The notes below the pieces were generated by a model. It did not search any database, was not told the DNA's origin, and saw only the letters and a program-made list of their open reading frames with translations. This document shows, piece after piece, positions 1-58,323 of a DNA stretch of 58,323 nucleotides. The stretch comes from Bacteroidota bacterium. GTDB lineage: Bacteria > Bacteroidota > JABWAT01. The stretch's first letter is position 1, and each line of letters starts with the position of its first letter. The stretch covers positions 1 through 58,323 of the forward strand of contig JABWAT010000015.1 in the NCBI GenBank assembly GCA_013360915.1. Reading direction: 5' to 3'. A program made the position numbers and the translations under genes.

Positions 1-118
1 TAGGCCTGGAGTGCCACGAACGAGTTGAGGTACTCCGAAATCTGGTACACAGAGTTTATTGAAGTGCCGTATTACTATCGGGGTCTCAGGCTGGGCGGTT
101 CCCGAGCGGAGCCGAGGG

Positions 119-149
119 AGGGTGACTTTTTTGTGAAAAAAGTCACCCT
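119..149. terminator. Perfect 14-bp hairpin with A/T core
   Basis: A 14-bp perfect inverted repeat (arms 119-132 and 136-149) with a 3-nt loop. The arm next to the loop is six T, and six A on the return, so it could end transcription in either direction. No gene is visible on its left side inside the window. Confidence 0.55.
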
Positions 150-356
150 GCGGTGCAAACCAAACTCGCAGTTTTGTGCAGAAGTTGAGGAAAAGGCATG
201 ATAAACCGGGCCCCTCGATAATCCTCATCCGGATGGCTTCCCCGACTTCATCGGGGTAAACTTTGGTCATTGAGCGCAGTCGAAATGCAGCCACCGGATT
301 CGGCACACGGGGACTGTGTTTTACTGATTTCTGTTCACTGGTATTCCACTCACCAC
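150..356. other. Intergenic region with repeat fragments
   Basis: No convincing gene. It holds a short hairpin around 237-254 (CCCGACTTCATCGGG), which recurs near 2203 and 11270, always in non-coding DNA and followed by a GTAAACTT or GTGAACTT run. These belong to the palindromic intergenic repeats seen at the far end of the window. Confidence 0.5.
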
Positions 357-695
357 TCACCGATAAAATCGCACATCCACCTTTTCAACCGTGACGAGTC
401 CGTGACTGCCGGCTTCTTCCATGAGGGAATCGAGTTGCGGAAGGAAGGATTGGATCCGGTCGGGATGATCGACGATTTCGATGAGCACGGGGAGGTCGGT
501 GGACAGATCGAGGATGCCGGCTTTATGAATCTTGCTGGAGGCACCAAAACCCGCCTCGCCGCGGAAGACGGTGCAGCCTGCCAGATGGGCCGCCCGTGCC
601 TGATTCAGAATGGTTTCCCACAAGGGATGGTGGTGAAGCGTATCGGACTCGCCGATAAAAATGCGCAGCAATTGAGCGTCACCGGTTTGCAACAT
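357..695 (-). CDS. DUF190 family protein
   Basis: A 112-residue protein of the DUF190 family, often found beside fluoride exporters; its role is unproven but PII-like folds have been proposed. The start at 695 (MLQTGDAQLLRIFIGES) was chosen over a longer upstream frame because it begins 2 nt after the crcB stop and gives the usual family length. Visible family features are the early RIFIGESD segment, the AGCTVFRGEAGFG stretch near residues 40-52, and a final valine-rich strand ending in FYR. It is the last gene of a three-gene minus-strand operon with crcB and a YheT-like hydrolase. Family identity is fairly sure, function is not. Confidence 0.85.
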   Translation of the reverse strand: MLQTGDAQLLRIFIGESDTLHHHPLWETILNQARAAHLAGCTVFRGEAGFGASSKIHKAGILDLSTDLPVLIEIVDHPDRIQSFLPQLDSLMEEAGSHGLVTVEKVDVRFYR

Positions 696-697
696 GA

Positions 698-1075
698 TCA
701 GCCTCCTGCCGGACGGGCCAGCCAGATTCCGAGTATCACACCGGTCAGACAGAGCAGCACCGACCCGCCGGTGTTCAGGGCGGCCAGCAGATAATCGCCA
801 TTCCGCAGCAAGACAACCGTCTCCCAGGAAAAAGAAGAAAACGTGGTGAATCCGCCCAGAAAGCCGATGGCAATCAGCGGACGCCAGTAGGGAAACACCG
901 GAAGACGATGTTCCATCCACGTGAGGAAAAATCCGATGATAAAGCTGCCCGCCACATTCACCAGAAGGGTTCCCCATGGAAACTCCGGACCCATCAGCCG
1001 GTTAACCCAGGACCCTGCCAGATAACGGGAAACCGCCCCGAGTCCGCCGCCAATGAAAATGGTCAGCAGCGTCAT
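698..1075 (-). CDS. crcB: Fluoride ion exporter CrcB/FluC
   Basis: A 125-residue inner-membrane protein of the CrcB/Fluc family, which exports fluoride as a dual-topology dimer. The family signatures are visible: GGGLGAVSRYL at residues 9-19, GTLLVNVAGSFIIGF around 35-50, and GFLGGFTTFSSFSWE around 72-86, plus four hydrophobic segments. Length is normal. Its start overlaps the end of the YheT-like gene by 4 nt and its stop lies 2 nt from the DUF190 start, so the three are co-translated. I looked for a fluoride riboswitch upstream of the operon and did not recognise one. Confidence 0.93.
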   Translation of the reverse strand: MTLLTIFIGGGLGAVSRYLAGSWVNRLMGPEFPWGTLLVNVAGSFIIGFFLTWMEHRLPVFPYWRPLIAIGFLGGFTTFSSFSWETVVLLRNGDYLLAALNTGGSVLLCLTGVILGIWLARPAGG

Positions 1076-2046
1076 GATGGATCTCCTTCCTTCAGGTGCG
1101 GAAGCAGAAAGGCCAGAGCCCGTACCTCTGAGGCGTACATCGGACCCGGCTGAATGAATCCGACATGGCCGCCATGCGCCGGCATTTCCAGATGCAGGTA
1201 ATCGGATCGCTCCGCCTGCTGAACGGGGAAACAGGGCGGGGCCAGAAACGTGTCATCGGCCGAACTGAAAATGAGAGTCGGACGGTTGATTTGGTGAAGT
1301 TCATGCCGGGAACTGGCGCGGTTCCAGTAATCTTCTGCATCCCGGAATCCGTGAATCGGAGCCGTGTACCGATCATCGAACGCACGGAAGGTTTTCACCT
1401 GATCGTATCCGGCCGATGAAATGCGATCAGGAAATTGCAATTCCTTCGCCTTCACCTTTTCACCCAGCATCCGCAGGAAGCGGATCATGAATAACTTATT
1501 CTTTGGTTTATCCAGTTCAATGGCCGAAGAGGTGAGATCAAGCGGAACGGAAATGGCCATGGCCGCACGGACTTCCGGCGGCACCCGATCGGATTGAACG
1601 CCGAGATATTTCAGCGTCATGTTTCCGCCGAGAGAAAATCCGACCAGACCGATGGACGAATACCCCTGCCGGATGGCGTGATGAATCACCGTTTCCAGAT
1701 CGTCCCAGGCGGCGGAATGATACAGCCGGAATTGCCGGTTCATCTCACCCGAACATCCGCGGAAATTCCAGGCACAAGCAGAAACCCCTGCACCGGTAAA
1801 CGCCCGTACCATTCCCTTCACATACGACCGGGTGGAATTGCCCTCGAGTCCGTGTGAAATAATAACCAGTTTCCGGTCGGAGACTTTGTACCAATCCAGA
1901 TCGAGAAAATCATCATCCGGAGTGGCAATCCGTTCGCGGATGGGATCGGGAAGTGAAATTTTTCTGAAAAGCGACGGCCAGATGGATTGAACGTAGGGAT
2001 TTCTGAGCCAGAATGGCGCCGGGTAGGTGGAGTGAATCAGTGGCAT
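1072..2046 (-). CDS. YheT-like alpha/beta hydrolase
   Basis: A 324-residue cytoplasmic alpha/beta hydrolase of the YheT/ABHD1-3 type, probably an esterase of unknown substrate. The N-terminus (PFWLRNPYVQSIWPS) is typical of the family. ISHGLEGNSTRSYVKG forms the oxyanion region, GFSLGGN near residue 148 is the nucleophile elbow with the catalytic serine, and the GGHVGF segment near residue 295 carries the catalytic histidine. First gene of the operon with crcB and DUF190. No strong ribosome-binding site is seen upstream, but the start fits the family N-terminus. Confidence 0.88.
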   Translation of the reverse strand: MPLIHSTYPAPFWLRNPYVQSIWPSLFRKISLPDPIRERIATPDDDFLDLDWYKVSDRKLVIISHGLEGNSTRSYVKGMVRAFTGAGVSACAWNFRGCSGEMNRQFRLYHSAAWDDLETVIHHAIRQGYSSIGLVGFSLGGNMTLKYLGVQSDRVPPEVRAAMAISVPLDLTSSAIELDKPKNKLFMIRFLRMLGEKVKAKELQFPDRISSAGYDQVKTFRAFDDRYTAPIHGFRDAEDYWNRASSRHELHQINRPTLIFSSADDTFLAPPCFPVQQAERSDYLHLEMPAHGGHVGFIQPGPMYASEVRALAFLLPHLKEGDPS

Positions 2047-2112
2047 GAAGGAAGATAAAAACCGTGAAGGAGAAAACAGAATGCAGGAGACAGGTGTCAG
2101 GAGACATTATCC

Positions 2113-2230
2113 GGTGGCTGAGGTTCGACAGGCTCAATGACCGCTCGAAGCCACCGGTGGAGCCAGCAGCCAGCACCCAGCACCCAGAAGCCGGTGGCTA
2201 CCTTTTCCCGACTTCATCGGGGTGAACTTT
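2113..2230. repeat. Palindromic intergenic repeats
   Basis: A 43-bp imperfect palindrome (2113-2155) with GGTGGCT/AGCCACC stems enclosing a GAGGTTCGACAGG...GACCGCTCGA core, followed by a fragment with the CCCGACTTCATCGGG hairpin. Same family as the elements at 11166, 57520 and 58147. Confidence 0.7.
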
Positions 2231-2382
2231 AAACTAAAGGACCGGCTCAATGACCAAGTCGATACCACCGGGCAGTGACTTAGCTAAAAGGATCAGTGCA
2301 CAACCTCAGCTTTACATAATATCTTAGTTGCCATTGATTCTTTGATTCGATAGTATTGTCTGTACCAGTCATGGAGGTTCCA

Positions 2383-2814
2383 ATGAATATTGAGGGTCTG
2401 ACTAAACAGCAAATCACCCGGCTGCAATCGATCCTGAAGGGATTGAATACCTTTCCACCCATTTTTGGGGTTTATGGGGAAATCTGGTTTGCACTGAAAG
2501 AGGTTCTGATCAAGCGGGATGAACACTTTCCATTTAGAACTGAACCGGATTGCCATGCCTGGAATCCATTGATTGAATATGGACCTGCAGGTAAGAAACT
2601 CAGAAACTTTACCGATGGACAGGTAATTGACCTGGCATGGAAAATAGCAGCCGACAGAGGAGGGACTGAAATCCAGTACACCTATATGCGACGGGTGTGG
2701 GATCAGGAGGAACAGCAATGGGTCGATGAATGTCTGGATTTAACAGATCATGATATCGGATATCCGGCCAATACCATATCAAAAGAAGGCTTTGACCTGT
2801 GGTATAAGCAATAG
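2383..2814 (+). CDS. Hypothetical protein
   Basis: I do not recognise this 143-residue protein. The start at 2383 (MNIEGLTKQQITRLQSIL) is preferred over an upstream one because a GGAGG sits 6 nt before it. It looks soluble, with a charged N-terminal helix and several tryptophans, no signal peptide and no obvious catalytic motif. It stands alone, in tail-to-tail orientation with the WYL regulator gene. Confidence 0.6.
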   Translation: MNIEGLTKQQITRLQSILKGLNTFPPIFGVYGEIWFALKEVLIKRDEHFPFRTEPDCHAWNPLIEYGPAGKKLRNFTDGQVIDLAWKIAADRGGTEIQYTYMRRVWDQEEQQWVDECLDLTDHDIGYPANTISKEGFDLWYKQ

Positions 2815-2839
2815 CGGACCGGTCAGTTATCTAAAGTGA

Positions 2840-3832
2840 TCAGGGCTTGCCTGCCTGCTCATGAGAATTCCGGATCGCTTCCCGGATGCTTTCCGGGGCG
2901 ACAATGCGGATGTCGGTTCCAAATCCCATCAGCGACATGAGCAGTTCACGGGTTGGCCAGACTTTCAGCCGGAAGGTGGTCCAGTCATTATTCTTCTCCG
3001 GCAATTGGATTTGGGAATGATGCAATGGCTGGCTGATCAGGTAGGGGGTCAGATCAGGAGAGGCCTGAAATTCAATTTCCACTGGTTCATCATCCAGAAC
3101 GGAAATGCCGAAGGCGTAGCGGAAATAATCAGCAGGCCGGAAATCGGTGGGTAATTCAAAGGTCTGTGAAGTCAGATCCACCCGGACAATCCGGTCGAGT
3201 CCGTAAATCCGCACTTTCTTCCGTTCCACATTCCGGGCAATCAGATACCACCGCAGCCGGTAAGATTTCAGCAGATAGGGTTCCACCATAAGAGAAACAC
3301 CCGATTCATAGTCGAAGGAATGATAGCCGAGGGTAATCTGCTTCCGTTCTTTGATCGCCCGGTAAAGGGGTTCCAGCCATTCTGTGCCTGAAGCGACAGG
3401 ATTGTGTTCAAACTGAATCACCGGCCATTCATCGGTGGCTTTATCCAATCCGGCGAGAGCCAGGGTATTGATAATGTCAGCATAATGACGGAATAGCGGT
3501 GTGCTGGCCAGTTGTGACAGAATGTCTGATGCAAACTTGATGGCTTCCAGTTCGTCGTTTTGCAAGGGCAGGGAACGGATTGAATACTCCGGATCGGTAT
3601 AGTAGTATCCCTTTTCGGTTGCATGCCAGGCAATCGGGGCGCGATACCCGAGGGCTTCATCGAAGCGCATGGCATTCAGATCCTTTTCAACTGTTGACTT
3701 CGAAACCGGTATTCCCATGACCTCCAGGCATTTTGCAATGATGTCATCAATTCCAGGGTACTTTTTATACTTATTGGTCAGCAGATCGTCAATGATCCGG
3801 TAACGGATGATGGCAAATTTATTAGATGGCAT
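2840..3832 (-). CDS. WYL-domain transcriptional regulator
   Basis: A 330-residue regulator with an N-terminal winged-helix-like region (residues 1-90) and a WYL domain (about 150-235), where LRWYLIARN and VRIYGLDRI are the recognisable strands; a WCX-like C-terminal region follows. WYL proteins bind DNA and sense ligands such as nucleic-acid ends or nucleotides, and many control defence genes. It is divergent from the DUF2779 nuclease gene, with 216 bp between, so it may regulate that gene and itself; this is inference from position. Confidence 0.87.
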   Translation of the reverse strand: MPSNKFAIIRYRIIDDLLTNKYKKYPGIDDIIAKCLEVMGIPVSKSTVEKDLNAMRFDEALGYRAPIAWHATEKGYYYTDPEYSIRSLPLQNDELEAIKFASDILSQLASTPLFRHYADIINTLALAGLDKATDEWPVIQFEHNPVASGTEWLEPLYRAIKERKQITLGYHSFDYESGVSLMVEPYLLKSYRLRWYLIARNVERKKVRIYGLDRIVRVDLTSQTFELPTDFRPADYFRYAFGISVLDDEPVEIEFQASPDLTPYLISQPLHHSQIQLPEKNNDWTTFRLKVWPTRELLMSLMGFGTDIRIVAPESIREAIRNSHEQAGKP

Positions 3833-4048
3833 GGTTCAGATTTGGGGTCTGGTTCGTAAATAGGTTACGGTTCGGTCTCCGACACTTACATGGTAAGAAG
3901 GAAATCCCAATAACTTCAACTTAAGTTGGCTGATTTGAAAAAGTTAAAACCCAAGTTAATGAAAAATTAACAATGGAAACAGGCTGACCTGTTTAAAGGA
4001 AAAGGGTCGGCTCTTACATTTAACCTCTTCACTTAAAACGAGTATATC
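3833..4048. promoter_or_regulatory. Divergent intergenic region
   Basis: This A/T-rich 216-bp gap separates two diverging genes and must hold promoters for both. I see short inverted repeats (for example CAGGCTGACCTG near 3980) but no motif I can name. Confidence 0.4.
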
Positions 4049-5995
4049 ATGGCAACACCACGGTTTCTTACCAAGTCCCGCTTCAAAATCGGACTGGAAT
4101 GTCCGGATAAGCTGTATTTCGTGCATCATGCCGATCAATTTCCCAGTCAGAAGCTGGACGATGAATTCCTGCTGGCATTGGCTGAAGGGGGCTATCAGGT
4201 GGGCGAGTTGGCCAAGCTGAAGTTCGCTGGCGGAACTGAAATTACAGACCCGGGACACCTGAAACCGGTGGAAACCACACAGGCCCTGCTGGCTGCCGGG
4301 GATTGCACACTGTATGAAGCGGCTTTTCGTTTTAAAAACCTGTTTATCCGAGCAGATGTAATCGTAAAAACCGGGACTCACATCGATCTGTTCGAAGTCA
4401 AAGCCAAATCCTGGTTACCGGAAACGGAATTCTGGAATAAGGACCACTCAGCGATCAGAGGGGGATGGCAGTCCTATCTGTACGATGTGGCCTTTCAGGA
4501 ATGGGTGATTCAGCAGGCCATGCCGGGATTCACCACTACACCACACCTGGTACTTGTGGATAAATCGAAACTGGCTGCTGCCGATCAGCTGAATCAAAAG
4601 TTCAGAGTACAGCGGAACAACGGACGGATTTCCATCCGGGTGGATGAGCAAAAACCGGTGGATACCAACCTGCTGGTGTCGTTAAATGTGTCACGCGAGG
4701 CCCAATTTCTGCGCAATTCTGATCTGACCGTGGGTGATCAGTCCCTTTCGTTTCCGGAGGCTGTTTTTTTATTGGCAGATGGATATGAGAAAGGGTCTTT
4801 CTTTAACCGGCCGGTTAACAGAACCTGTCAGGATTGTGAATACCGGGCGACGCCCGATCAGCGGAAAGAAGGAAAATCGGATGGATTTGAATATTGCTGG
4901 ATGAAGAAGGAAGGATTTACCCCACCCGATTTTTTGAAACCCATGATTTTTGAAATCTGGAATTACCGGAAAAAGGATGATTTGATTGTGGAAAAACGAT
5001 TTTTCCTGGATCAGTTGAACCGGGCCGATGTGGGAACCACAGATACCGGAGAAAGGCAATGGCTGCAAATTGAGAAACGGGCATCGGGCGACCAGACACC
5101 CTGGATCGATCATGACTTTCTGAGGCACGAATTTTCCCGTCTCACCTTTCCTGTTCACATGATCGATTTTGAAACCAGTTCGGTGGCCATTCCCTTTTTC
5201 AAAGGCCAAAAACCCTATCAGATGGTGGCGTTTCAGTTCTCGCACCATGTCATTGAATCGGATGGATCGGTTCGTCATGCCGGACAGTGGTTGCAGGATG
5301 AACCGGGCGTGTTTCCCAATTTTGATTTCGTCCGTGCGCTGAAGGCCGAACTGGACAAGGATACCGGGACCATATTCCGCTATGCGACGCATGAAAACAC
5401 GGTACTGAATCAGATCAGAGATCAGCTGGAACAATCGGAAGAACCTGACCGGCAGGAACTCATTGATTTTCTCGAATCCATCACGAAGAAAAAAACCGGT
5501 AAAGAAGTCTATGAAGGCGAACGAAACATGGTGGATTTACGGGAATGGGTAGTGAAGGCATTTTATTCCCCGCTGATGAAAGGTTCGAATTCCATAAAAA
5601 AAGTGCTCCCGGCGGTCATTCATCATTCCAAATTCTTGCAGACTACCTATTCCGGCACCCGATACGGAACACAAATCCCCAGTCTGAATTTCAACGGACA
5701 GTGCTGGGTGGAACGGGATGAATACGGTACCATCCGGAATCCATACGATTTATTGCCACCGGTGTTTGAACAAGAGGATTTGCTGGAACTGGCCGTAACC
5801 GAAAACGGACAGTCGCTGGCCGATGGCGGAGCCGCCATGACGGCGTGGGCCAAACTGCAATTTGAAGACGTTCTCACAGAAGAACGCCAGCGGATCCGCC
5901 AGGGACTGTTCCGCTACTGCGAATTAGATACCCTCGCCATGGTGATGGTGTGGGAGTGGTTCAGGGAAAATGCGGTTGCAGGCAGTGCCTATTAA
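4049..5995 (+). CDS. DUF2779 Fe-S nuclease/exonuclease-like protein
   Basis: A 648-residue protein of the DUF2779 family. The N-terminal half looks like a Cas4/AddB-type PD-(D/E)XK nuclease: an aspartate in FIRADVIV, then LFEVKAKSW near residues 113-121, and four cysteines placed as in Fe-S nucleases (C18, and three more around residues 259-282 in CQDC...YCW). The C-terminal half starts with MIDFETSS near residue 372 and ends with a CELDTLAMV segment near 634, the layout of a DEDD/RNase H-like exonuclease. So it may carry two nuclease activities. The start is supported by the conserved FLTKSRFKIGLECP opening. Activity on DNA or RNA is not known. Confidence 0.85.
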   Translation: MATPRFLTKSRFKIGLECPDKLYFVHHADQFPSQKLDDEFLLALAEGGYQVGELAKLKFAGGTEITDPGHLKPVETTQALLAAGDCTLYEAAFRFKNLFIRADVIVKTGTHIDLFEVKAKSWLPETEFWNKDHSAIRGGWQSYLYDVAFQEWVIQQAMPGFTTTPHLVLVDKSKLAAADQLNQKFRVQRNNGRISIRVDEQKPVDTNLLVSLNVSREAQFLRNSDLTVGDQSLSFPEAVFLLADGYEKGSFFNRPVNRTCQDCEYRATPDQRKEGKSDGFEYCWMKKEGFTPPDFLKPMIFEIWNYRKKDDLIVEKRFFLDQLNRADVGTTDTGERQWLQIEKRASGDQTPWIDHDFLRHEFSRLTFPVHMIDFETSSVAIPFFKGQKPYQMVAFQFSHHVIESDGSVRHAGQWLQDEPGVFPNFDFVRALKAELDKDTGTIFRYATHENTVLNQIRDQLEQSEEPDRQELIDFLESITKKKTGKEVYEGERNMVDLREWVVKAFYSPLMKGSNSIKKVLPAVIHHSKFLQTTYSGTRYGTQIPSLNFNGQCWVERDEYGTIRNPYDLLPPVFEQEDLLELAVTENGQSLADGGAAMTAWAKLQFEDVLTEERQRIRQGLFRYCELDTLAMVMVWEWFRENAVAGSAY

Positions 5996-6027
5996 AACAA
6001 CTGGTATATGAAAAGAGAGGGTGACAA

Positions 6028-6546
6028 ATGAAAGTGTATTTTTCACATGGGAAAGAAAGTGGTCCTTGGGGTACAAAGATTACCAGACTTGCAGCTATCG
6101 CGATAAAGCAGGGTCATCAGGTAGAAAGCATCGACTATACGGATATTCCTGATCCGGATTCGAGAGTTGAACTTCTGTTGAATGTATTGAATCAATCAGT
6201 GGATGACTTTGCGCTGGTTGGGTCCAGCATGGGGGGATATGTATCTTTGGTTGCATCAGAGCGGGTTGAGGCTAAGGGGGTATTTTTACTGGCGCCTGCA
6301 TTGTACATTCCAGGGTTTGAAAAACAAACTTACAGTAAGAGGACCCATGTAGAAATTGTTCACGGCTGGTCTGATGAAATTATACCGCCAGATAATTCAA
6401 TAAAGTTTGCGAGGAGTGTGAGCTGTGCATTGCATTTAATTTCTGGCGATCATCGGTTGAACTCGTCCTTAGAAGTGATTGAAGGATTATTTCAGCAGTT
6501 TCTTTTCTTTCTGGCGCCTCACAAAATAGCAGATCGGACTGGCTGA
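6028..6546 (+). CDS. Small alpha/beta hydrolase (YqiA-like)
   Basis: A 172-residue alpha/beta hydrolase. It opens with the strand and HGKESG turn typical of small YqiA/RBBP9-like hydrolases; GSSMGGY near residues 66-72 is the nucleophile elbow, HGWSDEIIPP carries the acid, and GDHRLN near 140 the histidine. An AGAGAGGGTGACAA run ahead of the ATG is a good ribosome-binding site. It follows the DUF2779 gene by 32 bp and may be co-transcribed. Substrate unknown. Confidence 0.85.
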   Translation: MKVYFSHGKESGPWGTKITRLAAIAIKQGHQVESIDYTDIPDPDSRVELLLNVLNQSVDDFALVGSSMGGYVSLVASERVEAKGVFLLAPALYIPGFEKQTYSKRTHVEIVHGWSDEIIPPDNSIKFARSVSCALHLISGDHRLNSSLEVIEGLFQQFLFFLAPHKIADRTG

Positions 6547-6698
6547 TGAATACAGCGTGATCATGACCATAAATGAAGCAAAATCTAAAAGTATTAAAAT
6601 CTGTGCTCTTCCGGTGCAGGAGTTGGTTCTGGAGAGGAAGACATGTAAAACAGCAGGATGATAGACACCAAAGAATGTGGGCAGATACCGGGGATAAA

Positions 6699-6737
6699 TG
6701 AACCATGGTATGGGAGTGGTTCATGGAAAATGTGTAA
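6699..6737 (+). repeat. Remnant copy of the DUF2779 gene 3' end
   Basis: About 30 bases here (coding VWEWFMENV then a stop) closely match the end of the DUF2779 gene at 5947-5980 (VWEWFRENA). The rest of the 6547-6842 gap shows no convincing gene. It looks like the relic of a second DUF2779 copy or of a duplication that accompanied insertion of the hydrolase gene. Confidence 0.55.
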
Positions 6738-6842
6738 GTAAAATGGTAGATAATTTAATTTTTGAATACATTTAGAGCAGAAGTATTATTTGAACTATCT
6801 TGTTTTCGATTCATTAAACATAACTTCAAAGGTGAATATAAA

Positions 6843-8015
6843 ATGGATTCTGAATTATCAATAACAGACATTATTTCGTGTGTTCCAGAGATAGAGAACC
6901 TTACTGTTAGATTTGATGAGTTCAATCCCCTTAAGGTACTTGGCGTAACCGAAGGAGAAATCAGACATTCAAATATCATTTCATGGTTATTGAATCCGAA
7001 ATCGAATCACGGGTTCGGATCACACTTTTTTAAATCATTCATCAGAACTGTTCTAGTGTCAAGTGAAAATGAGTCTAATGAATCGGCATCAGATTTTTTG
7101 AAAAAAATAATATTAGGTGATTACACAGATATTCAAGTTCATAGAGAACTATCAAATATTGATATTTTTTGCATTTCAGAAAAAAACCAAATTGCCATAA
7201 TTATTGAGAATAAGTATAATTCGGGGGAGCACAGTGATCAGTTAGCAAGGTATTTATCAAGAGCTAAGTCTCAGTATAGGGACTTCACTGTTATTCCAAT
7301 TTTACTTTCCTTGGAGGGATTGAAACCATCCCAATCTGAGTACTTTGCGGCTTCTTATCAACAAATATTAGACTCAATTGAACAAGTCTTTGAAATATTT
7401 AATAGAAGAATACCTATTCCAATTCATGATTTTATCAAATACTATCAGACCATTATCAAGGAGAAAATTATGGGAGACCAAGCTTTACAAGATATCGCTC
7501 GTAGAATCTACAAGGATAATAAGACAGCTATTGACTTTATTTATTCAGTTGGAAATGCAATAGATATTTCAATAGCTGGTAAAAAGTTTTCAGAAAAGAG
7601 GGATAATCTTAAAGTTATTTGGGGAAACCCACTCTGGTTTTCCTTTGTGGATGTCGACTTTATTATCAAAAATAAAATGAAACATCAATGGGCAGGGGGA
7701 AATCCGGTCCAGTATTGGATTCAGCCAGTTGATAACAAACTTAAAATAGGTATAGAAGTCGGACCATTTGATAGTGGCAACGACCGTCTTTCATTTCTCC
7801 TCGAAATTGAGAGGGCTGGTTGCAAATTACGTCCATCATCCAAAACAGAAACCGGTGTTTTTACGCGTTTATATACCACAACTATTGATATAAAAGATTT
7901 CCATGATAATGATGAGTTGGAAGAAAAAATCCGAATACTTTATGAAAATACAGAACTAAGGAAAATTGCAGACTTTCTTAAAGAGGCCATTAAATCGCAT
8001 AGTTCTTTTTGGTAA
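6843..8015 (+). CDS. PD-(D/E)XK nuclease superfamily protein
   Basis: A 390-residue protein like the PDDEXK_4 (PF14281) group. The core is visible: RHSNIISWLLNP near residue 45, IDIFCISEKNQIAIIIENKYNSGEHSDQL around residues 108-136 (D, then E-x-K in IENKYN), and a predicted mixed C-terminal half. The start at 6843 has an AAAGGTGA site 7-8 nt upstream, unlike the longer reading. It is markedly more A/T-rich than its neighbours, which suggests recent acquisition. Probably an accessory or defence nuclease. Confidence 0.82.
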   Translation: MDSELSITDIISCVPEIENLTVRFDEFNPLKVLGVTEGEIRHSNIISWLLNPKSNHGFGSHFFKSFIRTVLVSSENESNESASDFLKKIILGDYTDIQVHRELSNIDIFCISEKNQIAIIIENKYNSGEHSDQLARYLSRAKSQYRDFTVIPILLSLEGLKPSQSEYFAASYQQILDSIEQVFEIFNRRIPIPIHDFIKYYQTIIKEKIMGDQALQDIARRIYKDNKTAIDFIYSVGNAIDISIAGKKFSEKRDNLKVIWGNPLWFSFVDVDFIIKNKMKHQWAGGNPVQYWIQPVDNKLKIGIEVGPFDSGNDRLSFLLEIERAGCKLRPSSKTETGVFTRLYTTTIDIKDFHDNDELEEKIRILYENTELRKIADFLKEAIKSHSSFW

Positions 8016-8141
8016 TGCTAAAAAAGCATGACTACTAAGTAAATAAGACTATTCGGTCGTTTATGACAACCGATTTCAAGTCTCCCCCCTCACATCCATT
8101 ACGGACAGGGCACAACACCTTTGTAAAAAAAAGGAGTGCCC

Positions 8142-8882
8142 ATGGTCCATCCCGAAAACAACACCCGACACCATTACTGCCCTTCCTGTGACAACAAACA
8201 GACGTTCACGTTTAAGCAAATTGTGAATGCCGTCACCGAACCCGATCTCTTCGAGCGTATCGACAAGGGGGAACTCAATTCATTTATTTGCCAGCAGTGC
8301 GGAACAACGGTTAAAGTCCCCTGCGCCTGGTATCTGATAGACACCATGCATCAGGCGTATGCCATTGTGGTTCCCGAGGATGCACACGCTGACCCCATCT
8401 TTTACTTCGATTGGTCGGAATCCAATCTTCAGATGGAATTTGATCTCCAGAATACCTACAGGTGGAATATCCATTTTCAGATTTGCTTTGGCCTGGAACA
8501 GCTTCTTCAGTATCTCATTTTCAAAGTGGGATATGTGAACTTCCGGAAGGATATCCGCTCGTATTGCCAGACCATCCAACTGCCGAAAGCCTTCCGTGAC
8601 CGCTTTTCCCGCTGGCCGAAACGCCGGCTGGAACGCCTGTATCGTCTGGCAATGATGTTACCAATGGCGATGATGCCGGAACAGGATGTTCATGCGCGAC
8701 TCCGGGCCCTTGGAAACCATGTCCATCACGACTGCAAATTGAACCTGCCCGACTCGGATGTGCATCTGTCTGAACTTATCCGTGATATGCGAAAAACCGG
8801 CCTGCTCATGGATGTGGCCGGTCCCACCATTCTGCAACGAAATCCGGACTGGGTCGTGGAAGAAATCCCCGATGATCAGTGA
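8142..8882 (+). CDS. CpXC domain protein
   Basis: A 246-residue protein with an N-terminal CpXC zinc-binding region: YCPSCDNKQTF near residue 13 and FICQQCGTTVKVPCAWYLID near residues 47-66. This family is widespread and uncharacterised. The start at 8142 follows an AAGGAG site by 5 nt. It ends 54 nt before the DUF1232 gene, so 8142-9604 may be one transcript. Confidence 0.82.
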   Translation: MVHPENNTRHHYCPSCDNKQTFTFKQIVNAVTEPDLFERIDKGELNSFICQQCGTTVKVPCAWYLIDTMHQAYAIVVPEDAHADPIFYFDWSESNLQMEFDLQNTYRWNIHFQICFGLEQLLQYLIFKVGYVNFRKDIRSYCQTIQLPKAFRDRFSRWPKRRLERLYRLAMMLPMAMMPEQDVHARLRALGNHVHHDCKLNLPDSDVHLSELIRDMRKTGLLMDVAGPTILQRNPDWVVEEIPDDQ

Positions 8883-8936
8883 ACTGGAAATTCGGTCACT
8901 TTTACTCTCTCATCAGAAAACAGGAGACAAAAAACC

Positions 8937-9266
8937 ATGTCAACAAACGAACACTTCGAGAACATGAAATCCACTGTGTCTGAACAGGACATTCAGAAAA
9001 TTAATAACAACCTGGGACCGATGCAGCGCGGTCCGGTTGCAGATATCTGGGATAAGGTGATGGCTTTATGGCGGATGATTCAGGATCCGAATGCTCCCTG
9101 GGGAGGAAAGGCGCTGGCCATCGCTGCGCTGCTGTACCTGATTTCCCCCATCGATGCCGTGCCGGACTTCATCCCCTTTGCCGGGTTGATGGATGATGTG
9201 GGAATTATTTTATGGACGTTTGCCCAACTGGCATTGGATCTGGATAAATACACGAAGTGCAGATAA
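8937..9266 (+). CDS. YkvA/DUF1232 small membrane protein
   Basis: A 109-residue protein with the DUF1232 core around residues 52-90: ALAIAALLYLISPIDAVPDFIPFAGLMDDVG, where the SPIDxxPDFIPxxGxxDD pattern is diagnostic. Probably membrane-associated. The stop codon overlaps the next start (TAATG), so the two are translationally coupled. Confidence 0.9.
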   Translation: MSTNEHFENMKSTVSEQDIQKINNNLGPMQRGPVADIWDKVMALWRMIQDPNAPWGGKALAIAALLYLISPIDAVPDFIPFAGLMDDVGIILWTFAQLALDLDKYTKCR

Positions 9267-9604
9267 TGACCGACAGCTCAGATACCATGCCGGGTGCCGT
9301 AAGTACCGATGACTGGATGAGACATCTTCCATCGGATGCAGGTACCCGTATTCTGGCAAGCCGGCCGGTGGTTATTCAATCGCTCACGTTTCTTCATGAA
9401 GTCTGGTTGTGGGAAGGGGTCATCGGGGAAAGTCTCATTATCCCGGTCACTTCTTTCGCAGAAAAATTCAGCTTGTTTGAGATCGAAACCCTTTGCCGGG
9501 AATCCGGATTGATCAACCAGTCCAGGAGTCTCACCTTGCAACAATCTGAGCCCGGCCTCCTGTTTCTGAATTTTAACATCAGATTATTGGAAGAGGAGCG
9601 GTAA
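9266..9604 (+). CDS. Hypothetical protein coupled to DUF1232
   Basis: An unrecognised 112-residue protein. The start at 9266 shares bases with the preceding stop. It has a leucine-rich middle and no catalytic motif, signal peptide or clear membrane segment. Confidence 0.6.
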   Translation: MTDSSDTMPGAVSTDDWMRHLPSDAGTRILASRPVVIQSLTFLHEVWLWEGVIGESLIIPVTSFAEKFSLFEIETLCRESGLINQSRSLTLQQSEPGLLFLNFNIRLLEEER

Positions 9605-9692
9605 GTTGCAACATTGAAGCAGGCGTTTTCTAATCTCTTCATTTAACAAGTTTTTCGACATAAACGATTGAATAGAACCGAAAGTACCACAC

Positions 9693-10262
9693 ATGTCAAC
9701 ATTTGAAATAACGCACAAGTCCGATAACGATAAAGTGTTTTCAGCCATTCAGGAGTTTGCATTTGAGTTCAGAAGACATCCAACTTTTTGGATGAAGGAA
9801 ATAGACTATCAATGCGAATTGTATTCACGGTTGGTTGAAAAATTTCGGGGTGAGACAATCAGGAACATCGAACACACAGAATACCAGAAACAATGCGATA
9901 TTAATAAGGGAATTTCGGTCAGACGGGTTTCGTGTGAGCCAAATATACCTGGTTTACACTATCAGTCCTACCCGGATATTGTTGTATGGAGGAATAAAGC
10001 AGAACAAGACCGTGACCTATTAAAGTGGACAAATCTGAAGCCGCAATTTATCATTGAAATCAAACAACGGTTTGGTTCTGAAGATTATAAATCAACCATG
10101 GATTACGAAAAGTACAAAGGGGAACTATCTGAGAGTGCGGACCACATTATTCTTCTCGATTTTGTTACCAAATCAAAGGGAGAGAATAAACCAGACGGGT
10201 TAAGTACTGACTGGAAAAAAATCGTGGATCCAGCAGATCTATTATACTATAAATTTAGGTGA
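9693..10262 (+). pseudogene. Nuclease-like gene truncated by IS insertion
   Basis: A 189-residue product of a restriction-endonuclease-like fold: YPDIVVW near residue 106 supplies an acidic residue and PQFIIEIKQRF near residue 127 the E-x-K. The last two codons and the stop (TGA at 10260-10262) come from the insertion sequence: the element starts at 10258. Removing the element and one 8-bp duplication restores a reading frame that continues 16 more residues to a TAA at 11130. So the protein has lost a short C-terminus but could still be active. The gene at 52799 shows a comparable acidic residue then E-V-K arrangement. Confidence 0.75.
10250..10257. repeat. Target-site duplication, left copy
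   Basis: The 8-bp sequence TAAATTTA directly precedes the element and is repeated at 11066-11073. Eight bp is the duplication length expected for IS1595-family elements. The duplicated site is itself a palindrome, which makes the inverted ends look longer than they are. Confidence 0.88.
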
Positions 10263-11065
10263 TTAGGGAATTTCCGGACCAAAGTGAATTTTACACAATA
10301 GTTGATACAAGTTTTCTTTTCTATGATTATATCTAAATTCCATTTCCTTTAAATACAATGGAAAGTTCTCTTTGCCTACACCATGATACTTTTGAAAGCG
10401 TTCTTTTGCAAAGGACCAAAATCCCTCAAGACCATTAATATGGATTCGTTTCTTTGCATACTCACGTGAATGATCAATTTTGTGATGTTTACCATAAAAT
10501 TTCAAGGACTTATAGGATCGAAATTTATCTGTGAAGAAAACACTTCCTTTTTCAGTATGAGCAATTATTTCATTCAAAAGCGTTTGAGCTTCGACATTCT
10601 CTACAACCGTTGTGAAAACCTTACCCTTTCTTTCCAAAAGACCAAAAACGATGGTTTTGCCAGCAGATCCGCGTCCTCTGGTTCCCTTTCGATGGCCACC
10701 AAAGTAAGATTCATCACACTCTATTTCGCCATGAAGTTCCTGAAAGTCAACATCAATAAAACCAGCTATCTCTGCTCTCAATTGCTTAAATATCTTACTA
10801 ACTGTTTTGTAATCGATTCCCAAATCCCTGGCCGTTTAATTGGCTGTAATTTCCAAGCAAAAGTAGTGAATTGCTGCCAGTTCATTTTTAAGACTCCTTG
10901 GACTTAATCGATGACCACAGTCGGAACATTTGAAGCGTCCATCACCAAGTATGTAAAGTTTTTGTCCCTTACATTTGATACACGTTTTACCAGAAATAAT
11001 CTCATTTATATTTTCAATCATAACGCTGATAAGGTAACCCTTAGTCCGGAAATTCCCTAATCACC
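10258..11065 (-). mobile_element. IS1595-family insertion sequence
   Basis: An 808-bp element bounded by near-perfect terminal inverted repeats of about 22 bp, starting GGTGATTAGGGAATTTCCGG at both ends, and flanked by an 8-bp duplication. It carries one minus-strand transposase gene. The left repeat doubles as the end of both the transposase frame and the interrupted host gene. Confidence 0.9.
10263..11021 (-). pseudogene. IS1595-type (ISXO2-like) transposase, nonsense mutated
   Basis: The frame starts at 11021 with a zinc ribbon (CIKCKGQKLY...FKCSDCGHR, residues 16-38) and continues as an ISXO2-like DDE-type domain: IECDESYFGGHRKG, VFFTDKFRSYKSL and HINGLEGFWSFAKER. A TAA at 10836-10838 interrupts the frame after residue 61; the sequence on both sides (EITAN and TARDLGIDYKTVSKIF) is in the same frame, so one base change in a codon such as AAA explains it. 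Restart at 10823 would give a 186-residue product lacking the zinc ribbon. Probably unable to move on its own. Confidence 0.87.
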
Positions 11066-11073
11066 TAAATTTA
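11066..11073. repeat. Target-site duplication, right copy
   Basis: Second copy of TAAATTTA. Confidence 0.88.
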
Positions 11074-11132
11074 TATCGATTACCATCGAATCAAATTTGG
11101 ATCACCTGAACATGAATGGAAGAAATGATTAA
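11074..11132 (+). pseudogene. Severed 3' end of the interrupted nuclease-like gene
   Basis: Joined to base 10257, this stretch continues the nuclease-like frame: the product would end YYKFISITIESNLDHLNMNG and a few residues before TAA (11130-11132). No start codon or ribosome-binding site of its own. Confidence 0.7.
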
Positions 11133-11165
11133 TTTGTAAACTGCCATGGGTAGTTTTATTAACCT

Positions 11166-11397
11166 GGTGCCTGAGGTTCTCGAAGGCACCGGAATCGAGG
11201 GCATTGTGCCGGAAAGACCCTTGCCCCTTCGGGTGCCTCAGGGTCCGGGTTTTTTCGGTGGCTGCCCTTCCCCGACTTCATCGGGGTAAACTTAAAACTC
11301 ATTACCACTCGAAGGCACCGGAAAAGAAATCACCACCTACCGGACCCTTCGAGAACCTCAGGGTCCGGTTTATACCGGAACCTCAGGGTCCGGGTTT
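11166..11397. repeat. Palindromic intergenic repeats
   Basis: Two 25-bp palindromes (11166-11190 with GGTGCCT/AGGCACC stems; 11342-11366 with GGACCCT/AGGGTCC stems) that share one 11-nt core, read as GAGGTTCTCGA or its complement. A fragment with the CCCGACTTCATCGGG hairpin lies at 11270-11284. No gene seen. Confidence 0.8.
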
Positions 11398-12210
11398 TCA
11401 CCCCAACCCTTTTGCCAACTCTTCCAATACCCGTTGCGGATCGTGACTTTCCCCCTGAATCGATTCCACATCCCGGTTTTCATCGAAAGCAGGAAAGGCA
11501 CCCAAACCGCATGGATTCAGTAAATCGGAAAGTGTGGAAAACCGCGTGGCGAGCGGAACTGATCTCAACGCTACACCGCTGGTGAAATTCAGAATCTGAT
11601 GGGCCAGTTTCAGTGGCATCAGAACCGGATCGGCCGGATTGTACCAATTGGTCACCGGCACACCCAACCGGTTCCGGTGATACGTCCAGTCAAGGACAGG
11701 AGCCGTACCAGACACTGCTCCGTTCACCAGATGCACCGACTGGATCCGGCAATAGCCAACGGTACTCAGAAATCCGGCAATCACGACTGTGCCCATGCTG
11801 TGGCCAACCAGATTAAACTGAACCGGCCGGTTGCCTGAGAGCTGAAAACCCAGTTGCCGTCCGGCTTCCCATGCTTTCAGGTTGAGGTCGGTGTATTCGA
11901 GAACCCAGGCACCGAGTCTCAGAAATGAGCTCAGAGACACATCCCGGATATCCGGATCAGGGAAATCAAGCTGGTTGTCCCAATCCAGATGGTACACCGG
12001 ACCCGGCACCGCAGACGCTAGGCCAGACCAGACAGCCTGAGTGCCGTTAATACCGGGAATTACAATCGTTACCGGTGACCCATGCTGCTGATTCAGAGGA
12101 ATCAGATGCGGGAAGGCATTGGGATCGGGATCCCAGAAAATTCCCTCGGGTTCATTCCGATCTTCTTCGGTAAAGTGAGTCAGCGGCCGGGGTTTTTCGG
12201 TTGGCTGCAT
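11398..12210 (-). CDS. Alpha/beta hydrolase (lipase/esterase-like)
   Basis: A 270-residue predicted hydrolase. VTIVIPGINGTQ near residues 46-57 forms the first strand and oxyanion turn; FNLVGHSMGTVV near 134-145 is the nucleophile elbow with the catalytic serine; NPADPVLMP supplies a likely acid and ESHDPQR near the end a likely histidine. No signal peptide. Single gene with a GC-rich composition like its neighbours. Substrate unknown. Confidence 0.78.
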   Translation of the reverse strand: MQPTEKPRPLTHFTEEDRNEPEGIFWDPDPNAFPHLIPLNQQHGSPVTIVIPGINGTQAVWSGLASAVPGPVYHLDWDNQLDFPDPDIRDVSLSSFLRLGAWVLEYTDLNLKAWEAGRQLGFQLSGNRPVQFNLVGHSMGTVVIAGFLSTVGYCRIQSVHLVNGAVSGTAPVLDWTYHRNRLGVPVTNWYNPADPVLMPLKLAHQILNFTSGVALRSVPLATRFSTLSDLLNPCGLGAFPAFDENRDVESIQGESHDPQRVLEELAKGLG

Positions 12211-12303
12211 GAAAGCTCCTTCGTCAGTTACAACAAAGGTCAGTCAACCACTCCGTAGTGGATTTGAGGAGAGAGAAAGGAGTCCGGATTCCTCCGGAGG
12301 GAT

Positions 12304-12639
12304 CTACCAATTTCCCCTTTTCATGAACCCATACAGATAGCTTTTTGCTCCCATCAGATTGCCCGTATCCTCCACAAATTCCATGGAATCCAATGAGAAT
12401 CCGCACCGGGAAAGCATATCATACACAGACAGACGGTCGGGGCGTTCCAACCGTAAAAACTGCTCCCTGAAGGCGGGTGATTGGTAGACAAAGATTTTTT
12501 TGGTCTTGAGATAATGAAATACAAGGTGCTCACAGTAGGTGTTTTTCTCAACACCGGTTTCGATATCAACCACGCTCTGATACTCACCGCAGGCCGGGCA
12601 GTAATTATCCAGATCTAAAAAATGATAATGGTCTTCCAT
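12304..12639 (-). CDS. Small zinc-binding hypothetical protein
   Basis: An unrecognised 111-residue protein. YCPACGEYQSV at residues 13-23 and a TYCEHLVFH segment near 34-42 could together hold a zinc ion. No other motif. Confidence 0.55.
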   Translation of the reverse strand: MEDHYHFLDLDNYCPACGEYQSVVDIETGVEKNTYCEHLVFHYLKTKKIFVYQSPAFREQFLRLERPDRLSVYDMLSRCGFSLDSMEFVEDTGNLMGAKSYLYGFMKRGNW

Positions 12640-12890
12640 TCGTTAATTCCTTTCTGTGCTGGCAGATGCCGGATAAAGATAAAAAGTACCAACGTAACCA
12701 ATGTATGGTGTGAACGGAAAGTAGGGACCCGACTGGAAAAAGAACCAAAACCGCTCTCTGATCAAACCAATCCACCATCAACTACGCATTGAAGTCTACT
12801 GATTATCACCAATCATGGCGAAATGGATCAGACCATAAATAGGAAATGGAGTCAGCACCGACCTTGCCGGAAAAATGAGAATGGTGAAAA

Positions 12891-13451
12891 ATGGATATGA
12901 CCGGCTATTTGCTGATTGCCAACCTGGTGATTCTTGTTTGCCTTGGGCTTATTCTGGTCATCCGCACCGGACCGCAAGCCCAGCCCGATTTAGGCCGGGC
13001 GGTGGAACAGATCCACACTCTACTCGAGGAACTCGACCACATGCAGGTCACCATCCGGGCAGATAGTGAAGCGATTCTGCGGCAAACCAGTGAAGCGCTT
13101 GCAGAGGATCAGGCTTTGTTTCAGTCCGTGATGGAAGAACAGTTTAACACCCTGGTTTCATCCGTTCAAAGTCAGACCATCCGGACCGACCGGAAAATGA
13201 CCGAATCCGCCATGAAGTCCGAGTTATCGGTGCTGACCACCCGCGAGGAAATCAGGAAAATGATGGAGGAACACCGTTCCGAACTGGCCACGCTTTCCGG
13301 ACTGATTTCCAATCTGCAAATGAAAAAAACCGGCGGACTTTCAGAGGAGAAGCTGACCCGTTTACTGGAACCCATTCTGGAATCTCTGTTGCAAACGCTG
13401 CTGGATCGGTTCATGGATGATCGTCTGAATTCACCGGCAAAACCGGAGTGA
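12891..13451 (+). CDS. Single-pass membrane coiled-coil protein
   Basis: A 186-residue protein with one N-terminal membrane segment (residues 5-24, GYLLIANLVILVCLGLILVI) and a long, charged, heptad-like region (40-150) that should form a coiled coil in the cytoplasm. The layout resembles RmuC N-termini or MotB-like stalks but no domain of either is present. A GAATGGTGAAAA run precedes the ATG. It is 7 nt from the next gene, which has the same architecture. Confidence 0.7.
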   Translation: MDMTGYLLIANLVILVCLGLILVIRTGPQAQPDLGRAVEQIHTLLEELDHMQVTIRADSEAILRQTSEALAEDQALFQSVMEEQFNTLVSSVQSQTIRTDRKMTESAMKSELSVLTTREEIRKMMEEHRSELATLSGLISNLQMKKTGGLSEEKLTRLLEPILESLLQTLLDRFMDDRLNSPAKPE

Positions 13452-13458
13452 TAAAAAG

Positions 13459-13773
13459 ATGGAAACCGAAATCCTGAAGACAATGCTGATGATTATTTAT
13501 CTGACAGTCCTGGCCGGATTTGGGATTCTGCTGATGATCCGCACCCGGCCTCGATCCGCCAACGATTGGATCCGGTTGGACTATCTGGCGGATCAGGTCA
13601 CCGAGGAACTGAAGCGGTGGCCTGAAAACCGCCGTGCAGAACTGATGAACAGAGCCAGCCACTTGCTGAGGCAGCACAGGAAGCAGCAGATGGATATGCT
13701 CATCCGGATGATCAACCGGGCAAATACTCTGACCGAAAAGCTGAAACATCAGCATGAACAGGTGCCCTATTAG
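13459..13773 (+). CDS. Small membrane protein with helical tail
   Basis: A 104-residue protein with an N-terminal membrane segment (residues 8-27) followed by charged helices (40-100). The junction ILLMIRTRPR is close to LILVIRTGPQ in the preceding protein, so the pair may have arisen by duplication and may form a hetero-oligomer. Confidence 0.68.
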   Translation: METEILKTMLMIIYLTVLAGFGILLMIRTRPRSANDWIRLDYLADQVTEELKRWPENRRAELMNRASHLLRQHRKQQMDMLIRMINRANTLTEKLKHQHEQVPY

Positions 13774-13868
13774 ACCAAAGGGATTTTTGAAAAACAGTTG
13801 ATGGATTGACAAAAACAGGCAAAAAAGTAAAAGTGACTTTGGATTAAATGAAGTAAAGGAGCAAGCTC

Positions 13869-14030
13869 ATGACCGGATTGATTATTGTGATCGCTATCTG
13901 GCTGGCGTACCGGATATTGCGGTCGCCCGCCCCGGAGAAATCCGAAAAACCGGAGTCCACGTCCTGGCTGCCGGTCATTCTGGCCGGCCTGGTCGGCTGG
14001 CTGGTGGGGAGTTGGGGGAAAGAGGAGTAG
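13869..14030 (+). CDS. 53-residue two-segment membrane protein
   Basis: A small gene with an AAGGAG site 6 nt before its ATG. The product has hydrophobic segments at residues 2-13 (TGLIIVIAIWLAYRI) and 34-46 (LPVILAGLVGWLVG) joined by a proline- and charge-rich linker. It follows two other small membrane proteins and may act with them. Confidence 0.6.
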   Translation: MTGLIIVIAIWLAYRILRSPAPEKSEKPESTSWLPVILAGLVGWLVGSWGKEE

Positions 14031-14098
14031 GGGAAAGGTGTAAAGAGCCTTCTGCCAGGTATGGCCATTGAATCAGAAAATCTGACCGTCCTTCACTC

Positions 14099-14115
14099 CC
14101 ATAAACCCATTATGG
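14099..14115. promoter_or_regulatory. Inverted-repeat motif upstream of peptidase gene
   Basis: CCATAA...TTATGG arms (14099-14104 and 14110-14115) with a 5-nt spacer, 22 nt before the peptidase start. Nearly the same 17-19-bp element lies at 15881 upstream of the AAA ATPase gene. Either an operator or part of a promoter. Confidence 0.45.
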
Positions 14116-14137
14116 TCTGCCGGATTATTTTTGTAAC

Positions 14138-14866
14138 ATGACGGCTGAAGAAACCATACGATCCTACCTGCTGACCCTGGCACCACTCTATGCCCGCCAT
14201 CCGCATGAAGCGGTGGTGGCCAGTCTGATTGAACGGGAACTCACCAAAGCCGGATTTGACCTGATGACCGATGAAATCGGAAATGTGGGTGGTTTCCGCG
14301 GAACCGGGCTCCTCCCGCTCCTCAATGCTCACATGGATACGGCACAGCGGCCGGATGACCAGGTCATGGGCGAGTTGGTGGTGGAAGAAGATTGCTGGTT
14401 TTCACCGGGACATCAGATCGGGTGGGATGATAAAGCAGGAATTGCCATTATTCTGACGCTTGCACGATGCACAAAAACGCCCTTCCGGGTGCTGTTTACG
14501 GTGGGGGAGGAAGTGGGCTCCATCGGCATTCAATCCGTACATCCCGAATTGATCGAAAAATCAAGCTGGGGACTCACCCTCGACCGTAAAGGATCGAATG
14601 ACCTCATCACGTCCTATGCGGGGAAACAACTGGCTTCCAACCGGTTTATCAGCAGGCTGATTCGCTTTTCTCACGAGGCGGGCCATCCGTTGGAAATAAA
14701 AACGGGGCAGTCGGCCGATACCTATTATCTGGCTGCTCACATGGAGTGTGTTAATATTTCGGCAGGGTACTATGAACCACACCGCCCGGGAGATTTCCTC
14801 CGGTTTGGTGAAGTGGCTGCCATTTACCGGCTGGTAGATCGGCTTCTCACCGGTTTCCGGCCGTGA
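14138..14866 (+). CDS. M20/M42-like zinc aminopeptidase or deacylase
   Basis: A 242-residue metallopeptidase-like protein. Metal and catalytic positions expected of the M20/M42/M28 clan are visible: NAHMDTA near residue 66 (H and D), GWDDKAGIAI near 91 (bridging D), TVGEEVGSIG near 121 (catalytic E-E), LDRKGSND near 147 (D), and NISAGYYEPHRPGD near the end (H). It is shorter than M20 enzymes (usually 350-400), and appears to lack the inserted dimerisation domain. Likely cytoplasmic peptide or amidohydrolase activity. Confidence 0.82.
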   Translation: MTAEETIRSYLLTLAPLYARHPHEAVVASLIERELTKAGFDLMTDEIGNVGGFRGTGLLPLLNAHMDTAQRPDDQVMGELVVEEDCWFSPGHQIGWDDKAGIAIILTLARCTKTPFRVLFTVGEEVGSIGIQSVHPELIEKSSWGLTLDRKGSNDLITSYAGKQLASNRFISRLIRFSHEAGHPLEIKTGQSADTYYLAAHMECVNISAGYYEPHRPGDFLRFGEVAAIYRLVDRLLTGFRP

Positions 14867-15052
14867 ACGACTGACGGCCGGTCAATGACATACAGCGCGT
14901 TGATCTCACTGACGTGCCAATATTTTTCCTTATTTGCAGGTTGTCCTGATTTCTCAATCAAATGATTCGGTCTGATTCTTCAGACATCCGGTCCGGAAAC
15001 CACAACCCATTTTTAAAAGCAATTGCCAGCGGTACTTGTAAAGGATAAAACA

Positions 15053-15646
15053 ATGACATTAAACGACTTTATTAAACAGTTCGATAAACGCGGTTCTGTT
15101 ATTCTTCTTGAAGGAAAAAGAAAGGTAATTGATGCAGATAAGGAAAAGCTGACAGCACTTGGAAAGTTGTTAGCGTCTTCTACCATAGACATGGTATTCA
15201 GAAGCGGAAATGCAGAAGGGTCTGACCAATTGTTTTCTGATGGAGTTACCGCCGTCGACAACAGACGGTTACAAGTCATTACTCCGTATTCTGGACACAG
15301 ACGAAAAACCAACCGGGCATTCGAAACCATTTCCTTGGATACCATCAATATTGCGGCTGAATCCGATGTGGTGTATCAATCCAAACAACATAAAAAAACC
15401 GGAAACCTGATTGACAAGTTTGTCGCCGGCGAGAAAAACCCTTACACCATAAAAGCAGCGTATATAATCCGGGACACCATAAAAGCAATCGGGACAGTCG
15501 ATATCAGGCAGGCCTCTTTTGGTATTTTCTATGACGATTTAACCAATCCAATGGCCGGCGGAACGGGCCACACAATGACCGTTTGCGAACAGAACAATAT
15601 CCCGTTGATTGATCAAAAGACCTGGTTCCGGTGGCTGACTGATTAG
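15053..15646 (+). CDS. SLOG-like nucleotide-binding protein (tentative)
   Basis: A 197-residue protein. MVFRSGNAEGSDQLFSDGV near residues 44-62 followed by LQVITPYSGHR resembles the sugar/nucleotide-binding loop of the SLOG (LOG/DprA/TIR-relative) fold: a strand, a GxAxGSD loop, then PYxGHR. SLOG proteins often sense or cleave nucleotide signals in defence loci. Start at 15053 is chosen for the AAAGGA site 8 nt upstream. No partner gene is coupled to it. Fold assignment is inference from the pattern only. Confidence 0.55.
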   Translation: MTLNDFIKQFDKRGSVILLEGKRKVIDADKEKLTALGKLLASSTIDMVFRSGNAEGSDQLFSDGVTAVDNRRLQVITPYSGHRRKTNRAFETISLDTINIAAESDVVYQSKQHKKTGNLIDKFVAGEKNPYTIKAAYIIRDTIKAIGTVDIRQASFGIFYDDLTNPMAGGTGHTMTVCEQNNIPLIDQKTWFRWLTD

Positions 15647-15937
15647 AACAACCTGCCCCTCACAATACCTGCAGAAAATGGACATTTCTGTGGTGCAGGT
15701 TAAACCGGCCACTCTTAACGTTGGGTTCAGGGACAGTTAACCCACCTCTTTTCCTGATCAAATCCTGAATGGATCGAAGCCGCCTGAACGGAGACAGTGA
15801 CCAACAGGCAGGCCTCTCGATAGGGCCTGTTTGTCGGCTTACCTGCCAAAAAACAACCAAAATTTTTCCGGTCTGATCAGACCATAAACCGGTTATGGTT
15901 TGCCCTCGTACCTATGTAAAAAAGGGAGGATAAACCC
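15647..15937. promoter_or_regulatory. Intergenic region with inverted-repeat motif
   Basis: No gene seen. ACCATAAACCGGTTATGGT at 15881-15899 is an inverted repeat (ACCATAA/TTATGGT, 5-nt spacer) 38 nt before the ATPase start, preceded by GATCAG; a GATCAGACCATAAA half-element also occurs at 12827-12840 ahead of the coiled-coil gene. An AAGGGAGGA ribosome-binding site precedes the ATPase ATG. Confidence 0.45.
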
Positions 15938-17608
15938 ATGAGCAAGACCGGCAAAAACCTGATCGATCTGATTGTACTGTACAATCCGGAAAAAGAGGAC
16001 AAAGGCAATCCGTTCACCAACCGCAACCTGAAATCTGCCTCGACAACCGAGCTGGCAGACCGCCTGCAGCTCGATCCGCGTACCGCCATTCTGTATGCGG
16101 CCATGGTTACCATGTCCATCCGTCAGTCTTCACTGGATTTTGGCGATTTTTTCGGGAATCTGGGACTGAAGATGGCCGATAGTCCGTGGCTGTATCAATG
16201 CCTGCTGACACTGAAGGAAAGAAAGCTGATTTTTTTCGAACGGAATACGTTCTTTCATGAATCACGTGAGGGACTCTCCTTCTTCATTCCCCGTCGCCAT
16301 ATTCATGAAATACTGAAAGGTGAAGATCCTTCCACCGAGAATAAATTGCCCGATACCTTCGTTGATCTGATCGTTCGTGCCGAGCAGTTGGCCCGCTTAC
16401 CCGATGAAACCGATCTGACCCGCAGGGACGTGCTGAAAGAATTGTCGGGTCTGATTGAACACTGCGCCGGGATGAGTGAAATCCAGTGGCTGGTTAACCG
16501 TGTTACGGATCCCGAAGAACAACTGATCATGTTGCTGGCGGCCGGTGAATGTCTGAATATGAAAGAGGGACTGGATCTGGAAGAATTTTATGATAAATTC
16601 TGCGCCCATCATAAAAGTGAGGCCATTGTGAAAAAACAGATGGTGCTTCAGGGTAAACTCGGTGTCATCCGGAATAAAATGCTGGTCTTTATCAAGGATC
16701 ATTTCCGAAAATCACTGATCATGGAACTGACACCGTCGGTGGTGACCGACTGGCTGGGTCAGATTCAGAAAATGGATACGGACCAGTTACCCAACACCAA
16801 TCTGGGAGCATGGTCGCTGCCGGATAAAATACCGCCGGTCAGTCTGTCTTTTCCAACCGACCTGGAACCGCGGATCGGGATGATCAGGAAATTGCTGAGT
16901 GAGACCGGATACCGTGAGGTATCGACTCGGCTGAATACCCGGGCTGTATCAAAAGGATTGACCTTTTTATTCTACGGACGGCCGGGAACCGGTAAAACCG
17001 AGCTGGTTAATCAGTTGGCGAGGGAAAGCGGCCGGGCTGTTTTTAAGGTGAATATTTCGGAAATCCGGGATAAATGGGTGGGCGAAAGCGAGAAAAACCT
17101 CGAGAGCATCTTCTCTTATTTCGAAACGGTTAAAAAGGCACAGTCAGTTGAGCCCATTTTATTCTTTAATGAAAGCGATGCCCTCATCGGAAACCGCCTG
17201 AAGGTGAATTCCAGTGTGGATCAAATGAACAATGCCATGCAGAACATCCTGCTGGAAAAGCTCGAGACTTTTGACGGATTGTTTTTTGCCACGACCAATC
17301 TGCTTGAAAATCTGGATCCGGCCTTTGAACGCCGCTTCCTGTTCAAGATGGAATTCCCGATACCGCCGGCTGAAGTACGCGCCAGCATCTGGATCAGCCG
17401 GCTGCCCTTTCTGTCGGCCGATGAAGCGGCGATTCTGGCCGGCGATTTCGAACTCTCCGGCGGACAGATTGAAAACGTTACCAGAAAGTCCGAACTGGAA
17501 TCCATCCTGAGCGGCACCGACACCACGCTGAGTAAAATCATCGGCTTCTGTGAAGAAGAACTGCTGAACCGCAGCCTTAAAAAACCCATGGGATTTGCAT
17601 TAAAATGA
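15938..17608 (+). CDS. AAA-family ATPase with unknown N-terminal region
   Basis: A 556-residue protein whose last 210 residues form an AAA module: Walker A GRPGTGKTELV near residue 347, DKWVGESEKN as the pore-like/second-region segment, LFFNESDALIGNR near 408 as Walker B, and FERRFLFKMEF near 463 as the arginine-finger region. In Walker B the usual first aspartate is asparagine (FFNE for FFDE), although the catalytic glutamate is kept. The first 340 residues are helical and unfamiliar. It is followed by two unknown genes in the same direction and may remodel or load their products. Confidence 0.85.
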   Translation: MSKTGKNLIDLIVLYNPEKEDKGNPFTNRNLKSASTTELADRLQLDPRTAILYAAMVTMSIRQSSLDFGDFFGNLGLKMADSPWLYQCLLTLKERKLIFFERNTFFHESREGLSFFIPRRHIHEILKGEDPSTENKLPDTFVDLIVRAEQLARLPDETDLTRRDVLKELSGLIEHCAGMSEIQWLVNRVTDPEEQLIMLLAAGECLNMKEGLDLEEFYDKFCAHHKSEAIVKKQMVLQGKLGVIRNKMLVFIKDHFRKSLIMELTPSVVTDWLGQIQKMDTDQLPNTNLGAWSLPDKIPPVSLSFPTDLEPRIGMIRKLLSETGYREVSTRLNTRAVSKGLTFLFYGRPGTGKTELVNQLARESGRAVFKVNISEIRDKWVGESEKNLESIFSYFETVKKAQSVEPILFFNESDALIGNRLKVNSSVDQMNNAMQNILLEKLETFDGLFFATTNLLENLDPAFERRFLFKMEFPIPPAEVRASIWISRLPFLSADEAAILAGDFELSGGQIENVTRKSELESILSGTDTTLSKIIGFCEEELLNRSLKKPMGFALK

Positions 17609-17619
17609 AAGGAAACAAT

Positions 17620-18201
17620 ATGAACCTCCATGCCTACCTGTATACTCAGTTTCTCTCCGATCTGACAAGCATTCATTTCAAGCAACCAAACCATCTGATC
17701 ATGGAACATCCTGAGGAATGGCGGATTGATTCCGCCACCGTATTCTTTGGCGGACCGGATTGGGAAAACATGGAAACGGATCTCAGATGGGTGGATAAGG
17801 AAAACCTCGACAATTTCATTCTCTGTCTGTTTGTCATTACCGTCATTGATCTGACGATGTTTTCTCACTTCCGGTCGCACTATCCGGTATTCCGGGTACA
17901 AACCCGGTACCCCAAATTCGGATGGGCGGGTTTCGGACTTCATTATGAGAAGCCGAAGAAACTGCTCACCGTGCCGGTGCAGGCCGGCCTGACCACGCTG
18001 ACCAAAACCCCGGATGAGGTGAAAGAATTGGTTAATCTGTTTATCTGGGAATGTGACCGGTTTTTTGGCACCCATCTGCCGCCAATCACCACCACTGCCT
18101 TTGTGGAAGCCATGCTGGCTGACCGGGACTTCCGGCCGGAGGAAGGGGATACCAGCCTGTTTCTGCAGATTTATACAGAATTGAAATCGAGAATCGACTG
18201 A
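17620..18201 (+). CDS. Hypothetical protein, ATPase partner candidate
   Basis: A 193-residue protein I do not recognise. The start at 17620 is preferred to an upstream ATG because a GAAAGGAAA site lies just before it. Composition is soluble with many aromatic residues and a hydrophobic stretch near residues 65-78 (FILCLFVITVIDLTMF). It begins 11 nt after the ATPase stop. Confidence 0.65.
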   Translation: MNLHAYLYTQFLSDLTSIHFKQPNHLIMEHPEEWRIDSATVFFGGPDWENMETDLRWVDKENLDNFILCLFVITVIDLTMFSHFRSHYPVFRVQTRYPKFGWAGFGLHYEKPKKLLTVPVQAGLTTLTKTPDEVKELVNLFIWECDRFFGTHLPPITTTAFVEAMLADRDFRPEEGDTSLFLQIYTELKSRID

Positions 18202-18246
18202 ACCGAAATTAAACGCCGTCATTGAAAAAGAAAGGAGCCATGAGCG

Positions 18247-18963
18247 ATGTACAGCTATAAACGGGTGAAAGGTAACCGGTATATCATGCTGGAAGATGGG
18301 GACCCCATTAACAATCATCTGGGCAATCCGTTTCCTGCTCTGACAGAAGAACGGGCTTTGCAATTCATGGTTGAGTTAAAGATCATCCAGTACAATGAAT
18401 TCATTCCGCCTGAAGACCGGCTTCGTACCAGTTTTACTTATTGTGTGCTGTCAACCATGATGGAAGCCAGCGGGAGAACCTTCCCTTTGACGGTTGATGA
18501 TGAGATTCAGTGGGACCGGGCGTTCCGGCTCAATCCGGGACCGCCGTTGCTGCTGCTGGAACAGCGGGTGATTAATCAGGCAAAAGTTGGGTTACAATCT
18601 CCGTGGGTGAATCTGGACCTGAACTACTGCTCCACACCGGAGGAAATGCGGGAAAACGGAACGGCATTCGTCCCCGCCAATATCATTGCGGAATTGAATG
18701 GGATACTCAGCTCCTTCCTGCCGGTTGAACGGTTTATGGTTATGCTGCTATCAAGATACATGGTCTTTGGTATCACGTTACCGGTTTTGTGGGTGGCAGA
18801 CCGGATTGACGACACCTGCCTGGCCGATGGTTACTGGGTATTCGGCCGGTATGCCGGGCCCCGGAAGTTCAAACGGGAAAAGGATCTGCTGCTTTACCGG
18901 CTCTCTTTCCTGAAAAAGCTGCAGATCGCTTACCGGAATGGTGAGAAGGGTTTGCCGGTGTAA
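18247..18963 (+). CDS. Hypothetical protein, third gene of ATPase operon
   Basis: A 238-residue protein of unknown family. It starts 45 nt after the preceding gene, with an AAAGGAG site. A hydrophobic region sits near residues 155-180, and the C-terminus is basic. The set 15938-18963 looks like one operon. Confidence 0.63.
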   Translation: MYSYKRVKGNRYIMLEDGDPINNHLGNPFPALTEERALQFMVELKIIQYNEFIPPEDRLRTSFTYCVLSTMMEASGRTFPLTVDDEIQWDRAFRLNPGPPLLLLEQRVINQAKVGLQSPWVNLDLNYCSTPEEMRENGTAFVPANIIAELNGILSSFLPVERFMVMLLSRYMVFGITLPVLWVADRIDDTCLADGYWVFGRYAGPRKFKREKDLLLYRLSFLKKLQIAYRNGEKGLPV

Positions 18964-19393
18964 GGTGCATTTGTTAACGCTTTCTTCCGACACCGTAAAT
19001 ACAGGATGGAGGGGGAGGTGATGTTGTTGGGCTTGCGGTTGGACTGGACCCTCAACGGTGGATTTAATAAAAGTTAAATGAATTTCTAATTAACCGACCT
19101 TTGTATCTGAATAAAAAGACTGATACTTTCATTAACTGACCATTGTTAAGAAAAACTTACAGGGTTGGTTTGGTCCGGGAAAAGGAAAAAGGGCTGGATC
19201 GGAACAGCCGCTTTTACCACTCGTTGGTCTGTGTAATAATCTATCGATGCAATGCACGCTCACCGGATGGGTAAGAAAAAAATGAAATAATCTGAATGCA
19301 GAGTGATTTTTGTTGTAAGAAATACACTGTCAAACACCACACCATAAAAATAAACGGACACATTGGCTTCTGAAACACTGCAGCGAGGTTGAA
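18964..19393. other. Intergenic region, no gene seen
   Basis: A 430-bp gap, A/T-rich in the middle (19065-19150). Probable promoter region for the radical SAM gene; an ACCATAAAAATAAAC run at 19342-19356 resembles half of the inverted-repeat motif at 15881. I see no RNA gene. Confidence 0.35.
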
Positions 19394-21106
19394 ATGAAAA
19401 AACGATTTACTTTGATTTCTTTTGACCTAATCAGAACCGAAGAACCGGACATTTCATATTCAATCGCAACCATACTGGCTTACCTCCGTGCCGATGTGCA
19501 GATTTCAGAACAATATGATATCGATCATCTATCCATAAACCTGTACAGAGAGTACGAATCCCATTTTATCACCGATATTGATAAAGTAATACAGCATCTG
19601 GATGAGAAACTTATTCAGTCACCTGATGTGGTGGCACTTTCTGAATATATATGGTCAAGAAATCTGACGGGACCTGTTTCTGCGTATCTTAAACAACGAT
19701 TTCCAAGTGTAAAGCTGATTTTAGGCGGGCCAGAAATTACACCCGTCAGGGTGGAGCAGATTAGCGAAGGTTACCCATTTGCAGATCATCTGATCAGCGG
19801 TTATGCAGAGGAAGCACTGGCTGCGATTTTATTGGGCAAAAAAACTGACCTTTTAATAACTGGCTCCCCGGATTGCAATCGTCTGGTCTCTCCCTACCTT
19901 TCAAAGGTAATTACAATACATGATCAGGTCAAAATGCTTCGATGGGAGACAAAACGTGGGTGCCCATACAGATGCACCTTTTGCGAATGGAGTCAGGTAG
20001 CCGGCAGAAAAGTGATTGAGCTACCGATTGAAAGATTACATGAAGAATTAAAATTATTTTCCACTCTTAAAAATCTTGAGAAAATAAATGTACTGGATGG
20101 GACATTTAACACAAAGGACTCCTATCTGACCCTGATGGATGCAATGGGTGAATTAAAGGGGATCACTTTCAGTATACAGACAAGAATCGAAGCAATAAAA
20201 GGTAAAAACGGGGACAAGTTTTTAGAAAACCTGATCAGGTACAGGAATATCTTCCCGGAAGTTGGCATTCAAACCATTGTTCCTGATGAAATGGTCACAA
20301 TCGGGAGGGTAGAGAACAGAGAACAGGCTGGAAGGGAAATTGAGGAAATTAAAAGGGTTCTTCTCTTTTTCAGAGATAACAGGATAAAGTATAAAGCCGA
20401 TCTGATCTATGGCATACCGGGTCAGACAAAGAAAACTTTTACAGATAGTTTTCGCTTTCTGATCGATTGCGGAACAAAGAAATCAAACATCTCAACATTT
20501 CCGCTCAGAATACCAAAGAACAGCAAAATTAAGGAAGATGACACGAAAATCAGAGTTTATCCGATGTTCGAGGGTTGCCCGATTGACATTGTTAAGGAAT
20601 CATCCAGCTTTACAGCTGAAGAATGGAAGGATATAAACCGTAAATCCGGAACGATGAAGTTTGAGTTTAATGCGGAAAATTCCGGAGGATATGGGAAAAT
20701 ATTATTGGCAACCATACCAAAGGAATTCCGGCTTGTTATCCACTCCAAATTCGGGTACACAAGGTATAAAAAGCTGACAATCGGTTTACAGGTTACTGTT
20801 AATACACCATTTATCCGTTCATTCTTCCCGATAGTGGTCCGATGGAAAAGGGTCGGTCCAAAGGAATTTCAGCACATTATATTAACGAAATCGAATAAAA
20901 TTCTGATCAGAGATCAGAAAAGTCTTTTCTCTGGTTTCGAATATGGTGTCATCAGAAGTGTTGAAAAGGCCATTGATCCGCATGTATTTGATTTGCACGT
21001 AGATTCTTACCCCAGTCTCGATATTGCCAGGCAGAACATGGGTAATGGAGCACTTTTGAATTTCAAATACATTGATGAAAAAAAGTTCTTTTCCAGTGAA
21101 GAATAA
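19394..21106 (+). CDS. B12-binding-type radical SAM protein
   Basis: A 570-residue enzyme. An N-terminal Rossmann-like cobalamin-binding-type domain (residues 1-165, with LILGGPEITP near 110) precedes a radical SAM barrel, whose CxxxCxxC cluster motif is seen in RGCPYRCTFCEWS near residues 188-198; FSIQTRIEA, VGIQTIVPD and YGIPGQTKKTF are typical later barrel segments. Family members do methylations, ring rearrangements and sulfur chemistry, so the reaction cannot be named. It lies 78 nt before the Cad1-type gene in the same direction and may share its transcript. Its proximity to the micropeptide genes is noted as a finding. Confidence 0.85.
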   Translation: MKKRFTLISFDLIRTEEPDISYSIATILAYLRADVQISEQYDIDHLSINLYREYESHFITDIDKVIQHLDEKLIQSPDVVALSEYIWSRNLTGPVSAYLKQRFPSVKLILGGPEITPVRVEQISEGYPFADHLISGYAEEALAAILLGKKTDLLITGSPDCNRLVSPYLSKVITIHDQVKMLRWETKRGCPYRCTFCEWSQVAGRKVIELPIERLHEELKLFSTLKNLEKINVLDGTFNTKDSYLTLMDAMGELKGITFSIQTRIEAIKGKNGDKFLENLIRYRNIFPEVGIQTIVPDEMVTIGRVENREQAGREIEEIKRVLLFFRDNRIKYKADLIYGIPGQTKKTFTDSFRFLIDCGTKKSNISTFPLRIPKNSKIKEDDTKIRVYPMFEGCPIDIVKESSSFTAEEWKDINRKSGTMKFEFNAENSGGYGKILLATIPKEFRLVIHSKFGYTRYKKLTIGLQVTVNTPFIRSFFPIVVRWKRVGPKEFQHIILTKSNKILIRDQKSLFSGFEYGVIRSVEKAIDPHVFDLHVDSYPSLDIARQNMGNGALLNFKYIDEKKFFSSEE

Positions 21107-21184
21107 ACTTTGGATAAGTCATCGTTGATTTTCTCTTAATTTGAGCAGTTGCATGTATCGTTTATAAAAGCCAGGTATAAACCA

Positions 21185-23011
21185 ATGAAATTAACCACCC
21201 TTCTTTGTACCGCAGGAAAGTCACCAATGGTAGCAGTAGAAGCTGCTTATTTTCTGCCGGATGGGTTCGATACGGTTCATGTGATTACCACCAACCACAA
21301 GGATGTTGAGAAGGCGATTAACGACCTGCAGTCTGCCTTTTCTGCACTTCATTCCAGGACGGAGCTAAAAATAACGGTCACGACTGAAATCGCTGATTGG
21401 AAAACCCATCGGGATTTCGAAGAATTTGAGGAAATCTTATTCACGTGGTACCTGACTCATTATTCACCGGACCAAACGTGGGTATGTCTGAGTGGCGGAT
21501 ATAAATCCATTAGTGCCAGTATGCAGAAGGCAGCTGGCTGGTTTGGGGCAAGGGATATTTTCCATGTTCTGGTGGAAAACGAAAATAGTGTAAAAGCCTG
21601 GCAGGATGTGGAGATTGCAAGACAGGAACACCGTTTAACCTTTTTCAGCATGGGCCATGAACCCGGGTGGGCTTTTGCCCGTAATCTGGTTGGATTTACG
21701 AATAATACACAAATAACCGAATGGGGTTGGTCTGTTAAACCTGGCCCGCACCAGATCCGGTCCCATTTTGCCGGTGTTTTAAATCGGATTCAAAGTAACT
21801 TGTTTACAGGATTAGCTGGTCTTCCTTTCCGTTCATTGCAGTTCCTCAGTCCGGGAATTTGGGACTGGCTCCATCAACCCGTAAATGCACAAACGGATCG
21901 TGAATGGATTAGCCGGCTTCCCAAAATTGATCTTCATCTTCATCTGGGCGGATTCGCAACAGAAGGCACTTTGCTTGAAATAGTTCGGAATCGGGCAAAT
22001 GAGCCAGGCCTGCTGCCTTCTGAGATTCCAATTTCTTATCCTTCTCACTGGCCACTTCCAGCCGCCCCCATTGCATTAAACAGCTATATGACACTGGGAA
22101 ATAACAATGGATCAGCAATTCTATACGATCCGGGTTGTTTGAAGGAACAATGCAGGCAATTATTTAAATATTTAAAAAAGGAGCGGATTGTCTATGCAGA
22201 AATCAGGTGTTCGCCGGTTAATTATGCAAAAGGCCGATCACCGTTGTCGGTTTTGACTGCTATCAGAGAAACATTCCGTGAGTGCATTGAAGATAGTCGC
22301 AGTCGTCAGGAATTTACTCCACTTATTAATCTGATTATCATTGTGACCCGGAAAACAGAAGGGGATTTATCTTCCATAAGTAAGCATCTGGCACTTGCAG
22401 TGACTGCCTTCCAGGAATTTGACGACGGCCATGACGTGCAGTTGGTGGGGGTTGATCTGGCCGGATTCGAGAATAAGGAAACAAGGGCTGAGTATTACTC
22501 GGTGGATTTTGAACCCGTTCACCGGTGCGGGATTGCAGTAACTGCACACGCCGGCGAAAATGATGATGCTGAGGGAATCTGGCAGGCCGTTTACAAGCTT
22601 CATGCACGGCGCTTGGGACATGCCCTTCGATTGAACGATTCACCCGACCTTAAACGCACGGTACTGGAACGCCGGATTGGTGTGGAACTTTGCCCCTATT
22701 CCAATTATCAGACCAACCCGTTTTTCCTTGATGGGATACAGTCAGAAATCAGAACTCTGGAATACCCGTTACTTGATTATCTGAGAACTGGCATTGTAGC
22801 GTTTCCCAATACTGATAATCCGGGTATTTCTGGTGCAGGACTTACAGATAACTTCCTGCTGGCCAGCCGGCTGGCACCCGGACTCATGAGAATTGATCTG
22901 CTTCAGATGATCCGACATTCAGCCGAAGTAACGTTTCTGTTGCCGGATAAAAGACACCGTCTTATGGTAAGTCTTGAAGAAATGGTTTTGGAGAGTTTCA
23001 CCGGCCATTGA
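21185..23011 (+). CDS. cad1: CARF-adenosine deaminase effector (Cad1-type)
   Basis: A 608-residue fusion. Residues 1-150 are a CARF domain: an opening LLCTAGKSPMVAVEAAYFL strand-loop-helix, FDTVHVITTNHKDVEKA, and LSGGYKSISASMQKAAGW as the second nucleotide-binding loop. After a linker, residues 240-600 form an adenosine deaminase barrel: IDLHLHLGG near 248 (zinc His pair), AEIRCSPVNYA, VTAHAGEND near 452 (zinc His and catalytic Glu), RLGHALRL near 475 and FPNTDNPGIS near 540. Cad1 proteins convert ATP to ITP when cyclic oligoadenylate binds the CARF domain in type III CRISPR immunity. The second aspartate of the usual TDDP motif is asparagine here. Start at 21185 fits the CARF strand. Identity is strong; activity is inferred. 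Confidence 0.88.
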   Translation: MKLTTLLCTAGKSPMVAVEAAYFLPDGFDTVHVITTNHKDVEKAINDLQSAFSALHSRTELKITVTTEIADWKTHRDFEEFEEILFTWYLTHYSPDQTWVCLSGGYKSISASMQKAAGWFGARDIFHVLVENENSVKAWQDVEIARQEHRLTFFSMGHEPGWAFARNLVGFTNNTQITEWGWSVKPGPHQIRSHFAGVLNRIQSNLFTGLAGLPFRSLQFLSPGIWDWLHQPVNAQTDREWISRLPKIDLHLHLGGFATEGTLLEIVRNRANEPGLLPSEIPISYPSHWPLPAAPIALNSYMTLGNNNGSAILYDPGCLKEQCRQLFKYLKKERIVYAEIRCSPVNYAKGRSPLSVLTAIRETFRECIEDSRSRQEFTPLINLIIIVTRKTEGDLSSISKHLALAVTAFQEFDDGHDVQLVGVDLAGFENKETRAEYYSVDFEPVHRCGIAVTAHAGENDDAEGIWQAVYKLHARRLGHALRLNDSPDLKRTVLERRIGVELCPYSNYQTNPFFLDGIQSEIRTLEYPLLDYLRTGIVAFPNTDNPGISGAGLTDNFLLASRLAPGLMRIDLLQMIRHSAEVTFLLPDKRHRLMVSLEEMVLESFTGH

Positions 23012-23032
23012 AGACAAACGCCAATAAAAAAT

Positions 23033-23071
23033 AACCCCGGAAGTTGTCAGCGGGATACAATTTCCGGGGTT
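23033..23071 (+). terminator. Hairpin after the Cad1-type gene
   Basis: AACCCCGGAA at 23033-23042 pairs with TTCCGGGGTT at 23062-23071, and an inner TTGT/ACAA pair extends the stem. It follows an A-rich run and sits 22 nt past the stop. It could serve the minus-strand peptide transcripts as well. Confidence 0.7.
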
Positions 23072-23448
23072 CAACGGCAGGGTATGAGCAGCAGAATCGA
23101 GAAAAAGAAGCGTCAGACAACACCAGAAACCAATGGGTAATTGATATCAGATTTCCCTGAGGTAAACTCCATCATTTCAATCGGCCTACTTCTGTCCCAC
23201 AAGTTTCACTCATAAGAATGAAGGCCTGCTTTTCTGTTTACTTTTTACCAAATAGGATTGTACTGACTAAGTACACGAAATAGCCGAAACTCATAGTCAC
23301 TCCATTGTTAAAAATAAATAGAACTTTTGACCTTCTGACACGGAACCAGCCTGTAAGGAGTCAACGAGATACTGACAGACTTTACGGTGCCATTACCAAT
23401 CAATAAAATGGGCAGATTTCATATTTATCAGATCTTTTATGGTTCAGA
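23072..23448. other. Intergenic region, no gene seen
   Basis: No convincing reading frame or RNA signature between the terminator and the last small peptide gene. Confidence 0.35.
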
Positions 23449-23553
23449 TTAACAACCTTGATGTTTGGGAATTGTCTGACCGGTGATAATCCGGATAATA
23501 TCCACAACGCAGGTTGGAATACAAGGACCGGTGTCCGGGATGATTCGTTGCAT
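23449..23553 (-). CDS. Micropeptide, Ile/Pro-rich type (A7)
   Basis: A 34-residue peptide beginning MQRIIPDTGPCIPT and containing DIIRIITGQTIPKH. It shares the MQRI start, an IPTC segment and the xIIRxI core with A3 (24954) and A2 (25307). A GAAGGAA site lies about 13 nt upstream. It has three cysteines, more than any other copy. Confidence 0.6.
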   Translation of the reverse strand: MQRIIPDTGPCIPTCVVDIIRIITGQTIPKHQGC

Positions 23554-23578
23554 GATGTGCTATTCCTTCTATTGTTCT

Positions 23579-23683
23579 TCACAGATTAACAAGGTGCCTG
23601 ATATACCTTTTTGATACCATTGTATAAGAGACGAAAACCAGGTTGTTTTCCAGGATGTCTGCACTGGATTCTTTTTTTCTCAT
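23579..23683 (-). CDS. Possible small peptide between B6 and A7
   Basis: A 34-residue frame starting MRKKESSADILENN with a CAGGAG site 11 nt upstream. It does not resemble either peptide family. It may be a decayed A-type copy or a chance frame. Confidence 0.3.
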   Translation of the reverse strand: MRKKESSADILENNLVFVSYTMVSKRYIRHLVNL

Positions 23684-23712
23684 CTGGATTTACTCCTGGT
23701 TTCAGTTCTGTT

Positions 23713-23790
23713 TTATTTTTTATCCTCGCTGACGGCTGCAATGATCGAAATAATTGCAGTAGCGATGGCTACAATGGTTTTCGTTTGCAT
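23713..23790 (-). CDS. Micropeptide, Ala/Val-rich type (B6)
   Basis: A 25-residue peptide beginning MQTKTIVAIATAIISIIAA and ending SEDKK. The nine bases after the ATG and the ATG context match B2 and B4, and a GAAGGAG site lies 12 nt upstream. It is 4 residues shorter than B1-B4 and more Ile-rich in the middle; the whole central part should form a hydrophobic helix. The conserved upstream block is present at 23800-23855. Confidence 0.68.
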   Translation of the reverse strand: MQTKTIVAIATAIISIIAAVSEDKK

Positions 23791-24077
23791 AACGGTCTCT
23801 TTCTCCTTCTTGTTAAGTTTCCAACAGTAAAGAGAGAAAAACTGACCATTTTTCCAGATCACTCTGAAAAAAAAAGGAGTATCAGGGGGTGAATGGTTGA
23901 GGGATGCTGTTGAAGGGTTGGTAAATGTCATTTGCGTGTAAGTCGCATGGTCCGGGATAGCCAAAAGATAGCCTTGTTATTACAGGTTATTTGCAATGGA
24001 CTATGATCAATTTTTCATGCCTGGTGGGGCAGACAGTTGCTATGCCAGATAATGAACAAGGGAAGGCTGGTTGTTTT

Positions 24078-24209
24078 TTAGGGATTGTTGAATTGTTCAA
24101 GTCGTTGACCGGCTCGTCCATGTTCATCGTCTTCGTGAATTTCGGTTGCAATGGTACCCGGCGCAGTCGTAAAGGTTGAACGGATTGTGATGTTTGCTGC
24201 TGGCGACAT
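24078..24209 (-). pseudogene. Degenerate Ala-rich micropeptide copy (B5)
   Basis: The frame starts MSPAANITIRSTFTTAPGTI and goes on with ATEIHEDDE, clearly related to B3 (MSPAAIIAIVSAVVSAAGTI then ATAIQDDEE), but charged and polar residues break the hydrophobic core and the stop is lost, so it reads through to 43 residues. I treat it as a decayed copy. Confidence 0.6.
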
Positions 24210-24427
24210 GCTGATGCTTCCTGATTCTGAAAAGTTGCCAGGTTGAAAAGAGCAGGTAAGTCGAAATAATTGCAAGCACGGATTTACAGAACTGTGGAAT
24301 ATTTCCCGGAACTTTTTACAGAAGGTGCAACTGCTATTGCGTCATGATGATTTCTTGCTGCCGGTTACTTCAGGAAGTTGGGCCAATAAAAATCAGAAAC
24401 ATTTCAAGTATGCCCAGGAGCACACTT

Positions 24428-24449
24428 GACCCCCTTCAGAAAGGGGGTC
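24428..24449. terminator. Perfect 9-bp hairpin between peptide units
   Basis: GACCCCCTT (24428-24436) pairs perfectly with AAGGGGGTC (24441-24449), loop CAGA. It follows the A4 peptide on the minus strand. No T-run follows on either strand, so a terminator role is uncertain; RNA processing or stability is possible. Confidence 0.5.
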
Positions 24450-24480
24450 TGGAAATCGGACCAAAAATAATCCGTATGAT

Positions 24481-24534
24481 TTAAGGAATGCTGATCGGGA
24501 ATTCCGGTACGACTCTTTGTACGACTTTTTTCAT
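24481..24534 (-). pseudogene. Truncated Ile/Pro-rich micropeptide (A4)
   Basis: The frame gives 17 residues (MKKVVQRVVPEFPISIP) and stops at TAA. Reading past the stop gives IIRIIFGPISRP, which matches the IIRFIIRDLIGP tail of A3. So a single base change of a GAA codon created the stop. The ribosome-binding site (ACAGGAGGTAACC) is intact and begins right after the B4 stop. Confidence 0.62.
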
Positions 24535-24546
24535 GGTTACCTCCTG

Positions 24547-24636
24547 TTATTTTTTGTCCTGGTCAACAGCAGAGACAATGGTGGCAGCTGCGGCGACTAC
24601 AGCACTGGCGATGGCAACAATGGTCTTGGTTTGCAT
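24547..24636 (-). CDS. Micropeptide, Ala/Val-rich type (B4)
   Basis: A 29-residue peptide beginning MQTKTIVAIASAVVAAAATI and ending VSAVDQDKK. It differs from B2 by only two residues (VS for AS, with nearly identical DNA). A GAAAGGA site lies upstream, and the conserved upstream block sits at 24650-24715. It should form one hydrophobic helix with a polar, charged tail. Confidence 0.75.
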   Translation of the reverse strand: MQTKTIVAIASAVVAAAATIVSAVDQDKK

Positions 24637-24953
24637 AGCGGTTCGTATCCTTTCAATTTAGTTTGGAACCAAAAGATAAGAGGAAAGAACCCGAAGGATT
24701 TCCAGTTTCCTGTGAAAAAATTATTGAGATAGAAAAGAATGGGAGTTGTGGCGGGGTAAGTAAATGTGGGATGTATCAGTTCCAGTCATCCGGACCAGAA
24801 TGCAAAAAGAGATGGCAAAACAAGGCTCAAGATTGGGAACAGGCTGGATTCCAATCAATCACAGTATAAACTCACCCGCCAATGTAAAGTCGTGGTGACA
24901 GCCAGTTTATGACAGGTTGAATGCATCGGATCATTGACGGCCGCCTTGTTTTA

Positions 24954-25049
24954 TTAAACGGGGCCAATTAAATCACGGATAATAAACCGGATGATTTCTG
25001 GAATGCATGTTGGAATATTTGGGACAGAAACCTGAATAATTCGTTGCAT
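24954..25049 (-). CDS. Micropeptide, Ile/Pro-rich type (A3)
   Basis: A 31-residue peptide beginning MQRIIQVSVPNIPTCIPEII and ending RFIIRDLIGPV. It starts 9 nt after the B3 stop; its GGAG site overlaps that stop (TAGGAG), so B3 and A3 are translationally linked. It shares the RDxxGPV tail with A1. Confidence 0.7.
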   Translation of the reverse strand: MQRIIQVSVPNIPTCIPEIIRFIIRDLIGPV

Positions 25050-25058
25050 GGATTGCTC

Positions 25059-25148
25059 CTATTCTTCGTCGTCCTGAATGGCGGTGGCAATAGTGCCAGC
25101 GGCAGAAACAACGGCTGATACAATGGCGATAATTGCTGCAGGTGACAT
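25059..25148 (-). CDS. Micropeptide, Ala/Val-rich type, acidic tail (B3)
   Basis: A 29-residue peptide beginning MSPAAIIAIVSAVVSAAGTI and ending ATAIQDDEE. Same length and same IAIxSAVVxAAxTI core as B2 and B4 but without N-terminal lysine and with an acidic rather than lysine-ending tail. An AAAAGGAAAAG site precedes it. A related decayed copy is at 24078. Confidence 0.7.
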   Translation of the reverse strand: MSPAAIIAIVSAVVSAAGTIATAIQDDEE

Positions 25149-25185
25149 GGTGGTAACTTTTCCTTTTAATTGGTTACTAAGACTT

Positions 25186-25284
25186 TCAAAGTTTAAAAAC
25201 CTGATTTTTTCCTGATCCGGGTTTAATGACCCGTCCATTTCCTTTCTGATTTTTCTGCTTCAGTAACAACTGTTTTTGCGGCAT
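25186..25284 (-). pseudogene. Probable frameshifted micropeptide relic
   Basis: Directly after A2, a GGAAGGAAG site and an ATG open a 32-residue frame (MPQKQLLLKQKNQKG...). In the frame shifted by two bases the start reads AKTVVTEAEKSE, reminiscent of the QTKTIVAIA start of the B family. I take it as a decayed B copy, though a real lysine-rich peptide cannot be excluded. Confidence 0.35.
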
Positions 25285-25306
25285 AACGGTTACTTCCTTC
25301 CGGCTT

Positions 25307-25399
25307 CTATTTAATAATGGTGCTGACAATGATCCGGATGATGGCCGGAATACCGGTGGTGGTAATGATTTCTTCGGTACTTGGTGCAATTCTTTGCAT
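25307..25399 (-). CDS. Micropeptide, Ile/Pro-rich type (A2)
   Basis: A 30-residue peptide beginning MQRIAPSTEEIITTTGIPAI and ending IRIIVSTIIK. It starts 14 nt after the B2 stop behind a CTGGAGG site. Shared with the other A copies: MQRI start, a proline, then the IIRII core. Confidence 0.7.
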   Translation of the reverse strand: MQRIAPSTEEIITTTGIPAIIRIIVSTIIK

Positions 25400-25413
25400 G
25401 GTGTTACCTCCAG

Positions 25414-25503
25414 TTATTTTTTGTCCTGGTCAACGGCAGAAGCGATGGTGGCAGCTGCGGCGACTACAGCGCTGGCGATGGCAACAATGGTCTTGGTTTG
25501 CAT
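25414..25503 (-). CDS. Micropeptide, Ala/Val-rich type (B2)
   Basis: A 29-residue peptide beginning MQTKTIVAIASAVVAAAATI and ending ASAVDQDKK, nearly identical to B4. It has a GAAAGGA site 12 nt upstream, and the conserved block at 25515-25580. The DNA from this gene through its upstream region (25414-25740) is a diverged duplicate of 24547-24890. Confidence 0.75.
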   Translation of the reverse strand: MQTKTIVAIASAVVAAAATIASAVDQDKK

Positions 25504-25818
25504 AGCGGTTCGTATCCTTTCTTTTTAGTGGTGATCAACTGATAAGAGGAGAGAACCTGAAAGATTTCCAGTTAACTGTAAGAAAAAGTATTGAGCTGGA
25601 AGTGAATGAGCGTTGTGTCTGGGAAGGTAAATGTGGGATGTATCATTTCCGGCCATCCGGACCAGAATGCAAAAAGAGAATGCAACAGGAGGCTTAAGAT
25701 AGGAACCTGGCTCGATACAAATCAATCACAGTCACGCCCCCCCCAGCCGATGCATAGTCGGGTTGGCAGTCTGTTATTGACAGGTTGGATGCGTCATATC
25801 ATTGTTGGCCATTCTGCT

Positions 25819-25917
25819 TTACTGTACAGGACCGGTGATATCACGTATAATAATCCGGATAATGACCGGTGTGGTGGTCGGGATTGATGTATCGGTACCT
25901 GCTATGATGGGTGACAT
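25819..25917 (-). CDS. Micropeptide, Ile/Thr-rich type (A1)
   Basis: A 32-residue peptide beginning MSPIIAGTDTSIPTTTPVII and ending RIIIRDITGPVQ. It starts 14 nt after the B1 stop behind a CGGAGA site. The IIRIII core and RDxxGPV tail match A3. Confidence 0.7.
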   Translation of the reverse strand: MSPIIAGTDTSIPTTTPVIIRIIIRDITGPVQ

Positions 25918-25931
25918 GGATCGGTCTCCGT

Positions 25932-26021
25932 TTACTTTTTGCCCTGATCGACAGCAGTGACAATAGCAGCAGCGGCGGTGACAACGGCGCTTGCAATGGT
26001 GATGATCGTTTTTGTTTGCAT
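25932..26021 (-). CDS. Micropeptide, Ala/Val-rich type (B1)
   Basis: A 29-residue peptide beginning MQTKTIITIASAVVTAAAAI and ending VTAVDQGKK. It is the first small gene after the Card1-type nuclease gene, 81 nt downstream on the same strand. A GAAGGAAAAGGA run precedes the ATG. The base changes relative to B2 are largely silent or conservative (T for A, I for V), which suggests the peptide sequence is under selection. Confidence 0.75.
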   Translation of the reverse strand: MQTKTIITIASAVVTAAAAIVTAVDQGKK

Positions 26022-26030
26022 GTTGGTCCT

Positions 26031-26095
26031 TTTCCTTCTATTAATAATCTGACCAACAGATAAGAGTGGCAAAGTCTGAACTTTTCCAAAAAGGC
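26031..26095 (-). promoter_or_regulatory. Conserved block upstream of Ala/Val-rich peptide genes
   Basis: Read on the minus strand, this block has TGGAAA, a few bases, TTCAG, then CTCTTATCTGTTGG about 25 nt before the ribosome-binding site. Equivalent blocks lie upstream of B2 (about 25525-25580, CCTCTTATCAGTTGA), B4 (about 24655-24710, CCTCTTATCTTTTGG) and B6 (about 23805-23855, CTCTCTTTACTGTTGG). Non-coding conservation at a fixed distance suggests a promoter or regulator site for each unit. Confidence 0.55.
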
Positions 26096-26102
26096 TATAA
26101 AA

Positions 26103-27539
26103 TCAGATCAGCCTTTCAGAGCGGAAAAAGGAGTTCAGGGGGCGGATCTGAACCTGAGGAAAACCGGGAGATTCCTCTCTGGTTATGCCTTTTGAACCTG
26201 TCATCCACAGGGTGACAGGTTCCTGTGAATCGGTCATGGCATAAAAAGGTATATTTTTCATCTGAAGATCATTGGGGAGCAGTTGTATTTGTCTATCCAT
26301 TGCATCACTGTCAAGGTCAGCAAAGTAGAAGGGAATAACAGCAATTAATTTACCGAAGCGTCCGCCAGCTTTTTGCAGGTTGTAAATGCGGGCATCTGCA
26401 TCCTTTTTATCAAAGGAATAGCTTTTTGCATCCACTGATAGTAACTGACCGCTTGTGGTAACAATCAGTAAATCAATCTCTGCGTTTGATGGCAGTTTGC
26501 CTGAAACAGGGGTTATTTCCACATTAGCAATTGCTTCGCTCAGTTTCGACGGTTTTTCCTGCTGAATCAGGGATTGAAAAGAATTCAGAACGGATCGTTC
26601 AAAATAATCGGAAGGACGTCGCATTCCGGTGAGCCTTTCAAATTCTTCCATTGATACAGAAACCTGATTTCGACCAAAAAACCGGGTCAGTTCCGGATCG
26701 GTAACTGTGAAGTCTGGTGAGGAACCGTCTGTGATCATATCCCTGATGAAACTACTGGTCAGCCAGTTACCCAGTTTACCGGGAATACTGGTTTCCATTT
26801 CCCGGAAAACTGCATTCAGTTCTTTTGGTGTGCCAATCTCCTTTTTGAAAAGCTGAATAAAGTCAGTGACCTTTTTTCTGATTTCAGGTTTTCGTTTTTC
26901 GAGCAATGTCCTGAATTCATTTAATGAAATATCCGTGGAAGAGGGAAGCTGGGAATATACGGCCTTCATCCAGCCACGGAATTCTGAGTTACTGTAAAAA
27001 TCTGTAACCGGGTCTAAGCCGGATACCGGATAGATGGAAACTGATTTATCAGTTTTTAACAAACGATAGTTGAAGGCTGTTAATATCTCCTCCGCGGTCA
27101 GGTTGACTGATAGGGTGGTGGTTTCCAGTTTTGGTTCATTGCGAAAAATCAGCCATGTTTCCAATTGTTGATTTACCGGATTCGCATAACATGCACGATC
27201 GGGAATACCAGCCTGGTTCCGCCCGAGAAATAATTGCCAGCAGGCCAGTTGCTGGGGCTTCTGGCCACCACCCAGGCACCAGATAACCGGTTCGGAGGTG
27301 GGTAGCCGTTGCCTTACAACCCGGATTATTTCGTCAATTCTGCTATCCTGGTCTGATTTCAGAATGACCGGTTCGGTGACCCGGATTGAATGACTCTGCA
27401 TCACCTGAATGAGACCTGTTGACCAACCTTCACCATTGGCCCGGGAGGTTTCGATGGGCATGAAGGAAGAAATTCCCAATTGAATAGCAGGAACCAGGTT
27501 ACTGCTGTTTTGTTCCGTTGAAACTCCAATCATCAGCAT
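26103..27539 (-). CDS. CARF-PD-(D/E)XK nuclease (Card1/Can2-type effector)
   Basis: A 478-residue protein. The first 150 residues have CARF character: MIGVSTEQNSSNLVPAIQLG as the first strand and loop, and PVIWCLGGGQKPQQLACWQL around residue 98 where Card1/Csm6-like proteins have a TGGxK-type loop. The last third is a PD-(D/E)XK nuclease: NAEIDLLIVTTSGQLL then SVDAKSY near residue 370. Proteins with this layout (Card1, Can2) are cyclic-tetra-adenylate-activated nucleases of type III CRISPR systems. Start at 27539 follows GGGAG by 8 nt. The gene faces away from the array's leader side and ends 81 nt before the micropeptide genes. Assignment from layout; the nuclease substrate is not predictable. 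Confidence 0.78.
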   Translation of the reverse strand: MLMIGVSTEQNSSNLVPAIQLGISSFMPIETSRANGEGWSTGLIQVMQSHSIRVTEPVILKSDQDSRIDEIIRVVRQRLPTSEPVIWCLGGGQKPQQLACWQLFLGRNQAGIPDRACYANPVNQQLETWLIFRNEPKLETTTLSVNLTAEEILTAFNYRLLKTDKSVSIYPVSGLDPVTDFYSNSEFRGWMKAVYSQLPSSTDISLNEFRTLLEKRKPEIRKKVTDFIQLFKKEIGTPKELNAVFREMETSIPGKLGNWLTSSFIRDMITDGSSPDFTVTDPELTRFFGRNQVSVSMEEFERLTGMRRPSDYFERSVLNSFQSLIQQEKPSKLSEAIANVEITPVSGKLPSNAEIDLLIVTTSGQLLSVDAKSYSFDKKDADARIYNLQKAGGRFGKLIAVIPFYFADLDSDAMDRQIQLLPNDLQMKNIPFYAMTDSQEPVTLWMTGSKGITREESPGFPQVQIRPLNSFFRSERLI

Positions 27540-27753
27540 GATGAATACTCCCTTTGATGAATCCAATTACCGGAATGCATGTTTAAAAATAAGCCTGAAG
27601 AAAATAAAAGGAAATGGTCCTGCTGAAACCGGTAGTTAACCATAGTTTGCCCCAAATTGGGTTGTTTTGAACCAAAAATCCCATTGACTGGCATCAACAA
27701 ACACCGGGCTACCCAACCGGACAAAGGAACAGACAAGAAGAATACTGTCACGG

Positions 27754-28936
27754 TTGCCTTGTCCTCACGAGCAAATCAATTCTCAAAATATGAAAGAACC
27801 AATAGGTTCCATCATGGAAGAAGAATCAGAAATAGTCGCAATACCCTCACGGGTAAATCAATTCTCTAAATGCGCAACTTAACTGGTCCAGCACCTGTGG
27901 ACCGGCGGACGTCGCAATACCCTCACGGGTAAATCAATTCTCTAAATCATTCGACCCTCTTTTTATAATATTTCCTTACAAAAAAAAATGTCGTAATACC
28001 CTCACGGGTAAATCAATTCTCTGAATAAGTAGAGTCGAAAGACAAAATCATGCTATCGTTGAAAAAAGAAAATGATAAGGAGTCGCAATACCCTCACGGG
28101 TAAATCAATTCTCTAAATTTGGATACCCTAAAACCGTTCATTTCGCAATCATTGCTTGCAGCTTTGTCGCAATACCCTCACGGGTAAATCAATTCTCTAA
28201 ATTTAAACTCAAAGAGTCAATTCACCTCAATTGAGGAAGACAGTGTCGCAATACCCTCACGGGTAAATCAATTCTCTAAATTGTGACACCTCTGTAGCTT
28301 AGGCGTAAGAAAAAACAATAAATTGTCGCAATACCCTCACGGGTAAATCAATTCTCTAAATGGTTATCCGGAACATTATTCCCCGACTACGAATCGGCGA
28401 ATATTGTCGCAATACCCTCACGGGTAAATCAATTCTCTAAATAGACCATAATACAACAGATACAGGAGACAACGTCATCGAGACCGTCGCAATACCCTCA
28501 CGGGTAAATCAATTCTCTAAATAGTAATATCTTTGGCACATCAGGCTGGACGCAAGGCATTGAGTGTCGCAATACCCTCACGGGTAAATCAATTCTCTAA
28601 ATAATGCACACTGGTATGCTGTAGCAATGGCTGGTTTGCCAATTGTGACGTCGCAATACCCTCACGGGTAAATCAATTCTCTAAATAGGTTCTGTCCGCC
28701 AAGACAGACGAGCAGCTCCGCGCAGCAATGGTTATGTCGCAATACCCTCACGGGTAAATCAATTCTCTAAATTTGCCTCTAACTGGTTAAGTGCCAAATT
28801 GAGGGCACTTGAAACCTATCGTCGCAATACCCTCACGGGTAAATCAATTCTCTAAATGGTGAGTTTAAGAAATTAAGCTTGCTGCGCTCGTCCCGTTAGG
28901 TCGCAATACCCTCACGGGTAAATCAATTCTCTAAAT
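27754..28936 (-). CRISPR. CRISPR array 1 (type III-A, 14 repeats plus a decayed one)
   Basis: Fourteen 37-bp repeats start at 27835, 27911, 27990, 28082, 28166, 28245, 28325, 28406, 28486, 28566, 28650, 28736, 28821 and 28900. The repeat reads GTCGCAATACCCTCACGGGT then AAATCAATTCTCTAAAT on the plus strand. The copy at 27990 has two changes, and a degenerate copy lies at 27754-27789. Spacers are unusually variable, 39-55 bp. On the minus strand the repeat has an ACCC-GTGA-GGGT hairpin and ends in ATTGCGAC, like the ATTGAAAC tag of type III/I-B repeats, so transcription should run minus, with the leader at the right next to cas2 and the decayed end at the left. Confidence 0.96.
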
Positions 28937-29401
28937 AACTGTTTTTTCAAAGACTTATAAAAACCGCAGATTTATCCAATATTGTCAAAGAACAATAATC
29001 ATGCTTGATAAAACCAATATTATCAATCATTTAGACAAAAAATGGCTTCGTTTCACTGGCAATTTCTCAATCTCCCCCGACTAATCAATTAACCCCATCG
29101 GTTAAGTTCAATATTTTTAATCGTGAATGCAACGATAACTTCAATAATTATATAAACTTAGAAGTGCCCCTTTCGTCTTCTCAATCTGATTGGTTCCGAT
29201 AACCCCATTGCCGGATTGAGAAACTGACCCCCTGCCATGGTATATAATTGGTTACCAAATTTCCGGCATTTTCTCAAATCGGTTTGTTTAAGCCCTCCGT
29301 AATAAGAAATTCGACAATCCGCCGACAGTATCCCAATATAAATGGAGACTACTAACATAAAGAGAATCAATGAGATGCATGGAAATAGCCGGTTTCTCAG
29401 A
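28937..29401 (-). promoter_or_regulatory. Leader of CRISPR array 1
   Basis: An A/T-rich region between the newest repeat and cas2. It contains an inverted repeat (TTCTCAATC at 29178-29186, GATTGAGAA at 29214-29222), and TTTCTCAATC recurs at 29064-29073. Such dyads in leaders can bind host factors or Cas1-Cas2. A minus-strand frame at 29158-29430 covers part of it but I do not accept it as a gene. Confidence 0.65.
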
Positions 29402-29659
29402 TCATGTTCGCTCATGTCGGGTGTACCCATCTGTTTCGATCCTGATCAAACAGGCGTTACAAAGAAAATAATAGCGGATGGTATCACCTTTTCTGAGTAA
29501 ATGCTGAATGTTTCTTCGCAGAGAAGTAAATTGTACCCGGGGTATTACTGCTCCCTCAAATACACTTTTCTGAACCCGCTCAAACCCCTGGTCAATCAGC
29601 AGATCGGCCACCTTTCGGCGAACGATATTTGTCCGGATATCGTATGCAGCAACAATCAT
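29402..29659 (-). CDS. cas2: CRISPR adaptation protein Cas2
   Basis: An 85-residue Cas2. MIVAAYDIRTNIVRRKVADL carries the first ferredoxin-like strand with the conserved aspartate, followed by QGFERVQKSVFEGAV. It should dimerise and bridge Cas1 in the spacer-integration complex. It lies 103 nt after the RT-Cas1 gene and just before the array leader. The C-terminus (RIETDGYTRHERT) is normal in length. Confidence 0.93.
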   Translation of the reverse strand: MIVAAYDIRTNIVRRKVADLLIDQGFERVQKSVFEGAVIPRVQFTSLRRNIQHLLRKGDTIRYYFLCNACLIRIETDGYTRHERT

Positions 29660-29762
29660 GATTTACAGGATGATTTTATCGGACATTTCAGATTTATTTA
29701 GGTTACTGTATTCAATTATCGTGCTAGCATGTATCCGGGGTGTTCAATGGTATTTTCACCGA

Positions 29763-32138
29763 TCACCATTTGAAATGCCATGGAGAAAAATGAGCTCTCT
29801 TACCAGTCAGGTACTCCGCAAGTTCTGTAGCCGTTTCATAAAAAATCACATCCAGACAGGTCTCTTTACCGTGATGGTAAAAGGGTGCATATAACCGGTC
29901 AAGAACCAGTCTTGCAATTGCCTGTTTGACCGGAGGCGAAAACGTGTTGCCTGAATGATGAAGTTTATGCAGCCGGAATGCTTTCAGTATGGCCCGGTCG
30001 ACCAGCGGTTGCCTGAATATTTCAACCAGATCAAAAACAAGGGTTGGTTTTATTTCCTGATCGGAGTGCAGATAGGAAATCAGCGGATTGAGGCCCGCAT
30101 GCACCACAGCAGATAACATCCGGTTATACAGAATACCATACCCATAATTTAAGGAGGCATTAACCAGATCGGTGGCCCCCCGCCTGACCCTGCCTTCAAA
30201 GGGAATTGTGTCTGGCAGCAAATATCTGAAAACCCGCCACCAGGAAGAAGCCGCCAGTCCTTCATAACCCATCAGGCTTGCAGATCGTGACGAGAAATCA
30301 CCTGTAAAGGACAGTTCCGTAATCCGCTTACGGTATTCTGCCATGCGAGTAAGTTCTTCGGCGATCCAATCGGGTGCAGGGTTCTCTGGTACCCGTTGTT
30401 TCATGAAGTACCGGATGACCGCTTCCTGATTGATAATCTTGGATAACACCAACGATTGAGCAATGGTAAATCCTTTGATATTACGGGTTGCCTGTTCCTG
30501 GAAACGGGAAACCTCCCAACCCACATATTCGGGTGAAGTGAGAAAACCCATCGGGGTTCCGTCAGAACTTAATAGTTCAATGCGTATTCCTTCTTTGGCA
30601 CAATCAAGAAGCAGGTCAGAGGATATGGAGCATTTCCTGGCCGAAATGGCTACAGAGCGGAGTGTTGAAAGTGGTTTACTCTTAATGATTTTATTACCTG
30701 CCCTCAGAACTGCGTTAGATCCGGATCTGCCTAAAATTGACCCGGGCTCATCTGCAAGCAGATCGAACCGAAAAGAAAGCAACCGGTTGTAGTACCGCTT
30801 TTTTCGTTCAATTTTCCGCTTGACCGTTTCACCAGCCGGTTTGGCGGATGGTGTTGATTGATCCTCAGCAGGAGAAAAGGGGTGTGGTGCGTCTGAATTG
30901 GCGCTTGTGGCCAACCGTGCGGTAACAGTGGGTTGCCCAGGTGACATTTTTTGACCACGATTCAGAATGACTGGTGCAGGGGGCCACCGCAGAAGCGAGA
31001 TGGTTTTAAGATCGGGAAGCATTCGTTTTAACAGGTCGTTGATTTCAGTTTTTGACTTTCCTTTTTCAGACAATGCCGGGATTGCCTGATACCGTATTTC
31101 CTCCAGAACCTTTCCTTCAAGAATTTTTAATTGGCCGGCCGTTTCCCATGGCCCATAGTAGTGGTGCCATCCTGCCACCAGTTCATTGATATGATGCAAC
31201 CATGCTTTTGGATCCTCTTTTAAAAAGTGCCTGTACTGATGTATGGTTTGATCGGCTCTTTCCATTTTCCCGGGTGCAATGGACCGTTGAACGGCAGCAG
31301 TGCCATCCATGATTGAAAATTGAATGCCACAAAATGAAAAAGGTTGGTTAACCGGTTGGGGTTCGGGTCTGGTGTCATTTAATTTCAGTTTCAATGGGTC
31401 GGCAAGGTAGGCGATTGCAGCGGGAATATGGGAAGATACACAATCAGCTGTCCGTCCCAGAAAGAGAAAATTATCTGCATACCGGACGTAATGAAATCCT
31501 TTTCTGTCGGTTATTACCGCCTGATCGAAACCAGTCAGGTACCAATTGCTGAGCAGAGGAGAAAGAACGCCACCTTGCGGGATACCGACTGTCCTGTCAA
31601 ACCAGACACCACAGCGGATGGATCCCATGCGGGTCCATAATTCCAAAAGATTCAACATCCAGTCATCCTGAATAACCGGGGCTATTTGCTTTCGCAATAC
31701 GGTGTGATTGATGGAATCGAAATAATTATCAATATCGGCCTGCCAGATAAACCCATGTCCGCACTGGATCATTCCGCTGATGGCCCGGATCATAAGCTGG
31801 TGTCCTTTTCCTGGACGGTAGGCATAGGAAAAGGGGGAAAACAGGGGTTCGAGAACCGGTTCAATCTGTCGTTTAACAACCAGTTGTGCCAGTTTGTCCC
31901 GAACCGTCAGCAGTGAAATTTTGCGATAGTCACCAGATCCTGGTTTGGGAATACTGATTGTCAGCGGTGGGTCGGGTGTATAATGACGCTCGTTCAGGTC
32001 GGTGAGTAACTGTTCCAGATTCTGATCGAGCCGTAACCCGAAGTCACGAAGTGAAACCTGATCGACTCCGCCCCCCTTTCCCTTCACCTTAATCAGTTGC
32101 CAACCGGCTTCCAGTTCCTGTTTGCTGGTCTGCCACAT
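29763..32138 (-). CDS. cas1: Reverse transcriptase-Cas1 fusion
   Basis: A 791-residue fusion. Residues 1-330 are a group-II-intron-like reverse transcriptase: KISLLTVRDKLAQ, YAYRPGKG near 108, motif A QADIDNYFDSI near 136, GIPQGGVLSPLLSN near 188, and motif C as YADN (about residue 218) where YADD is usual. A maturase-like thumb region and a proline-rich linker follow. Residues 455-791 are Cas1: ELLSSDGTPMGF, SLMGYEGLAASSWW with the catalytic Glu, YLHSDQE with the His, and TLVFDLVEIFRQP with the Asp. Such fusions allow spacer capture from RNA. It is 6 nt from cas6. The first aspartate of motif C is present but the second is Asn, so cDNA synthesis needs testing. Confidence 0.93.
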   Translation of the reverse strand: MWQTSKQELEAGWQLIKVKGKGGGVDQVSLRDFGLRLDQNLEQLLTDLNERHYTPDPPLTISIPKPGSGDYRKISLLTVRDKLAQLVVKRQIEPVLEPLFSPFSYAYRPGKGHQLMIRAISGMIQCGHGFIWQADIDNYFDSINHTVLRKQIAPVIQDDWMLNLLELWTRMGSIRCGVWFDRTVGIPQGGVLSPLLSNWYLTGFDQAVITDRKGFHYVRYADNFLFLGRTADCVSSHIPAAIAYLADPLKLKLNDTRPEPQPVNQPFSFCGIQFSIMDGTAAVQRSIAPGKMERADQTIHQYRHFLKEDPKAWLHHINELVAGWHHYYGPWETAGQLKILEGKVLEEIRYQAIPALSEKGKSKTEINDLLKRMLPDLKTISLLRWPPAPVILNRGQKMSPGQPTVTARLATSANSDAPHPFSPAEDQSTPSAKPAGETVKRKIERKKRYYNRLLSFRFDLLADEPGSILGRSGSNAVLRAGNKIIKSKPLSTLRSVAISARKCSISSDLLLDCAKEGIRIELLSSDGTPMGFLTSPEYVGWEVSRFQEQATRNIKGFTIAQSLVLSKIINQEAVIRYFMKQRVPENPAPDWIAEELTRMAEYRKRITELSFTGDFSSRSASLMGYEGLAASSWWRVFRYLLPDTIPFEGRVRRGATDLVNASLNYGYGILYNRMLSAVVHAGLNPLISYLHSDQEIKPTLVFDLVEIFRQPLVDRAILKAFRLHKLHHSGNTFSPPVKQAIARLVLDRLYAPFYHHGKETCLDVIFYETATELAEYLTGKRAHFSPWHFKW

Positions 32139-32144
32139 GGTGGT

Positions 32145-33191
32145 TCAGATCACAAAGTCGCCTGGTGGTGAGAGTTGGGTGCCATGGACCCGGTAATGTC
32201 CGAACCCAAACGTGGTATGCCGTCCCAGTGATAGATACTGACCACACCACAGTAACGGAAAAAGGTCTGTCCAGGGAGGATATATGGTGGCTGATCCTGT
32301 AAAGCCGTACCACACCTGTGAGGACTGATGCCGGTTGCTGTATCGTTTGACTGAATGCCAGCGGAGACCGGACTGAACCGGGGGAAGCGGACCATGCCAG
32401 AATGGCCGGTCATCTGCTTTGGCTGACTGATGGAAGTGAGCCAGGATCGCCAGACGTTCCAACAGACTGTCTGCTACCTTCTGAACCGAAAAAGGCGCAT
32501 TTTCCGGGCCGGGTCCCATCAGACGACCGCTGCTTTTTAGATTAACCGGAGTATTGAAATGAATCAGGAGCGGGGCGGAACGATCGAGCCCGGCAGCGAC
32601 CTGTGTGGCTTCTGCAATCAGATCGTTGAGCATCAGCGGACTGAATGTGCCGATCTGCCGGTCAGCTGATTCGTACAAAAGTGTTCGTTTACCGCTCCAG
32701 GATGAAAGAAAAACCCGCTGAACGGAAAACCGGCCCCTGTATGGGCCGTCTTCGCCGGAAAGTCTACCGGCTTGTTCCATTGCATAAATGAAGAGAGGCA
32801 GAGCCTGAACCGCCTGCCCAAACAGGTTCATCCGCAAACGAAATGCAGACCGGACCGTTTTATCCGGATTCACCTTACTCTTTGGAGGAATAATCAGATA
32901 GGGTCTGGGAATATCGCTTCCTTTAAACCAGGGCAGACTGTCGGTGTTGGCAGGCTCCATCCATCTGAAATAGGAACAGCCCGATTGAAGCGTACACGGA
33001 TTACAATCCTGCAGTCCTGCCTGACGGTCCGGGTGCGTGCAGATCATCTGTTTGAGGGCGCGTGCAAACAACCCCCTGAAAACACTTCCCGAAAATTCGG
33101 GGACTGACAGCCTGCTCTGTGCCTTCAGATGAAATTCGAGCGGGAGAATCAGCAGATCCCCAGGCAGTGCTGCATTTGTAAAAACGTTCAT
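32145..33191 (-). CDS. cas6: Cas6-type CRISPR RNA endonuclease (PF10040-like)
   Basis: A 348-residue RAMP protein. FSGSVFRGLFARALKQMIC near residues 35-55 and CNPCTLQSGCSYFRWMEP with four cysteines resemble the N-terminal half of the Cas6_C (PF10040) group; SLGRHTTFGFGHYRV near residue 325 is the glycine-rich RNA-binding loop. Cas6 cuts precursor crRNA inside the repeat and leaves the 8-nt tag. Its start overlaps the end of the csx-like gene by 4 nt. This is the second cas6 in the locus; which repeat each cuts is not clear. Confidence 0.85.
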   Translation of the reverse strand: MNVFTNAALPGDLLILPLEFHLKAQSRLSVPEFSGSVFRGLFARALKQMICTHPDRQAGLQDCNPCTLQSGCSYFRWMEPANTDSLPWFKGSDIPRPYLIIPPKSKVNPDKTVRSAFRLRMNLFGQAVQALPLFIYAMEQAGRLSGEDGPYRGRFSVQRVFLSSWSGKRTLLYESADRQIGTFSPLMLNDLIAEATQVAAGLDRSAPLLIHFNTPVNLKSSGRLMGPGPENAPFSVQKVADSLLERLAILAHFHQSAKADDRPFWHGPLPPVQSGLRWHSVKRYSNRHQSSQVWYGFTGSATIYPPWTDLFPLLWCGQYLSLGRHTTFGFGHYRVHGTQLSPPGDFVI

Positions 33192-33550
33192 TCATACTCC
33201 CTGAACCGGACAAAGGAAAAGCGGACCAGTTTACGGCCGTCGCCGGTTTCTGACGAATCCCGTTCAGAAGTGGTTGCCAGGCACCGGATTCCTGCTTCCC
33301 GCAACCGCCTGACCAGTGAGTACGTCATGCTCATTTCCCCCATTAACAGTACCACATCGTTTACAGGGTCATTCAGGTGACTTTTCAGAAGGGAAGCTGT
33401 TTTCTCTGCCAGTTCAGACAGTTCTGAGGTACTCATGGCCGGACTGACGGCAGGAAACGCAACATCCAGAATCTCACCAAATTGAGCAGCCGCCTCTGTC
33501 TGAGCAGCAGACCACCCCGCCGAGGGGTGGTTTGTGCAATTGATCAGCAC
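33188..33550 (-). CDS. Small csx-like protein, possible nucleotide-signal module
   Basis: A 120-residue protein with a Rossmann-like pattern: MLINCTNHPSAGWSAAQTEA as a first strand and loop, DVVLLMGEMSMTYSLVRRL near residues 65-83, GIRCLATTSERDS near 86-98, and FSFVRFREYE as a final strand. I recall similar proteins near type III systems. Small single-domain families of this kind (Csx15/Csx16/Csx20) have been proposed as ring nucleases that degrade cyclic oligoadenylate, but I cannot say which family this belongs to. It starts 1 nt after csm5's stop. Confidence 0.55.
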   Translation of the reverse strand: MLINCTNHPSAGWSAAQTEAAAQFGEILDVAFPAVSPAMSTSELSELAEKTASLLKSHLNDPVNDVVLLMGEMSMTYSLVRRLREAGIRCLATTSERDSSETGDGRKLVRFSFVRFREYE

Positions 33551-33551
33551 C

Positions 33552-35036
33552 TCAGACCTTCCCCTTGTAAGTGGCCTTCTGAAGGGTCTTTCCTTTAATC
33601 ACATCTAGAACAACCAGTACTTCATGGCCGGCAGTGAGACCCAGTCCATTCAGGTTCACACCTGACAGAATGGTTTCCGCATTTAAAAAGGGTCCCTCGA
33701 GGATTTTCACCCGTGGTGGTTTCGATGTTGAATCGGTGATTACGGCTTTGACCTGTCCTTGAGAAGGCGATGGACGGTTGGTTGGTGCGGCCGACTGACC
33801 AGATTTGGTGCCCTGAGGGGGGGTCATAACAGTAATGACTGGCATTTCAGTTTTTGGAACGGGAAGTTCGCCGGCTATTCCCGGATAGATTTTCACCCAG
33901 CCCAGGGGGTGTAAATCAGATTCCGTAAAACTTCGGGTAGTGGGAAATCCGGATTCAACTACTTTTTTTGTGATAGGATTTTTACCAAGCTCCATTGCCT
34001 TGCGGAATTGTTCGAAAAGTTCAGCATCTATCTGACGAATTGCCAGACCGATTGAATTATCGAAATAGGTTTTAAACCGTCCCAATCTGAGAAAACCTTT
34101 TTGTTGGCTTTGGTTTAACTGTTCCAGTAAATTTTCATAAAATTTTACCGTTTTTCCCTTTAAATCCGGTGACTTTGACAACCGGTTAATCTCATATTCA
34201 ATGGAGGCCTTGCTGAATGCATTGATGCATTTCAACAGAGTACCTGACGGGTCATTTGAAAAACCGGCAAGGAAGTGATTTCTGATACCAGATTCAATGG
34301 AGAATGAAAAGCCAGTTTTAATGTTGGCAGGTAACAATTCACTCCATTGCGGTGACACTTGAGTTAGGTCAAACACCTTTTTCCTTGAAACATGTCGGAT
34401 CTCGAGGTATTGTGCAGGAATAACAGTAGTGTCTGAGAAATGAAAATGGCGTGAATCCATCCCGTTTTCCTTGTCAGAAAGGGAACCAAACAGTTTGGTT
34501 TCTATATCCATTCCTGATAAATCTTTTCTCGCGTAATTCGTTCCTAATTTTGACTTGATGAAGGAAATCATATGGTTCATCTGAGCCTTTCCTTCTGAGT
34601 TTTCAGTCAACCAATGATAAATGATTGCTGTCCTGACAGCACCCTTAATTGTTGTTCCTGGAATAAAGGGGTTTCCCGCATTGGTTATAAACCGTGAAAT
34701 AACCGACTTTTCATCGCTTCGACCGGTTATTGAACTCACCCGGGACACATAGGGTGTCAGATCGCCTAAATGCCCTGTCAGAAATTTTTTCAGGTCGAAA
34801 TTTGAACGGGTATTGGAAATTTTTTCCTTAATTCCCTCCGTGTACCGATCAATCAAATCCGGGCTGATATTAATCAGGTCCTCAATGATTTTAGTTGTAT
34901 CCAGAATCAGCAGGGAATTACCTTCAACAATAAAATCAGAGTACGGTGAAAGCACGTCCCCTTTTTCACTGCCGATAAAGATCGGTGTGATGGTTTCCAG
35001 AACCATCGGGTTGGTTTTAAGTTTTTCAGACATCAT
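33552..35036 (-). CDS. csm5: Csm5, with C-terminal extension
   Basis: A 494-residue RAMP protein of the Csm effector. Residues 1-390 are Csm5: METITPIFIGSEKGDVLSPYSDFIVEG is the typical start, and NPFIPGTTIKGAVRTAIIYHWL near residue 117 the glycine-containing RAMP loop. It caps the crRNA 3' side of the complex. It is longer than usual (about 350-400): a Pro/Ser-rich linker (GTKSGQSAAPTNRPSPSQG, near residues 408-426) joins a small strand-rich domain of about 65 residues. The start overlaps csm4 by 4 nt. Confidence 0.9.
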   Translation of the reverse strand: MMSEKLKTNPMVLETITPIFIGSEKGDVLSPYSDFIVEGNSLLILDTTKIIEDLINISPDLIDRYTEGIKEKISNTRSNFDLKKFLTGHLGDLTPYVSRVSSITGRSDEKSVISRFITNAGNPFIPGTTIKGAVRTAIIYHWLTENSEGKAQMNHMISFIKSKLGTNYARKDLSGMDIETKLFGSLSDKENGMDSRHFHFSDTTVIPAQYLEIRHVSRKKVFDLTQVSPQWSELLPANIKTGFSFSIESGIRNHFLAGFSNDPSGTLLKCINAFSKASIEYEINRLSKSPDLKGKTVKFYENLLEQLNQSQQKGFLRLGRFKTYFDNSIGLAIRQIDAELFEQFRKAMELGKNPITKKVVESGFPTTRSFTESDLHPLGWVKIYPGIAGELPVPKTEMPVITVMTPPQGTKSGQSAAPTNRPSPSQGQVKAVITDSTSKPPRVKILEGPFLNAETILSGVNLNGLGLTAGHEVLVVLDVIKGKTLQKATYKGKV

Positions 35037-36121
35037 GATTCAGATACTCCGAATGGGATGGTAAAAGCAATTCCATTTCTGAACACCGGGTGATCGTTTC
35101 CGCTCTGTGCCGGTGATAGATCGACCAGACGGCCGTCGATTCCCGGTCGCCCGATGGCACCTTCCTTGCAGAACCGGGCCTGCTTGCGATGAAGATCCTG
35201 GTTTCCGAACCGGCCAAGAGACCCACCACCGCGAATAAACAGGTCATACCGGAGCAACCGGCCAAAATCGCCTTCGTCTTTCGGACTCAGTACCGACAGG
35301 CAAAAGACAAGCGGACTTGTTCTGTCTGGTTTTTGTTGAAAGTCGTTTGGTACCACCGGTGAAAATTTACCACAGCCCGTTGAGCGGTTGCCACCGATGC
35401 CTTCATCGCCCAGCATGCGCAGGGCGGCCAGATACCGGTTCAGTTCCGGTGTTTCCAGCTGGTGGTCCAGCAGGAAGTAAAATGCCGGAACCAGTGTCAT
35501 CTCCGTTGTTCCGGTTTGTACCCTTACCGGCTCAGTCAACCGGAAGGAAGCTTCCTGATACAGACTGCCCGTTTTATCATCGGTATGAACGGTTACCTTC
35601 GGCAGTTCGAGGGTTTCCAGAAAGGAAAAGCCGGGTTCACCGACCGGGATCTCGGTTGTCAGTGCAAGGAATGATTTTCCCAGACGGATAAGATCCTTGT
35701 TTGATTTCTGCAGAGAGTAGCTGGTACCGATGTGATTCCCGTTTACGGAAAGTCCTGCGGAAATCCGGGCATAGACACCCTCACTCACCCATTGAATTTT
35801 TTTGAGAACTTTCCGGTTTTTCACCTCATCGGATCCTTCCTGCCGGTAGGCAATATCGGGCCGGGGAAGAAAGCGGACCACACGGTTCAGTTCGGGAATC
35901 TCGATGCAGGGAAATGCTGAAGAAAGTCTGAACCGCCCTGCCCTTGCAGTGCCGATCATCTCCTGACCACTGCCATACATCCACTGAAACATGTTGACCC
36001 AGGCAGAAAAAAGGGTATCCGAGTGGATATACAGACTCGTATCATCCACATCGGTTTTCCCCAGATGAAACCGGGAACCGGAGGGAACCCGTAGAAGAAT
36101 TGGCAACATCGTCGTTCCCAT
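35033..36121 (-). CDS. csm4: Csm4
   Basis: A 362-residue RAMP protein. SGSRFHLGKTDVDDTSLYIHSDTLFSAW at residues 14-41 is the Csm4 signature, and GDEGIGGNRSTGCGKFSP near 232-249 is the glycine-rich loop. Csm4 binds the crRNA 5' tag and docks Cas10. It sits 1 nt after csm3. Confidence 0.93.
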   Translation of the reverse strand: MGTTMLPILLRVPSGSRFHLGKTDVDDTSLYIHSDTLFSAWVNMFQWMYGSGQEMIGTARAGRFRLSSAFPCIEIPELNRVVRFLPRPDIAYRQEGSDEVKNRKVLKKIQWVSEGVYARISAGLSVNGNHIGTSYSLQKSNKDLIRLGKSFLALTTEIPVGEPGFSFLETLELPKVTVHTDDKTGSLYQEASFRLTEPVRVQTGTTEMTLVPAFYFLLDHQLETPELNRYLAALRMLGDEGIGGNRSTGCGKFSPVVPNDFQQKPDRTSPLVFCLSVLSPKDEGDFGRLLRYDLFIRGGGSLGRFGNQDLHRKQARFCKEGAIGRPGIDGRLVDLSPAQSGNDHPVFRNGIAFTIPFGVSES

Positions 36122-36122
36122 C

Positions 36123-36806
36123 CTATCTGGTGAAATTGATGGTCACAGGTGTACCGTTGGCATTTTCTTCATAATCGCGAATGGTCTTTTTCGTGCTGAC
36201 AACATCAGAAAACCGGATTTTTCCATAGCCACGGCTTCCCTGTCCGCCCAGATAGTCATCTTCGAGAATTCGCATGGCTTTGGCCAGCATATCCAGGTGG
36301 ATGGATTCTTTGCCATCATCGAACTGGTTGTACACAATTTCGAAAGAAAAGCGGGCCCCGGCGGGCACTCTTTCCAACTGCCTCGGATGCTCGGCTGTGC
36401 CAGTCTTACGGTTAATGGTATTCTCCCACTTGCTTTCCGAGTAAGGAAGTTCCAGCTCTTTAAATTCAGGAGTGTTTTTAAAATGCTTCACATCGAGCAG
36501 GGCATCCCTGAATATCAGACGGGTTATCTGTGCATTGGAGCCGTCACGATCACCCTGATAACCGAATAATTCCTTGATCTCTTCATTGTCCTTATCCACT
36601 TTTTCTGAGCCTTGTTCGCGGGCCAGGATGGACCGGAGTTTTCCCTTGAGGGAGCTGCCGGGAATAAACGGTACCCCGCCGGCCGTTTTGATAACATTCA
36701 GATCAATGCCGCCAATATCCATGGCTGATTTTGAGCCGCCGATATGAAGGCCGGTTACGGCCTCGATGGAACCGGAGATGATGATTTTTGACTGTAGTTT
36801 GTGCAT
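36123..36806 (-). CDS. csm3: Csm3, backbone target-RNA nuclease
   Basis: A 227-residue RAMP protein that forms the filament backbone and cuts target RNA every 6 nt. TGLHIGGSKSAMDIGGIDLN at residues 18-37 holds the aspartate expected for catalysis (GGID, about residue 33), and VPFIPGSSLKGKLRSIL is the RAMP loop; GGQGSRGYGKIRF near 190 is the second glycine-rich loop. Length and motifs are normal, so cleavage should be intact. Confidence 0.95.
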   Translation of the reverse strand: MHKLQSKIIISGSIEAVTGLHIGGSKSAMDIGGIDLNVIKTAGGVPFIPGSSLKGKLRSILAREQGSEKVDKDNEEIKELFGYQGDRDGSNAQITRLIFRDALLDVKHFKNTPEFKELELPYSESKWENTINRKTGTAEHPRQLERVPAGARFSFEIVYNQFDDGKESIHLDMLAKAMRILEDDYLGGQGSRGYGKIRFSDVVSTKKTIRDYEENANGTPVTINFTR

Positions 36807-36808
36807 GG

Positions 36809-37273
36809 TTATTTTCTCCCAAAAAACCGGTGAAAGGCTATGATTGATTCAAGAAATTCAACTAATTCAGTTTTCTGATTGTCCGTTTTGACTTGTCTGA
36901 ATTGATCGTCCAGTAAAAGAAGCAGGTTTTTAAATCCCTCCTTTTCAGCCCGGCCATAGGCATAGGCAATTTTGGGCCGGAGTTTGTGAACATCGAGAAC
37001 AGTCAGGTCGGGTCGTTTCAGTGTCGAGAAAATATTTCGTATCTGAGAGGTTGTCATTTCATTCGAATTTTTCTCAACAAAACCCTTAACCTTTTCAATA
37101 TACTCATTGTAGGTTTCGGGGCTTTTCGGACTTAAAATCAGTTGGTAAAAATTTTCACCAAACTGCTTTTTAACTTCCGAAAGCTTGTCCTCTGCTGTTT
37201 GTCTTTCTGGTCTGCCCCCTCCTTGCTGCGGCCTTGGACCAGGACTATTTTGCGGGCGCTGTTGATATTGCAT
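36809..37273 (-). CDS. csm2: Csm2 small subunit
   Basis: A 154-residue helical small subunit, placed between cas10 and csm3 as usual. The first 25 residues are a Gln/Pro/Gly/Arg-rich disordered tail not typical of Csm2; the rest (MTTSQIRNIFSTLKRPDLTV and KLRPKIAYAYGRAEKEGFKN) matches the family. It starts 2 nt after the cas10 stop. Confidence 0.88.
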   Translation of the reverse strand: MQYQQRPQNSPGPRPQQGGGRPERQTAEDKLSEVKKQFGENFYQLILSPKSPETYNEYIEKVKGFVEKNSNEMTTSQIRNIFSTLKRPDLTVLDVHKLRPKIAYAYGRAEKEGFKNLLLLLDDQFRQVKTDNQKTELVEFLESIIAFHRFFGRK

Positions 37274-37275
37274 GA

Positions 37276-39849
37276 TTACTCTTGCTCCTTCGGTTGGTTT
37301 TTAATGAGACGTGATTCAAATTCGGCCCAACGGGCGGCCACGGCCACCAGCATGGGTTCGGTATCCTGACCCTTTAATCGTTTGAAAACGATCTGGTTGA
37401 TTTTTTCGATGAGTTGGTCGGTCTGTTTTTTACCAGGCGAGTCCGTGTCTTTGCCGGCTGTTTCCCGGAAGGAATAAGCCAGGCGCCAGAGTCTCGGCAG
37501 CGGGATGTGAGATTTGCGATTTCCGCGGCGAAGCGGTTCAAGTTCCCGGGAAAAAAGCAACAATTTACCGATCACCGATCGTGCTTTTTTCTGCTTCACC
37601 AGATTGAGAATATCATCTTTCAACTGTCTCGCTTCATCGAATTCATCCCAGGAGAGGGTGTATCCGAAAACGCTTATGGCATTTTTAACCAGATTCCCTG
37701 CCGCATCTTGTCTGGACTTTGCTTCATCCAGTGCCTCATCGGCCAGATGGGCAAACCGTTTAACCGGAAATTTGTCATCTACCAGGAGTAGCCCGGCCGA
37801 CAAGGTAATTCCCGGGTGATTGCCGGTGAATTCTTTAAAATCAGACCGGATCCGGGTTGCAAAACTGAATAGCCTGTCCCAGGCACCCACTGCAAAAAAG
37901 TCATCACCGCCCGAAAAAACGGTGTATATGTCATACCGGTAATCGGGTTCCTGTATGATGGTGTTTATGTACCCCTCAAAAAACCATCGAAGGTTTCTGG
38001 AAAGTGACGCAATCCGCGAGATGGACTTTAACTCTTCGGGCAGTCCGGTTTCGAACAGACTTCCAAGATTGTCGATGTCCATTTTCAGAATTCCGATTTT
38101 GGGTGTTCCGGTTCTGGATTCAGCGAACCGGGCCATGTGATGGAAGGTAATGGCCTGCTCTGGTATGGGTTTTTCCTCGCTTTTCAGATCGTCAGTTTCC
38201 AGCTTTTCCATGATCGATTTCCAATACTCCATTGAGGAAGGACCGTTGTCGTCGGCAGGTGTATGCCGCCAGACCGGGACATCCTTTACCAGAAACCGGA
38301 AGCCGGCCAGCGTGTTTCTGGAAATGCACCCAGGCCCACAAAACCGTGTATCGTTGAGCAGGATTGAGGATGGTGACAGTTTGTCTGAAGGAGAAATGAT
38401 CAGCTCGTAGCCCAGGTCATGGATGGTTTTCTGCCATCCCGCCCTTTCAGTCGTTCCGGCAGGCAGTGGCTGGATAGATAGTCCTTTTGCATTGTACAGA
38501 TTCCGGCTCAGTTCATCAACCCGGCGAACGGGCTGTCCGTCCTGCTGAGGCAGCGGGTCAAAAATTTCCTTTGCAGACAGTTCTTTAAACCGCTGTCTTT
38601 TTGCAATGTTAACCGATTCGCCCACCTCTTTCCATCGGTCGGTGATTTTGTTTCCTCCATCCTTTTTAATAAAATCAGTGATGCTGAGCGGCGTAAAACC
38701 GAAGGCAATAAATAAATTATCCTGCAGAAGTGCACGGGAAATATCCGGAATCAGGGACCGGAGTTTTTCCACTTTGCAGGAGGGGATAACCAGATAAAAA
38801 TTACCACCGCCATTGTAGAGCAAATTGACTGGTTTCAGATCCAACCCATCGAGCAGAAAGCGGGCAACCACATCGGAAAGAGTCTGTACATAAAAGGACC
38901 GGCCTTTCAGCGATTTGGCTGTGGAAATTTTTTCTCCCCGTTCATCGAGAAGACGGGACGGGATATTGAAAATAAAATCCTGAATTCCCGATACATCTCC
39001 ACACACAAGGGTGACCGGTGCAGGCAGATCATGGTAGCCATCCTTTGAAAGAATGGCAGAATCCTTGCCCTTCCAGGAACCATGCAGATATTCATCATAC
39101 AGGCAAACAGCTAACGCAGCTGTTACGCGGCTGTGGTCGTACAGATTGATATCTGGTTTAGAGAGGCGTTCCTTGCCGTTGAATTCCACCGGTGTTTGTG
39201 CCGGGACATTGGACAGGTATTTCTCCATCAGATAGAGTAAGCCCTCCTCTGTTGGCTTTGACCGGCAGGCTTCCAGAAACTCTTGTACCAATGGGCGATA
39301 GGGAACCAGTTTCTCATCCTGAACTGCCGATTCAAGGTGATCGGGGAAGGCAGCGTTGCGTTCGGTCGACAGGGAGGAAAAATCGAGATACCTGGTTTTT
39401 TCCGGCTTCAATTGACTGATCTTACCGTCGACCGATACATCAATATTCACGTCCCGGAAGGGTGATTGCAGCCGGGCAAGGTGATATTTTTCTGGCATTA
39501 ATTCTGCATCTTCTATCCGTTCTGCTGATGCACAGTCATCGGCAATCCGGATCAGTTTAAGAGGGACCCCCTTTTTATCGATGGATTCGAAGTCCCCTTT
39601 GGTGGGATCATTGCCCCGGTGGTGCCAGAGGGCGAAACTGGAAACAGCGTTGGTCAGAAAGGGCATGTATGAACGGAATTCATCGATGAACCAGGCAGAA
39701 TACCGTTTATGGGCGTAGGTCTCTGAGGCATCCCCCCGATCCACATAGGATTTGGCTGCCCGTTGAATCTCTTCAAGTTTGCCCCTCTCAACAAATTTTC
39801 CGATGTCATGGAGCAGCGCCCCGAAGTATACGTTGTTACGATCAGACAT
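37276..39849 (-). CDS. csm1: Cas10/Csm1 with HD nuclease and cyclase motifs
   Basis: An 857-residue large subunit. An N-terminal HD domain is marked by FGALLHDIGKFVERG at residues 9-23. Two palm-like domains follow; the second has SGGDDFFAVG near residue 644, the GGDD motif needed to make cyclic oligoadenylates from ATP. A cysteine pair in FCGPGCISRN near 505 may bind zinc. Both catalytic centres look intact, so target RNA binding should trigger ssDNA cutting and second-messenger synthesis, feeding the CARF effectors at 21185 and 26103. It starts 20 nt after the second cas6. Confidence 0.96.
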   Translation of the reverse strand: MSDRNNVYFGALLHDIGKFVERGKLEEIQRAAKSYVDRGDASETYAHKRYSAWFIDEFRSYMPFLTNAVSSFALWHHRGNDPTKGDFESIDKKGVPLKLIRIADDCASAERIEDAELMPEKYHLARLQSPFRDVNIDVSVDGKISQLKPEKTRYLDFSSLSTERNAAFPDHLESAVQDEKLVPYRPLVQEFLEACRSKPTEEGLLYLMEKYLSNVPAQTPVEFNGKERLSKPDINLYDHSRVTAALAVCLYDEYLHGSWKGKDSAILSKDGYHDLPAPVTLVCGDVSGIQDFIFNIPSRLLDERGEKISTAKSLKGRSFYVQTLSDVVARFLLDGLDLKPVNLLYNGGGNFYLVIPSCKVEKLRSLIPDISRALLQDNLFIAFGFTPLSITDFIKKDGGNKITDRWKEVGESVNIAKRQRFKELSAKEIFDPLPQQDGQPVRRVDELSRNLYNAKGLSIQPLPAGTTERAGWQKTIHDLGYELIISPSDKLSPSSILLNDTRFCGPGCISRNTLAGFRFLVKDVPVWRHTPADDNGPSSMEYWKSIMEKLETDDLKSEEKPIPEQAITFHHMARFAESRTGTPKIGILKMDIDNLGSLFETGLPEELKSISRIASLSRNLRWFFEGYINTIIQEPDYRYDIYTVFSGGDDFFAVGAWDRLFSFATRIRSDFKEFTGNHPGITLSAGLLLVDDKFPVKRFAHLADEALDEAKSRQDAAGNLVKNAISVFGYTLSWDEFDEARQLKDDILNLVKQKKARSVIGKLLLFSRELEPLRRGNRKSHIPLPRLWRLAYSFRETAGKDTDSPGKKQTDQLIEKINQIVFKRLKGQDTEPMLVAVAARWAEFESRLIKNQPKEQE

Positions 39850-39869
39850 GATGGATTCCCATTTCCTTT

Positions 39870-40667
39870 CTAAACATTGGTTTCAATTGATTGAACTGGA
39901 TTCCCCGGTTCCAGACAGCCGAATCCCATGGCAGTCGATTCGCCCAATCCGCATTCTACTGCAAACTGTTTCAAGGCTGCGGGACCGTGCAGGGTAACGG
40001 CGCACTGATAACCAAAGACGGTCAGTCGTTCGGGACCCAGACCCGTGCGAATAAATCCGTAATTTTTAGGTGCCCAGTACGCGTGATCCACAGTTACCCG
40101 TAACGGACCGGCTCCCTCCGGCGGTGGTGTGCCGTAAAACAGGGTGTATTTTTCGAGCAGGTTGCTGGTAACGGCCTGTTCCCAGTCCGGGTCATTGGGC
40201 CGGATGTTCCATTTGGAGCCATCCGGATTTTTACGGTGTACCGTAATCGGCGACCGGGTATAACAGGGCACCGCTTCCTCATCGGTATATTGAGGAGAGG
40301 GTTCCGATTCAACCAATCCGACTTTCAGATCGCCGAATCCGTTCAGAGCCAGCTTTCTGCCATGAAACAGGCCAGCCAGAAAATGATCCATGACTTCATG
40401 TCGGGGTGTATGAAAGCGGAACCACACGGGTTTCCGTATGATGACCTGACGGTTGACCGCATCCTTTTCCACCCCCTTCAGCCGGCTGAAGGTGTAAAAT
40501 TTAAAACGTTTGGAACTTTCGGACCAGCCCTGATGGTGAAGAAAGGCAGCAAACTCAGGATCGCTTTTTCTGAACAGGTTGTAAATGGCTGATGCCATCA
40601 GGTACGAATAATCTGAAGGGAGAGAAAAAACGTCTGGCGACGGTCGGCACTGAAGATTTAAAATCAT
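39870..40667 (-). CDS. cas6: Cas6 endoribonuclease (PF01881-like), second copy
   Basis: A 265-residue Cas6 unlike the one at 32145. DYSYLMASAIYNLFRKSDPEFAAFLHHQGW at residues 19-48 is the classical Cas6 N-terminal region with a candidate His, and VECGLGESTAMGFGCLEPG near 236-254 is the glycine-rich loop. It lies directly before cas10. It may process array 1, array 2, or both, since the two repeats differ in stem but share the tag. Confidence 0.92.
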   Translation of the reverse strand: MILNLQCRPSPDVFSLPSDYSYLMASAIYNLFRKSDPEFAAFLHHQGWSESSKRFKFYTFSRLKGVEKDAVNRQVIIRKPVWFRFHTPRHEVMDHFLAGLFHGRKLALNGFGDLKVGLVESEPSPQYTDEEAVPCYTRSPITVHRKNPDGSKWNIRPNDPDWEQAVTSNLLEKYTLFYGTPPPEGAGPLRVTVDHAYWAPKNYGFIRTGLGPERLTVFGYQCAVTLHGPAALKQFAVECGLGESTAMGFGCLEPGNPVQSIETNV

Positions 40668-40763
40668 CGATTTCCCCGAGTATCAATACAATGAAATTGG
40701 GTATTATTTATTTTTTTAATGATTAAAAGTCAATTAAATTTTATTTCGGATCGGATAAATGGG

Positions 40764-41561
40764 TTATCGTGGCTTGCCTGCCCGGTAAAACCGGTACTCA
40801 TCGTCCCAGCAAAACTGAATGCGGTCTTCTTGCCGGCACAACCGCCTGAGTGTTTCCTGAACAGGCACCGGTATGGTGCATGCAGGATGACCGATCAGAT
40901 CGGTGCATGCCTGAAACTGACCGTTCCGCCGCAGGAGATGGGCACTGATGAGTGGTTCGATCATGCAGGTGTTGCCGATGATCATTTGCTGTAACTGATA
41001 CCGGTGGATCCCTGTCTGGTCACGGATACTAAAATAGGCCGGTGCAGGCGGGGGCGTTACCTCAAGAAGCGCAGACAGCCGGCGATTGTTCTCATGTAAA
41101 ACGGTCTCCGTTTCAGCGACATTAAAAAGAGGAAGGCCGTTCCGTTCATTCTCATTGGTCATCCAAAGGATACCTGTTCGCAGATACCTTTCTTCGGAAT
41201 CCGTTTCAAAAATCCCACGGGTCACTGTTTCAATAAAGTCGTCCACGGTGGTTATCATCCGTGAAAATCCGGCCTTGATTCGTTCCACCTCTCCTTCAAA
41301 CTCAAAATCTACCTTCCGGTATTTTCTTTCCCAGGGCGGAACCCGGCGGATTTTCCCGATCTGTTCCAGTTTTTCATACCAGACAATCTGATGGCATCGG
41401 GGACATTTTCCGATTTCACAGATTTCCATCATACCGGGTCCGTAAACTGATCCATCGCAATAATAAATGGCATCAAAATTGTTCCCGCTGTCCATGCTGG
41501 CAACTGCAAGGGGGTTTCCGCAACCGGAACAGGCGTAGACAATATCTGGCCCGATCGTCAT
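40764..41561 (-). CDS. Zinc-ribbon protein of unknown function
   Basis: A 265-residue protein. Two cysteine pairs, CSGCGNPL at residues 11-18 and CPRCHQIVWYE at 53-63, should form a zinc ribbon. The rest has a helical middle (KAGFSRMITTVDDFIETV) and no motif I know. The start overlaps the stop of the C2H2-nuclease gene by 4 nt, so the two products are made together, and the pair lies upstream of cas6-cas10 in the same direction. Confidence 0.6.
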   Translation of the reverse strand: MTIGPDIVYACSGCGNPLAVASMDSGNNFDAIYYCDGSVYGPGMMEICEIGKCPRCHQIVWYEKLEQIGKIRRVPPWERKYRKVDFEFEGEVERIKAGFSRMITTVDDFIETVTRGIFETDSEERYLRTGILWMTNENERNGLPLFNVAETETVLHENNRRLSALLEVTPPPAPAYFSIRDQTGIHRYQLQQMIIGNTCMIEPLISAHLLRRNGQFQACTDLIGHPACTIPVPVQETLRRLCRQEDRIQFCWDDEYRFYRAGKPR

Positions 41562-42334
41562 GAACTCCTCTTTTCCTCATCTGCCAGCGGACCGATCAGG
41601 TGATCCCGGACGGACGGCCATTGGGTATCCCACCTGGGTGGTGCCGGCATTTCCTGCCAATCCCGGAATGTCAGCCAGATAAACTCTGGAAATGCGTCCT
41701 TTTCAGGGTCTTGTGAAATGATCACAAACCGGACCTTGTCTGGCAAAGGAGATGAACCGATCAGTCCCCGGAGATACCGGTATTTCTGTTTTTTTGCGGA
41801 CCGGGCCTCGACCTGCTGCAGTCCACGCATCAGGACGCCGGGTGTTGTTTTCAGCAATGCCTGATAAACCTGCAATTGATCATCCCGCCTGCTGGACCGG
41901 TCGGTCTTCAGTTCTGCCAGAATCCATTCATCCTGACCGGAGGGATCCCGGCGGTTCAGCAGAAAATCAGCATTGGTGCTTTGAGCAGACCCCGCCTTTT
42001 TCAGCGGAAATTCCGGCGCGATCAGTGTAACCGATCCTCCCAGTTTCCATTCGAGAAAGGAAGGGAGAAACAGAGCCAGCAGGGTGCCGGTGGCCCGCTC
42101 ATACTGGTATTTCGGGACCGCACGCCATCGGTTAAGCAAAACCAGGTAGTCCCGTAACAACGGATCGGCTGGCTCTGAAAGTGCCGGCCGGGGAACTGGT
42201 GATGGCTGATCGGTCCGTCCCATGCCATCATGTCCGCCATACCGGCTGCTGCCGTTGATGTGCTTTTGCAAATGGTGCTCCGAGGCTGCTGAAATTCCGC
42301 AGAGCGGACAGTGAAATTGCTTCGTTGATTTCAT
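41558..42334 (-). CDS. C2H2-zinc-finger PD-(D/E)XK nuclease-like protein
   Basis: A 258-residue protein. Residues 9-33 hold a C2H2-like finger (CPLCG...HLQKHINGSSRYGGH). A linker leads to a PD-(D/E)XK-like core: NADFLLNRRDPSGQDEWILAELKTD near residues 123-147 gives an aspartate then E-L-K, followed by DQLQVYQALL, a typical helix with Gln/Tyr. ALFLPSFLEWKLGG precedes it. It could be a sequence-guided or accessory nuclease of the type III locus. No family name assigned. Confidence 0.65.
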   Translation of the reverse strand: MKSTKQFHCPLCGISAASEHHLQKHINGSSRYGGHDGMGRTDQPSPVPRPALSEPADPLLRDYLVLLNRWRAVPKYQYERATGTLLALFLPSFLEWKLGGSVTLIAPEFPLKKAGSAQSTNADFLLNRRDPSGQDEWILAELKTDRSSRRDDQLQVYQALLKTTPGVLMRGLQQVEARSAKKQKYRYLRGLIGSSPLPDKVRFVIISQDPEKDAFPEFIWLTFRDWQEMPAPPRWDTQWPSVRDHLIGPLADEEKRSS

Positions 42335-42358
42335 CGGATTCTGTTCTTCTTCAGATTA

Positions 42359-42688
42359 TTAATTGAGTTGATTTCCTGTATCGACGGCATTCAGCGAACC
42401 TGCAGGCGGATCTTCTTCTGGTGTGACCATGAAATAGGATTCAATGTGGTGTGTGTTTGAATCGGTCCGGATGTTTTTCTGAATGGAAAAAGCGTGATCC
42501 TTGTGGCAGAACAGATAAATGACAGTTTCAGCCGGTTGGCCGGGAAAAACAAACCGGGCCTTCATTTCCAGCTGATACCGGTAAATGATATCAAAGGCCT
42601 CTTCTTCGGTCAGATAATACTTTTTGATTGCGTCGGGCATAAAGTCGGGTGGTTTCTTAAAAACCGGGGATGTGTTCTTTTTTTCCAT
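42359..42688 (-). CDS. Hypothetical protein in CRISPR operon
   Basis: A 109-residue protein I do not recognise. A helix (TEEEAFDIIYRYQLEMKARF) and two strands (ETVIYLFCHKD, HHIESYFMVTPEE) are the visible elements. It precedes the C2H2-nuclease gene by 24 nt. Confidence 0.55.
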   Translation of the reverse strand: MEKKNTSPVFKKPPDFMPDAIKKYYLTEEEAFDIIYRYQLEMKARFVFPGQPAETVIYLFCHKDHAFSIQKNIRTDSNTHHIESYFMVTPEEDPPAGSLNAVDTGNQLN

Positions 42689-42777
42689 GGCCGTTCAGTT
42701 TATTCCTTGTTTTCCTGATAAGAGGAGTAAACCTGCCGGTTTTCCAGACGGGCAAGCAAAAAAAGACAGTTACCGGT

Positions 42778-43581
42778 TTAGCCGCCGGTGGCTAACGGAA
42801 ATTTCTGATCAAAGGCCGCCAGCACCGATAGAAATTCATCGGGCAACCGTTCCGTGACTTCATGGTATATGCTGTCAGGTATGTGGTTATAAAACGCGGC
42901 GGCGATTCCGCCGGTGATGCAGGCAATGGTATCGCTGTCACCCCCGATGGATATGGCCAGACGGATGGCACTTTCAAAATCGCTGCTCTCAAGAAAGGCC
43001 ACGATGGCCTGTGGTACCGATCCCTGACAGGTTTCATCGAATTGATAGTAGTCGCGGATGGAACCGGGCGTGAACCCAAGGTCATATTCAAAAACAGAAA
43101 TGATGTGTTCACGGATTTCGGTTTTAGCGGCCCCGTGCCGTGCAAGAAAGATGGCAGAAGTCACCGCCTGTGCGCCCTTGATTCCTTCGGGATGATTGTG
43201 AGTAACCTGCGCACTTTCTCTGGCGAGTTCCATGGCGGACACGAGCGTGGTTGCCGCAAATCCCACCGGACTGACCCGCATGGCAGACCCGTTGCCAAAA
43301 CTGTTGTAGGGTTGTGGTTTTTCTGATTGAATCCACTTTTTAAACCGGCCGCCATATCCTCTGCCCGGATAGGCCCGTGCATAGCCATGCAGCAAACGGG
43401 AAAGATCCCCGCCGTGAACCAGCCAATCGGCGACGGCAACGGTAAGGACGGTGTCATCGGTAAAATCCGATTCAGTCACAAACAGGGGAAAACTGGTGGA
43501 CCGGCAATTGTCCCATTCGAAAACCGAGCCGATCACATCGCCGGCAATGGCACCAAGAATGGTGTGTGAGAGTGTGTTCAT
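42778..43581 (-). CDS. ADP-ribosylglycohydrolase family protein
   Basis: A 267-residue DraG/ARH-fold enzyme. LGAIAGDVIGSVFEW at residues 6-20, SDFTDDTVLTVAVADWL near 38 (metal-binding T-D-D), NSFGNGSAMRVSPVGF near 93-108 and SIGGDSDTIACITGGIAAAF near 217 (second metal site, D-S-D-T) are all diagnostic. It should remove ADP-ribose from a protein, nucleic acid or small molecule. Start at 43581 has a GAAAGGGG site upstream. It is the first gene of the minus-strand run leading into the csm genes. Confidence 0.9.
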   Translation of the reverse strand: MNTLSHTILGAIAGDVIGSVFEWDNCRSTSFPLFVTESDFTDDTVLTVAVADWLVHGGDLSRLLHGYARAYPGRGYGGRFKKWIQSEKPQPYNSFGNGSAMRVSPVGFAATTLVSAMELARESAQVTHNHPEGIKGAQAVTSAIFLARHGAAKTEIREHIISVFEYDLGFTPGSIRDYYQFDETCQGSVPQAIVAFLESSDFESAIRLAISIGGDSDTIACITGGIAAAFYNHIPDSIYHEVTERLPDEFLSVLAAFDQKFPLATGG

Positions 43582-43988
43582 GACAGGGCCCCTTTCAACA
43601 TGATATAAAACATACAAAAAATGAATCAGGACTGGAAACCAGTGGCCACGACATGAAATTCTGGCCGAACGTGGTTCAGCAGTTTACATACCTGATCGGA
43701 TTGGCGTTTCTCTTAACCCGTCCATAAAAGATGTCATTGGTAATGGGATGTGAATACAGATAAAAATAGTACCTGTGTGCTTTCTGGACTATTTCAGGAA
43801 TTGAATCTATAAGTTAATCAACCGCTGGGAATGACTGTTTGTCGGGATTGCAGATTCGTTCACTGATTACCCGTATTGAATGATTGTGAATCCGACTGTC
43901 AGCACCGCCAGCGGAGGCATCTTCCCACTGCACAACCCGTTAAGAAAAACAGAGTAGAAGCCGCAGCATGTATTGAATGTTTATTGGC
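43582..43988. other. Intergenic region, no gene seen
   Basis: Likely holds the promoter of the long minus-strand operon. A/T-rich around 43600-43625 and 43755-43815. No motif or RNA gene recognised. Confidence 0.35.
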
Positions 43989-44542
43989 TTACCTTTTTAT
44001 TTTCCTCAACAAAAAGTGAGTTCGTTCAAATGACCCGATACATTCTGACATGCGCTCAATTATTTCGATACCATTTTCTCTGTTCAGTCTTTCCATCTCG
44101 GATGCAGAATAAAAATATTGTGTTGGAAAGGAGTGATATAATCTTTTTGTTGTTCCTGAAGCCCTGGCATCAAACCAATCAAAATGGGTAAGGGTATCAA
44201 TCAAAATGAAATTGCAATGGTCTGACAATAAAGAAAAGTTACGCCAGGTATTTATCTGAAGGTTTTTGTCGATAATTCCATTTATAACACCGACAATCAG
44301 AAATGCAATATAAAATTCCTTAAACGGCAGGGTTCTGATGATACTTATCAAATCAGGATCAGAGATGTCCCCATGAATAAATTGATCGGATAAATGGCTG
44401 TCACGGATTAAATTACCAGATTTTTCTATCCCGAAAAAGGTAAGGTTTCTTTCTGTCCATACCGGAAAGGTTCGGTGACCTGTTCCGCAACCAATATCCG
44501 GGATGGCCGTTTTTGCCTATCGGTTAATAAAATACTTCTCAT
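43989..44542 (-). pseudogene. Frameshifted class I SAM-dependent methyltransferase
   Basis: Two frames join to one methyltransferase. An ATG at 44542 opens MRSILLTDRQK; after the five-A run at 44509-44513 the frame changes, and the second frame reads AIPDIGCGTGHRTFPVW (motif I, DIGCGTG), then HGDISDPD and on to 43989. One missing A in that run (five instead of six) explains it. A sequencing error is equally possible and would restore a gene of about 185 residues. The second frame has a stop just before the junction and no start codon. Confidence 0.65.
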
Positions 44543-44710
44543 TGGGTGAAACCTGATTGCCGCAGAAAAGTCGGTCCTGCTCATCCGAATCGGTCTTCAG
44601 AATCCACTGATTTTACTCGGTTTGTCCCATCTAAGTGCCTGTTTGTTCAATACAAGATCATGAGCCTCAGAAGTTATTTTTGGCCACGCACACTACTCAC
44701 TGGTGCAGCC

Positions 44711-44902
44711 GGCCATTCCACGATAGTAAATAGGCAAAAAAGGGAATGAGTGACAAGAAAAGAATGACGAGTAGGAAAAGTACTCCCCGTATCTGGGAAT
44801 GTTATCAATGAAAACCCATTTACCCGTATTTAATGAATTAATCTCATCACCAATCACTACTCACTGGCAAAGCCAGCAATTCCACAATGGTAAAAAGCAG
44901 AT
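44711..44902 (-). repeat. Degenerate trailing repeats of CRISPR array 2
   Basis: Two decayed repeats lie left of the intact array, at about 44711-44737 (CATTCCACGATAGTAAATAG) and 44873-44902 (GCAATTCCACAATGGTAAAA). Each is preceded by CTACTCACTGG, so a block was duplicated. Decay at this end fits the trailer of an array transcribed leftward. Confidence 0.75.
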
Positions 44903-44937
44903 CAGAAAAAAGGGTGGGTTAGTCAATGGAAACGATC

Positions 44938-47100
44938 GTCGCAATTCCACTATGGTAAAAGGCAGATGGTAAGCCAATAATTTCACCCATTATTTTTAAT
45001 GGGTCGCAATTCCACTATGGTAAAAAGCAGATGAACTGAATTTTGACAAAGCGATTGATGCTGTGCTGTCGCAATTCCACTATGGTAAAAAGTAGATAAA
45101 AAATTGGATATCACAGCACCGGACCGATCTGAGTCGCAATTCCACTATGGTAAAAAGCAGATACTCAAGCAATTGAATTATTGAAAGAGTACGGATGTCG
45201 CAATTCCACTATGGTAAAAAGCAGATTCGAGCAGTACACCAACCGGCAGAAGCACATTCAGTCGCAATTCCACTATGGTAAAAAGCAGATACAACGTCTG
45301 CAATGCCAAATACACCGGAAAGATGTCGCAATTCCACTATGGTAAAAAGCAGATACCGACATAGCAAACACACGATTGGTCAAATTGTTTGGTCGCAATT
45401 CCACTATGGTAAAAAGCAGATTCGTGCCGATTGGCATTGGAAGATATCTGTACAAGTCGCAATTCCACTATGGTAAAAAGCAGATGCTAAAGACGCTACG
45501 GCTGTAGTGATTGAAGATAAAGTCGCAATTCCACTATGGTAAAAAGCAGATCGTTTCGGTGAATGGCCTCTTAAGGTGATTAAAACGTCGCAATTCCACT
45601 ATGGTAAAAAGCAGATACAAACAGCCTTCCGGATGCATTCGCCCAACCTGGTCGCAATTCCACTATGGTAAAAAGCAGATGTCAAAAATAAACCAACCAT
45701 AGTAAGAAAGGGATGGTCGCAATTCCACTATGGTAAAAAGCAGATACAAAGGTTTCCATTGCTAAGGCATTGGATATCGGTCGCAATTCCACTATGGTAA
45801 AAAGCAGATAGATGGCGGCCGGGTCTCTGTATACAGAACCCGCGTCGCAATTCCACTATGGTAAAAAGCAGATGCCAGATTCACCATATTCTCTTCTCTC
45901 AGCCGGTGTCGCAATTCCACTATGGTAAAAAGCAGATAAGTCCGTGATTAACGTAAAAAGGAGACAACAATGGTCGCAATTCCACTATGGTAAAAAGCAG
46001 ATTAGTACTACGATTGTAGTAGACTCTTTGCTGAGTGTCGCAATTCCACTATGGTAAAAAGCAGATAGTATGGCTGGTGATAGGTTCGTGGTTACAAAAA
46101 GGTCGCAATTCCACTATGGTAAAAAGCAGATGAACTCGAAACGCTGTCAGCCGCCGGGACTCTGAGTCGCAATTCCACTATGGTAAAAAGCAGATTCACA
46201 ATGAAGAAACCATCACAATAAAATCGGAGGTCGCAATTCCACTATGGTAAAAAGCAGATTTCCCACCCCCCTCTATCCGGTTAAATTACGCTAGTCGCAA
46301 TTCCACTATGGTAAAAAGCAGATAAACGGCCGGACAGTTATGGGATAATTACATCGTGTCGCAATTCCACTATGGTAAAAAGCAGATACCAATGGTAGAT
46401 TTTTTAAGGTTAGCTCAAGAAGGTCGCAATTCCACTATGGTAAAAAGCAGATTTGTTGGCGGTAGTTTTTTCATTGATATAGATGATGTCGCAATTCCAC
46501 TATGGTAAAAAGCAGATGTGTGTGTATATATATTGTAAGGGATGTCACCAATTGGTCGCAATTCCACTATGGTAAAAAGCAGATCACCAGCAGAAGCGTT
46601 TGTTCACCACCACATTAGGTCGCAATTCCACTATGGTAAAAAGCAGATGACGTAGAAGTTGATGGTAAAATTGTGCCTGAAAGTCGCAATTCCACTATGG
46701 TAAAAAGCAGATAATTTACGACAAGCGTCAAAGCCGGATTTATGGAGGTCGCAATTCCACTATGGTAAAAAGCAGATGGATTGCATAAGGCAACAATCCG
46801 GGCGTCGATTCCGTCGCAATTCCACTATGGTAAAAAGCAGATTCGTGACAAACGTACCGGTAGATTTACTAAATTAGGTCGCAATTCCACTATGGTAAAA
46901 AGCAGATGGCGTAGCCATAGCGACGGGAGTCGCTTAAATAGGTCGCAATTCCACTATGGTAAAAAGCAGATGATCAGCGAGTTCGGCAGGTGGGTCCACA
47001 TCAGGTCGCAATTCCACTATGGTAAAAAGCAGATTTGGAAGCCGTTACCGCTCCGGCGATTGTCTCCTGAGTCGCAATTCCACTATGGTAAAAAGCAGAT
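44938..47100 (-). CRISPR. CRISPR array 2 (34 repeats of 30 bp)
   Basis: Thirty-four 30-bp repeats (plus strand GTCGCAATTCCACTATGGTA then AAAAGCAGAT) run from 44938 to 47100 at intervals of 63-67 bp, giving spacers of about 33-37 bp. The repeats at 44938 and 45068 carry single changes; the others I checked are identical. On the minus strand the repeat holds CCA-TAG-TGG and ends in ATTGCGAC, the same 8-nt tag as array 1. Size, spacer length and the neighbouring Cas1 fit a type I-B-like array. Leader at the right, beside cas1. None of the spacers drew a match to other parts of the window by eye. Confidence 0.97.
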
Positions 47101-47281
47101 AAGACATAGCCAAAATAAGACGGATTTGCCGGTTTTTCAACCACTAACTGGGCAGAACAACCCGCCGGGAGGCTTCGCTTACCCATGTTGAGGGATACAA
47201 AAACAACCCCGTTTTGGCCCGTTGTTACAATCCGGTGACAGAATGTTTCGATTGGTCCTTAAAAAACGTCCCGGTTCAAGG
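47101..47281 (-). promoter_or_regulatory. Leader of CRISPR array 2 and end of cas1 transcript
   Basis: Between the newest repeat and cas1. On the minus strand an AACAAC...GTTGTT dyad with a following TTTTTG (about 47200-47226) looks like a weak terminator for cas2-cas1; the remaining 100 bp next to the array would hold the leader promoter. Confidence 0.5.
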
Positions 47282-48382
47282 TCAGACCGGCAGTTCAAAA
47301 AACTGCAGATCTGACCCGTCATCAATGAAGTGTCTCAGGCAGATGGCATCGGTTCGGATGATCTGCCTCCAGTTCATGCTTCTCTTGTGAACAGGGTGAA
47401 GCAAAGTGGTTTTAATCCGGTTTTCCCATTCCCGTGTGACCAGAATCCGGGCCGCCCGGTTAAGCCATACCCCATCCTTGTCGGGTGAGGTTTCAAAATC
47501 GGTGGGTGAGAATTGCCGGCGGTTAAAGAGTGTAAGTGCCAGGCGGTCAGCCAGAATGGGTTTGAAGATATCGGCCAGATCGAGAGCCAGACTCTGGCGG
47601 TTTACCCGGTTTGAATGAATATAGCCCAATCCCGGGTGCAAACCGGCACGGGCGATTTCGGTTGCCACGGTACCGTACAACAAGGTATTCAGCCAGGAAA
47701 TCACCGCATTAACCGGGTCTCCCGGGGGCTGCCGGTCACGTCCACTGAACGTCCATGGCGGATTCAATAGACTTCCGATAGCAGTGTAATACTCCTTTTT
47801 GCAGCGTGCCTCGGCCAGAAACCGGGCACTTTCATCGGGAAGCCGGTCCCATTGTTCAATTTCGGCTTCAAGCATGGCAATGGAATCGCCAAACGGGCAA
47901 CCGTGATACCGGTGACCCCTGAGTACCTGCCTCATGTTTACCACCGATGCCAACTGAATCTCTGAGGCCGTATAGGCTTTTTGCTCCGCCTTCAGAATAC
48001 TGGATGCCTGGTTTAAAAGAACAGGTGACTCACCAGCCATTTGGCCAGGCCACCAGGTACCGGTCACATTTCCGCGGTAGTTCACCAGAAAGAGCGGAAT
48101 CTGATGTCTGGACAGGAGTTCAAAAAACCGGTTGTTCATGCAGAGTTCGGTCATGACCCACATGGCATCGATTTCCTCGATGGGGATGACCCGTTTTTCG
48201 CGGATGTTTCGGTCACTGCGTTTCAGGCTCCATTCCGGCGTCATTTCATCTCCGATAGAAGCCAGCAGGGTATCATCATACCCATCGGCATGACTGGTTT
48301 CATCAACCAGCGGTTCAAACCAGACGGTGCTGTCCTTGCGGCGCAGCCGGCCGGTGTGGAATAAATAGAAAGCTTGTTTCAT
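47282..48382 (-). CDS. cas1: Cas1 (type I-B-like), stand-alone
   Basis: A 366-residue Cas1 without a reverse transcriptase. MKQAFYLFHTGRLRRKDSTV and RVIPIEEIDAMWVMTEL are typical of the type I-B/III group; FLAEARCKKEYYTAI near residue 188 has the catalytic Glu, GLHPGLGYIHSNR near 250 the His, and LALDLADIFKP near 266 the Asp. It starts 3 nt after cas2. It should serve array 2, giving the window a second, independent adaptation module. Confidence 0.95.
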   Translation of the reverse strand: MKQAFYLFHTGRLRRKDSTVWFEPLVDETSHADGYDDTLLASIGDEMTPEWSLKRSDRNIREKRVIPIEEIDAMWVMTELCMNNRFFELLSRHQIPLFLVNYRGNVTGTWWPGQMAGESPVLLNQASSILKAEQKAYTASEIQLASVVNMRQVLRGHRYHGCPFGDSIAMLEAEIEQWDRLPDESARFLAEARCKKEYYTAIGSLLNPPWTFSGRDRQPPGDPVNAVISWLNTLLYGTVATEIARAGLHPGLGYIHSNRVNRQSLALDLADIFKPILADRLALTLFNRRQFSPTDFETSPDKDGVWLNRAARILVTREWENRIKTTLLHPVHKRSMNWRQIIRTDAICLRHFIDDGSDLQFFELPV

Positions 48383-48385
48383 GGT

Positions 48386-48652
48386 TCACTCCAGTATGTG
48401 GTCAGTCTGACCTTTTTGCAATCCATAGATATCTCTTCTGAGGTATTTATTGCCGCTGAACCGGTATAGGATGAGCGAATCTGTGTCGGGATCCATCAGG
48501 GCACCAGCCCGTTCAGTCAGCACATGCACCTGTGACTCGGTCAGCTCTCCTTCAAAGACCGAGTTCTGAACCCAGTGCAGATACTGCCGGAACAGTTTCA
48601 GCATTTTGGGCAACCGCCGGGTGCCGATGTCATAGACAGCGATCAGATACAT
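48386..48652 (-). CDS. cas2: Cas2, second copy
   Basis: An 88-residue Cas2. The start at 48652 (MYLIAVYDIGTRRLPKML) is chosen over an upstream ATG because the first strand with its aspartate must lie at the N-terminus. YLHWVQNSVFEGELTESQ is characteristic. Confidence 0.93.
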   Translation of the reverse strand: MYLIAVYDIGTRRLPKMLKLFRQYLHWVQNSVFEGELTESQVHVLTERAGALMDPDTDSLILYRFSGNKYLRRDIYGLQKGQTDHILE

Positions 48653-48884
48653 GATGGTTAGTTGGTTAATAAATTGTCTAATTGACCTCGTCACGTTGTG
48701 ATCGGATTCTCCCAATGAGGCCAGATTGGTGTCTGCAACGAAAATGCCAAACTCCGGCCGGCAGCCCTTCCGGCTACTTACCGACCTGCCTGGAAATCGG
48801 GTTACCGGGAGAACCCCACCCCGATAAGAGGTTTATTTTGGATTTCTTTCCAGTTATATTAACTGAAACTAAAGCAGATTGATT

Positions 48885-49367
48885 ATGAATCTTCTCAATC
48901 GTTTGTTTTCAGATCCGGATGATGAGGTCTTTACCCGTACCGTTGAAAAAATCAGAGCCTACCGGGAGCGGAAGGCTGTTTTAACGGAGGAAGAAGAAAA
49001 GGTGGCCGGGTTGAAGCCGGGCCAGGTCTGGCTGGTTCCTGATTCCCGGGTACAGTTCCGCGATGAAAGTAAAACCCGTACAGATCACGACTTCCGGCCG
49101 GGCATAACCGGAAACCAGGAACCAAGCGAACCATCCCGCACGGTTCAGTGGGTGCCACTATCCACCAAATTGAAAAACCGGCAAGCGGAAGTCATCGTTT
49201 ATCTCGATCCGGTTTCCGAACCGGTGGATGAACCCTGTGTGGCATTAATTGACCATTTTCTCTGGTTCCGGCCGAAAACGCTGACTGATAAAAAAGGGAA
49301 GCTTTCTGAAGGAAAGAAACATGAACTGATGGAAAAACTGGCGGCGTTCGTTCAAAGCTATGAGTGA
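48885..49367 (+). CDS. MazF/PemK-like protein
   Basis: A 160-residue protein. After a helical N-terminus, residues 45-150 follow a MazF/PemK-like order: LKPGQVWLVPD, DHDFRPGI, VQWVPLSTKLKNRQAEVIVY, and PCVALIDHFLWFRPKTLTDK then GKLSEGKKHELMEKL, the family-like final helix. MazF proteins are RNases; related domains also occur in CalpT, the partner of the CRISPR Lon protease CalpL. No antitoxin-like gene sits beside it; instead it overlaps the sigma-like gene by 8 nt. Fold assignment comes from the pattern and is moderately sure. Confidence 0.55.
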   Translation: MNLLNRLFSDPDDEVFTRTVEKIRAYRERKAVLTEEEEKVAGLKPGQVWLVPDSRVQFRDESKTRTDHDFRPGITGNQEPSEPSRTVQWVPLSTKLKNRQAEVIVYLDPVSEPVDEPCVALIDHFLWFRPKTLTDKKGKLSEGKKHELMEKLAAFVQSYE

Positions 49368-50490
49368 AGATTTTCAAACACCACACTCTCGTTCCTTTCA
49401 GGAGAAGGACCAATTCAAATCAATCTTTGAAGGTATGACATCAGGCCAAATGTCTGCAGCTACCCATTCCTTCCTCTATCAGTACGTCCGTGACATCGTT
49501 TATACCACCAGTTACCGCAAGGATTATGGTTTTATTCATGAAATTGTTACCGACGTCGTTTCCAGTGTCTGGCAGGCAATTAGCAATGGTGCACCTGTTC
49601 CCGATAATCCGACATCCTATTTGTGGTTAGTTGCCAGAAACAAATTGATGGAATACAGGTACTCACACATCAATCCCAGGTACAATAATTTTGAGGAAGT
49701 GATTACCGAGGCACTTGATAAACTGGAAAATGATCATGTTCTGGCCTCTTATCAGAAAAAGCGCTATGCACGCACAGCGGATTTACTGAACAGGGAAGAA
49801 TTTGATACGGATGATTTTCTCAGATTGTGGATTCAATCAACCCAACACCAGCAATTTCCGGAACCGGCAGGCAACTGGACGCCGGCAATGAAAACTCAAC
49901 TTAGAGAAAATCTGACACTCACCTTTTCAGAAATGAACGGATGGTCATGGAAACGATCGGTTACCAATGCAATTACCAGTAAGGCTGGAATTGTCCGGGA
50001 ATTGTTTCACGATTCGTCCCGGGAGGATGAAGAAACCGACGGCCAGTCAAATTCCTTAAACGAGGGGGTCGAATGGTCTGACCCGTCCGTTGAATTATCA
50101 TACACTGAATTTATTTCTGATGTATCCGCTGAATTAGTCAATCAGGTTATGGCAGGTAAACCGCCTGGTGAACTCGTGGCTACTGCATGGTATCTGGTGT
50201 TCAATACTGATTTTACGCTCAAATCCGTTCAGAATGCTTTGCTTCTGAGAGGAACAAGTTCAGCAGAGTACCTCCTTAAAAAACAATTGCGGATTTTGAA
50301 TGATGAAAATGGTTCGGAAAGCCTACCTTTAATCTGGCGCCGGCGGCTGGCCCGTTTACCCGATTGGAACAATTCCGAATCGGCAGGTAAACTTTTGATG
50401 GATTTAGAAACCCGGTTTATTTCGGACCTTAAACGATTAACAAAAGATTTATATGAAAAATATGGACGTGAAACCTATCCTGGACTCTGA
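49360..50490 (+). CDS. Sigma-70 region-2-like protein
   Basis: A 376-residue protein. Residues 38-105 resemble sigma region 2 of ECF-type factors: FLYQYVRDIVYTTSYRKDYG, then IHEIVTDVVSSVWQAI (the helix that binds polymerase) and NPTSYLWLVARNKLMEYRYS (the DNA-melting helix). After that, 250 residues of helical sequence lack a clear region 4, so it is not a standard sigma factor. A TDxxFTLKSVQNALLLRG segment near 285-305 might be a helix-turn-helix. It overlaps both neighbours and is surely co-translated with them. Sigma-like identity is inference from pattern. Confidence 0.55.
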   Translation: MSEDFQTPHSRSFQEKDQFKSIFEGMTSGQMSAATHSFLYQYVRDIVYTTSYRKDYGFIHEIVTDVVSSVWQAISNGAPVPDNPTSYLWLVARNKLMEYRYSHINPRYNNFEEVITEALDKLENDHVLASYQKKRYARTADLLNREEFDTDDFLRLWIQSTQHQQFPEPAGNWTPAMKTQLRENLTLTFSEMNGWSWKRSVTNAITSKAGIVRELFHDSSREDEETDGQSNSLNEGVEWSDPSVELSYTEFISDVSAELVNQVMAGKPPGELVATAWYLVFNTDFTLKSVQNALLLRGTSSAEYLLKKQLRILNDENGSESLPLIWRRRLARLPDWNNSESAGKLLMDLETRFISDLKRLTKDLYEKYGRETYPGL

Positions 50491-51646
50491 TGGGGATCGG
50501 GGAGACCTCATCCGTCGCTGGGTTTGGAAGGAAACCTCAATAACTGAAGGGGATTTGGCCAATCAACTTGTCTCGCAAGACAGACAGTGGTCTGACTACG
50601 CCGATATGATCCAGTTTAATTTTCCAACCCGGGCGGATTGGGATCAGAATGACGTGCCACCAGAATTCATTCAGCAATCCTATTCAGATTTAATGGCAGG
50701 TGAAGAAATTTGTTCGCCCGAATCCGGTCAAATCTGGCAGATTGATAATCCGCAAATGAAAGTCCTTGTATTAACCACTCCCTCTCCGGAAACCAATTTT
50801 CTTTTTCGTGTGGTACCGGTCACCATGCGTGCAGAACAGGGGACTGTTGGTGATCCGGTCTGGACCGGGCGGGGACTCCCGCGAATTTTTATGATCCGAG
50901 CCGTTGGCACAATGAACGAGTCCCAATTGAACCGGTATGCAGAAAAAATACCGGAAGAAATTACTAAAAAGATTTTACAATCCACTGTTAATCTGAATTC
51001 GATTCACGATGATGAACTGTACTGGCTATCGGATCATAATATTATTGAATGGGAAGATCCGCTGGGATATCAGGAGGGCGTTCAGGAGTGGATGCGGCAG
51101 CAGACATTCCGGGCATTAGAATGGGCGGAGGAAATGGATTCCCGGCATAACCAATTGGCTGATACCATCCTGCCGTTGATTCAGGGTTTTCAGGACTATG
51201 GAAATAAACTGGCGGCAAGTAGTGGGGGAGGAATTGGTGCAATTTTCAACTCAGGGGCAATTTCTGGAATAGTAGCACCTGGGATTGGTGCTATTTTGGG
51301 TGCACTTGGTGGTAGACATATGGGAAGTTTAACAGAAAAATTAAAGGCCTTTGTTGATACTGGCGAGGTTCTGTACGGAAATGACGATCTGCTTTTTCGG
51401 TTAAAACCGGTGGATGGGCATCTGGAATTGTGGTTAACCTTTACCGATGCCTCTGTTAAAGAACTCGACTGGGTAAAAATTGAAGGAACCGGGTTACCCT
51501 TACAAACCATTAGTCATTTTGGAAAATCCGGTCTTGCCTTCGCTTTTCAGATACCAGTGATAACAGATTTTCCTGCATTTTTCAGTAAACCCATCCGGAT
51601 TGAGGTGAAACCCAAGGGCCGCCGGGCCTTTTCCAAAGTGATATGA
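50453..51646 (+). CDS. Unknown protein with glycine-zipper segment
   Basis: A 397-residue protein of no family I know. Residues 254-287 form a glycine-zipper-like hydrophobic stretch (GGGIGAIFNSGAISGIVAPG then IGAILGALGG), the kind found in membrane-inserting toxins and effectors. A SPESGQIWQI segment near residue 85 followed by FRVVPVTMRA is faintly like a second MazF-type barrel. The C-terminal 110 residues are strand-rich. It overlaps the sigma-like gene by 38 nt and the protease gene by 4 nt. Confidence 0.55.
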   Translation: MKNMDVKPILDSDGDRGDLIRRWVWKETSITEGDLANQLVSQDRQWSDYADMIQFNFPTRADWDQNDVPPEFIQQSYSDLMAGEEICSPESGQIWQIDNPQMKVLVLTTPSPETNFLFRVVPVTMRAEQGTVGDPVWTGRGLPRIFMIRAVGTMNESQLNRYAEKIPEEITKKILQSTVNLNSIHDDELYWLSDHNIIEWEDPLGYQEGVQEWMRQQTFRALEWAEEMDSRHNQLADTILPLIQGFQDYGNKLAASSGGGIGAIFNSGAISGIVAPGIGAILGALGGRHMGSLTEKLKAFVDTGEVLYGNDDLLFRLKPVDGHLELWLTFTDASVKELDWVKIEGTGLPLQTISHFGKSGLAFAFQIPVITDFPAFFSKPIRIEVKPKGRRAFSKVI

Positions 51647-52788
51647 ACCGGTTTTCAGAGCAGGATTGGTACCGGTTGCTTGAAATGGGTAGTGTCAACC
51701 GGGCAGTTCAGTATCTCGCAGGCTTTTTTTTGAACCTTCCCTCACGTGATCAGATTCAATTTCTTGAAGCATTTCTTTCCAATCCCGGGCGGCTGAGTCA
51801 GTGTCATCCTCCCGCCATTCAGGCGCTGAATGACATGCTTTCCAGATCAGGAAGGGATCTTATTCCCACGCCGGTACCTGTTGACGCAGCCCTTCTGCCC
51901 GGTGATGGGTCTGTGGTAGTTGTAAACCCAGTCCATCCCTTCATCAGTTGTGTGCTTCCGGTCCGTTTCAGAGAGCCTGGCACTCTAAATTTTGTTAATG
52001 CCGATCAAAGGGATCTGATCATCCGGTTGGCCAGCCGTGTGCTAACTGGTTTTCTGCCTGAATGGACCTTGCTATTATCGCCGTCCGCTCAGACCATTTT
52101 TGGTCATTATTCAATACCGGATGATTCCGGGGAATCTGAGGAACGCGTTGAAGGAGATTCCATGATCCTTCCGTTGGTGATGTTTCTCATCAGTTACCTG
52201 ATTCAGAAACCGATTCCTTCCGACATGGCATTTACTGGTCATGTCAGTGAAGACGGCCGGTTATTGCCAGTCAGTCATATTCCTGACAAGGCAAGTATAC
52301 TTGCGGATGAACAACCACACCTGACCAGACTGATTGTACCTGCCACCAGTGATGTTGGTAAAAGTTTAAAAATGCAGGCACCAATCATTTTCCCTCTTTC
52401 AAGCCTGGACGATGTGGTGTCACTGTGCTGGCCGGAAGGGATTCAGGTCCCCGGTTCCCGCCAAATGACCATTGGTCGCGAAAAAACAGACTCCATGCCA
52501 GGTGCGTTGAAATTGTCATTGGCTGTGCCCGCTGGTATCCAATACTCTGCTGACTTGATTTCACACTTTCGGCTTGAAAACTGGCTTGGGAAAATTCCGA
52601 AGGAAGAATGCAAGTATCTTTTATTTGACAATTTTCGTGCATCCTGGCTGATGGGTTTTATTGGTGCCGAAGTAAAAAATCATTGCCAATGGGCTGCTGC
52701 GTATGATTCAGCCGGTGGATATTATATCGTGTTTTATTCAAGGAATCCGGGGAGCATGCGACCCGGTGCGCAATTGCGAATTACCTGA
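51643..52788 (+). CDS. Lon-type Ser-Lys protease, possible signalling effector
   Basis: A 381-residue protein with a Lon-like proteolytic domain at residues 165-290: EGDSMILPLVMFLISYL holds Ser173, and DMAFTGHVSEDGRLLPVSHIPDKASIL holds Lys216. The 43-residue Ser-Lys spacing equals that of E. coli Lon (679/722), and TGHVSEDGRLLPV matches the TGEVxxxGxVLPV strand. There is no AAA domain. The last 90 residues (KYLLFDNFRASWLMGFIGAE, then AAYDSAGGYYIVFYS) recall the end of a SAVED domain, but are too short for a whole one. In CalpL, a CRISPR Lon protease, a SAVED domain triggers cleavage of CalpT to free a sigma factor; this operon has the same kinds of part. Confidence 0.75.
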   Translation: MNRFSEQDWYRLLEMGSVNRAVQYLAGFFLNLPSRDQIQFLEAFLSNPGRLSQCHPPAIQALNDMLSRSGRDLIPTPVPVDAALLPGDGSVVVVNPVHPFISCVLPVRFREPGTLNFVNADQRDLIIRLASRVLTGFLPEWTLLLSPSAQTIFGHYSIPDDSGESEERVEGDSMILPLVMFLISYLIQKPIPSDMAFTGHVSEDGRLLPVSHIPDKASILADEQPHLTRLIVPATSDVGKSLKMQAPIIFPLSSLDDVVSLCWPEGIQVPGSRQMTIGREKTDSMPGALKLSLAVPAGIQYSADLISHFRLENWLGKIPKEECKYLLFDNFRASWLMGFIGAEVKNHCQWAAAYDSAGGYYIVFYSRNPGSMRPGAQLRIT

Positions 52789-52798
52789 TGGAGTATAT

Positions 52799-53335
52799 GT
52801 GAATGCAACCCTGATTCAAAAGATCAATAGAGTTGTTGACGAATTGATTGCTGATATTGTGATGGAACCCCACAGATACCTTCAGGAAATTGATGTGCAG
52901 ATTGAGCTGGCGCACCGTTTAAAGTGCAGAATTGATGAAACGCGACAAACAATCGAAATTATGCATAGCAATTATGGCAGGAAAATTAAAGTATCAAGGT
53001 TATTGGCAGAAACATACGTCAAAAATAATTACCATCCGGATCTTATTTTGCTGAGCGAGGATCAAAGTGAATCAGATCTGAATACCGGAACCTTCAGGGC
53101 AGATTGGGTTTGTGAGGTAAAATATAAAAACTCATTTAAGGAGATTGATGTTGATTTTGAGAAATTGGCGTCAATTTTATCTATTACAGAAATGAATGAG
53201 ACAATTGGAACACAAATGTATTTGGCTGAACAGTCAACTGAAACTCCTTCAGAGTTGGAAAAAGTACTCAGGGCTCGTCACCCAAAAACTGAGAAAAGAA
53301 TCATCTGTTTCTTCCATTCTCTCAGAATCGGGTAA
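52799..53335 (+). CDS. Restriction-endonuclease-like protein
   Basis: A 178-residue protein starting at GTG 52799 behind a GGAG site, 10 nt after the protease stop; an ATG frame reaching back into the protease gene is less likely. HPDLILLSED near residue 80 and ADWVCEVKYKNSF near 101 give the D...E-V-K arrangement of a PD-(D/E)XK fold. The middle spacing is similar to the IS-truncated gene at 9693. Probably the fifth gene of the operon. Confidence 0.65.
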   Translation: MNATLIQKINRVVDELIADIVMEPHRYLQEIDVQIELAHRLKCRIDETRQTIEIMHSNYGRKIKVSRLLAETYVKNNYHPDLILLSEDQSESDLNTGTFRADWVCEVKYKNSFKEIDVDFEKLASILSITEMNETIGTQMYLAEQSTETPSELEKVLRARHPKTEKRIICFFHSLRIG

Positions 53336-53361
53336 GAATTACCTATTTAAGACCCTTTATA

Positions 53362-53700
53362 ATGACACAACTTCAACAGCTGACCGAACTGCTTATTCAA
53401 TTCCGTGATGATCGGAATTGGCAGCAGTTTCACGATTCAAAAAACCTGGCACTTGCCCTATCCATCGAGGCAGCAGAATTGAATGAACTGTTTCTTTGGA
53501 AAAACGGGGCGGATATTGAAAAGGTTGACAGACAAAAGCTGGCCGAGGAATTGGCAGATGTTTTTGCCTATGCCCTTCTGCTTGCGCATAAACATGATCT
53601 GGATGTTGAGAAAATCATATCAGAAAAAATCAGAATAAATGGTGAAAAGTATCCCATTGACAAATCGAAGGGTTCGTCAAGGAAGTATACCGAGTTATAG
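53362..53700 (+). CDS. MazG-like nucleotide pyrophosphohydrolase
   Basis: A 112-residue protein of the MazG/iMazG (RS21-C6-like) family, which hydrolyses NTPs or dNTPs. DSKNLALALSIEAAELNELFLW at residues 25-46 and ELADVFAYALLLAHKHDLD near 69-87 provide the ExxE and ExxD metal-binding helices. It ends 2 nt before the DUF2075 gene; the MazG-DUF2075 pair is a known neighbourhood. It could alter nucleotide pools during infection. Confidence 0.9.
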   Translation: MTQLQQLTELLIQFRDDRNWQQFHDSKNLALALSIEAAELNELFLWKNGADIEKVDRQKLAEELADVFAYALLLAHKHDLDVEKIISEKIRINGEKYPIDKSKGSSRKYTEL

Positions 53701-53702
53701 TC

Positions 53703-55562
53703 ATGCTGGTTTATCGGGAAAATAAATCAACCTTTCAGTCTCATGTTGTTCATGGTGAGATTGAGCAAAAAATTGCCGACGCCATGCTTCAACGTCTCCA
53801 TCGACGGGTTGCACAAAAGGAACTGGATGCATATTGGAATTCACTGACCTTTATGTCCCGGGTTATCGATGATCCGGTGATTCCAGATTCGGCAGGTATT
53901 GCCATTGAACTGCAGATTCCACAAACCAGCAAGCGGATTGATTTCATCATTTCGGGCCAGGATGAGCATAAAAAAGGACATGTGGTTATTGTTGAATTAA
54001 AGCAATGGACTTCTGCTGAATTAACCCCAAAAGATGGTGTTGTTAAAACGGCTCTTGGACGCGGTCTTCATGAAACTGCTCATCCTTCTTATCAGGCTTA
54101 TTCCTATGCATCCCTGCTCAGGGATTTCTCAGAAACCGTTGAACGCGAAGATATTTCACTTCGCCCATGCGCTTACCTGCACAATTATCTGGAAGATGAT
54201 GTCATCCGGCATCCATTTTATCAGGAGTACCTCGATCGGGCTCCTGTTTTCCTAAAAAAAGATCAGTTGAAATTACGTGCCTTTATCAGTCAGTTTATTA
54301 AAACCGGTGATAATGGTGAGATGATGTACCGGATTGATCAGGGAAGAATCCGGCCATCGAAGTTTCTCATCGATGCGCTTTCCGGAATGATGGCGGGACG
54401 AAAGGAATTTGTTTTGCTGGATGAACAGAAGTTGGTTTATGAAACGGCTCTGGATCTTACGACCATGGCACAATCCGGCCCGAAGCAGGTCTTGATAGTA
54501 GAAGGGGGGCCGGGAACCGGAAAATCAGTCATTGCAATTAATCTCCTTAATGCAATTACTAAAAAGGAGTTAATCACCCAATACGTGACCAAAAATGCCG
54601 CTCCCCGGGCTGTCTTTCAGTCCGTTTTAACAAGATCCATGAAAAAGAACCGGTTTTCTGCTTTATTTCAGGGATCGGGTCGGTTTATCGAAGCTCCGAA
54701 AAATGCCTATGACTTGCTGATCGTGGATGAAGCCCATCGGCTGAATGAAAAGTCCGGGTTATATGGGGCAGATGGTGATAACCAAATTAAGGAAATCATC
54801 CATGCGTCCAAAGGTTCGGTGTTTTTTATCGATGAAGATCAGCGGGTCACCTTGAAGGATATCGGGAGTAAGGACGAAATCAGAAAATGGGCAACATTGG
54901 CAGGTGCAGATGTTACAGAATTGGAGTTGGTTTCCCAATTCAGGTGTAATGGCTCGGATGGATATATGGCTTTCCTGGATCACTTGCTGCAGATCAGGGA
55001 AACAGCTAACCAGTCAGTTAGCGGCTTAAATTTTGATTTCCGTGTCCTTGATACACCAAGTGATCTGCGAGACCTGATTTTTGAGAAGAACAAAGAAGCA
55101 AACCGGGCGCGATTGGTTGCGGGGTATTGCTGGGATTGGGTGAGTAAGAACAACCCTCGTCTGGATGATATAGTTTTTCCTGAATTTGGCTTCAGCATGA
55201 AATGGAATTTATCTGTTGATTCCAGTTTATGGATCGTGAAGCATGATTCTGTAAATGAAATTGGTTGTATCCACACCTGTCAGGGACTTGAAGTTGATTA
55301 CGTTGGTGTAATTATTGGTCCGGATTTAATTGTCAGAGATGGGACCGTATTGGTGGATCCGGCTAAGCGTTCAAAAATGGATAAAACATTATTCGGATAT
55401 AAGAAACTGGTGAAAGAACACGGGGAGCTGGCAAAGGAAAAAATCCGATCGATTATTAAAAACACCTACCGTACCTTAATGACTCGGGGAATTAAAGGAT
55501 GTTATGTGTATGCAGTGGATGTCGAAACGAATGAGTATTTGAAAAAACATTTCAGGGCATAG
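53703..55562 (+). CDS. DUF2075 helicase/ATPase with N-terminal nuclease-like domain
   Basis: A 619-residue protein. An N-terminal region (residues 70-110) has RIDFIISG and VVIVELKQW, a D...E-L-K PD-(D/E)XK-like core. From residue 240 it is a DUF2075 P-loop module: Walker A VEGGPGTGKSVIAIN near 268, Walker B LLIVDEAHRL near 340, FFIDEDQRV near 378, and IGCIHTCQGLEVDYVGVIIG near 519 as the late superfamily 1-like motif. DUF2075 genes are common in defence islands. Probably acts on nucleic acid with MazG as partner. Confidence 0.88.
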   Translation: MLVYRENKSTFQSHVVHGEIEQKIADAMLQRLHRRVAQKELDAYWNSLTFMSRVIDDPVIPDSAGIAIELQIPQTSKRIDFIISGQDEHKKGHVVIVELKQWTSAELTPKDGVVKTALGRGLHETAHPSYQAYSYASLLRDFSETVEREDISLRPCAYLHNYLEDDVIRHPFYQEYLDRAPVFLKKDQLKLRAFISQFIKTGDNGEMMYRIDQGRIRPSKFLIDALSGMMAGRKEFVLLDEQKLVYETALDLTTMAQSGPKQVLIVEGGPGTGKSVIAINLLNAITKKELITQYVTKNAAPRAVFQSVLTRSMKKNRFSALFQGSGRFIEAPKNAYDLLIVDEAHRLNEKSGLYGADGDNQIKEIIHASKGSVFFIDEDQRVTLKDIGSKDEIRKWATLAGADVTELELVSQFRCNGSDGYMAFLDHLLQIRETANQSVSGLNFDFRVLDTPSDLRDLIFEKNKEANRARLVAGYCWDWVSKNNPRLDDIVFPEFGFSMKWNLSVDSSLWIVKHDSVNEIGCIHTCQGLEVDYVGVIIGPDLIVRDGTVLVDPAKRSKMDKTLFGYKKLVKEHGELAKEKIRSIIKNTYRTLMTRGIKGCYVYAVDVETNEYLKKHFRA

Positions 55563-55612
55563 CAAAATGGGAAAATCAGAGATTTAACGAAAAGTAGAAA
55601 GGACAAATATTA

Positions 55613-56500
55613 ATGTCATTTTCAATTATTAAGAAGGAACGGTTAAATGGATCGGTTTTTGGTTATAGCCTAATACTGAAAAACAAAAAAGGGGAGTTCG
55701 ATTTTGAACTCGAAAAATATGAAGTTGAGGGTGACCTACTTTTATTGCGAGATGAAATCGAAAAATTTCTTGGATTTGATAGGTTGATTGAAAGGTTTGG
55801 TTGTTCCAAGCAGGATGCTGGAATAATTGTTAAGAAGCATGTCTCTGAGAAAATATGCAAGTTTTGTCGTTTGAAATACATCGATTGCTATGAATGTGTC
55901 TTTCAGTGGAAGGATCCGATAGAAAATCACACATTCAGGAAAATGAAGGAATATGGATTCACTGACATTCAGATAAAAACAGAGTTGAAATCAGTTGTAT
56001 CAGAGATAGAAAAGGTTAAGCAGAATATTCCGGAATGTAAAAATCAAGTAGATGCATTCAAGAAAAGCAATCGGAGTTGTAAGTTTGATGGCAAACTTTG
56101 TTTTGAATGTGTGAAGGTAGTTGAAAGTCCTTTGGAGCGAATTCTCTTGCTGGCGTTGGCAAATGAGGGTATAACTCCTGAATTGCAGAAACAAATTTAT
56201 AGGGATGGATCAGTTCATCCATATCTCAATGAATTAGACAAACGTAAAATTCTAACAAAGCCGGATTTCTTTATAGAAAAAAGGGAGGAAGATAAGTATT
56301 TTAAAACTACTTCAAGCCTTTGCATTTATACAGATGGGTTCACCTATCATGAGCGACGAGAGGAAGATGCAACAAGAGACAGGAACATTGACAGAGATCT
56401 TCAATTACTCGGATTCAAGGTTCTTCGTTTCACAGGTTTAGAAAGACGAGAAAAACTAGGGTTCTGTATTGACAAGATTAAAGCAGCGATAATTTCCTGA
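55613..56500 (+). CDS. Vsr/DUF559-like endonuclease with zinc cysteines
   Basis: A 295-residue protein. The C-terminal 100 residues resemble the Vsr/DUF559 endonuclease group: ESPLERILLLAL near 175, KPDFFIE near 220, LCIYTDGFTYHERREEDATR near 237-256 and LQLLGFKVLRFTGLE near 265-279. A cysteine cluster (CKFC...CYEC, residues 81-100, and CKFDGKLCFEC near 155) likely binds zinc. It is more A/T-rich than the gene before it, suggesting separate acquisition. Start behind an AGAAAGGAC site. Confidence 0.78.
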   Translation: MSFSIIKKERLNGSVFGYSLILKNKKGEFDFELEKYEVEGDLLLLRDEIEKFLGFDRLIERFGCSKQDAGIIVKKHVSEKICKFCRLKYIDCYECVFQWKDPIENHTFRKMKEYGFTDIQIKTELKSVVSEIEKVKQNIPECKNQVDAFKKSNRSCKFDGKLCFECVKVVESPLERILLLALANEGITPELQKQIYRDGSVHPYLNELDKRKILTKPDFFIEKREEDKYFKTTSSLCIYTDGFTYHERREEDATRDRNIDRDLQLLGFKVLRFTGLERREKLGFCIDKIKAAIIS

Positions 56501-56582
56501 TAAGTAAAAACTTGGCAGAAAACATTTTAACTATGTATCATTTAAAAAGAATCTGAATTAAATCATCCAAAGTAATTAGAAA

Positions 56583-57278
56583 ATGAAACTCCAATACCTC
56601 GGTGATACCCACGATTTTCTGAAGTATTACATTCTTCGGCAATTATCTGCGGTTACCCGCCAGATTGGTGTGATCTGGATGCTGACGCCGGATGATGGAA
56701 GTACGGATGGGAGAACAAAACATCATATAAACAAACCAGAGAAGTTTCAGTCACTTGATCCGGAACTGTATGACAAGCTTATTGACATCAATAAAGGGAG
56801 AGAACACCTTAAAATCGGTTATCTGGATGCCATTGGTTTGATTCCCAACGCCCGCTATTTTGATAAACTGGTTCCAATGCCAGCAGATGGAAGCCGGGAA
56901 GCATATTGGCAGCAAGCACAATCAGTGATAAACGGTTCGGGTCTCATTTTCCTGGATCCAGATAACGGAATGGAGATTCCTTCCACATCAAAAAACAGTA
57001 TCAGGTCAGTCCGGTATGTGTATTTCGATGAAATTACCCGGTTGCTTGATCAGGCACCGGTTTTAATTTATCAGCATTTCCCACGGGTGAAAAGGGATGT
57101 TTACATTCCAAACCGAATCAACCAGTTAAAAATGATTTGTGGTGCCACCAGCGTGCGGGTTATTCAAACGGGGCAGGTCGGATTTTTTCTGGTTGATCGA
57201 AAAAAATCCGAACACCTGAATCTGGCATTCACTCAATTGGGAAAATCTCTGGAAAAACTGAATGTAAAAGTCTGGTAA
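56583..57278 (+). CDS. Conserved hypothetical protein (LDPDNG motif)
   Basis: A 231-residue protein. GDTHDFLKYYILRQL at residues 7-21 and GLIFLDPDNGMEI near 120-132 are striking and look conserved, suggesting a Rossmann-like catalytic or nucleotide-binding core; LIYQHFPR and VGFFLVD are later strands. I recall such proteins as uncharacterised. It precedes a zinc-ribbon gene by 4 nt. Confidence 0.65.
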   Translation: MKLQYLGDTHDFLKYYILRQLSAVTRQIGVIWMLTPDDGSTDGRTKHHINKPEKFQSLDPELYDKLIDINKGREHLKIGYLDAIGLIPNARYFDKLVPMPADGSREAYWQQAQSVINGSGLIFLDPDNGMEIPSTSKNSIRSVRYVYFDEITRLLDQAPVLIYQHFPRVKRDVYIPNRINQLKMICGATSVRVIQTGQVGFFLVDRKKSEHLNLAFTQLGKSLEKLNVKVW

Positions 57279-57282
57279 CCCC

Positions 57283-57507
57283 ATGAAACGCAAATCCAAA
57301 AAACCAACCGTCTGCCCGCAATGCGGTTCTGATAAAGTGGCCCGATTTCAATATGGAATGCCGATAAGTAATCCAGAGGTATGGAAAAAGGCCGAGGCTG
57401 GTGAGATTGTCATGGGCGGGTGTTGTATTTCACCTGACTCACCCCAATGGCGGTGCAATACCTGCAGGCATGAGTGGGGTAGGACGGATTTTTGGTCGGA
57501 AGGATGA
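57283..57507 (+). CDS. Small zinc-ribbon protein
   Basis: A 74-residue protein with CPQCGSDKVARFQYGMP at residues 11-27, GGCCIS near 45-50 and WRCNTCRHEW near 56-65. This is a widespread small zinc-ribbon family of unknown role. Confidence 0.8.
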   Translation: MKRKSKKPTVCPQCGSDKVARFQYGMPISNPEVWKKAEAGEIVMGGCCISPDSPQWRCNTCRHEWGRTDFWSEG

Positions 57508-57519
57508 GGGAATGTGTCC

Positions 57520-57787
57520 GGTGCCTGCCCCTCGGCTTTGCTCGGGGACCGCTCGAAGGCACCGGATTAGAAGGCATTTCCTTCCGGACCCTTCGAGAAC
57601 CTCAGGGTCCGGGTTTTTCCGGTGCCTGCCCCTCGGCTTCGTTCGGGGACCGCTCGAAGGCACCGGAACAAAAGGCACCTGAACAGAAAGCATCACCTAC
57701 CGGACGTTTCGAGAACCTCAACGTCCGGTTTATGCAAGACCCTCAGGGTCCGGGTTTTTTCCGGTGGCTGAGGTTCTCGAAGCCACC
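57520..57787. repeat. Cluster of palindromic repeats
   Basis: Five palindromes: long forms at 57520-57563 and 57621-57664 (GGTGCCT/AGGCACC ends, with an inner CCCCTCGGC...GGGG hairpin); short 25-bp forms at 57586-57610 (GGACCCT/AGGGTCC), 57702-57726 (GGACGTT/AACGTCC) and 57763-57787 (GGTGGCT/AGCCACC). The short forms share the 11-nt core TCGAGAACCTC or its complement, while the stems change in matched pairs. A collapsed GACCCTCAGGGTC copy lies near 57739. Confidence 0.85.
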
Positions 57788-57851
57788 GGAACAGAAGCCA
57801 TCGTACATCGAAAATCCGTATCTTTATATAACTCCTGATCCCGGGAAAAAC

Positions 57852-58154
57852 ATGACTGGATATGTGTACATTTTACGATGTTCCGATGGTACGTATTACA
57901 CCGGTAGTACGACCGATTTATGTCTTCGACTGCAGCAACATCAGTCTGGTGAGGGGGCCAATCATACAAAAAAGCGGCTTCCTGTTGAATTGATTTATGT
58001 TGAAGAATTTCCGCGAATTGATGAGGCGTTTTTTCGTGAAAAACAAATTCAGGGCTGGGCTCGTTGTAAGAAGGAAGCGTTGATTCATTCGGAATGTAAT
58101 TTGTTACCGGGGTTGGCAATTGCATATAGGGATCGCAATAAAACCGGTGCCTGA
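57852..58154 (+). CDS. GIY-YIG nuclease-like protein (UPF0213 type)
   Basis: A 100-residue single-domain GIY-YIG protein. GYVYILRCSDGTYYTGST at residues 3-20 holds the GIY-YIG-type strands, RLQQHQSGEG the following helix, and EAFFREKQIQGW near 57-68 the catalytic-Glu region. The start at 57852 is preferred over an upstream frame through the repeats. The last three codons and the stop are part of a palindromic repeat beginning at 58147. Confidence 0.88.
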   Translation: MTGYVYILRCSDGTYYTGSTTDLCLRLQQHQSGEGANHTKKRLPVELIYVEEFPRIDEAFFREKQIQGWARCKKEALIHSECNLLPGLAIAYRDRNKTGA

Positions 58155-58323
58155 GGTTCTCGAAGGCACCGGACGTTTCGAGAACCTCAACGTCCGGTTT
58201 CACTACCCGGTGGCTGCCCCTCGACTTTGCTCGGGGACCGCTCGAAAGCACCGTACGTACAAGTTTTTTCTACCGGACCCTTCGAGAACCTCAGGGTCCG
58301 GGTTTTTCCGGTGGCTGAGGTTC
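58147..58323. repeat. Cluster of palindromic repeats running off the window
   Basis: Short forms at 58147-58171 (GGTGCCT stem), 58172-58196 (GGACGTT stem) and 58275-58299 (GGACCCT stem), a long form at 58210-58253, and the first half of another at 58310. No gene seen after 58154. Confidence 0.85.

Follow-up and report, generated by a model that had tools for sequence, protein, structure and literature searches.

Known CRISPR-linked sigma factors and the locus analysed here

Two sigma-factor pathways linked to CRISPR systems have been described, those of CASP-sigma and CalpS. In the type III-E system of Desulfonema ishimotonii (CASP-sigma/Csx30/Csx29), the sigma factor is held by an inhibitor that is cut by a CRISPR-linked protease; the few sites known for it lie before cas1 and two genes of unknown function, one of which codes for a predicted membrane protein (PMC10028731). 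The CalpL-CalpT-CalpS set of Sulfurihydrogenibium likewise joins a Lon-family protease, a partner protein and a sigma factor in a type III-linked set, as described in the parts of the Calp papers drawn on here, and these parts name no target genes or regulon (PMC11417357, PMC12751052). At the effector end, type III CRISPR systems also use the membrane proteins Cam1, Csx23 and Cap1, which bind cOA and are activated by this ligand.

Our analysis concerns a 58-kb contig of a Bacteroidota bacterium (58,323 nucleotides, the whole of which is called the window below) that carries a type III-A CRISPR system and, adjacent to it, a minus-strand array of tiny paired genes (Table 1). The sequence suggests that these micropeptides have been brought under the transcriptional control of the type III-A system beside them and may form an unrecognised antiviral arm. 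As with CASP-sigma, a sigma-like gene lies in the CRISPR locus and a common motif stands upstream of cas1 and further locus genes. In contrast to CASP-sigma, the CRISPR system here belongs to type III-A and includes RT-Cas1 as well as cyclic-oligoadenylate effectors; the partners of the sigma-like protein are not Csx30 and Csx29 but a Lon-family protease and MazF-like proteins; and the element is found, in addition, before the cas10-csm operon and the repeated micropeptide genes.

Table 1. Features of the window discussed in the text (positions in the window).
Feature	Position	Strand	Remarks
Promoter-like element before DUF1232 gene	8885..8913	+	23 nt before the gene at 8937
Promoter-like element before predicted membrane-protein gene	12734..12762	+	128 nt before the gene at 12891
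Cad1 (CARF-adenosine deaminase)	21149..23011	+	PADLOC CARF_ADA 9e-144; PDB 9c67 6e-159
Possible third micropeptide, 18 residues, MSFGYFVYLVSTILFGKK	23238..23294	-	SD present
A6 micropeptide, 34 aa	23449..23553	-	Own promoter element
Promoter-like element of A6	23624..23652	-	Outside the duplicated block
B6 micropeptide, 25 aa	23713..23790	-	
Promoter-like element of B6	23828..23856	-	Second box TCTTTA
B5, diverged copy	24078..24209	-	Frame lengthened; degenerate promoter (PWM 13.0)
A4, decayed	24481..24534	-	In-frame TAA after 17 codons
B4 micropeptide, 29 aa	24547..24636	-	
Promoter-like element of B4	24676..24704	-	
A3 micropeptide, 31 aa	24954..25049	-	
B3 micropeptide, 29 aa	25059..25148	-	Start 158 nt after A2
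A2 micropeptide, 30 aa	25307..25399	-	
B2 micropeptide, 29 aa	25414..25503	-	94% DNA identity to B4, 4/5 differences synonymous
Promoter-like element of B2	25542..25570	-	
A1 micropeptide, 32 aa, MSPIIAGTDTSIPTTTPVIIRIIIRDITGPVQ	25819..25917	-	SD; comparison with other A copies
B1 micropeptide, 29 aa, MQTKTIITIASAVVTAAAAIVTAVDQGKK	25932..26021	-	SD; third-position excess vs other B copies
Promoter-like element of B1	26060..26088	-	TGGAAA-N17-TCTTAT
CARF + PD-DExK (Card1/Can2-type) effector	26103..27566	-	PADLOC CARF4--CARF_PDDEXK 2e-8
Type III-A cas operon	29763..42688	-	Three genes without assignment, Cas6, Cas10, csm genes, Cas6-like, RT-Cas1
Promoter-like element before cas operon	42718..42746	-	29 nt from first gene
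cas2-cas1, second adaptation module	47282..48715	-	
Promoter-like element upstream of cas2-cas1	48824..48852	-	
MazF/PemK-like protein, first gene of sigma module	48885..49367	+	Listed ORF starts with TTG at 48879
Sigma-factor-like protein, 376 aa, candidate reader of the element	49360..50490	+	Homologues with Sigma70_r2/r4 matches; Foldseek
Promoter-like element inside sigma-like gene	49724..49752	+	
Third module protein, candidate anti-sigma	50453..51646	+	MazF-like stretch and Gly-rich hydrophobic stretch
Lon-family (S16) protease domain protein	51643..52788	+	Ser, Lys aligned to archaeal Lon

The micropeptide cluster

The minus strand carries four B-A pairs and some decayed copies in the interval from the Card1-type gene to the Cad1 gene, a position already given in an earlier note made from the sequence alone. 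The pair starts it listed are all found (26021/25917, 25503/25399, 25148/25049 and 24636/24534), a Shine-Dalgarno-like sequence precedes each start as it had stated, and the B-to-A gap, put by it at 9-14 nt, measures 14, 14, 9 and 12 nt in pairs 1 to 4. The fourth pair stands as regards its starts only, A4 being interrupted by a stop after 17 codons. The single or decayed copies reported at 24209, 23790 and 23553 are likewise present; they correspond to the diverged B5 and to B6 and A6, which are 159 nt apart. The Card1-type gene itself has no sequence match in the PDB, and no relatives of it were found in 394 genomes of the phylum, viral contigs or plasmids.

The cluster is a two-pair cassette of about 872 bp that has been duplicated and has partly decayed. 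Positions 26040-25328 match 25168-24466 at an offset of 872 (73.7% identity over 718 columns, E=2e-130). Single B-A pairs match one another with offsets of 518 and 512, and there is also a third, decayed cassette. The long spacers between the pairs are conserved among the copies as well (74-82% identity). Of two explanations of these spacers, a dispersed repeat was rejected, since matches occur only inside the cluster, and a structured RNA found no support, as folding was no better than that of shuffles (z 0.6 and -0.6) and Rfam gave no match.

An excess of synonymous changes between the copies, which the earlier note had proposed as a check on the pairs, was found. The minimum numbers of changes at codon positions 1/2/3 are 20/7/31 for the B copies (permutation p=5e-5) and 22/23/32 for the A copies (p=0.03), and pooling the copies gives pS 0.67 and pN 0.21 for B, pS 0.64 and pN 0.36 for A; B1 and B2 differ by 18 synonymous and 7 non-synonymous changes, B2 and B4 by 4 and 1. 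Because substitutions between copies fall mostly at third codon positions, the case that the B peptides are translated and constrained is strong, and that for the A peptides is weaker.

Searches for relatives led back to the same place. The B profile, run against 394 genomes of the phylum, the genome contigs and viral contigs, and the A profile, run against its own genome and viral contigs, found only the window cluster; the B sequence had no homologue in phages and plasmids, and the flanks of 30 Cad1 loci (mostly from Verrucomicrobia and Bacteroidota) held neither A/B homologues nor relatives of the Card1-type gene. As no relatives were found, there is no independent conservation of the peptides, and the absence from relatives that the earlier note would have counted against the pairs is thus partly observed, namely for B in the phylum genomes, genome and viral contigs, phages and plasmids.

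Properties of the peptides

No other SD-preceded micro-ORFs of the window are as hydrophobic as those of the B peptides, whose maximum 18-residue Kyte-Doolittle mean is 2.1-2.4; the hydrophobic moment of the A peptides reaches 0.85. The B peptides have net charges between +2 and -4, the A peptides between 0 and +2. No Pfam match below E 0.1 was obtained for any B, any A or the 18-mer. Membrane action fits this composition of B and A and is predicted from it; stable insertion of B is uncertain because octanol-scale transfer energies of its segments are near zero.

Tandem peptides of 25-34 residues that are amphipathic or hydrophobic and have no leader also recall multi-peptide leaderless bacteriocins such as aureocin A70, whose peptides of about 30 residues are encoded by adjacent genes. 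The earlier note had named a two-peptide leaderless bacteriocin as a candidate, and modulin-like secreted peptides would be a related case. We regard both as very improbable: no exporter, transporter or immunity gene was found among the searched window genes (which cover part of the small ORFs), the charges given above are mixed rather than uniformly cationic, and the array is interrupted by promoters of the type found at the cas genes, all of which weaken the bacteriocin candidate.

Still less credible, and hardly to be expected at all, is that the peptides are precursors modified by the B12-radical SAM enzyme encoded at 19394-21106. Its B12-binding and radical SAM domains and its distance of 2.1 kb from the cluster end speak for such a role, but the enzyme matches a separate defence candidate (PDC-M51A, E 1e-65), is encoded without the element on the opposite strand beyond Cad1, and the peptides carry no leader.

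Promoter-like sites common to the peptide and cas genes

The two-box element CTGGAAA-N15-yCTCTTATC precedes B1, B2, B4, B6 and A6; this promoter-like feature had been missed in the earlier note. The element of A6 is probably independent of the other copies, since the duplicated block does not include it. B3 has no intact boxes of its own (their spacing is 8 nt wider), and no element was seen at the 18-residue ORF. The element is almost confined to the window contig: of the 8 occurrences of TGGAAA-N16-18-TCTTAT in the whole genome (3.65 Mb), 7 are on this contig, all with N17. A PWM built from the five peptide sites only found five further sites in the window with scores of 21-25, above the maximum of 17.4 reached in 400 kb of chromosome. 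Genes lie downstream of four of the five sites, namely the cas10-csm operon, cas2-cas1, the DUF1232 gene and the membrane-protein gene, and the exact form (TGGAAA-N17-TCTTAT) is found upstream of genes other than the peptides twice, at the cas10 operon and at cas2-cas1. The element is absent from both CARF genes (Card1 and Cad1).

The same rare promoter sequence at the peptides and at the CRISPR genes suggests that the two are switched together. Control of the peptides by the type III response, one of the candidates of the earlier note, thereby gains strong new support, as the peptide promoters match the elements of the cas operon and of cas2-cas1. The shared promoters also bear on a reading in which type I toxin-like or addiction peptides sit in a defence island and near CRISPR incidentally. 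Tandem type I toxins such as the Ldr and Ibs families of E. coli are short hydrophobic peptides in paralogous copies, as are the peptides described here, and the conserved spacers could hold a regulatory RNA; antisense promoters at the cluster are matched at consensus level only. Yet the spacers fold like shuffles and lack Rfam matches, and, unlike Ldr and Ibs, the window peptides come in two-gene pairs under promoters common to the cas operons; we know of no type I toxin that is a conserved pair of the B-A kind. We consider this origin improbable.

Co-regulation with other membrane-protein genes (the DUF1232 gene and that at 12891) and the weak predicted insertion energy would also suit protective or accessory membrane peptides, for example regulators of a membrane protein or stabilisers of the membrane during infection, instead of growth-arresting effectors. 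We judge such a role unlikely, though well worth weighing.

The sigma-factor-like module

The gene of the candidate reader of the element and the cas2-cas1 operon are about 640 nt apart. A Pfam search with the protein of the window gave no match, and its homologues give sub-threshold ones (L098, Sigma70_r2 E 0.005 and Sigma70_r4_2 E 6e-4; L096, Sigma70_r4_2 E 8e-4). A single-sequence fold was uninformative (pLDDT 42). In a Foldseek search with a low-confidence model (pLDDT 54), sigma factors made up most of the top 50, each individual match having E > 0.5, and region 2 of E. coli sigmaE was matched at a TM of 0.55-0.61 of the target. The first gene of the module (48879-49367) has a weak PemK/MazF match (E 0.0056) and conserved synteny. 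The Lon-family protein carries the Ser-Lys dyad in alignment to archaeal Lon (EGDS and PDK against DGDS and NEK).

A Lon-family protease, a MazF-like partner and a sigma factor also make up the Calp set, in which we take CalpT to be the MazF-like member. The window differs from it in having two MazF-like proteins, a sigma-like protein of 376 aa and a Lon-family protein in which no SAVED domain was seen, the PADLOC SAVED-Lon models matching only residues 168-226, within the Lon part; its match to the CalpL PDB entry has E 0.13 over 34 residues. No cOA sensor was seen in the module. The module with its MazF-like proteins recurs in three other genomes, and in genome G215, which has a type III-A RT-Cas1 system, it adjoins a Csx3-domain ORF.

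The peptides might be co-regulated with the cas genes and the element nevertheless be read by the WYL-domain protein at 2840-3832, or by a housekeeping sigma factor with an activator, the sigma module serving otherwise. WYL proteins have links to CRISPR regulation and the match of this one is clear (PADLOC WYL E 5e-29); the sigma-like protein is tied to the element by adjacency; and in G215 the element was seen only inside the sigma gene and not on the partial cas contigs, which lack the starts of its cas operons. On the other side, the paired boxes keep a constant spacing of 17 nt and stand 23-39 nt before several starts, as in a promoter and unlike a repressor site, the locus carries a sigma-like protein, and its module recurs beside the Csx3-domain ORF. 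Reading by WYL or a housekeeping sigma seems unlikely to us, without being far-fetched.

Proposed role in the type III-A response

We give an even chance to the explanation that the cluster encodes membrane-acting micropeptides co-expressed with the cas genes, probably through a CRISPR-linked sigma factor in the manner of CASP-sigma or CalpS; the sigma-promoter link, the membrane action and the toxicity of the peptides are what we infer here. Cas10 would sense phage RNA, upon which the protease (51643-52788) would act through some sensor and free the sigma factor (49360-50490) from inhibition by its MazF-like or anti-sigma-like partners. The freed sigma factor would transcribe the peptide pairs together with the cas operon, cas2-cas1 and two further genes. 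Both peptides, B as one hydrophobic helix of Ala and Val and A as an amphipathic Ile/Arg/Pro peptide, would settle at the inner membrane and disturb it; phage production may thereby be slowed, in addition to the action of the nuclease Card1 and the ATP deaminase Cad1. Against this scheme count the absence of the element at both CARF genes and the fact that neither a SAVED domain in the protease nor a cOA sensor in the module was seen.

In its full form, in which infection releases a CRISPR-encoded sigma factor that turns on a battery of tandem paired micropeptides as a transcriptionally triggered membrane-attack arm, this proposal is tentative, and we lean somewhat against it. If true, the arm would share with Cam1, Csx23 and Cap1 an end point at the inner membrane, but would differ from these ligand-gated effectors in that peptides of 25-34 residues without a sensor domain are apparently controlled by transcription, and duplication would tune copy number and peptide diversity. 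For one type III-A system, the locus gives a small set of predicted targets, comprising interference, adaptation, two further genes and paired micropeptides, the last being a family in pairs not seen before. What a CRISPR sigma factor turns on, and why, becomes a question that reporters can test at this locus, and micropeptides below the normal size of annotation may be among the outputs of CRISPR systems.

Micropeptide genes and their tandem history

All the B-A pairs listed by the earlier note were recovered, each with Shine-Dalgarno sequences, and self-comparison of the cluster revealed a higher-order tandem that goes beyond that description: the two-pair cassette B1A1-B2A2 aligns with B3A3-B4A4 at an offset of 872 (718 columns, 73.7%), single B-A pairs align at offsets 518 and 512, and a third cassette (B5, B6, A6) is decayed. 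The uneven identity along the 872-bp offset (B1 63%, A1 60%, spacer 74-82%, B2 94%, and A2 only 54%, a sharp divergence of A2, 25307-25399, from A4, 24481-24534, directly after B2/B4) suggests that gene conversion later acted on the spacer and on B2 but left out A2/A4. Immediately 3' of the truncated A4 lies a strong, G+C-rich hairpin (24418-24460, minus strand): GACCCCCTTTCTGAAGGGGGTC.

The excess of synonymous change between copies, expected by the earlier note, is present. Counting the minimum changes per alignment column by codon position, we obtained 20/7/31 for B (permutation p=5e-5) and 22/23/32 for A (p=0.03) at positions 1/2/3; B1/B2 differ at 18 synonymous versus 7 non-synonymous sites and B2/B4 at 4 versus 1, these pairwise comparisons being non-independent. 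The peptides are thus coding, with moderate evidence for A. B carries a hydrophobic Ala/Val/Ile segment (18-residue Kyte-Doolittle mean 2.1-2.4) whose octanol energy is about zero, and A is amphipathic (hydrophobic moment up to 0.85); from these properties we infer that the peptides act on the membrane.

Locus layout

The window is one complete contig of a 3.65-Mb assembly. On its minus strand a type III-A operon is followed by a CRISPR array, a CARF-PD-DExK gene and the micropeptide cluster.

Features of the locus
Feature	Position	Strand	Remarks
Type III-A operon (12 genes)		-	Three unknown genes, Cas6, Cas10, csm genes, Cas6-like gene, RT-Cas1
CRISPR array	27735-28936
CARF-PD-DExK gene	26103-27566	-	PADLOC CARF4--CARF_PDDEXK, E 2e-8
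Cad1 gene (CARF-adenosine deaminase)			Converges on micropeptide cluster from opposite side; PDB match E 6e-159
MazF-like protein	48879-49367	+
Sigma-like protein	49360-50490	+	376 residues
Third module protein	50453-51646	+	With MazF-like stretch
Lon-family protease	51643-52788	+	Ser and Lys align with archaeal Lon
Element site	42746		29 nt upstream of cas operon
Element site	48852		Upstream of cas2-cas1
Element site	8885		23 nt upstream of DUF1232 gene
Element site	12734		128 nt upstream of predicted membrane-protein gene
Element site	49724-49752	+	Within sigma-like gene

A second array with different repeats lies at 44690-47100, so that the contig has two arrays in all, together with two Cas6-like proteins and a pair of adaptation modules (RT-Cas1; type I-B-like Cas1-Cas2). 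The cas operon and this second array flank an ADP-ribosylglycohydrolase (42778-43617, minus strand, E 5e-37). Further plus-strand genes encode an AAA ATPase akin to the anti-phage ATPase IetA (15938-17608, E 1e-22), with two unmatched genes after it; a B12-binding radical SAM protein matching phage-defence candidate PDC-M51A (19394-21106, E 1e-65); and, past the sigma/Lon module, a MazG-like protein and then a Schlafen group 3 helicase (53362-55562, E 9e-102).

A shared promoter-like element

The B1/B2 homology starts at a TGGAAA box 67 nt upstream of the start codon. The two-box element TGGAAA-N17-TCTTAT is present at B1, B2 and B4, with the variant TCTTTA at B6; a separate exact copy, lying beyond the duplicated block, belongs to A6. 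Genome-wide, the pattern with N16-18 occurs 8 times, compared with a single occurrence for the reversed control. This contig accounts for seven of the 8 sites, every one with N17. With the peptide cluster set aside, 55.6 kb of the contig contain three exact sites and the remaining 3.6 Mb contain one (Poisson p about 6e-7).

To avoid circularity, a matrix derived solely from the five peptide sites was used to scan the remaining window sequence and 400 kb of C1, a comparison contig of the same assembly. When only the two boxes were scored, five sites in the window reached 21-25 versus a chromosome maximum of 17.4. With all 33 columns included, three of these five were still above the chromosome maximum, but those at cas2 and 12734 were not, because their spacer sequences differ. 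Allowing one mismatch gave 8 matches on other contigs versus 5 in the control, not clearly higher, so the element set is local; 3 of 30 relatives have a single exact match each.

The site inside the sigma-like gene recurs in its homologue L096 (1217-1246, plus strand), and the codons for its conserved Leu-Glu and Ser (CTG GAA ... TCT) do not differ among four homologues that share about 20% identity (window, L096, L098, L099); the site may therefore be conserved for an internal regulatory role or reflect a coincidence of codons.

A probable sigma module as candidate reader

The sigma/Lon module lies between cas2-cas1 and the window end. The 376-residue protein itself has no Pfam match and no credible PDB sequence match; its homologues match Sigma70_r2 (L098, E 0.0046) and Sigma70_r4_2 (L098, E 6e-4; L096, E 8e-4), those of L098 at the expected ends. 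WhiG was the sole PDB match of a four-sequence profile (E 0.096). The four-sequence AlphaFold model (pLDDT 54; residues 20-130 mostly 70-84) has mainly sigma factors among its top 50 PDB matches, none individually significant by E-value, and E. coli sigmaE region 2 gives a target TM of 0.55-0.61. The order MazF-like gene, sigma, third gene is kept in all four genomes. One of these, G215, also encodes a type III-A system with RT-Cas1 (31% identity over 782 residues for RT-Cas1); the element was not seen on its partial cas contigs. Directly 5' of its module is a Csx3-domain ORF (L096 3-431, plus strand; 20.8 bits versus a cut-off of 21.0), which could point to a missing sensor or regulator. Homologue and model matches, gene order and the G215 context together argue for a CRISPR-linked sigma module and make it the strongest candidate for reading the element; the main alternative is that the WYL protein (2840-3832) reads it instead.

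With the sigma factor as reader, the most likely course is that infection, sensed by Cas10, would act through the Lon-family protease; inhibition by a MazF-like or anti-sigma-like partner would be lost, and the freed sigma factor would raise expression of the cas operon and cas2-cas1, of two further genes and of the peptide pairs, whose products would act at the inner membrane.

Comparison with known CRISPR sigma systems

The closest precedent is CASP-sigma of type III-E, which has sites in front of cas1 and of two genes of unknown function, one of them for a predicted membrane protein (PMC10028731). CalpL/T/S shares the protease-sigma logic (PMC11417357, PMC12751052) but has a SAVED domain, and none was seen at this locus. 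Micropeptides are part of neither system. The earlier note's check for pairs conserved in relatives came out negative for B, with no B relatives in the collections searched; the peptides matched no Pfam family, and one genome carries them. The proposed sigma logic is a variant of known CRISPR sigma systems, and the micropeptide output is new.

Follow-up and report, generated by a model that had tools for sequence, protein, structure and literature searches.

A finger-nuclease gene unit as a possible member of a putative CRISPR-island sigma regulon in a Bacteroidota bacterium

Introduction

The release of a sigma factor by type III CRISPR systems has precedents. For the CASP-sigma of type III-E, the accessible sections of the description place three binding motifs within the locus that encodes it, with cas1 among the sites, and report few regulated genes, mostly of unknown role (PMC10028731). 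In the CalpL/CalpT/CalpS system, a Lon protease cleaves an anti-sigma factor and frees an ECF sigma factor; the available portions of the two accounts name no target genes for CalpS (PMC11417357, PMC12751052). In NucC, the hexameric nuclease is described as forming a pocket for cA3, in a report whose main text does not contain the word 'zinc' (PMC11229360).

Here we describe a finger-nuclease gene and a neighboring gene for a zinc-ribbon protein (ZRP) that lie upstream of a type III-A CRISPR locus. The stretch of DNA that was analyzed, referred to below as the window, is a complete 58-kb contig that makes up 1.6% of a 3.65-Mb genome. Searches of the open-access literature found no description of this nuclease-ZRP pair.

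To the extent that the accessible descriptions allow comparison, the window resembles the Csx29-Csx30-CASP-sigma circuit in having a putative CRISPR-encoded ECF sigma factor, motifs in the locus that include cas1, and the predicted logic of a protease combined with an anti-sigma factor. It differs from that circuit in its type III-A (csm) locus, in a protease that is Lon-like rather than TPR-CHAT, and in candidate targets that include the finger nuclease, the ZRP and small peptides. The Cas7-11 and Csx29 of type III-E were not found at the window locus, which has Cas10 and separate Csm/RAMP genes. With CalpL-CalpT-CalpS, again on the published parts available, the window shares a Lon-type protease, a candidate anti-sigma factor and an ECF-type sigma factor that lie together near type III genes – though its Lon-like protein has no SAVED match and an extra short MazF-like gene is present.

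Results

Organization of the nuclease genes and the CRISPR island

The type III-A locus lies on the minus strand and encodes RT-Cas1, a Cas6-like RAMP protein, Csx20, Csm5, Cas10 and Cas6, together with three genes that we took, from position and sequence, to be csm4, csm3 and csm2. The translated Cas10 retains its HD and GGDD motifs. Going upstream from cas6, we observed the ZRP gene (40764-41561, minus strand; 265 aa), the finger-nuclease gene (41558-42334, minus strand; 258 aa), which is assigned to the PD-(D/E)XK family, and, 24 nt further upstream, a small ORF of 109 aa (42359-42688, minus strand). The nuclease and ZRP genes overlap by 4 nt (ATGA). A sequence-only reading of this DNA had described them as coupled genes in line with cas6-cas10; the coordinates, overlap, strand and order are as it stated, with 96 nt of AT-rich sequence between cas6 and the ZRP gene. 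Given the length of the two ORFs and the homologs found for each, chance is not a concern.

The 109-aa ORF was assigned no family by Pfam, NCBIfam or PADLOC and is probably the first gene of a three-gene unit that runs from 42688 to 40764. The unit is preceded by an ADP-ribosylglycohydrolase gene (42778-43617) that ends in a terminator-like hairpin (42789-42772), a feature that is not enriched here (7 versus 5.3 in shuffles). Matches to promoter and terminator consensus sequences in the surroundings of the nuclease-ZRP pair were at chance level.

Elsewhere in the window, two regions (27735-32138 and 44870-48715) hold two CRISPR arrays with differing repeats and two adaptation sets, one with RT-Cas1 and the other a separate cas1-cas2 (47282-48715, minus strand; recognized from ORFs and PADLOC). 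We also observed genes for a CARF-adenosine deaminase (21149-23011, plus strand; PADLOC CARF_ADA, E 9e-144) and for a CARF-PD-(D/E)XK nuclease with modest PADLOC matches (26103-27566, minus strand). At 53703-56500 on the plus strand, a Schlafen-type helicase gene (PF09848, E 9e-102) is followed by a DUF559-like gene, and the PADLOC matches of these genes are AbiO/Nhi-like. Palindrome-rich intergenic repeats (CCGGAC...GTCCGG) are common to distant parts of the contig (11166-11400 and 57518-58317).

A predicted PD-(D/E)XK nuclease with a finger-like N-terminus

Pfam, NCBIfam and PADLOC assigned the finger-nuclease to no nuclease family, and in the same databases the pair matched no known type III ancillary protein, as the sequence-only reading had anticipated. 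That reading had also proposed a C2H2-like finger joined to a PD-(D/E)XK core, and the two parts emerged with different strength. The finger (residues 7-35; 42230-42316, minus strand) is weak by HMM: it has the spacing F7-x-C9-x2-C12-x12-H25, with the following histidine not before H35, and scores E 0.0016 and 19.2 bits against Pfam zf-met, under the curated cut-off of 21.2. It was not confidently modeled by AlphaFold (pLDDT mostly below 50).

The core (residues 58-207; 41714-42163, minus strand), which contains E79, D123, E141-x-K143 and Q153, is corroborated by alignment, model and fold matches. An AlphaFold model built from a 50-row alignment has pLDDT above 90 over most of residues 71-230 and shows the order helix-strand-strand-strand-helix expected of PD-(D/E)XK proteins. 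In this model D123 lies in strand 119-129, E141 and K143 lie in strand 135-143, and Q153 falls in the expected element. Foldseek matched the model to Exo5 (E 3e-4), HamA, MspJI, SduA and Card1, and VIA-align matched it to NucS/EndoMS (Z 8.1 and 7.7) and Card1 (Z 7.1). Because these Z values are middling, they support the fold and point to no particular relative. The original proposal was to be abandoned if modeling revealed no nuclease fold; the fold was found, and as modeled the 41558-42334 product belongs to the PD-(D/E)XK superfamily. Consistent with its intact catalytic residues, it would be an active nuclease.

Approximately 57 residues precede the core, and no CARF or SAVED sensor was matched in the nuclease by Pfam, NCBIfam, PADLOC or the model, in agreement with the earlier remark that no CARF domain is visible. 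The window nuclease thus has its PD-(D/E)XK fold in common with the CARF nucleases Card1 and Can2 (6xl1, 8q43), at Z 7.1 for Card1, but differs from them in the missing CARF domain, and the Z value is within the range of common arrangements. Its only cysteines are C9 and C12, and Cas4-type cysteines were not found.

A widespread family with the window nuclease as a divergent member

After profile steps via two relatives from the same phylum, bacterial and archaeal genomes were scanned with a motif, which returned at least 118 loci. Among the matches listed, profile scoring identified 89 family members in 87 of the 118 loci. This uncharacterized family has the signature WRxLPxYQLER...IPEFP...D...ELKTD, and the titles of 80 listed loci include Gammaproteobacteria, Bacteroidetes, Chloroflexota, Spirochaetes, Verrucomicrobia, Planctomycetota, Myxococcota, Clostridia, archaea and others.

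Several candidate matches were set aside along the way. The first motif scan, of viral contigs, recovered mostly short ELKTD proteins that we read as VRR-NUC-like, and the pattern was therefore altered before the genome scan. In the 80 loci listed, 17 of 81 pattern matches were dropped for want of an upstream PE[FLI]P-type motif. Searches by peptide pattern found no close relatives in viral contigs or genome contigs, and tblastn with the nuclease gave one plasmid match, judged to be chance, and no phage match.

A family profile built without the window nuclease (57 sequences by our own count) matched it with 111 bits (E 8e-34), and this was the single match of the profile among the 199 window ORFs. 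Residues P74, E79, D123, E141, K143, T144, D145, S148, Q153 and P210 are invariant in 50 aligned sequences; the scan pattern partly imposed E141, K143, T144, D145, S148 and Q153, but not P74, E79, D123 and P210. By profile and alignment, the window nuclease is a divergent member of this widespread uncharacterized family: it shares the core, spacing and catalytic residues, and its identity to the other 49 sequences in the alignment is 19-32%. In contrast to the rest of the family, it has an extra N-terminal finger, marked divergence and other neighbors. Among the matches listed, none of the 89 members, read as ORFs begun at the first start codon, has an N-terminal C-x2-4-C-x8-16-H finger.

Within three genes of the nuclease in the 87 loci listed, we counted DUF2779 (23), WYL-like (9), AAA-like (7), MBL-fold (5) and HsdM-like (3) genes, the labels having been verified in Pfam for sample members. 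The genes in front of one fetched relative look to us like a type III restriction set. As annotated, the neighbors of the family elsewhere are often defence-like. In the window, a divergent WYL regulator (2840-3832) and DUF2779 gene (4049-5995) lie at 2840-5995, ~36 kb from the nuclease; elsewhere both families adjoin the nuclease family.

Phmmer searches with 16 CRISPR-region proteins (E<=1e-3) found no cas homologs near the nuclease family in the 118 loci listed. With single-sequence queries and loci no longer than 8 kb, this search may have overlooked distant cas genes. In 1 of the 118 loci listed (L093:1-3824), a family member is near a 27-repeat CRISPR array. The idea of a CRISPR-specific nuclease family was rejected after the genome pattern scan, in which no cas matches were found near members in the loci listed.

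The zinc-ribbon protein and its relatives

The cysteine pairs CSGCG and CPRC are visible in the ZRP; among 394 genomes of the phylum, 6 others encode a relative. In two of these relatives, the alignment shows most ribbon cysteines gone and the SGNTF...DG region kept, which indicates that zinc binding is not universal. Pfam, NCBIfam and PADLOC gave no CARF or SAVED match to the ZRP.

Neighborhoods of the ZRP relatives, inspected by eye, contain methyltransferase genes in one case and household genes in others. The relative in genome G002 lies in a defence-like island with BREX-like and helicase-nuclease genes, and a short CRISPR-like repeat run is found ~6 kb from it, which makes an array the case for 1 of 6. 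Three ZRP pattern matches in viral contigs were examined and none proved to be a relative; a search of plasmids returned one Prevotella hypothetical protein.

ZRP homologs were found in none of the 118 nuclease-scan loci among the matches listed, and in none of 9 nuclease-bearing genomes searched whole, a search that had no positive control. Judging from these genomic contexts, both families occur mostly away from CRISPR, and phyletic association does not appear to link the pair to it. The suggestion of a recurrent CRISPR-linked unit was consequently not upheld: we did not find the pair together elsewhere, and an occurrence mainly away from CRISPR loci, which the sequence-only reading had itself named as evidence against its proposal, is largely what we observed. 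The interpretation given in that reading is thus partly supported: both genes are genuine, unusual and located in the CRISPR island, but they come from general families. The best link of the pair to CRISPR is instead a shared promoter-like element with a plausible sigma circuit nearby.

A promoter-like element shared by the nuclease unit, cas2-cas1 and small-peptide cassettes

Upstream of the 109-aa ORF, a repeat search picked out 33 nt that are also found beside the CARF nuclease and have the fixed core TGGAAA-N17-TCTTAT. E. coli sigma-E recognizes GGAAC and TCTGA-like boxes, and by sequence the core looks like an ECF-sigma-type promoter.

Scanning for the exact core located copies 30 nt before the 109-aa ORF (42718-42746, minus strand), upstream of cas2-cas1 (48824-48852, minus strand) and inside the sigma-like gene described below (49724-49752, plus strand). 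The others, all on the minus strand, precede small-peptide cassettes: one adjoining the CARF nuclease (26060-26088), two more (25542-25570 and 24676-24704) and a degenerate one (23624-23652). All 7 exact copies in the 3.65-Mb genome are on the window contig, and a reversed control pattern has 1 copy in the genome. In the window, exact and one-mismatch matches to an 11-base core number 11 versus 1.8 expected, a count reached in 0 of 100 shuffles.

These counts are to be read with the way the pattern arose. It was derived from five copies, with the cas2-cas1 and intragenic sigma copies not used, and four copies sit at duplicated cassettes and so are not independent. When one mismatch is allowed across the whole genome, the element is found at 30 places versus 26 for the control and is thus not commoner; its non-exact places number 23 in the genome, 2 of them on the window contig. 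Among all hexamer-N17-hexamer pairs outside the arrays in the window, the element and its reverse complement rank joint second, first place going to a palindromic repeat. No exact element was found before the sigma-like gene on its own strand or before cas6-cas10, and nothing resembling it was found in the island of the related genome G002, a genome that holds both a sigma cassette and a ZRP.

Downstream of the CARF nuclease, at 23449-26021 on the minus strand, we observed a cassette that is repeated four or five times, and four of the repeats carry the exact element. Each repeat contains two tiny hydrophobic ORFs, for example MQTKTIVAIASAVVAAAATIVSAVDQDKK and MQRIAPSTEEIITTTGIPAIIRIIVSTIIK, which are possible membrane peptides.

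A sigma-like, MazF-like and Lon-like gene cassette

Adjoining cas2-cas1 is a cassette with the gene order MazF-like / ECF sigma-like / MazF-like / Lon-like, all on the plus strand. Its genes encode a 162-aa PemK/MazF-like protein (48879-49367; Pfam PemK_toxin E 0.0056, below cut-off), a 376-aa ECF sigma-like protein (49360-50490), a 397-aa candidate anti-sigma factor (50453-51646) and a 381-aa Lon-like protease (51643-52788; Pfam Lon_C E 5.7e-5, over cut-off; PADLOC CRISPR-Lon E 2.3e-6). In the 397-aa protein we read a MazF-like GQIW...VVPVT segment, and BLAST matched it at E 1.7e-4 to the equivalent gene of another genome. PADLOC and PDB matches to the Lon-like protein cover its Lon part, and no SAVED or CARF match was found outside it.

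Structural modeling predicts that the 49360-50490 product has an ECF sigma region 2 fold. A single-sequence model of residues 1-150 (mean pLDDT 62) was aligned to known structures, and rows 1-41 were all sigma factors, with the first other row at Z 6.0. The best match was E. coli sigma-E (1or7_B; Z 11.4, rmsd 1.9 A over 90 residues). Foldseek ranks 1-9 were likewise all sigma factors, the best at E 0.088. Sequence searches were silent: the protein had no Pfam match, none of the 13 Sigma70_r2 matches in the genome is at this gene, the profile score was not significant (E about 0.07), and no sequence search named it sigma. Its one plasmid tblastn match (E 0.6) is annotated as an RNA polymerase sigma-70 factor, and a viral 'relative' was read as a terminase-like chance match. 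The correspondence with the ECF sigma factor of CalpL/CalpT/CalpS is therefore one of predicted region-2 fold.

Similar cassettes, recognized by their Lon-like and MazF-like genes, are present in three more genomes (G002, G183 and G065), where the gene order recurs. The G002 cassette is in a defence-like island; near the G183 and G065 cassettes we saw no defence genes.

Discussion

We consider that the best reading of this locus, held at just short of even confidence, is an inducible nuclease operon within a CRISPR-island sigma regulon. The likeness to CalpL/CalpT/CalpS and CASP-sigma leads us to propose that a circuit of this kind has the finger nuclease and ZRP among its outputs. The Lon-like protease would be activated by a signal, which may be phage stress or cyclic oligoadenylate made by Cas10, and would then cut the MazF-like anti-sigma factor and free the ECF sigma factor. 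The freed sigma factor would transcribe the genes behind TGGAAA-N17-TCTTAT, namely cas2-cas1, the small hydrophobic peptides by the CARF nuclease, and the nuclease unit. The nuclease would act as a second-line effector that cuts DNA, and the finger and ZRP would help to choose or regulate its substrate. The nuclease-ZRP pair may thus belong to a defence programme that is set off by an alarm.

The main alternative, which we hold to be less likely, is an independent passenger of a defence island: the nuclease, ZRP and small ORF would form a stand-alone defence or toxin-like unit, its CRISPR neighborhood would be incidental, and the element would have been locally copied or be a general local promoter. 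Both families do occur mainly away from CRISPR, nuclease relatives adjoin DUF2779, WYL and HsdM genes and in one case a presumed type III restriction-modification set, the ZRP relative of G002 is in a defence-like island, and WYL and DUF2779 genes are also present in the window (2840-5995). Against this, the exact element is confined to this contig in the whole genome and stands before cas2-cas1 as well, and the nuclease and ZRP were not found paired elsewhere.

That cas2-cas1 is preceded by the same element raises the further idea that the nuclease, switched on with these genes, helps adaptation by trimming or supplying DNA for spacers as a stand-in for Cas4. No cas4 was seen in the CRISPR region, and the top Foldseek matches are to human Exo5, which we take to be Cas4/RecB-like. 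Nevertheless, this role is improbable: the Exo5 match is weak (TM 0.18), many PD-(D/E)XK families score alike, and the nuclease has no cysteine outside its finger. Four cysteines hold the Fe-S cluster of Cas4, so a Cas4-type cluster is not to be expected here. Even less probable, and in our view very unlikely, is a type III ancillary nuclease that is activated by cOA or bound to the Cas10 complex. The position of the pair between an array and cas6-cas10 and the preserved HD and GGDD motifs of Cas10 would fit such a role, but the ~57 residues before the core leave the nuclease with no CARF/SAVED match, and the ZRP has none either.

Returning to the inducible operon, its wider form is a type III-A island with its own ECF-sigma regulon, in which CRISPR sensing or phage stress would lead to a second transcriptional wave of defence; this we put forward as a possibility, with rather more reserve. 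Its outputs would be cas2-cas1, the repeated small hydrophobic peptides, and the zinc-finger nuclease with its zinc-ribbon partner. A single motif here singles out a few candidate targets that can be tested, namely cas2-cas1, the two-peptide cassettes and the finger-nuclease operon. If true, the window would offer a concrete case of what a CRISPR-linked transcriptional response turns on.
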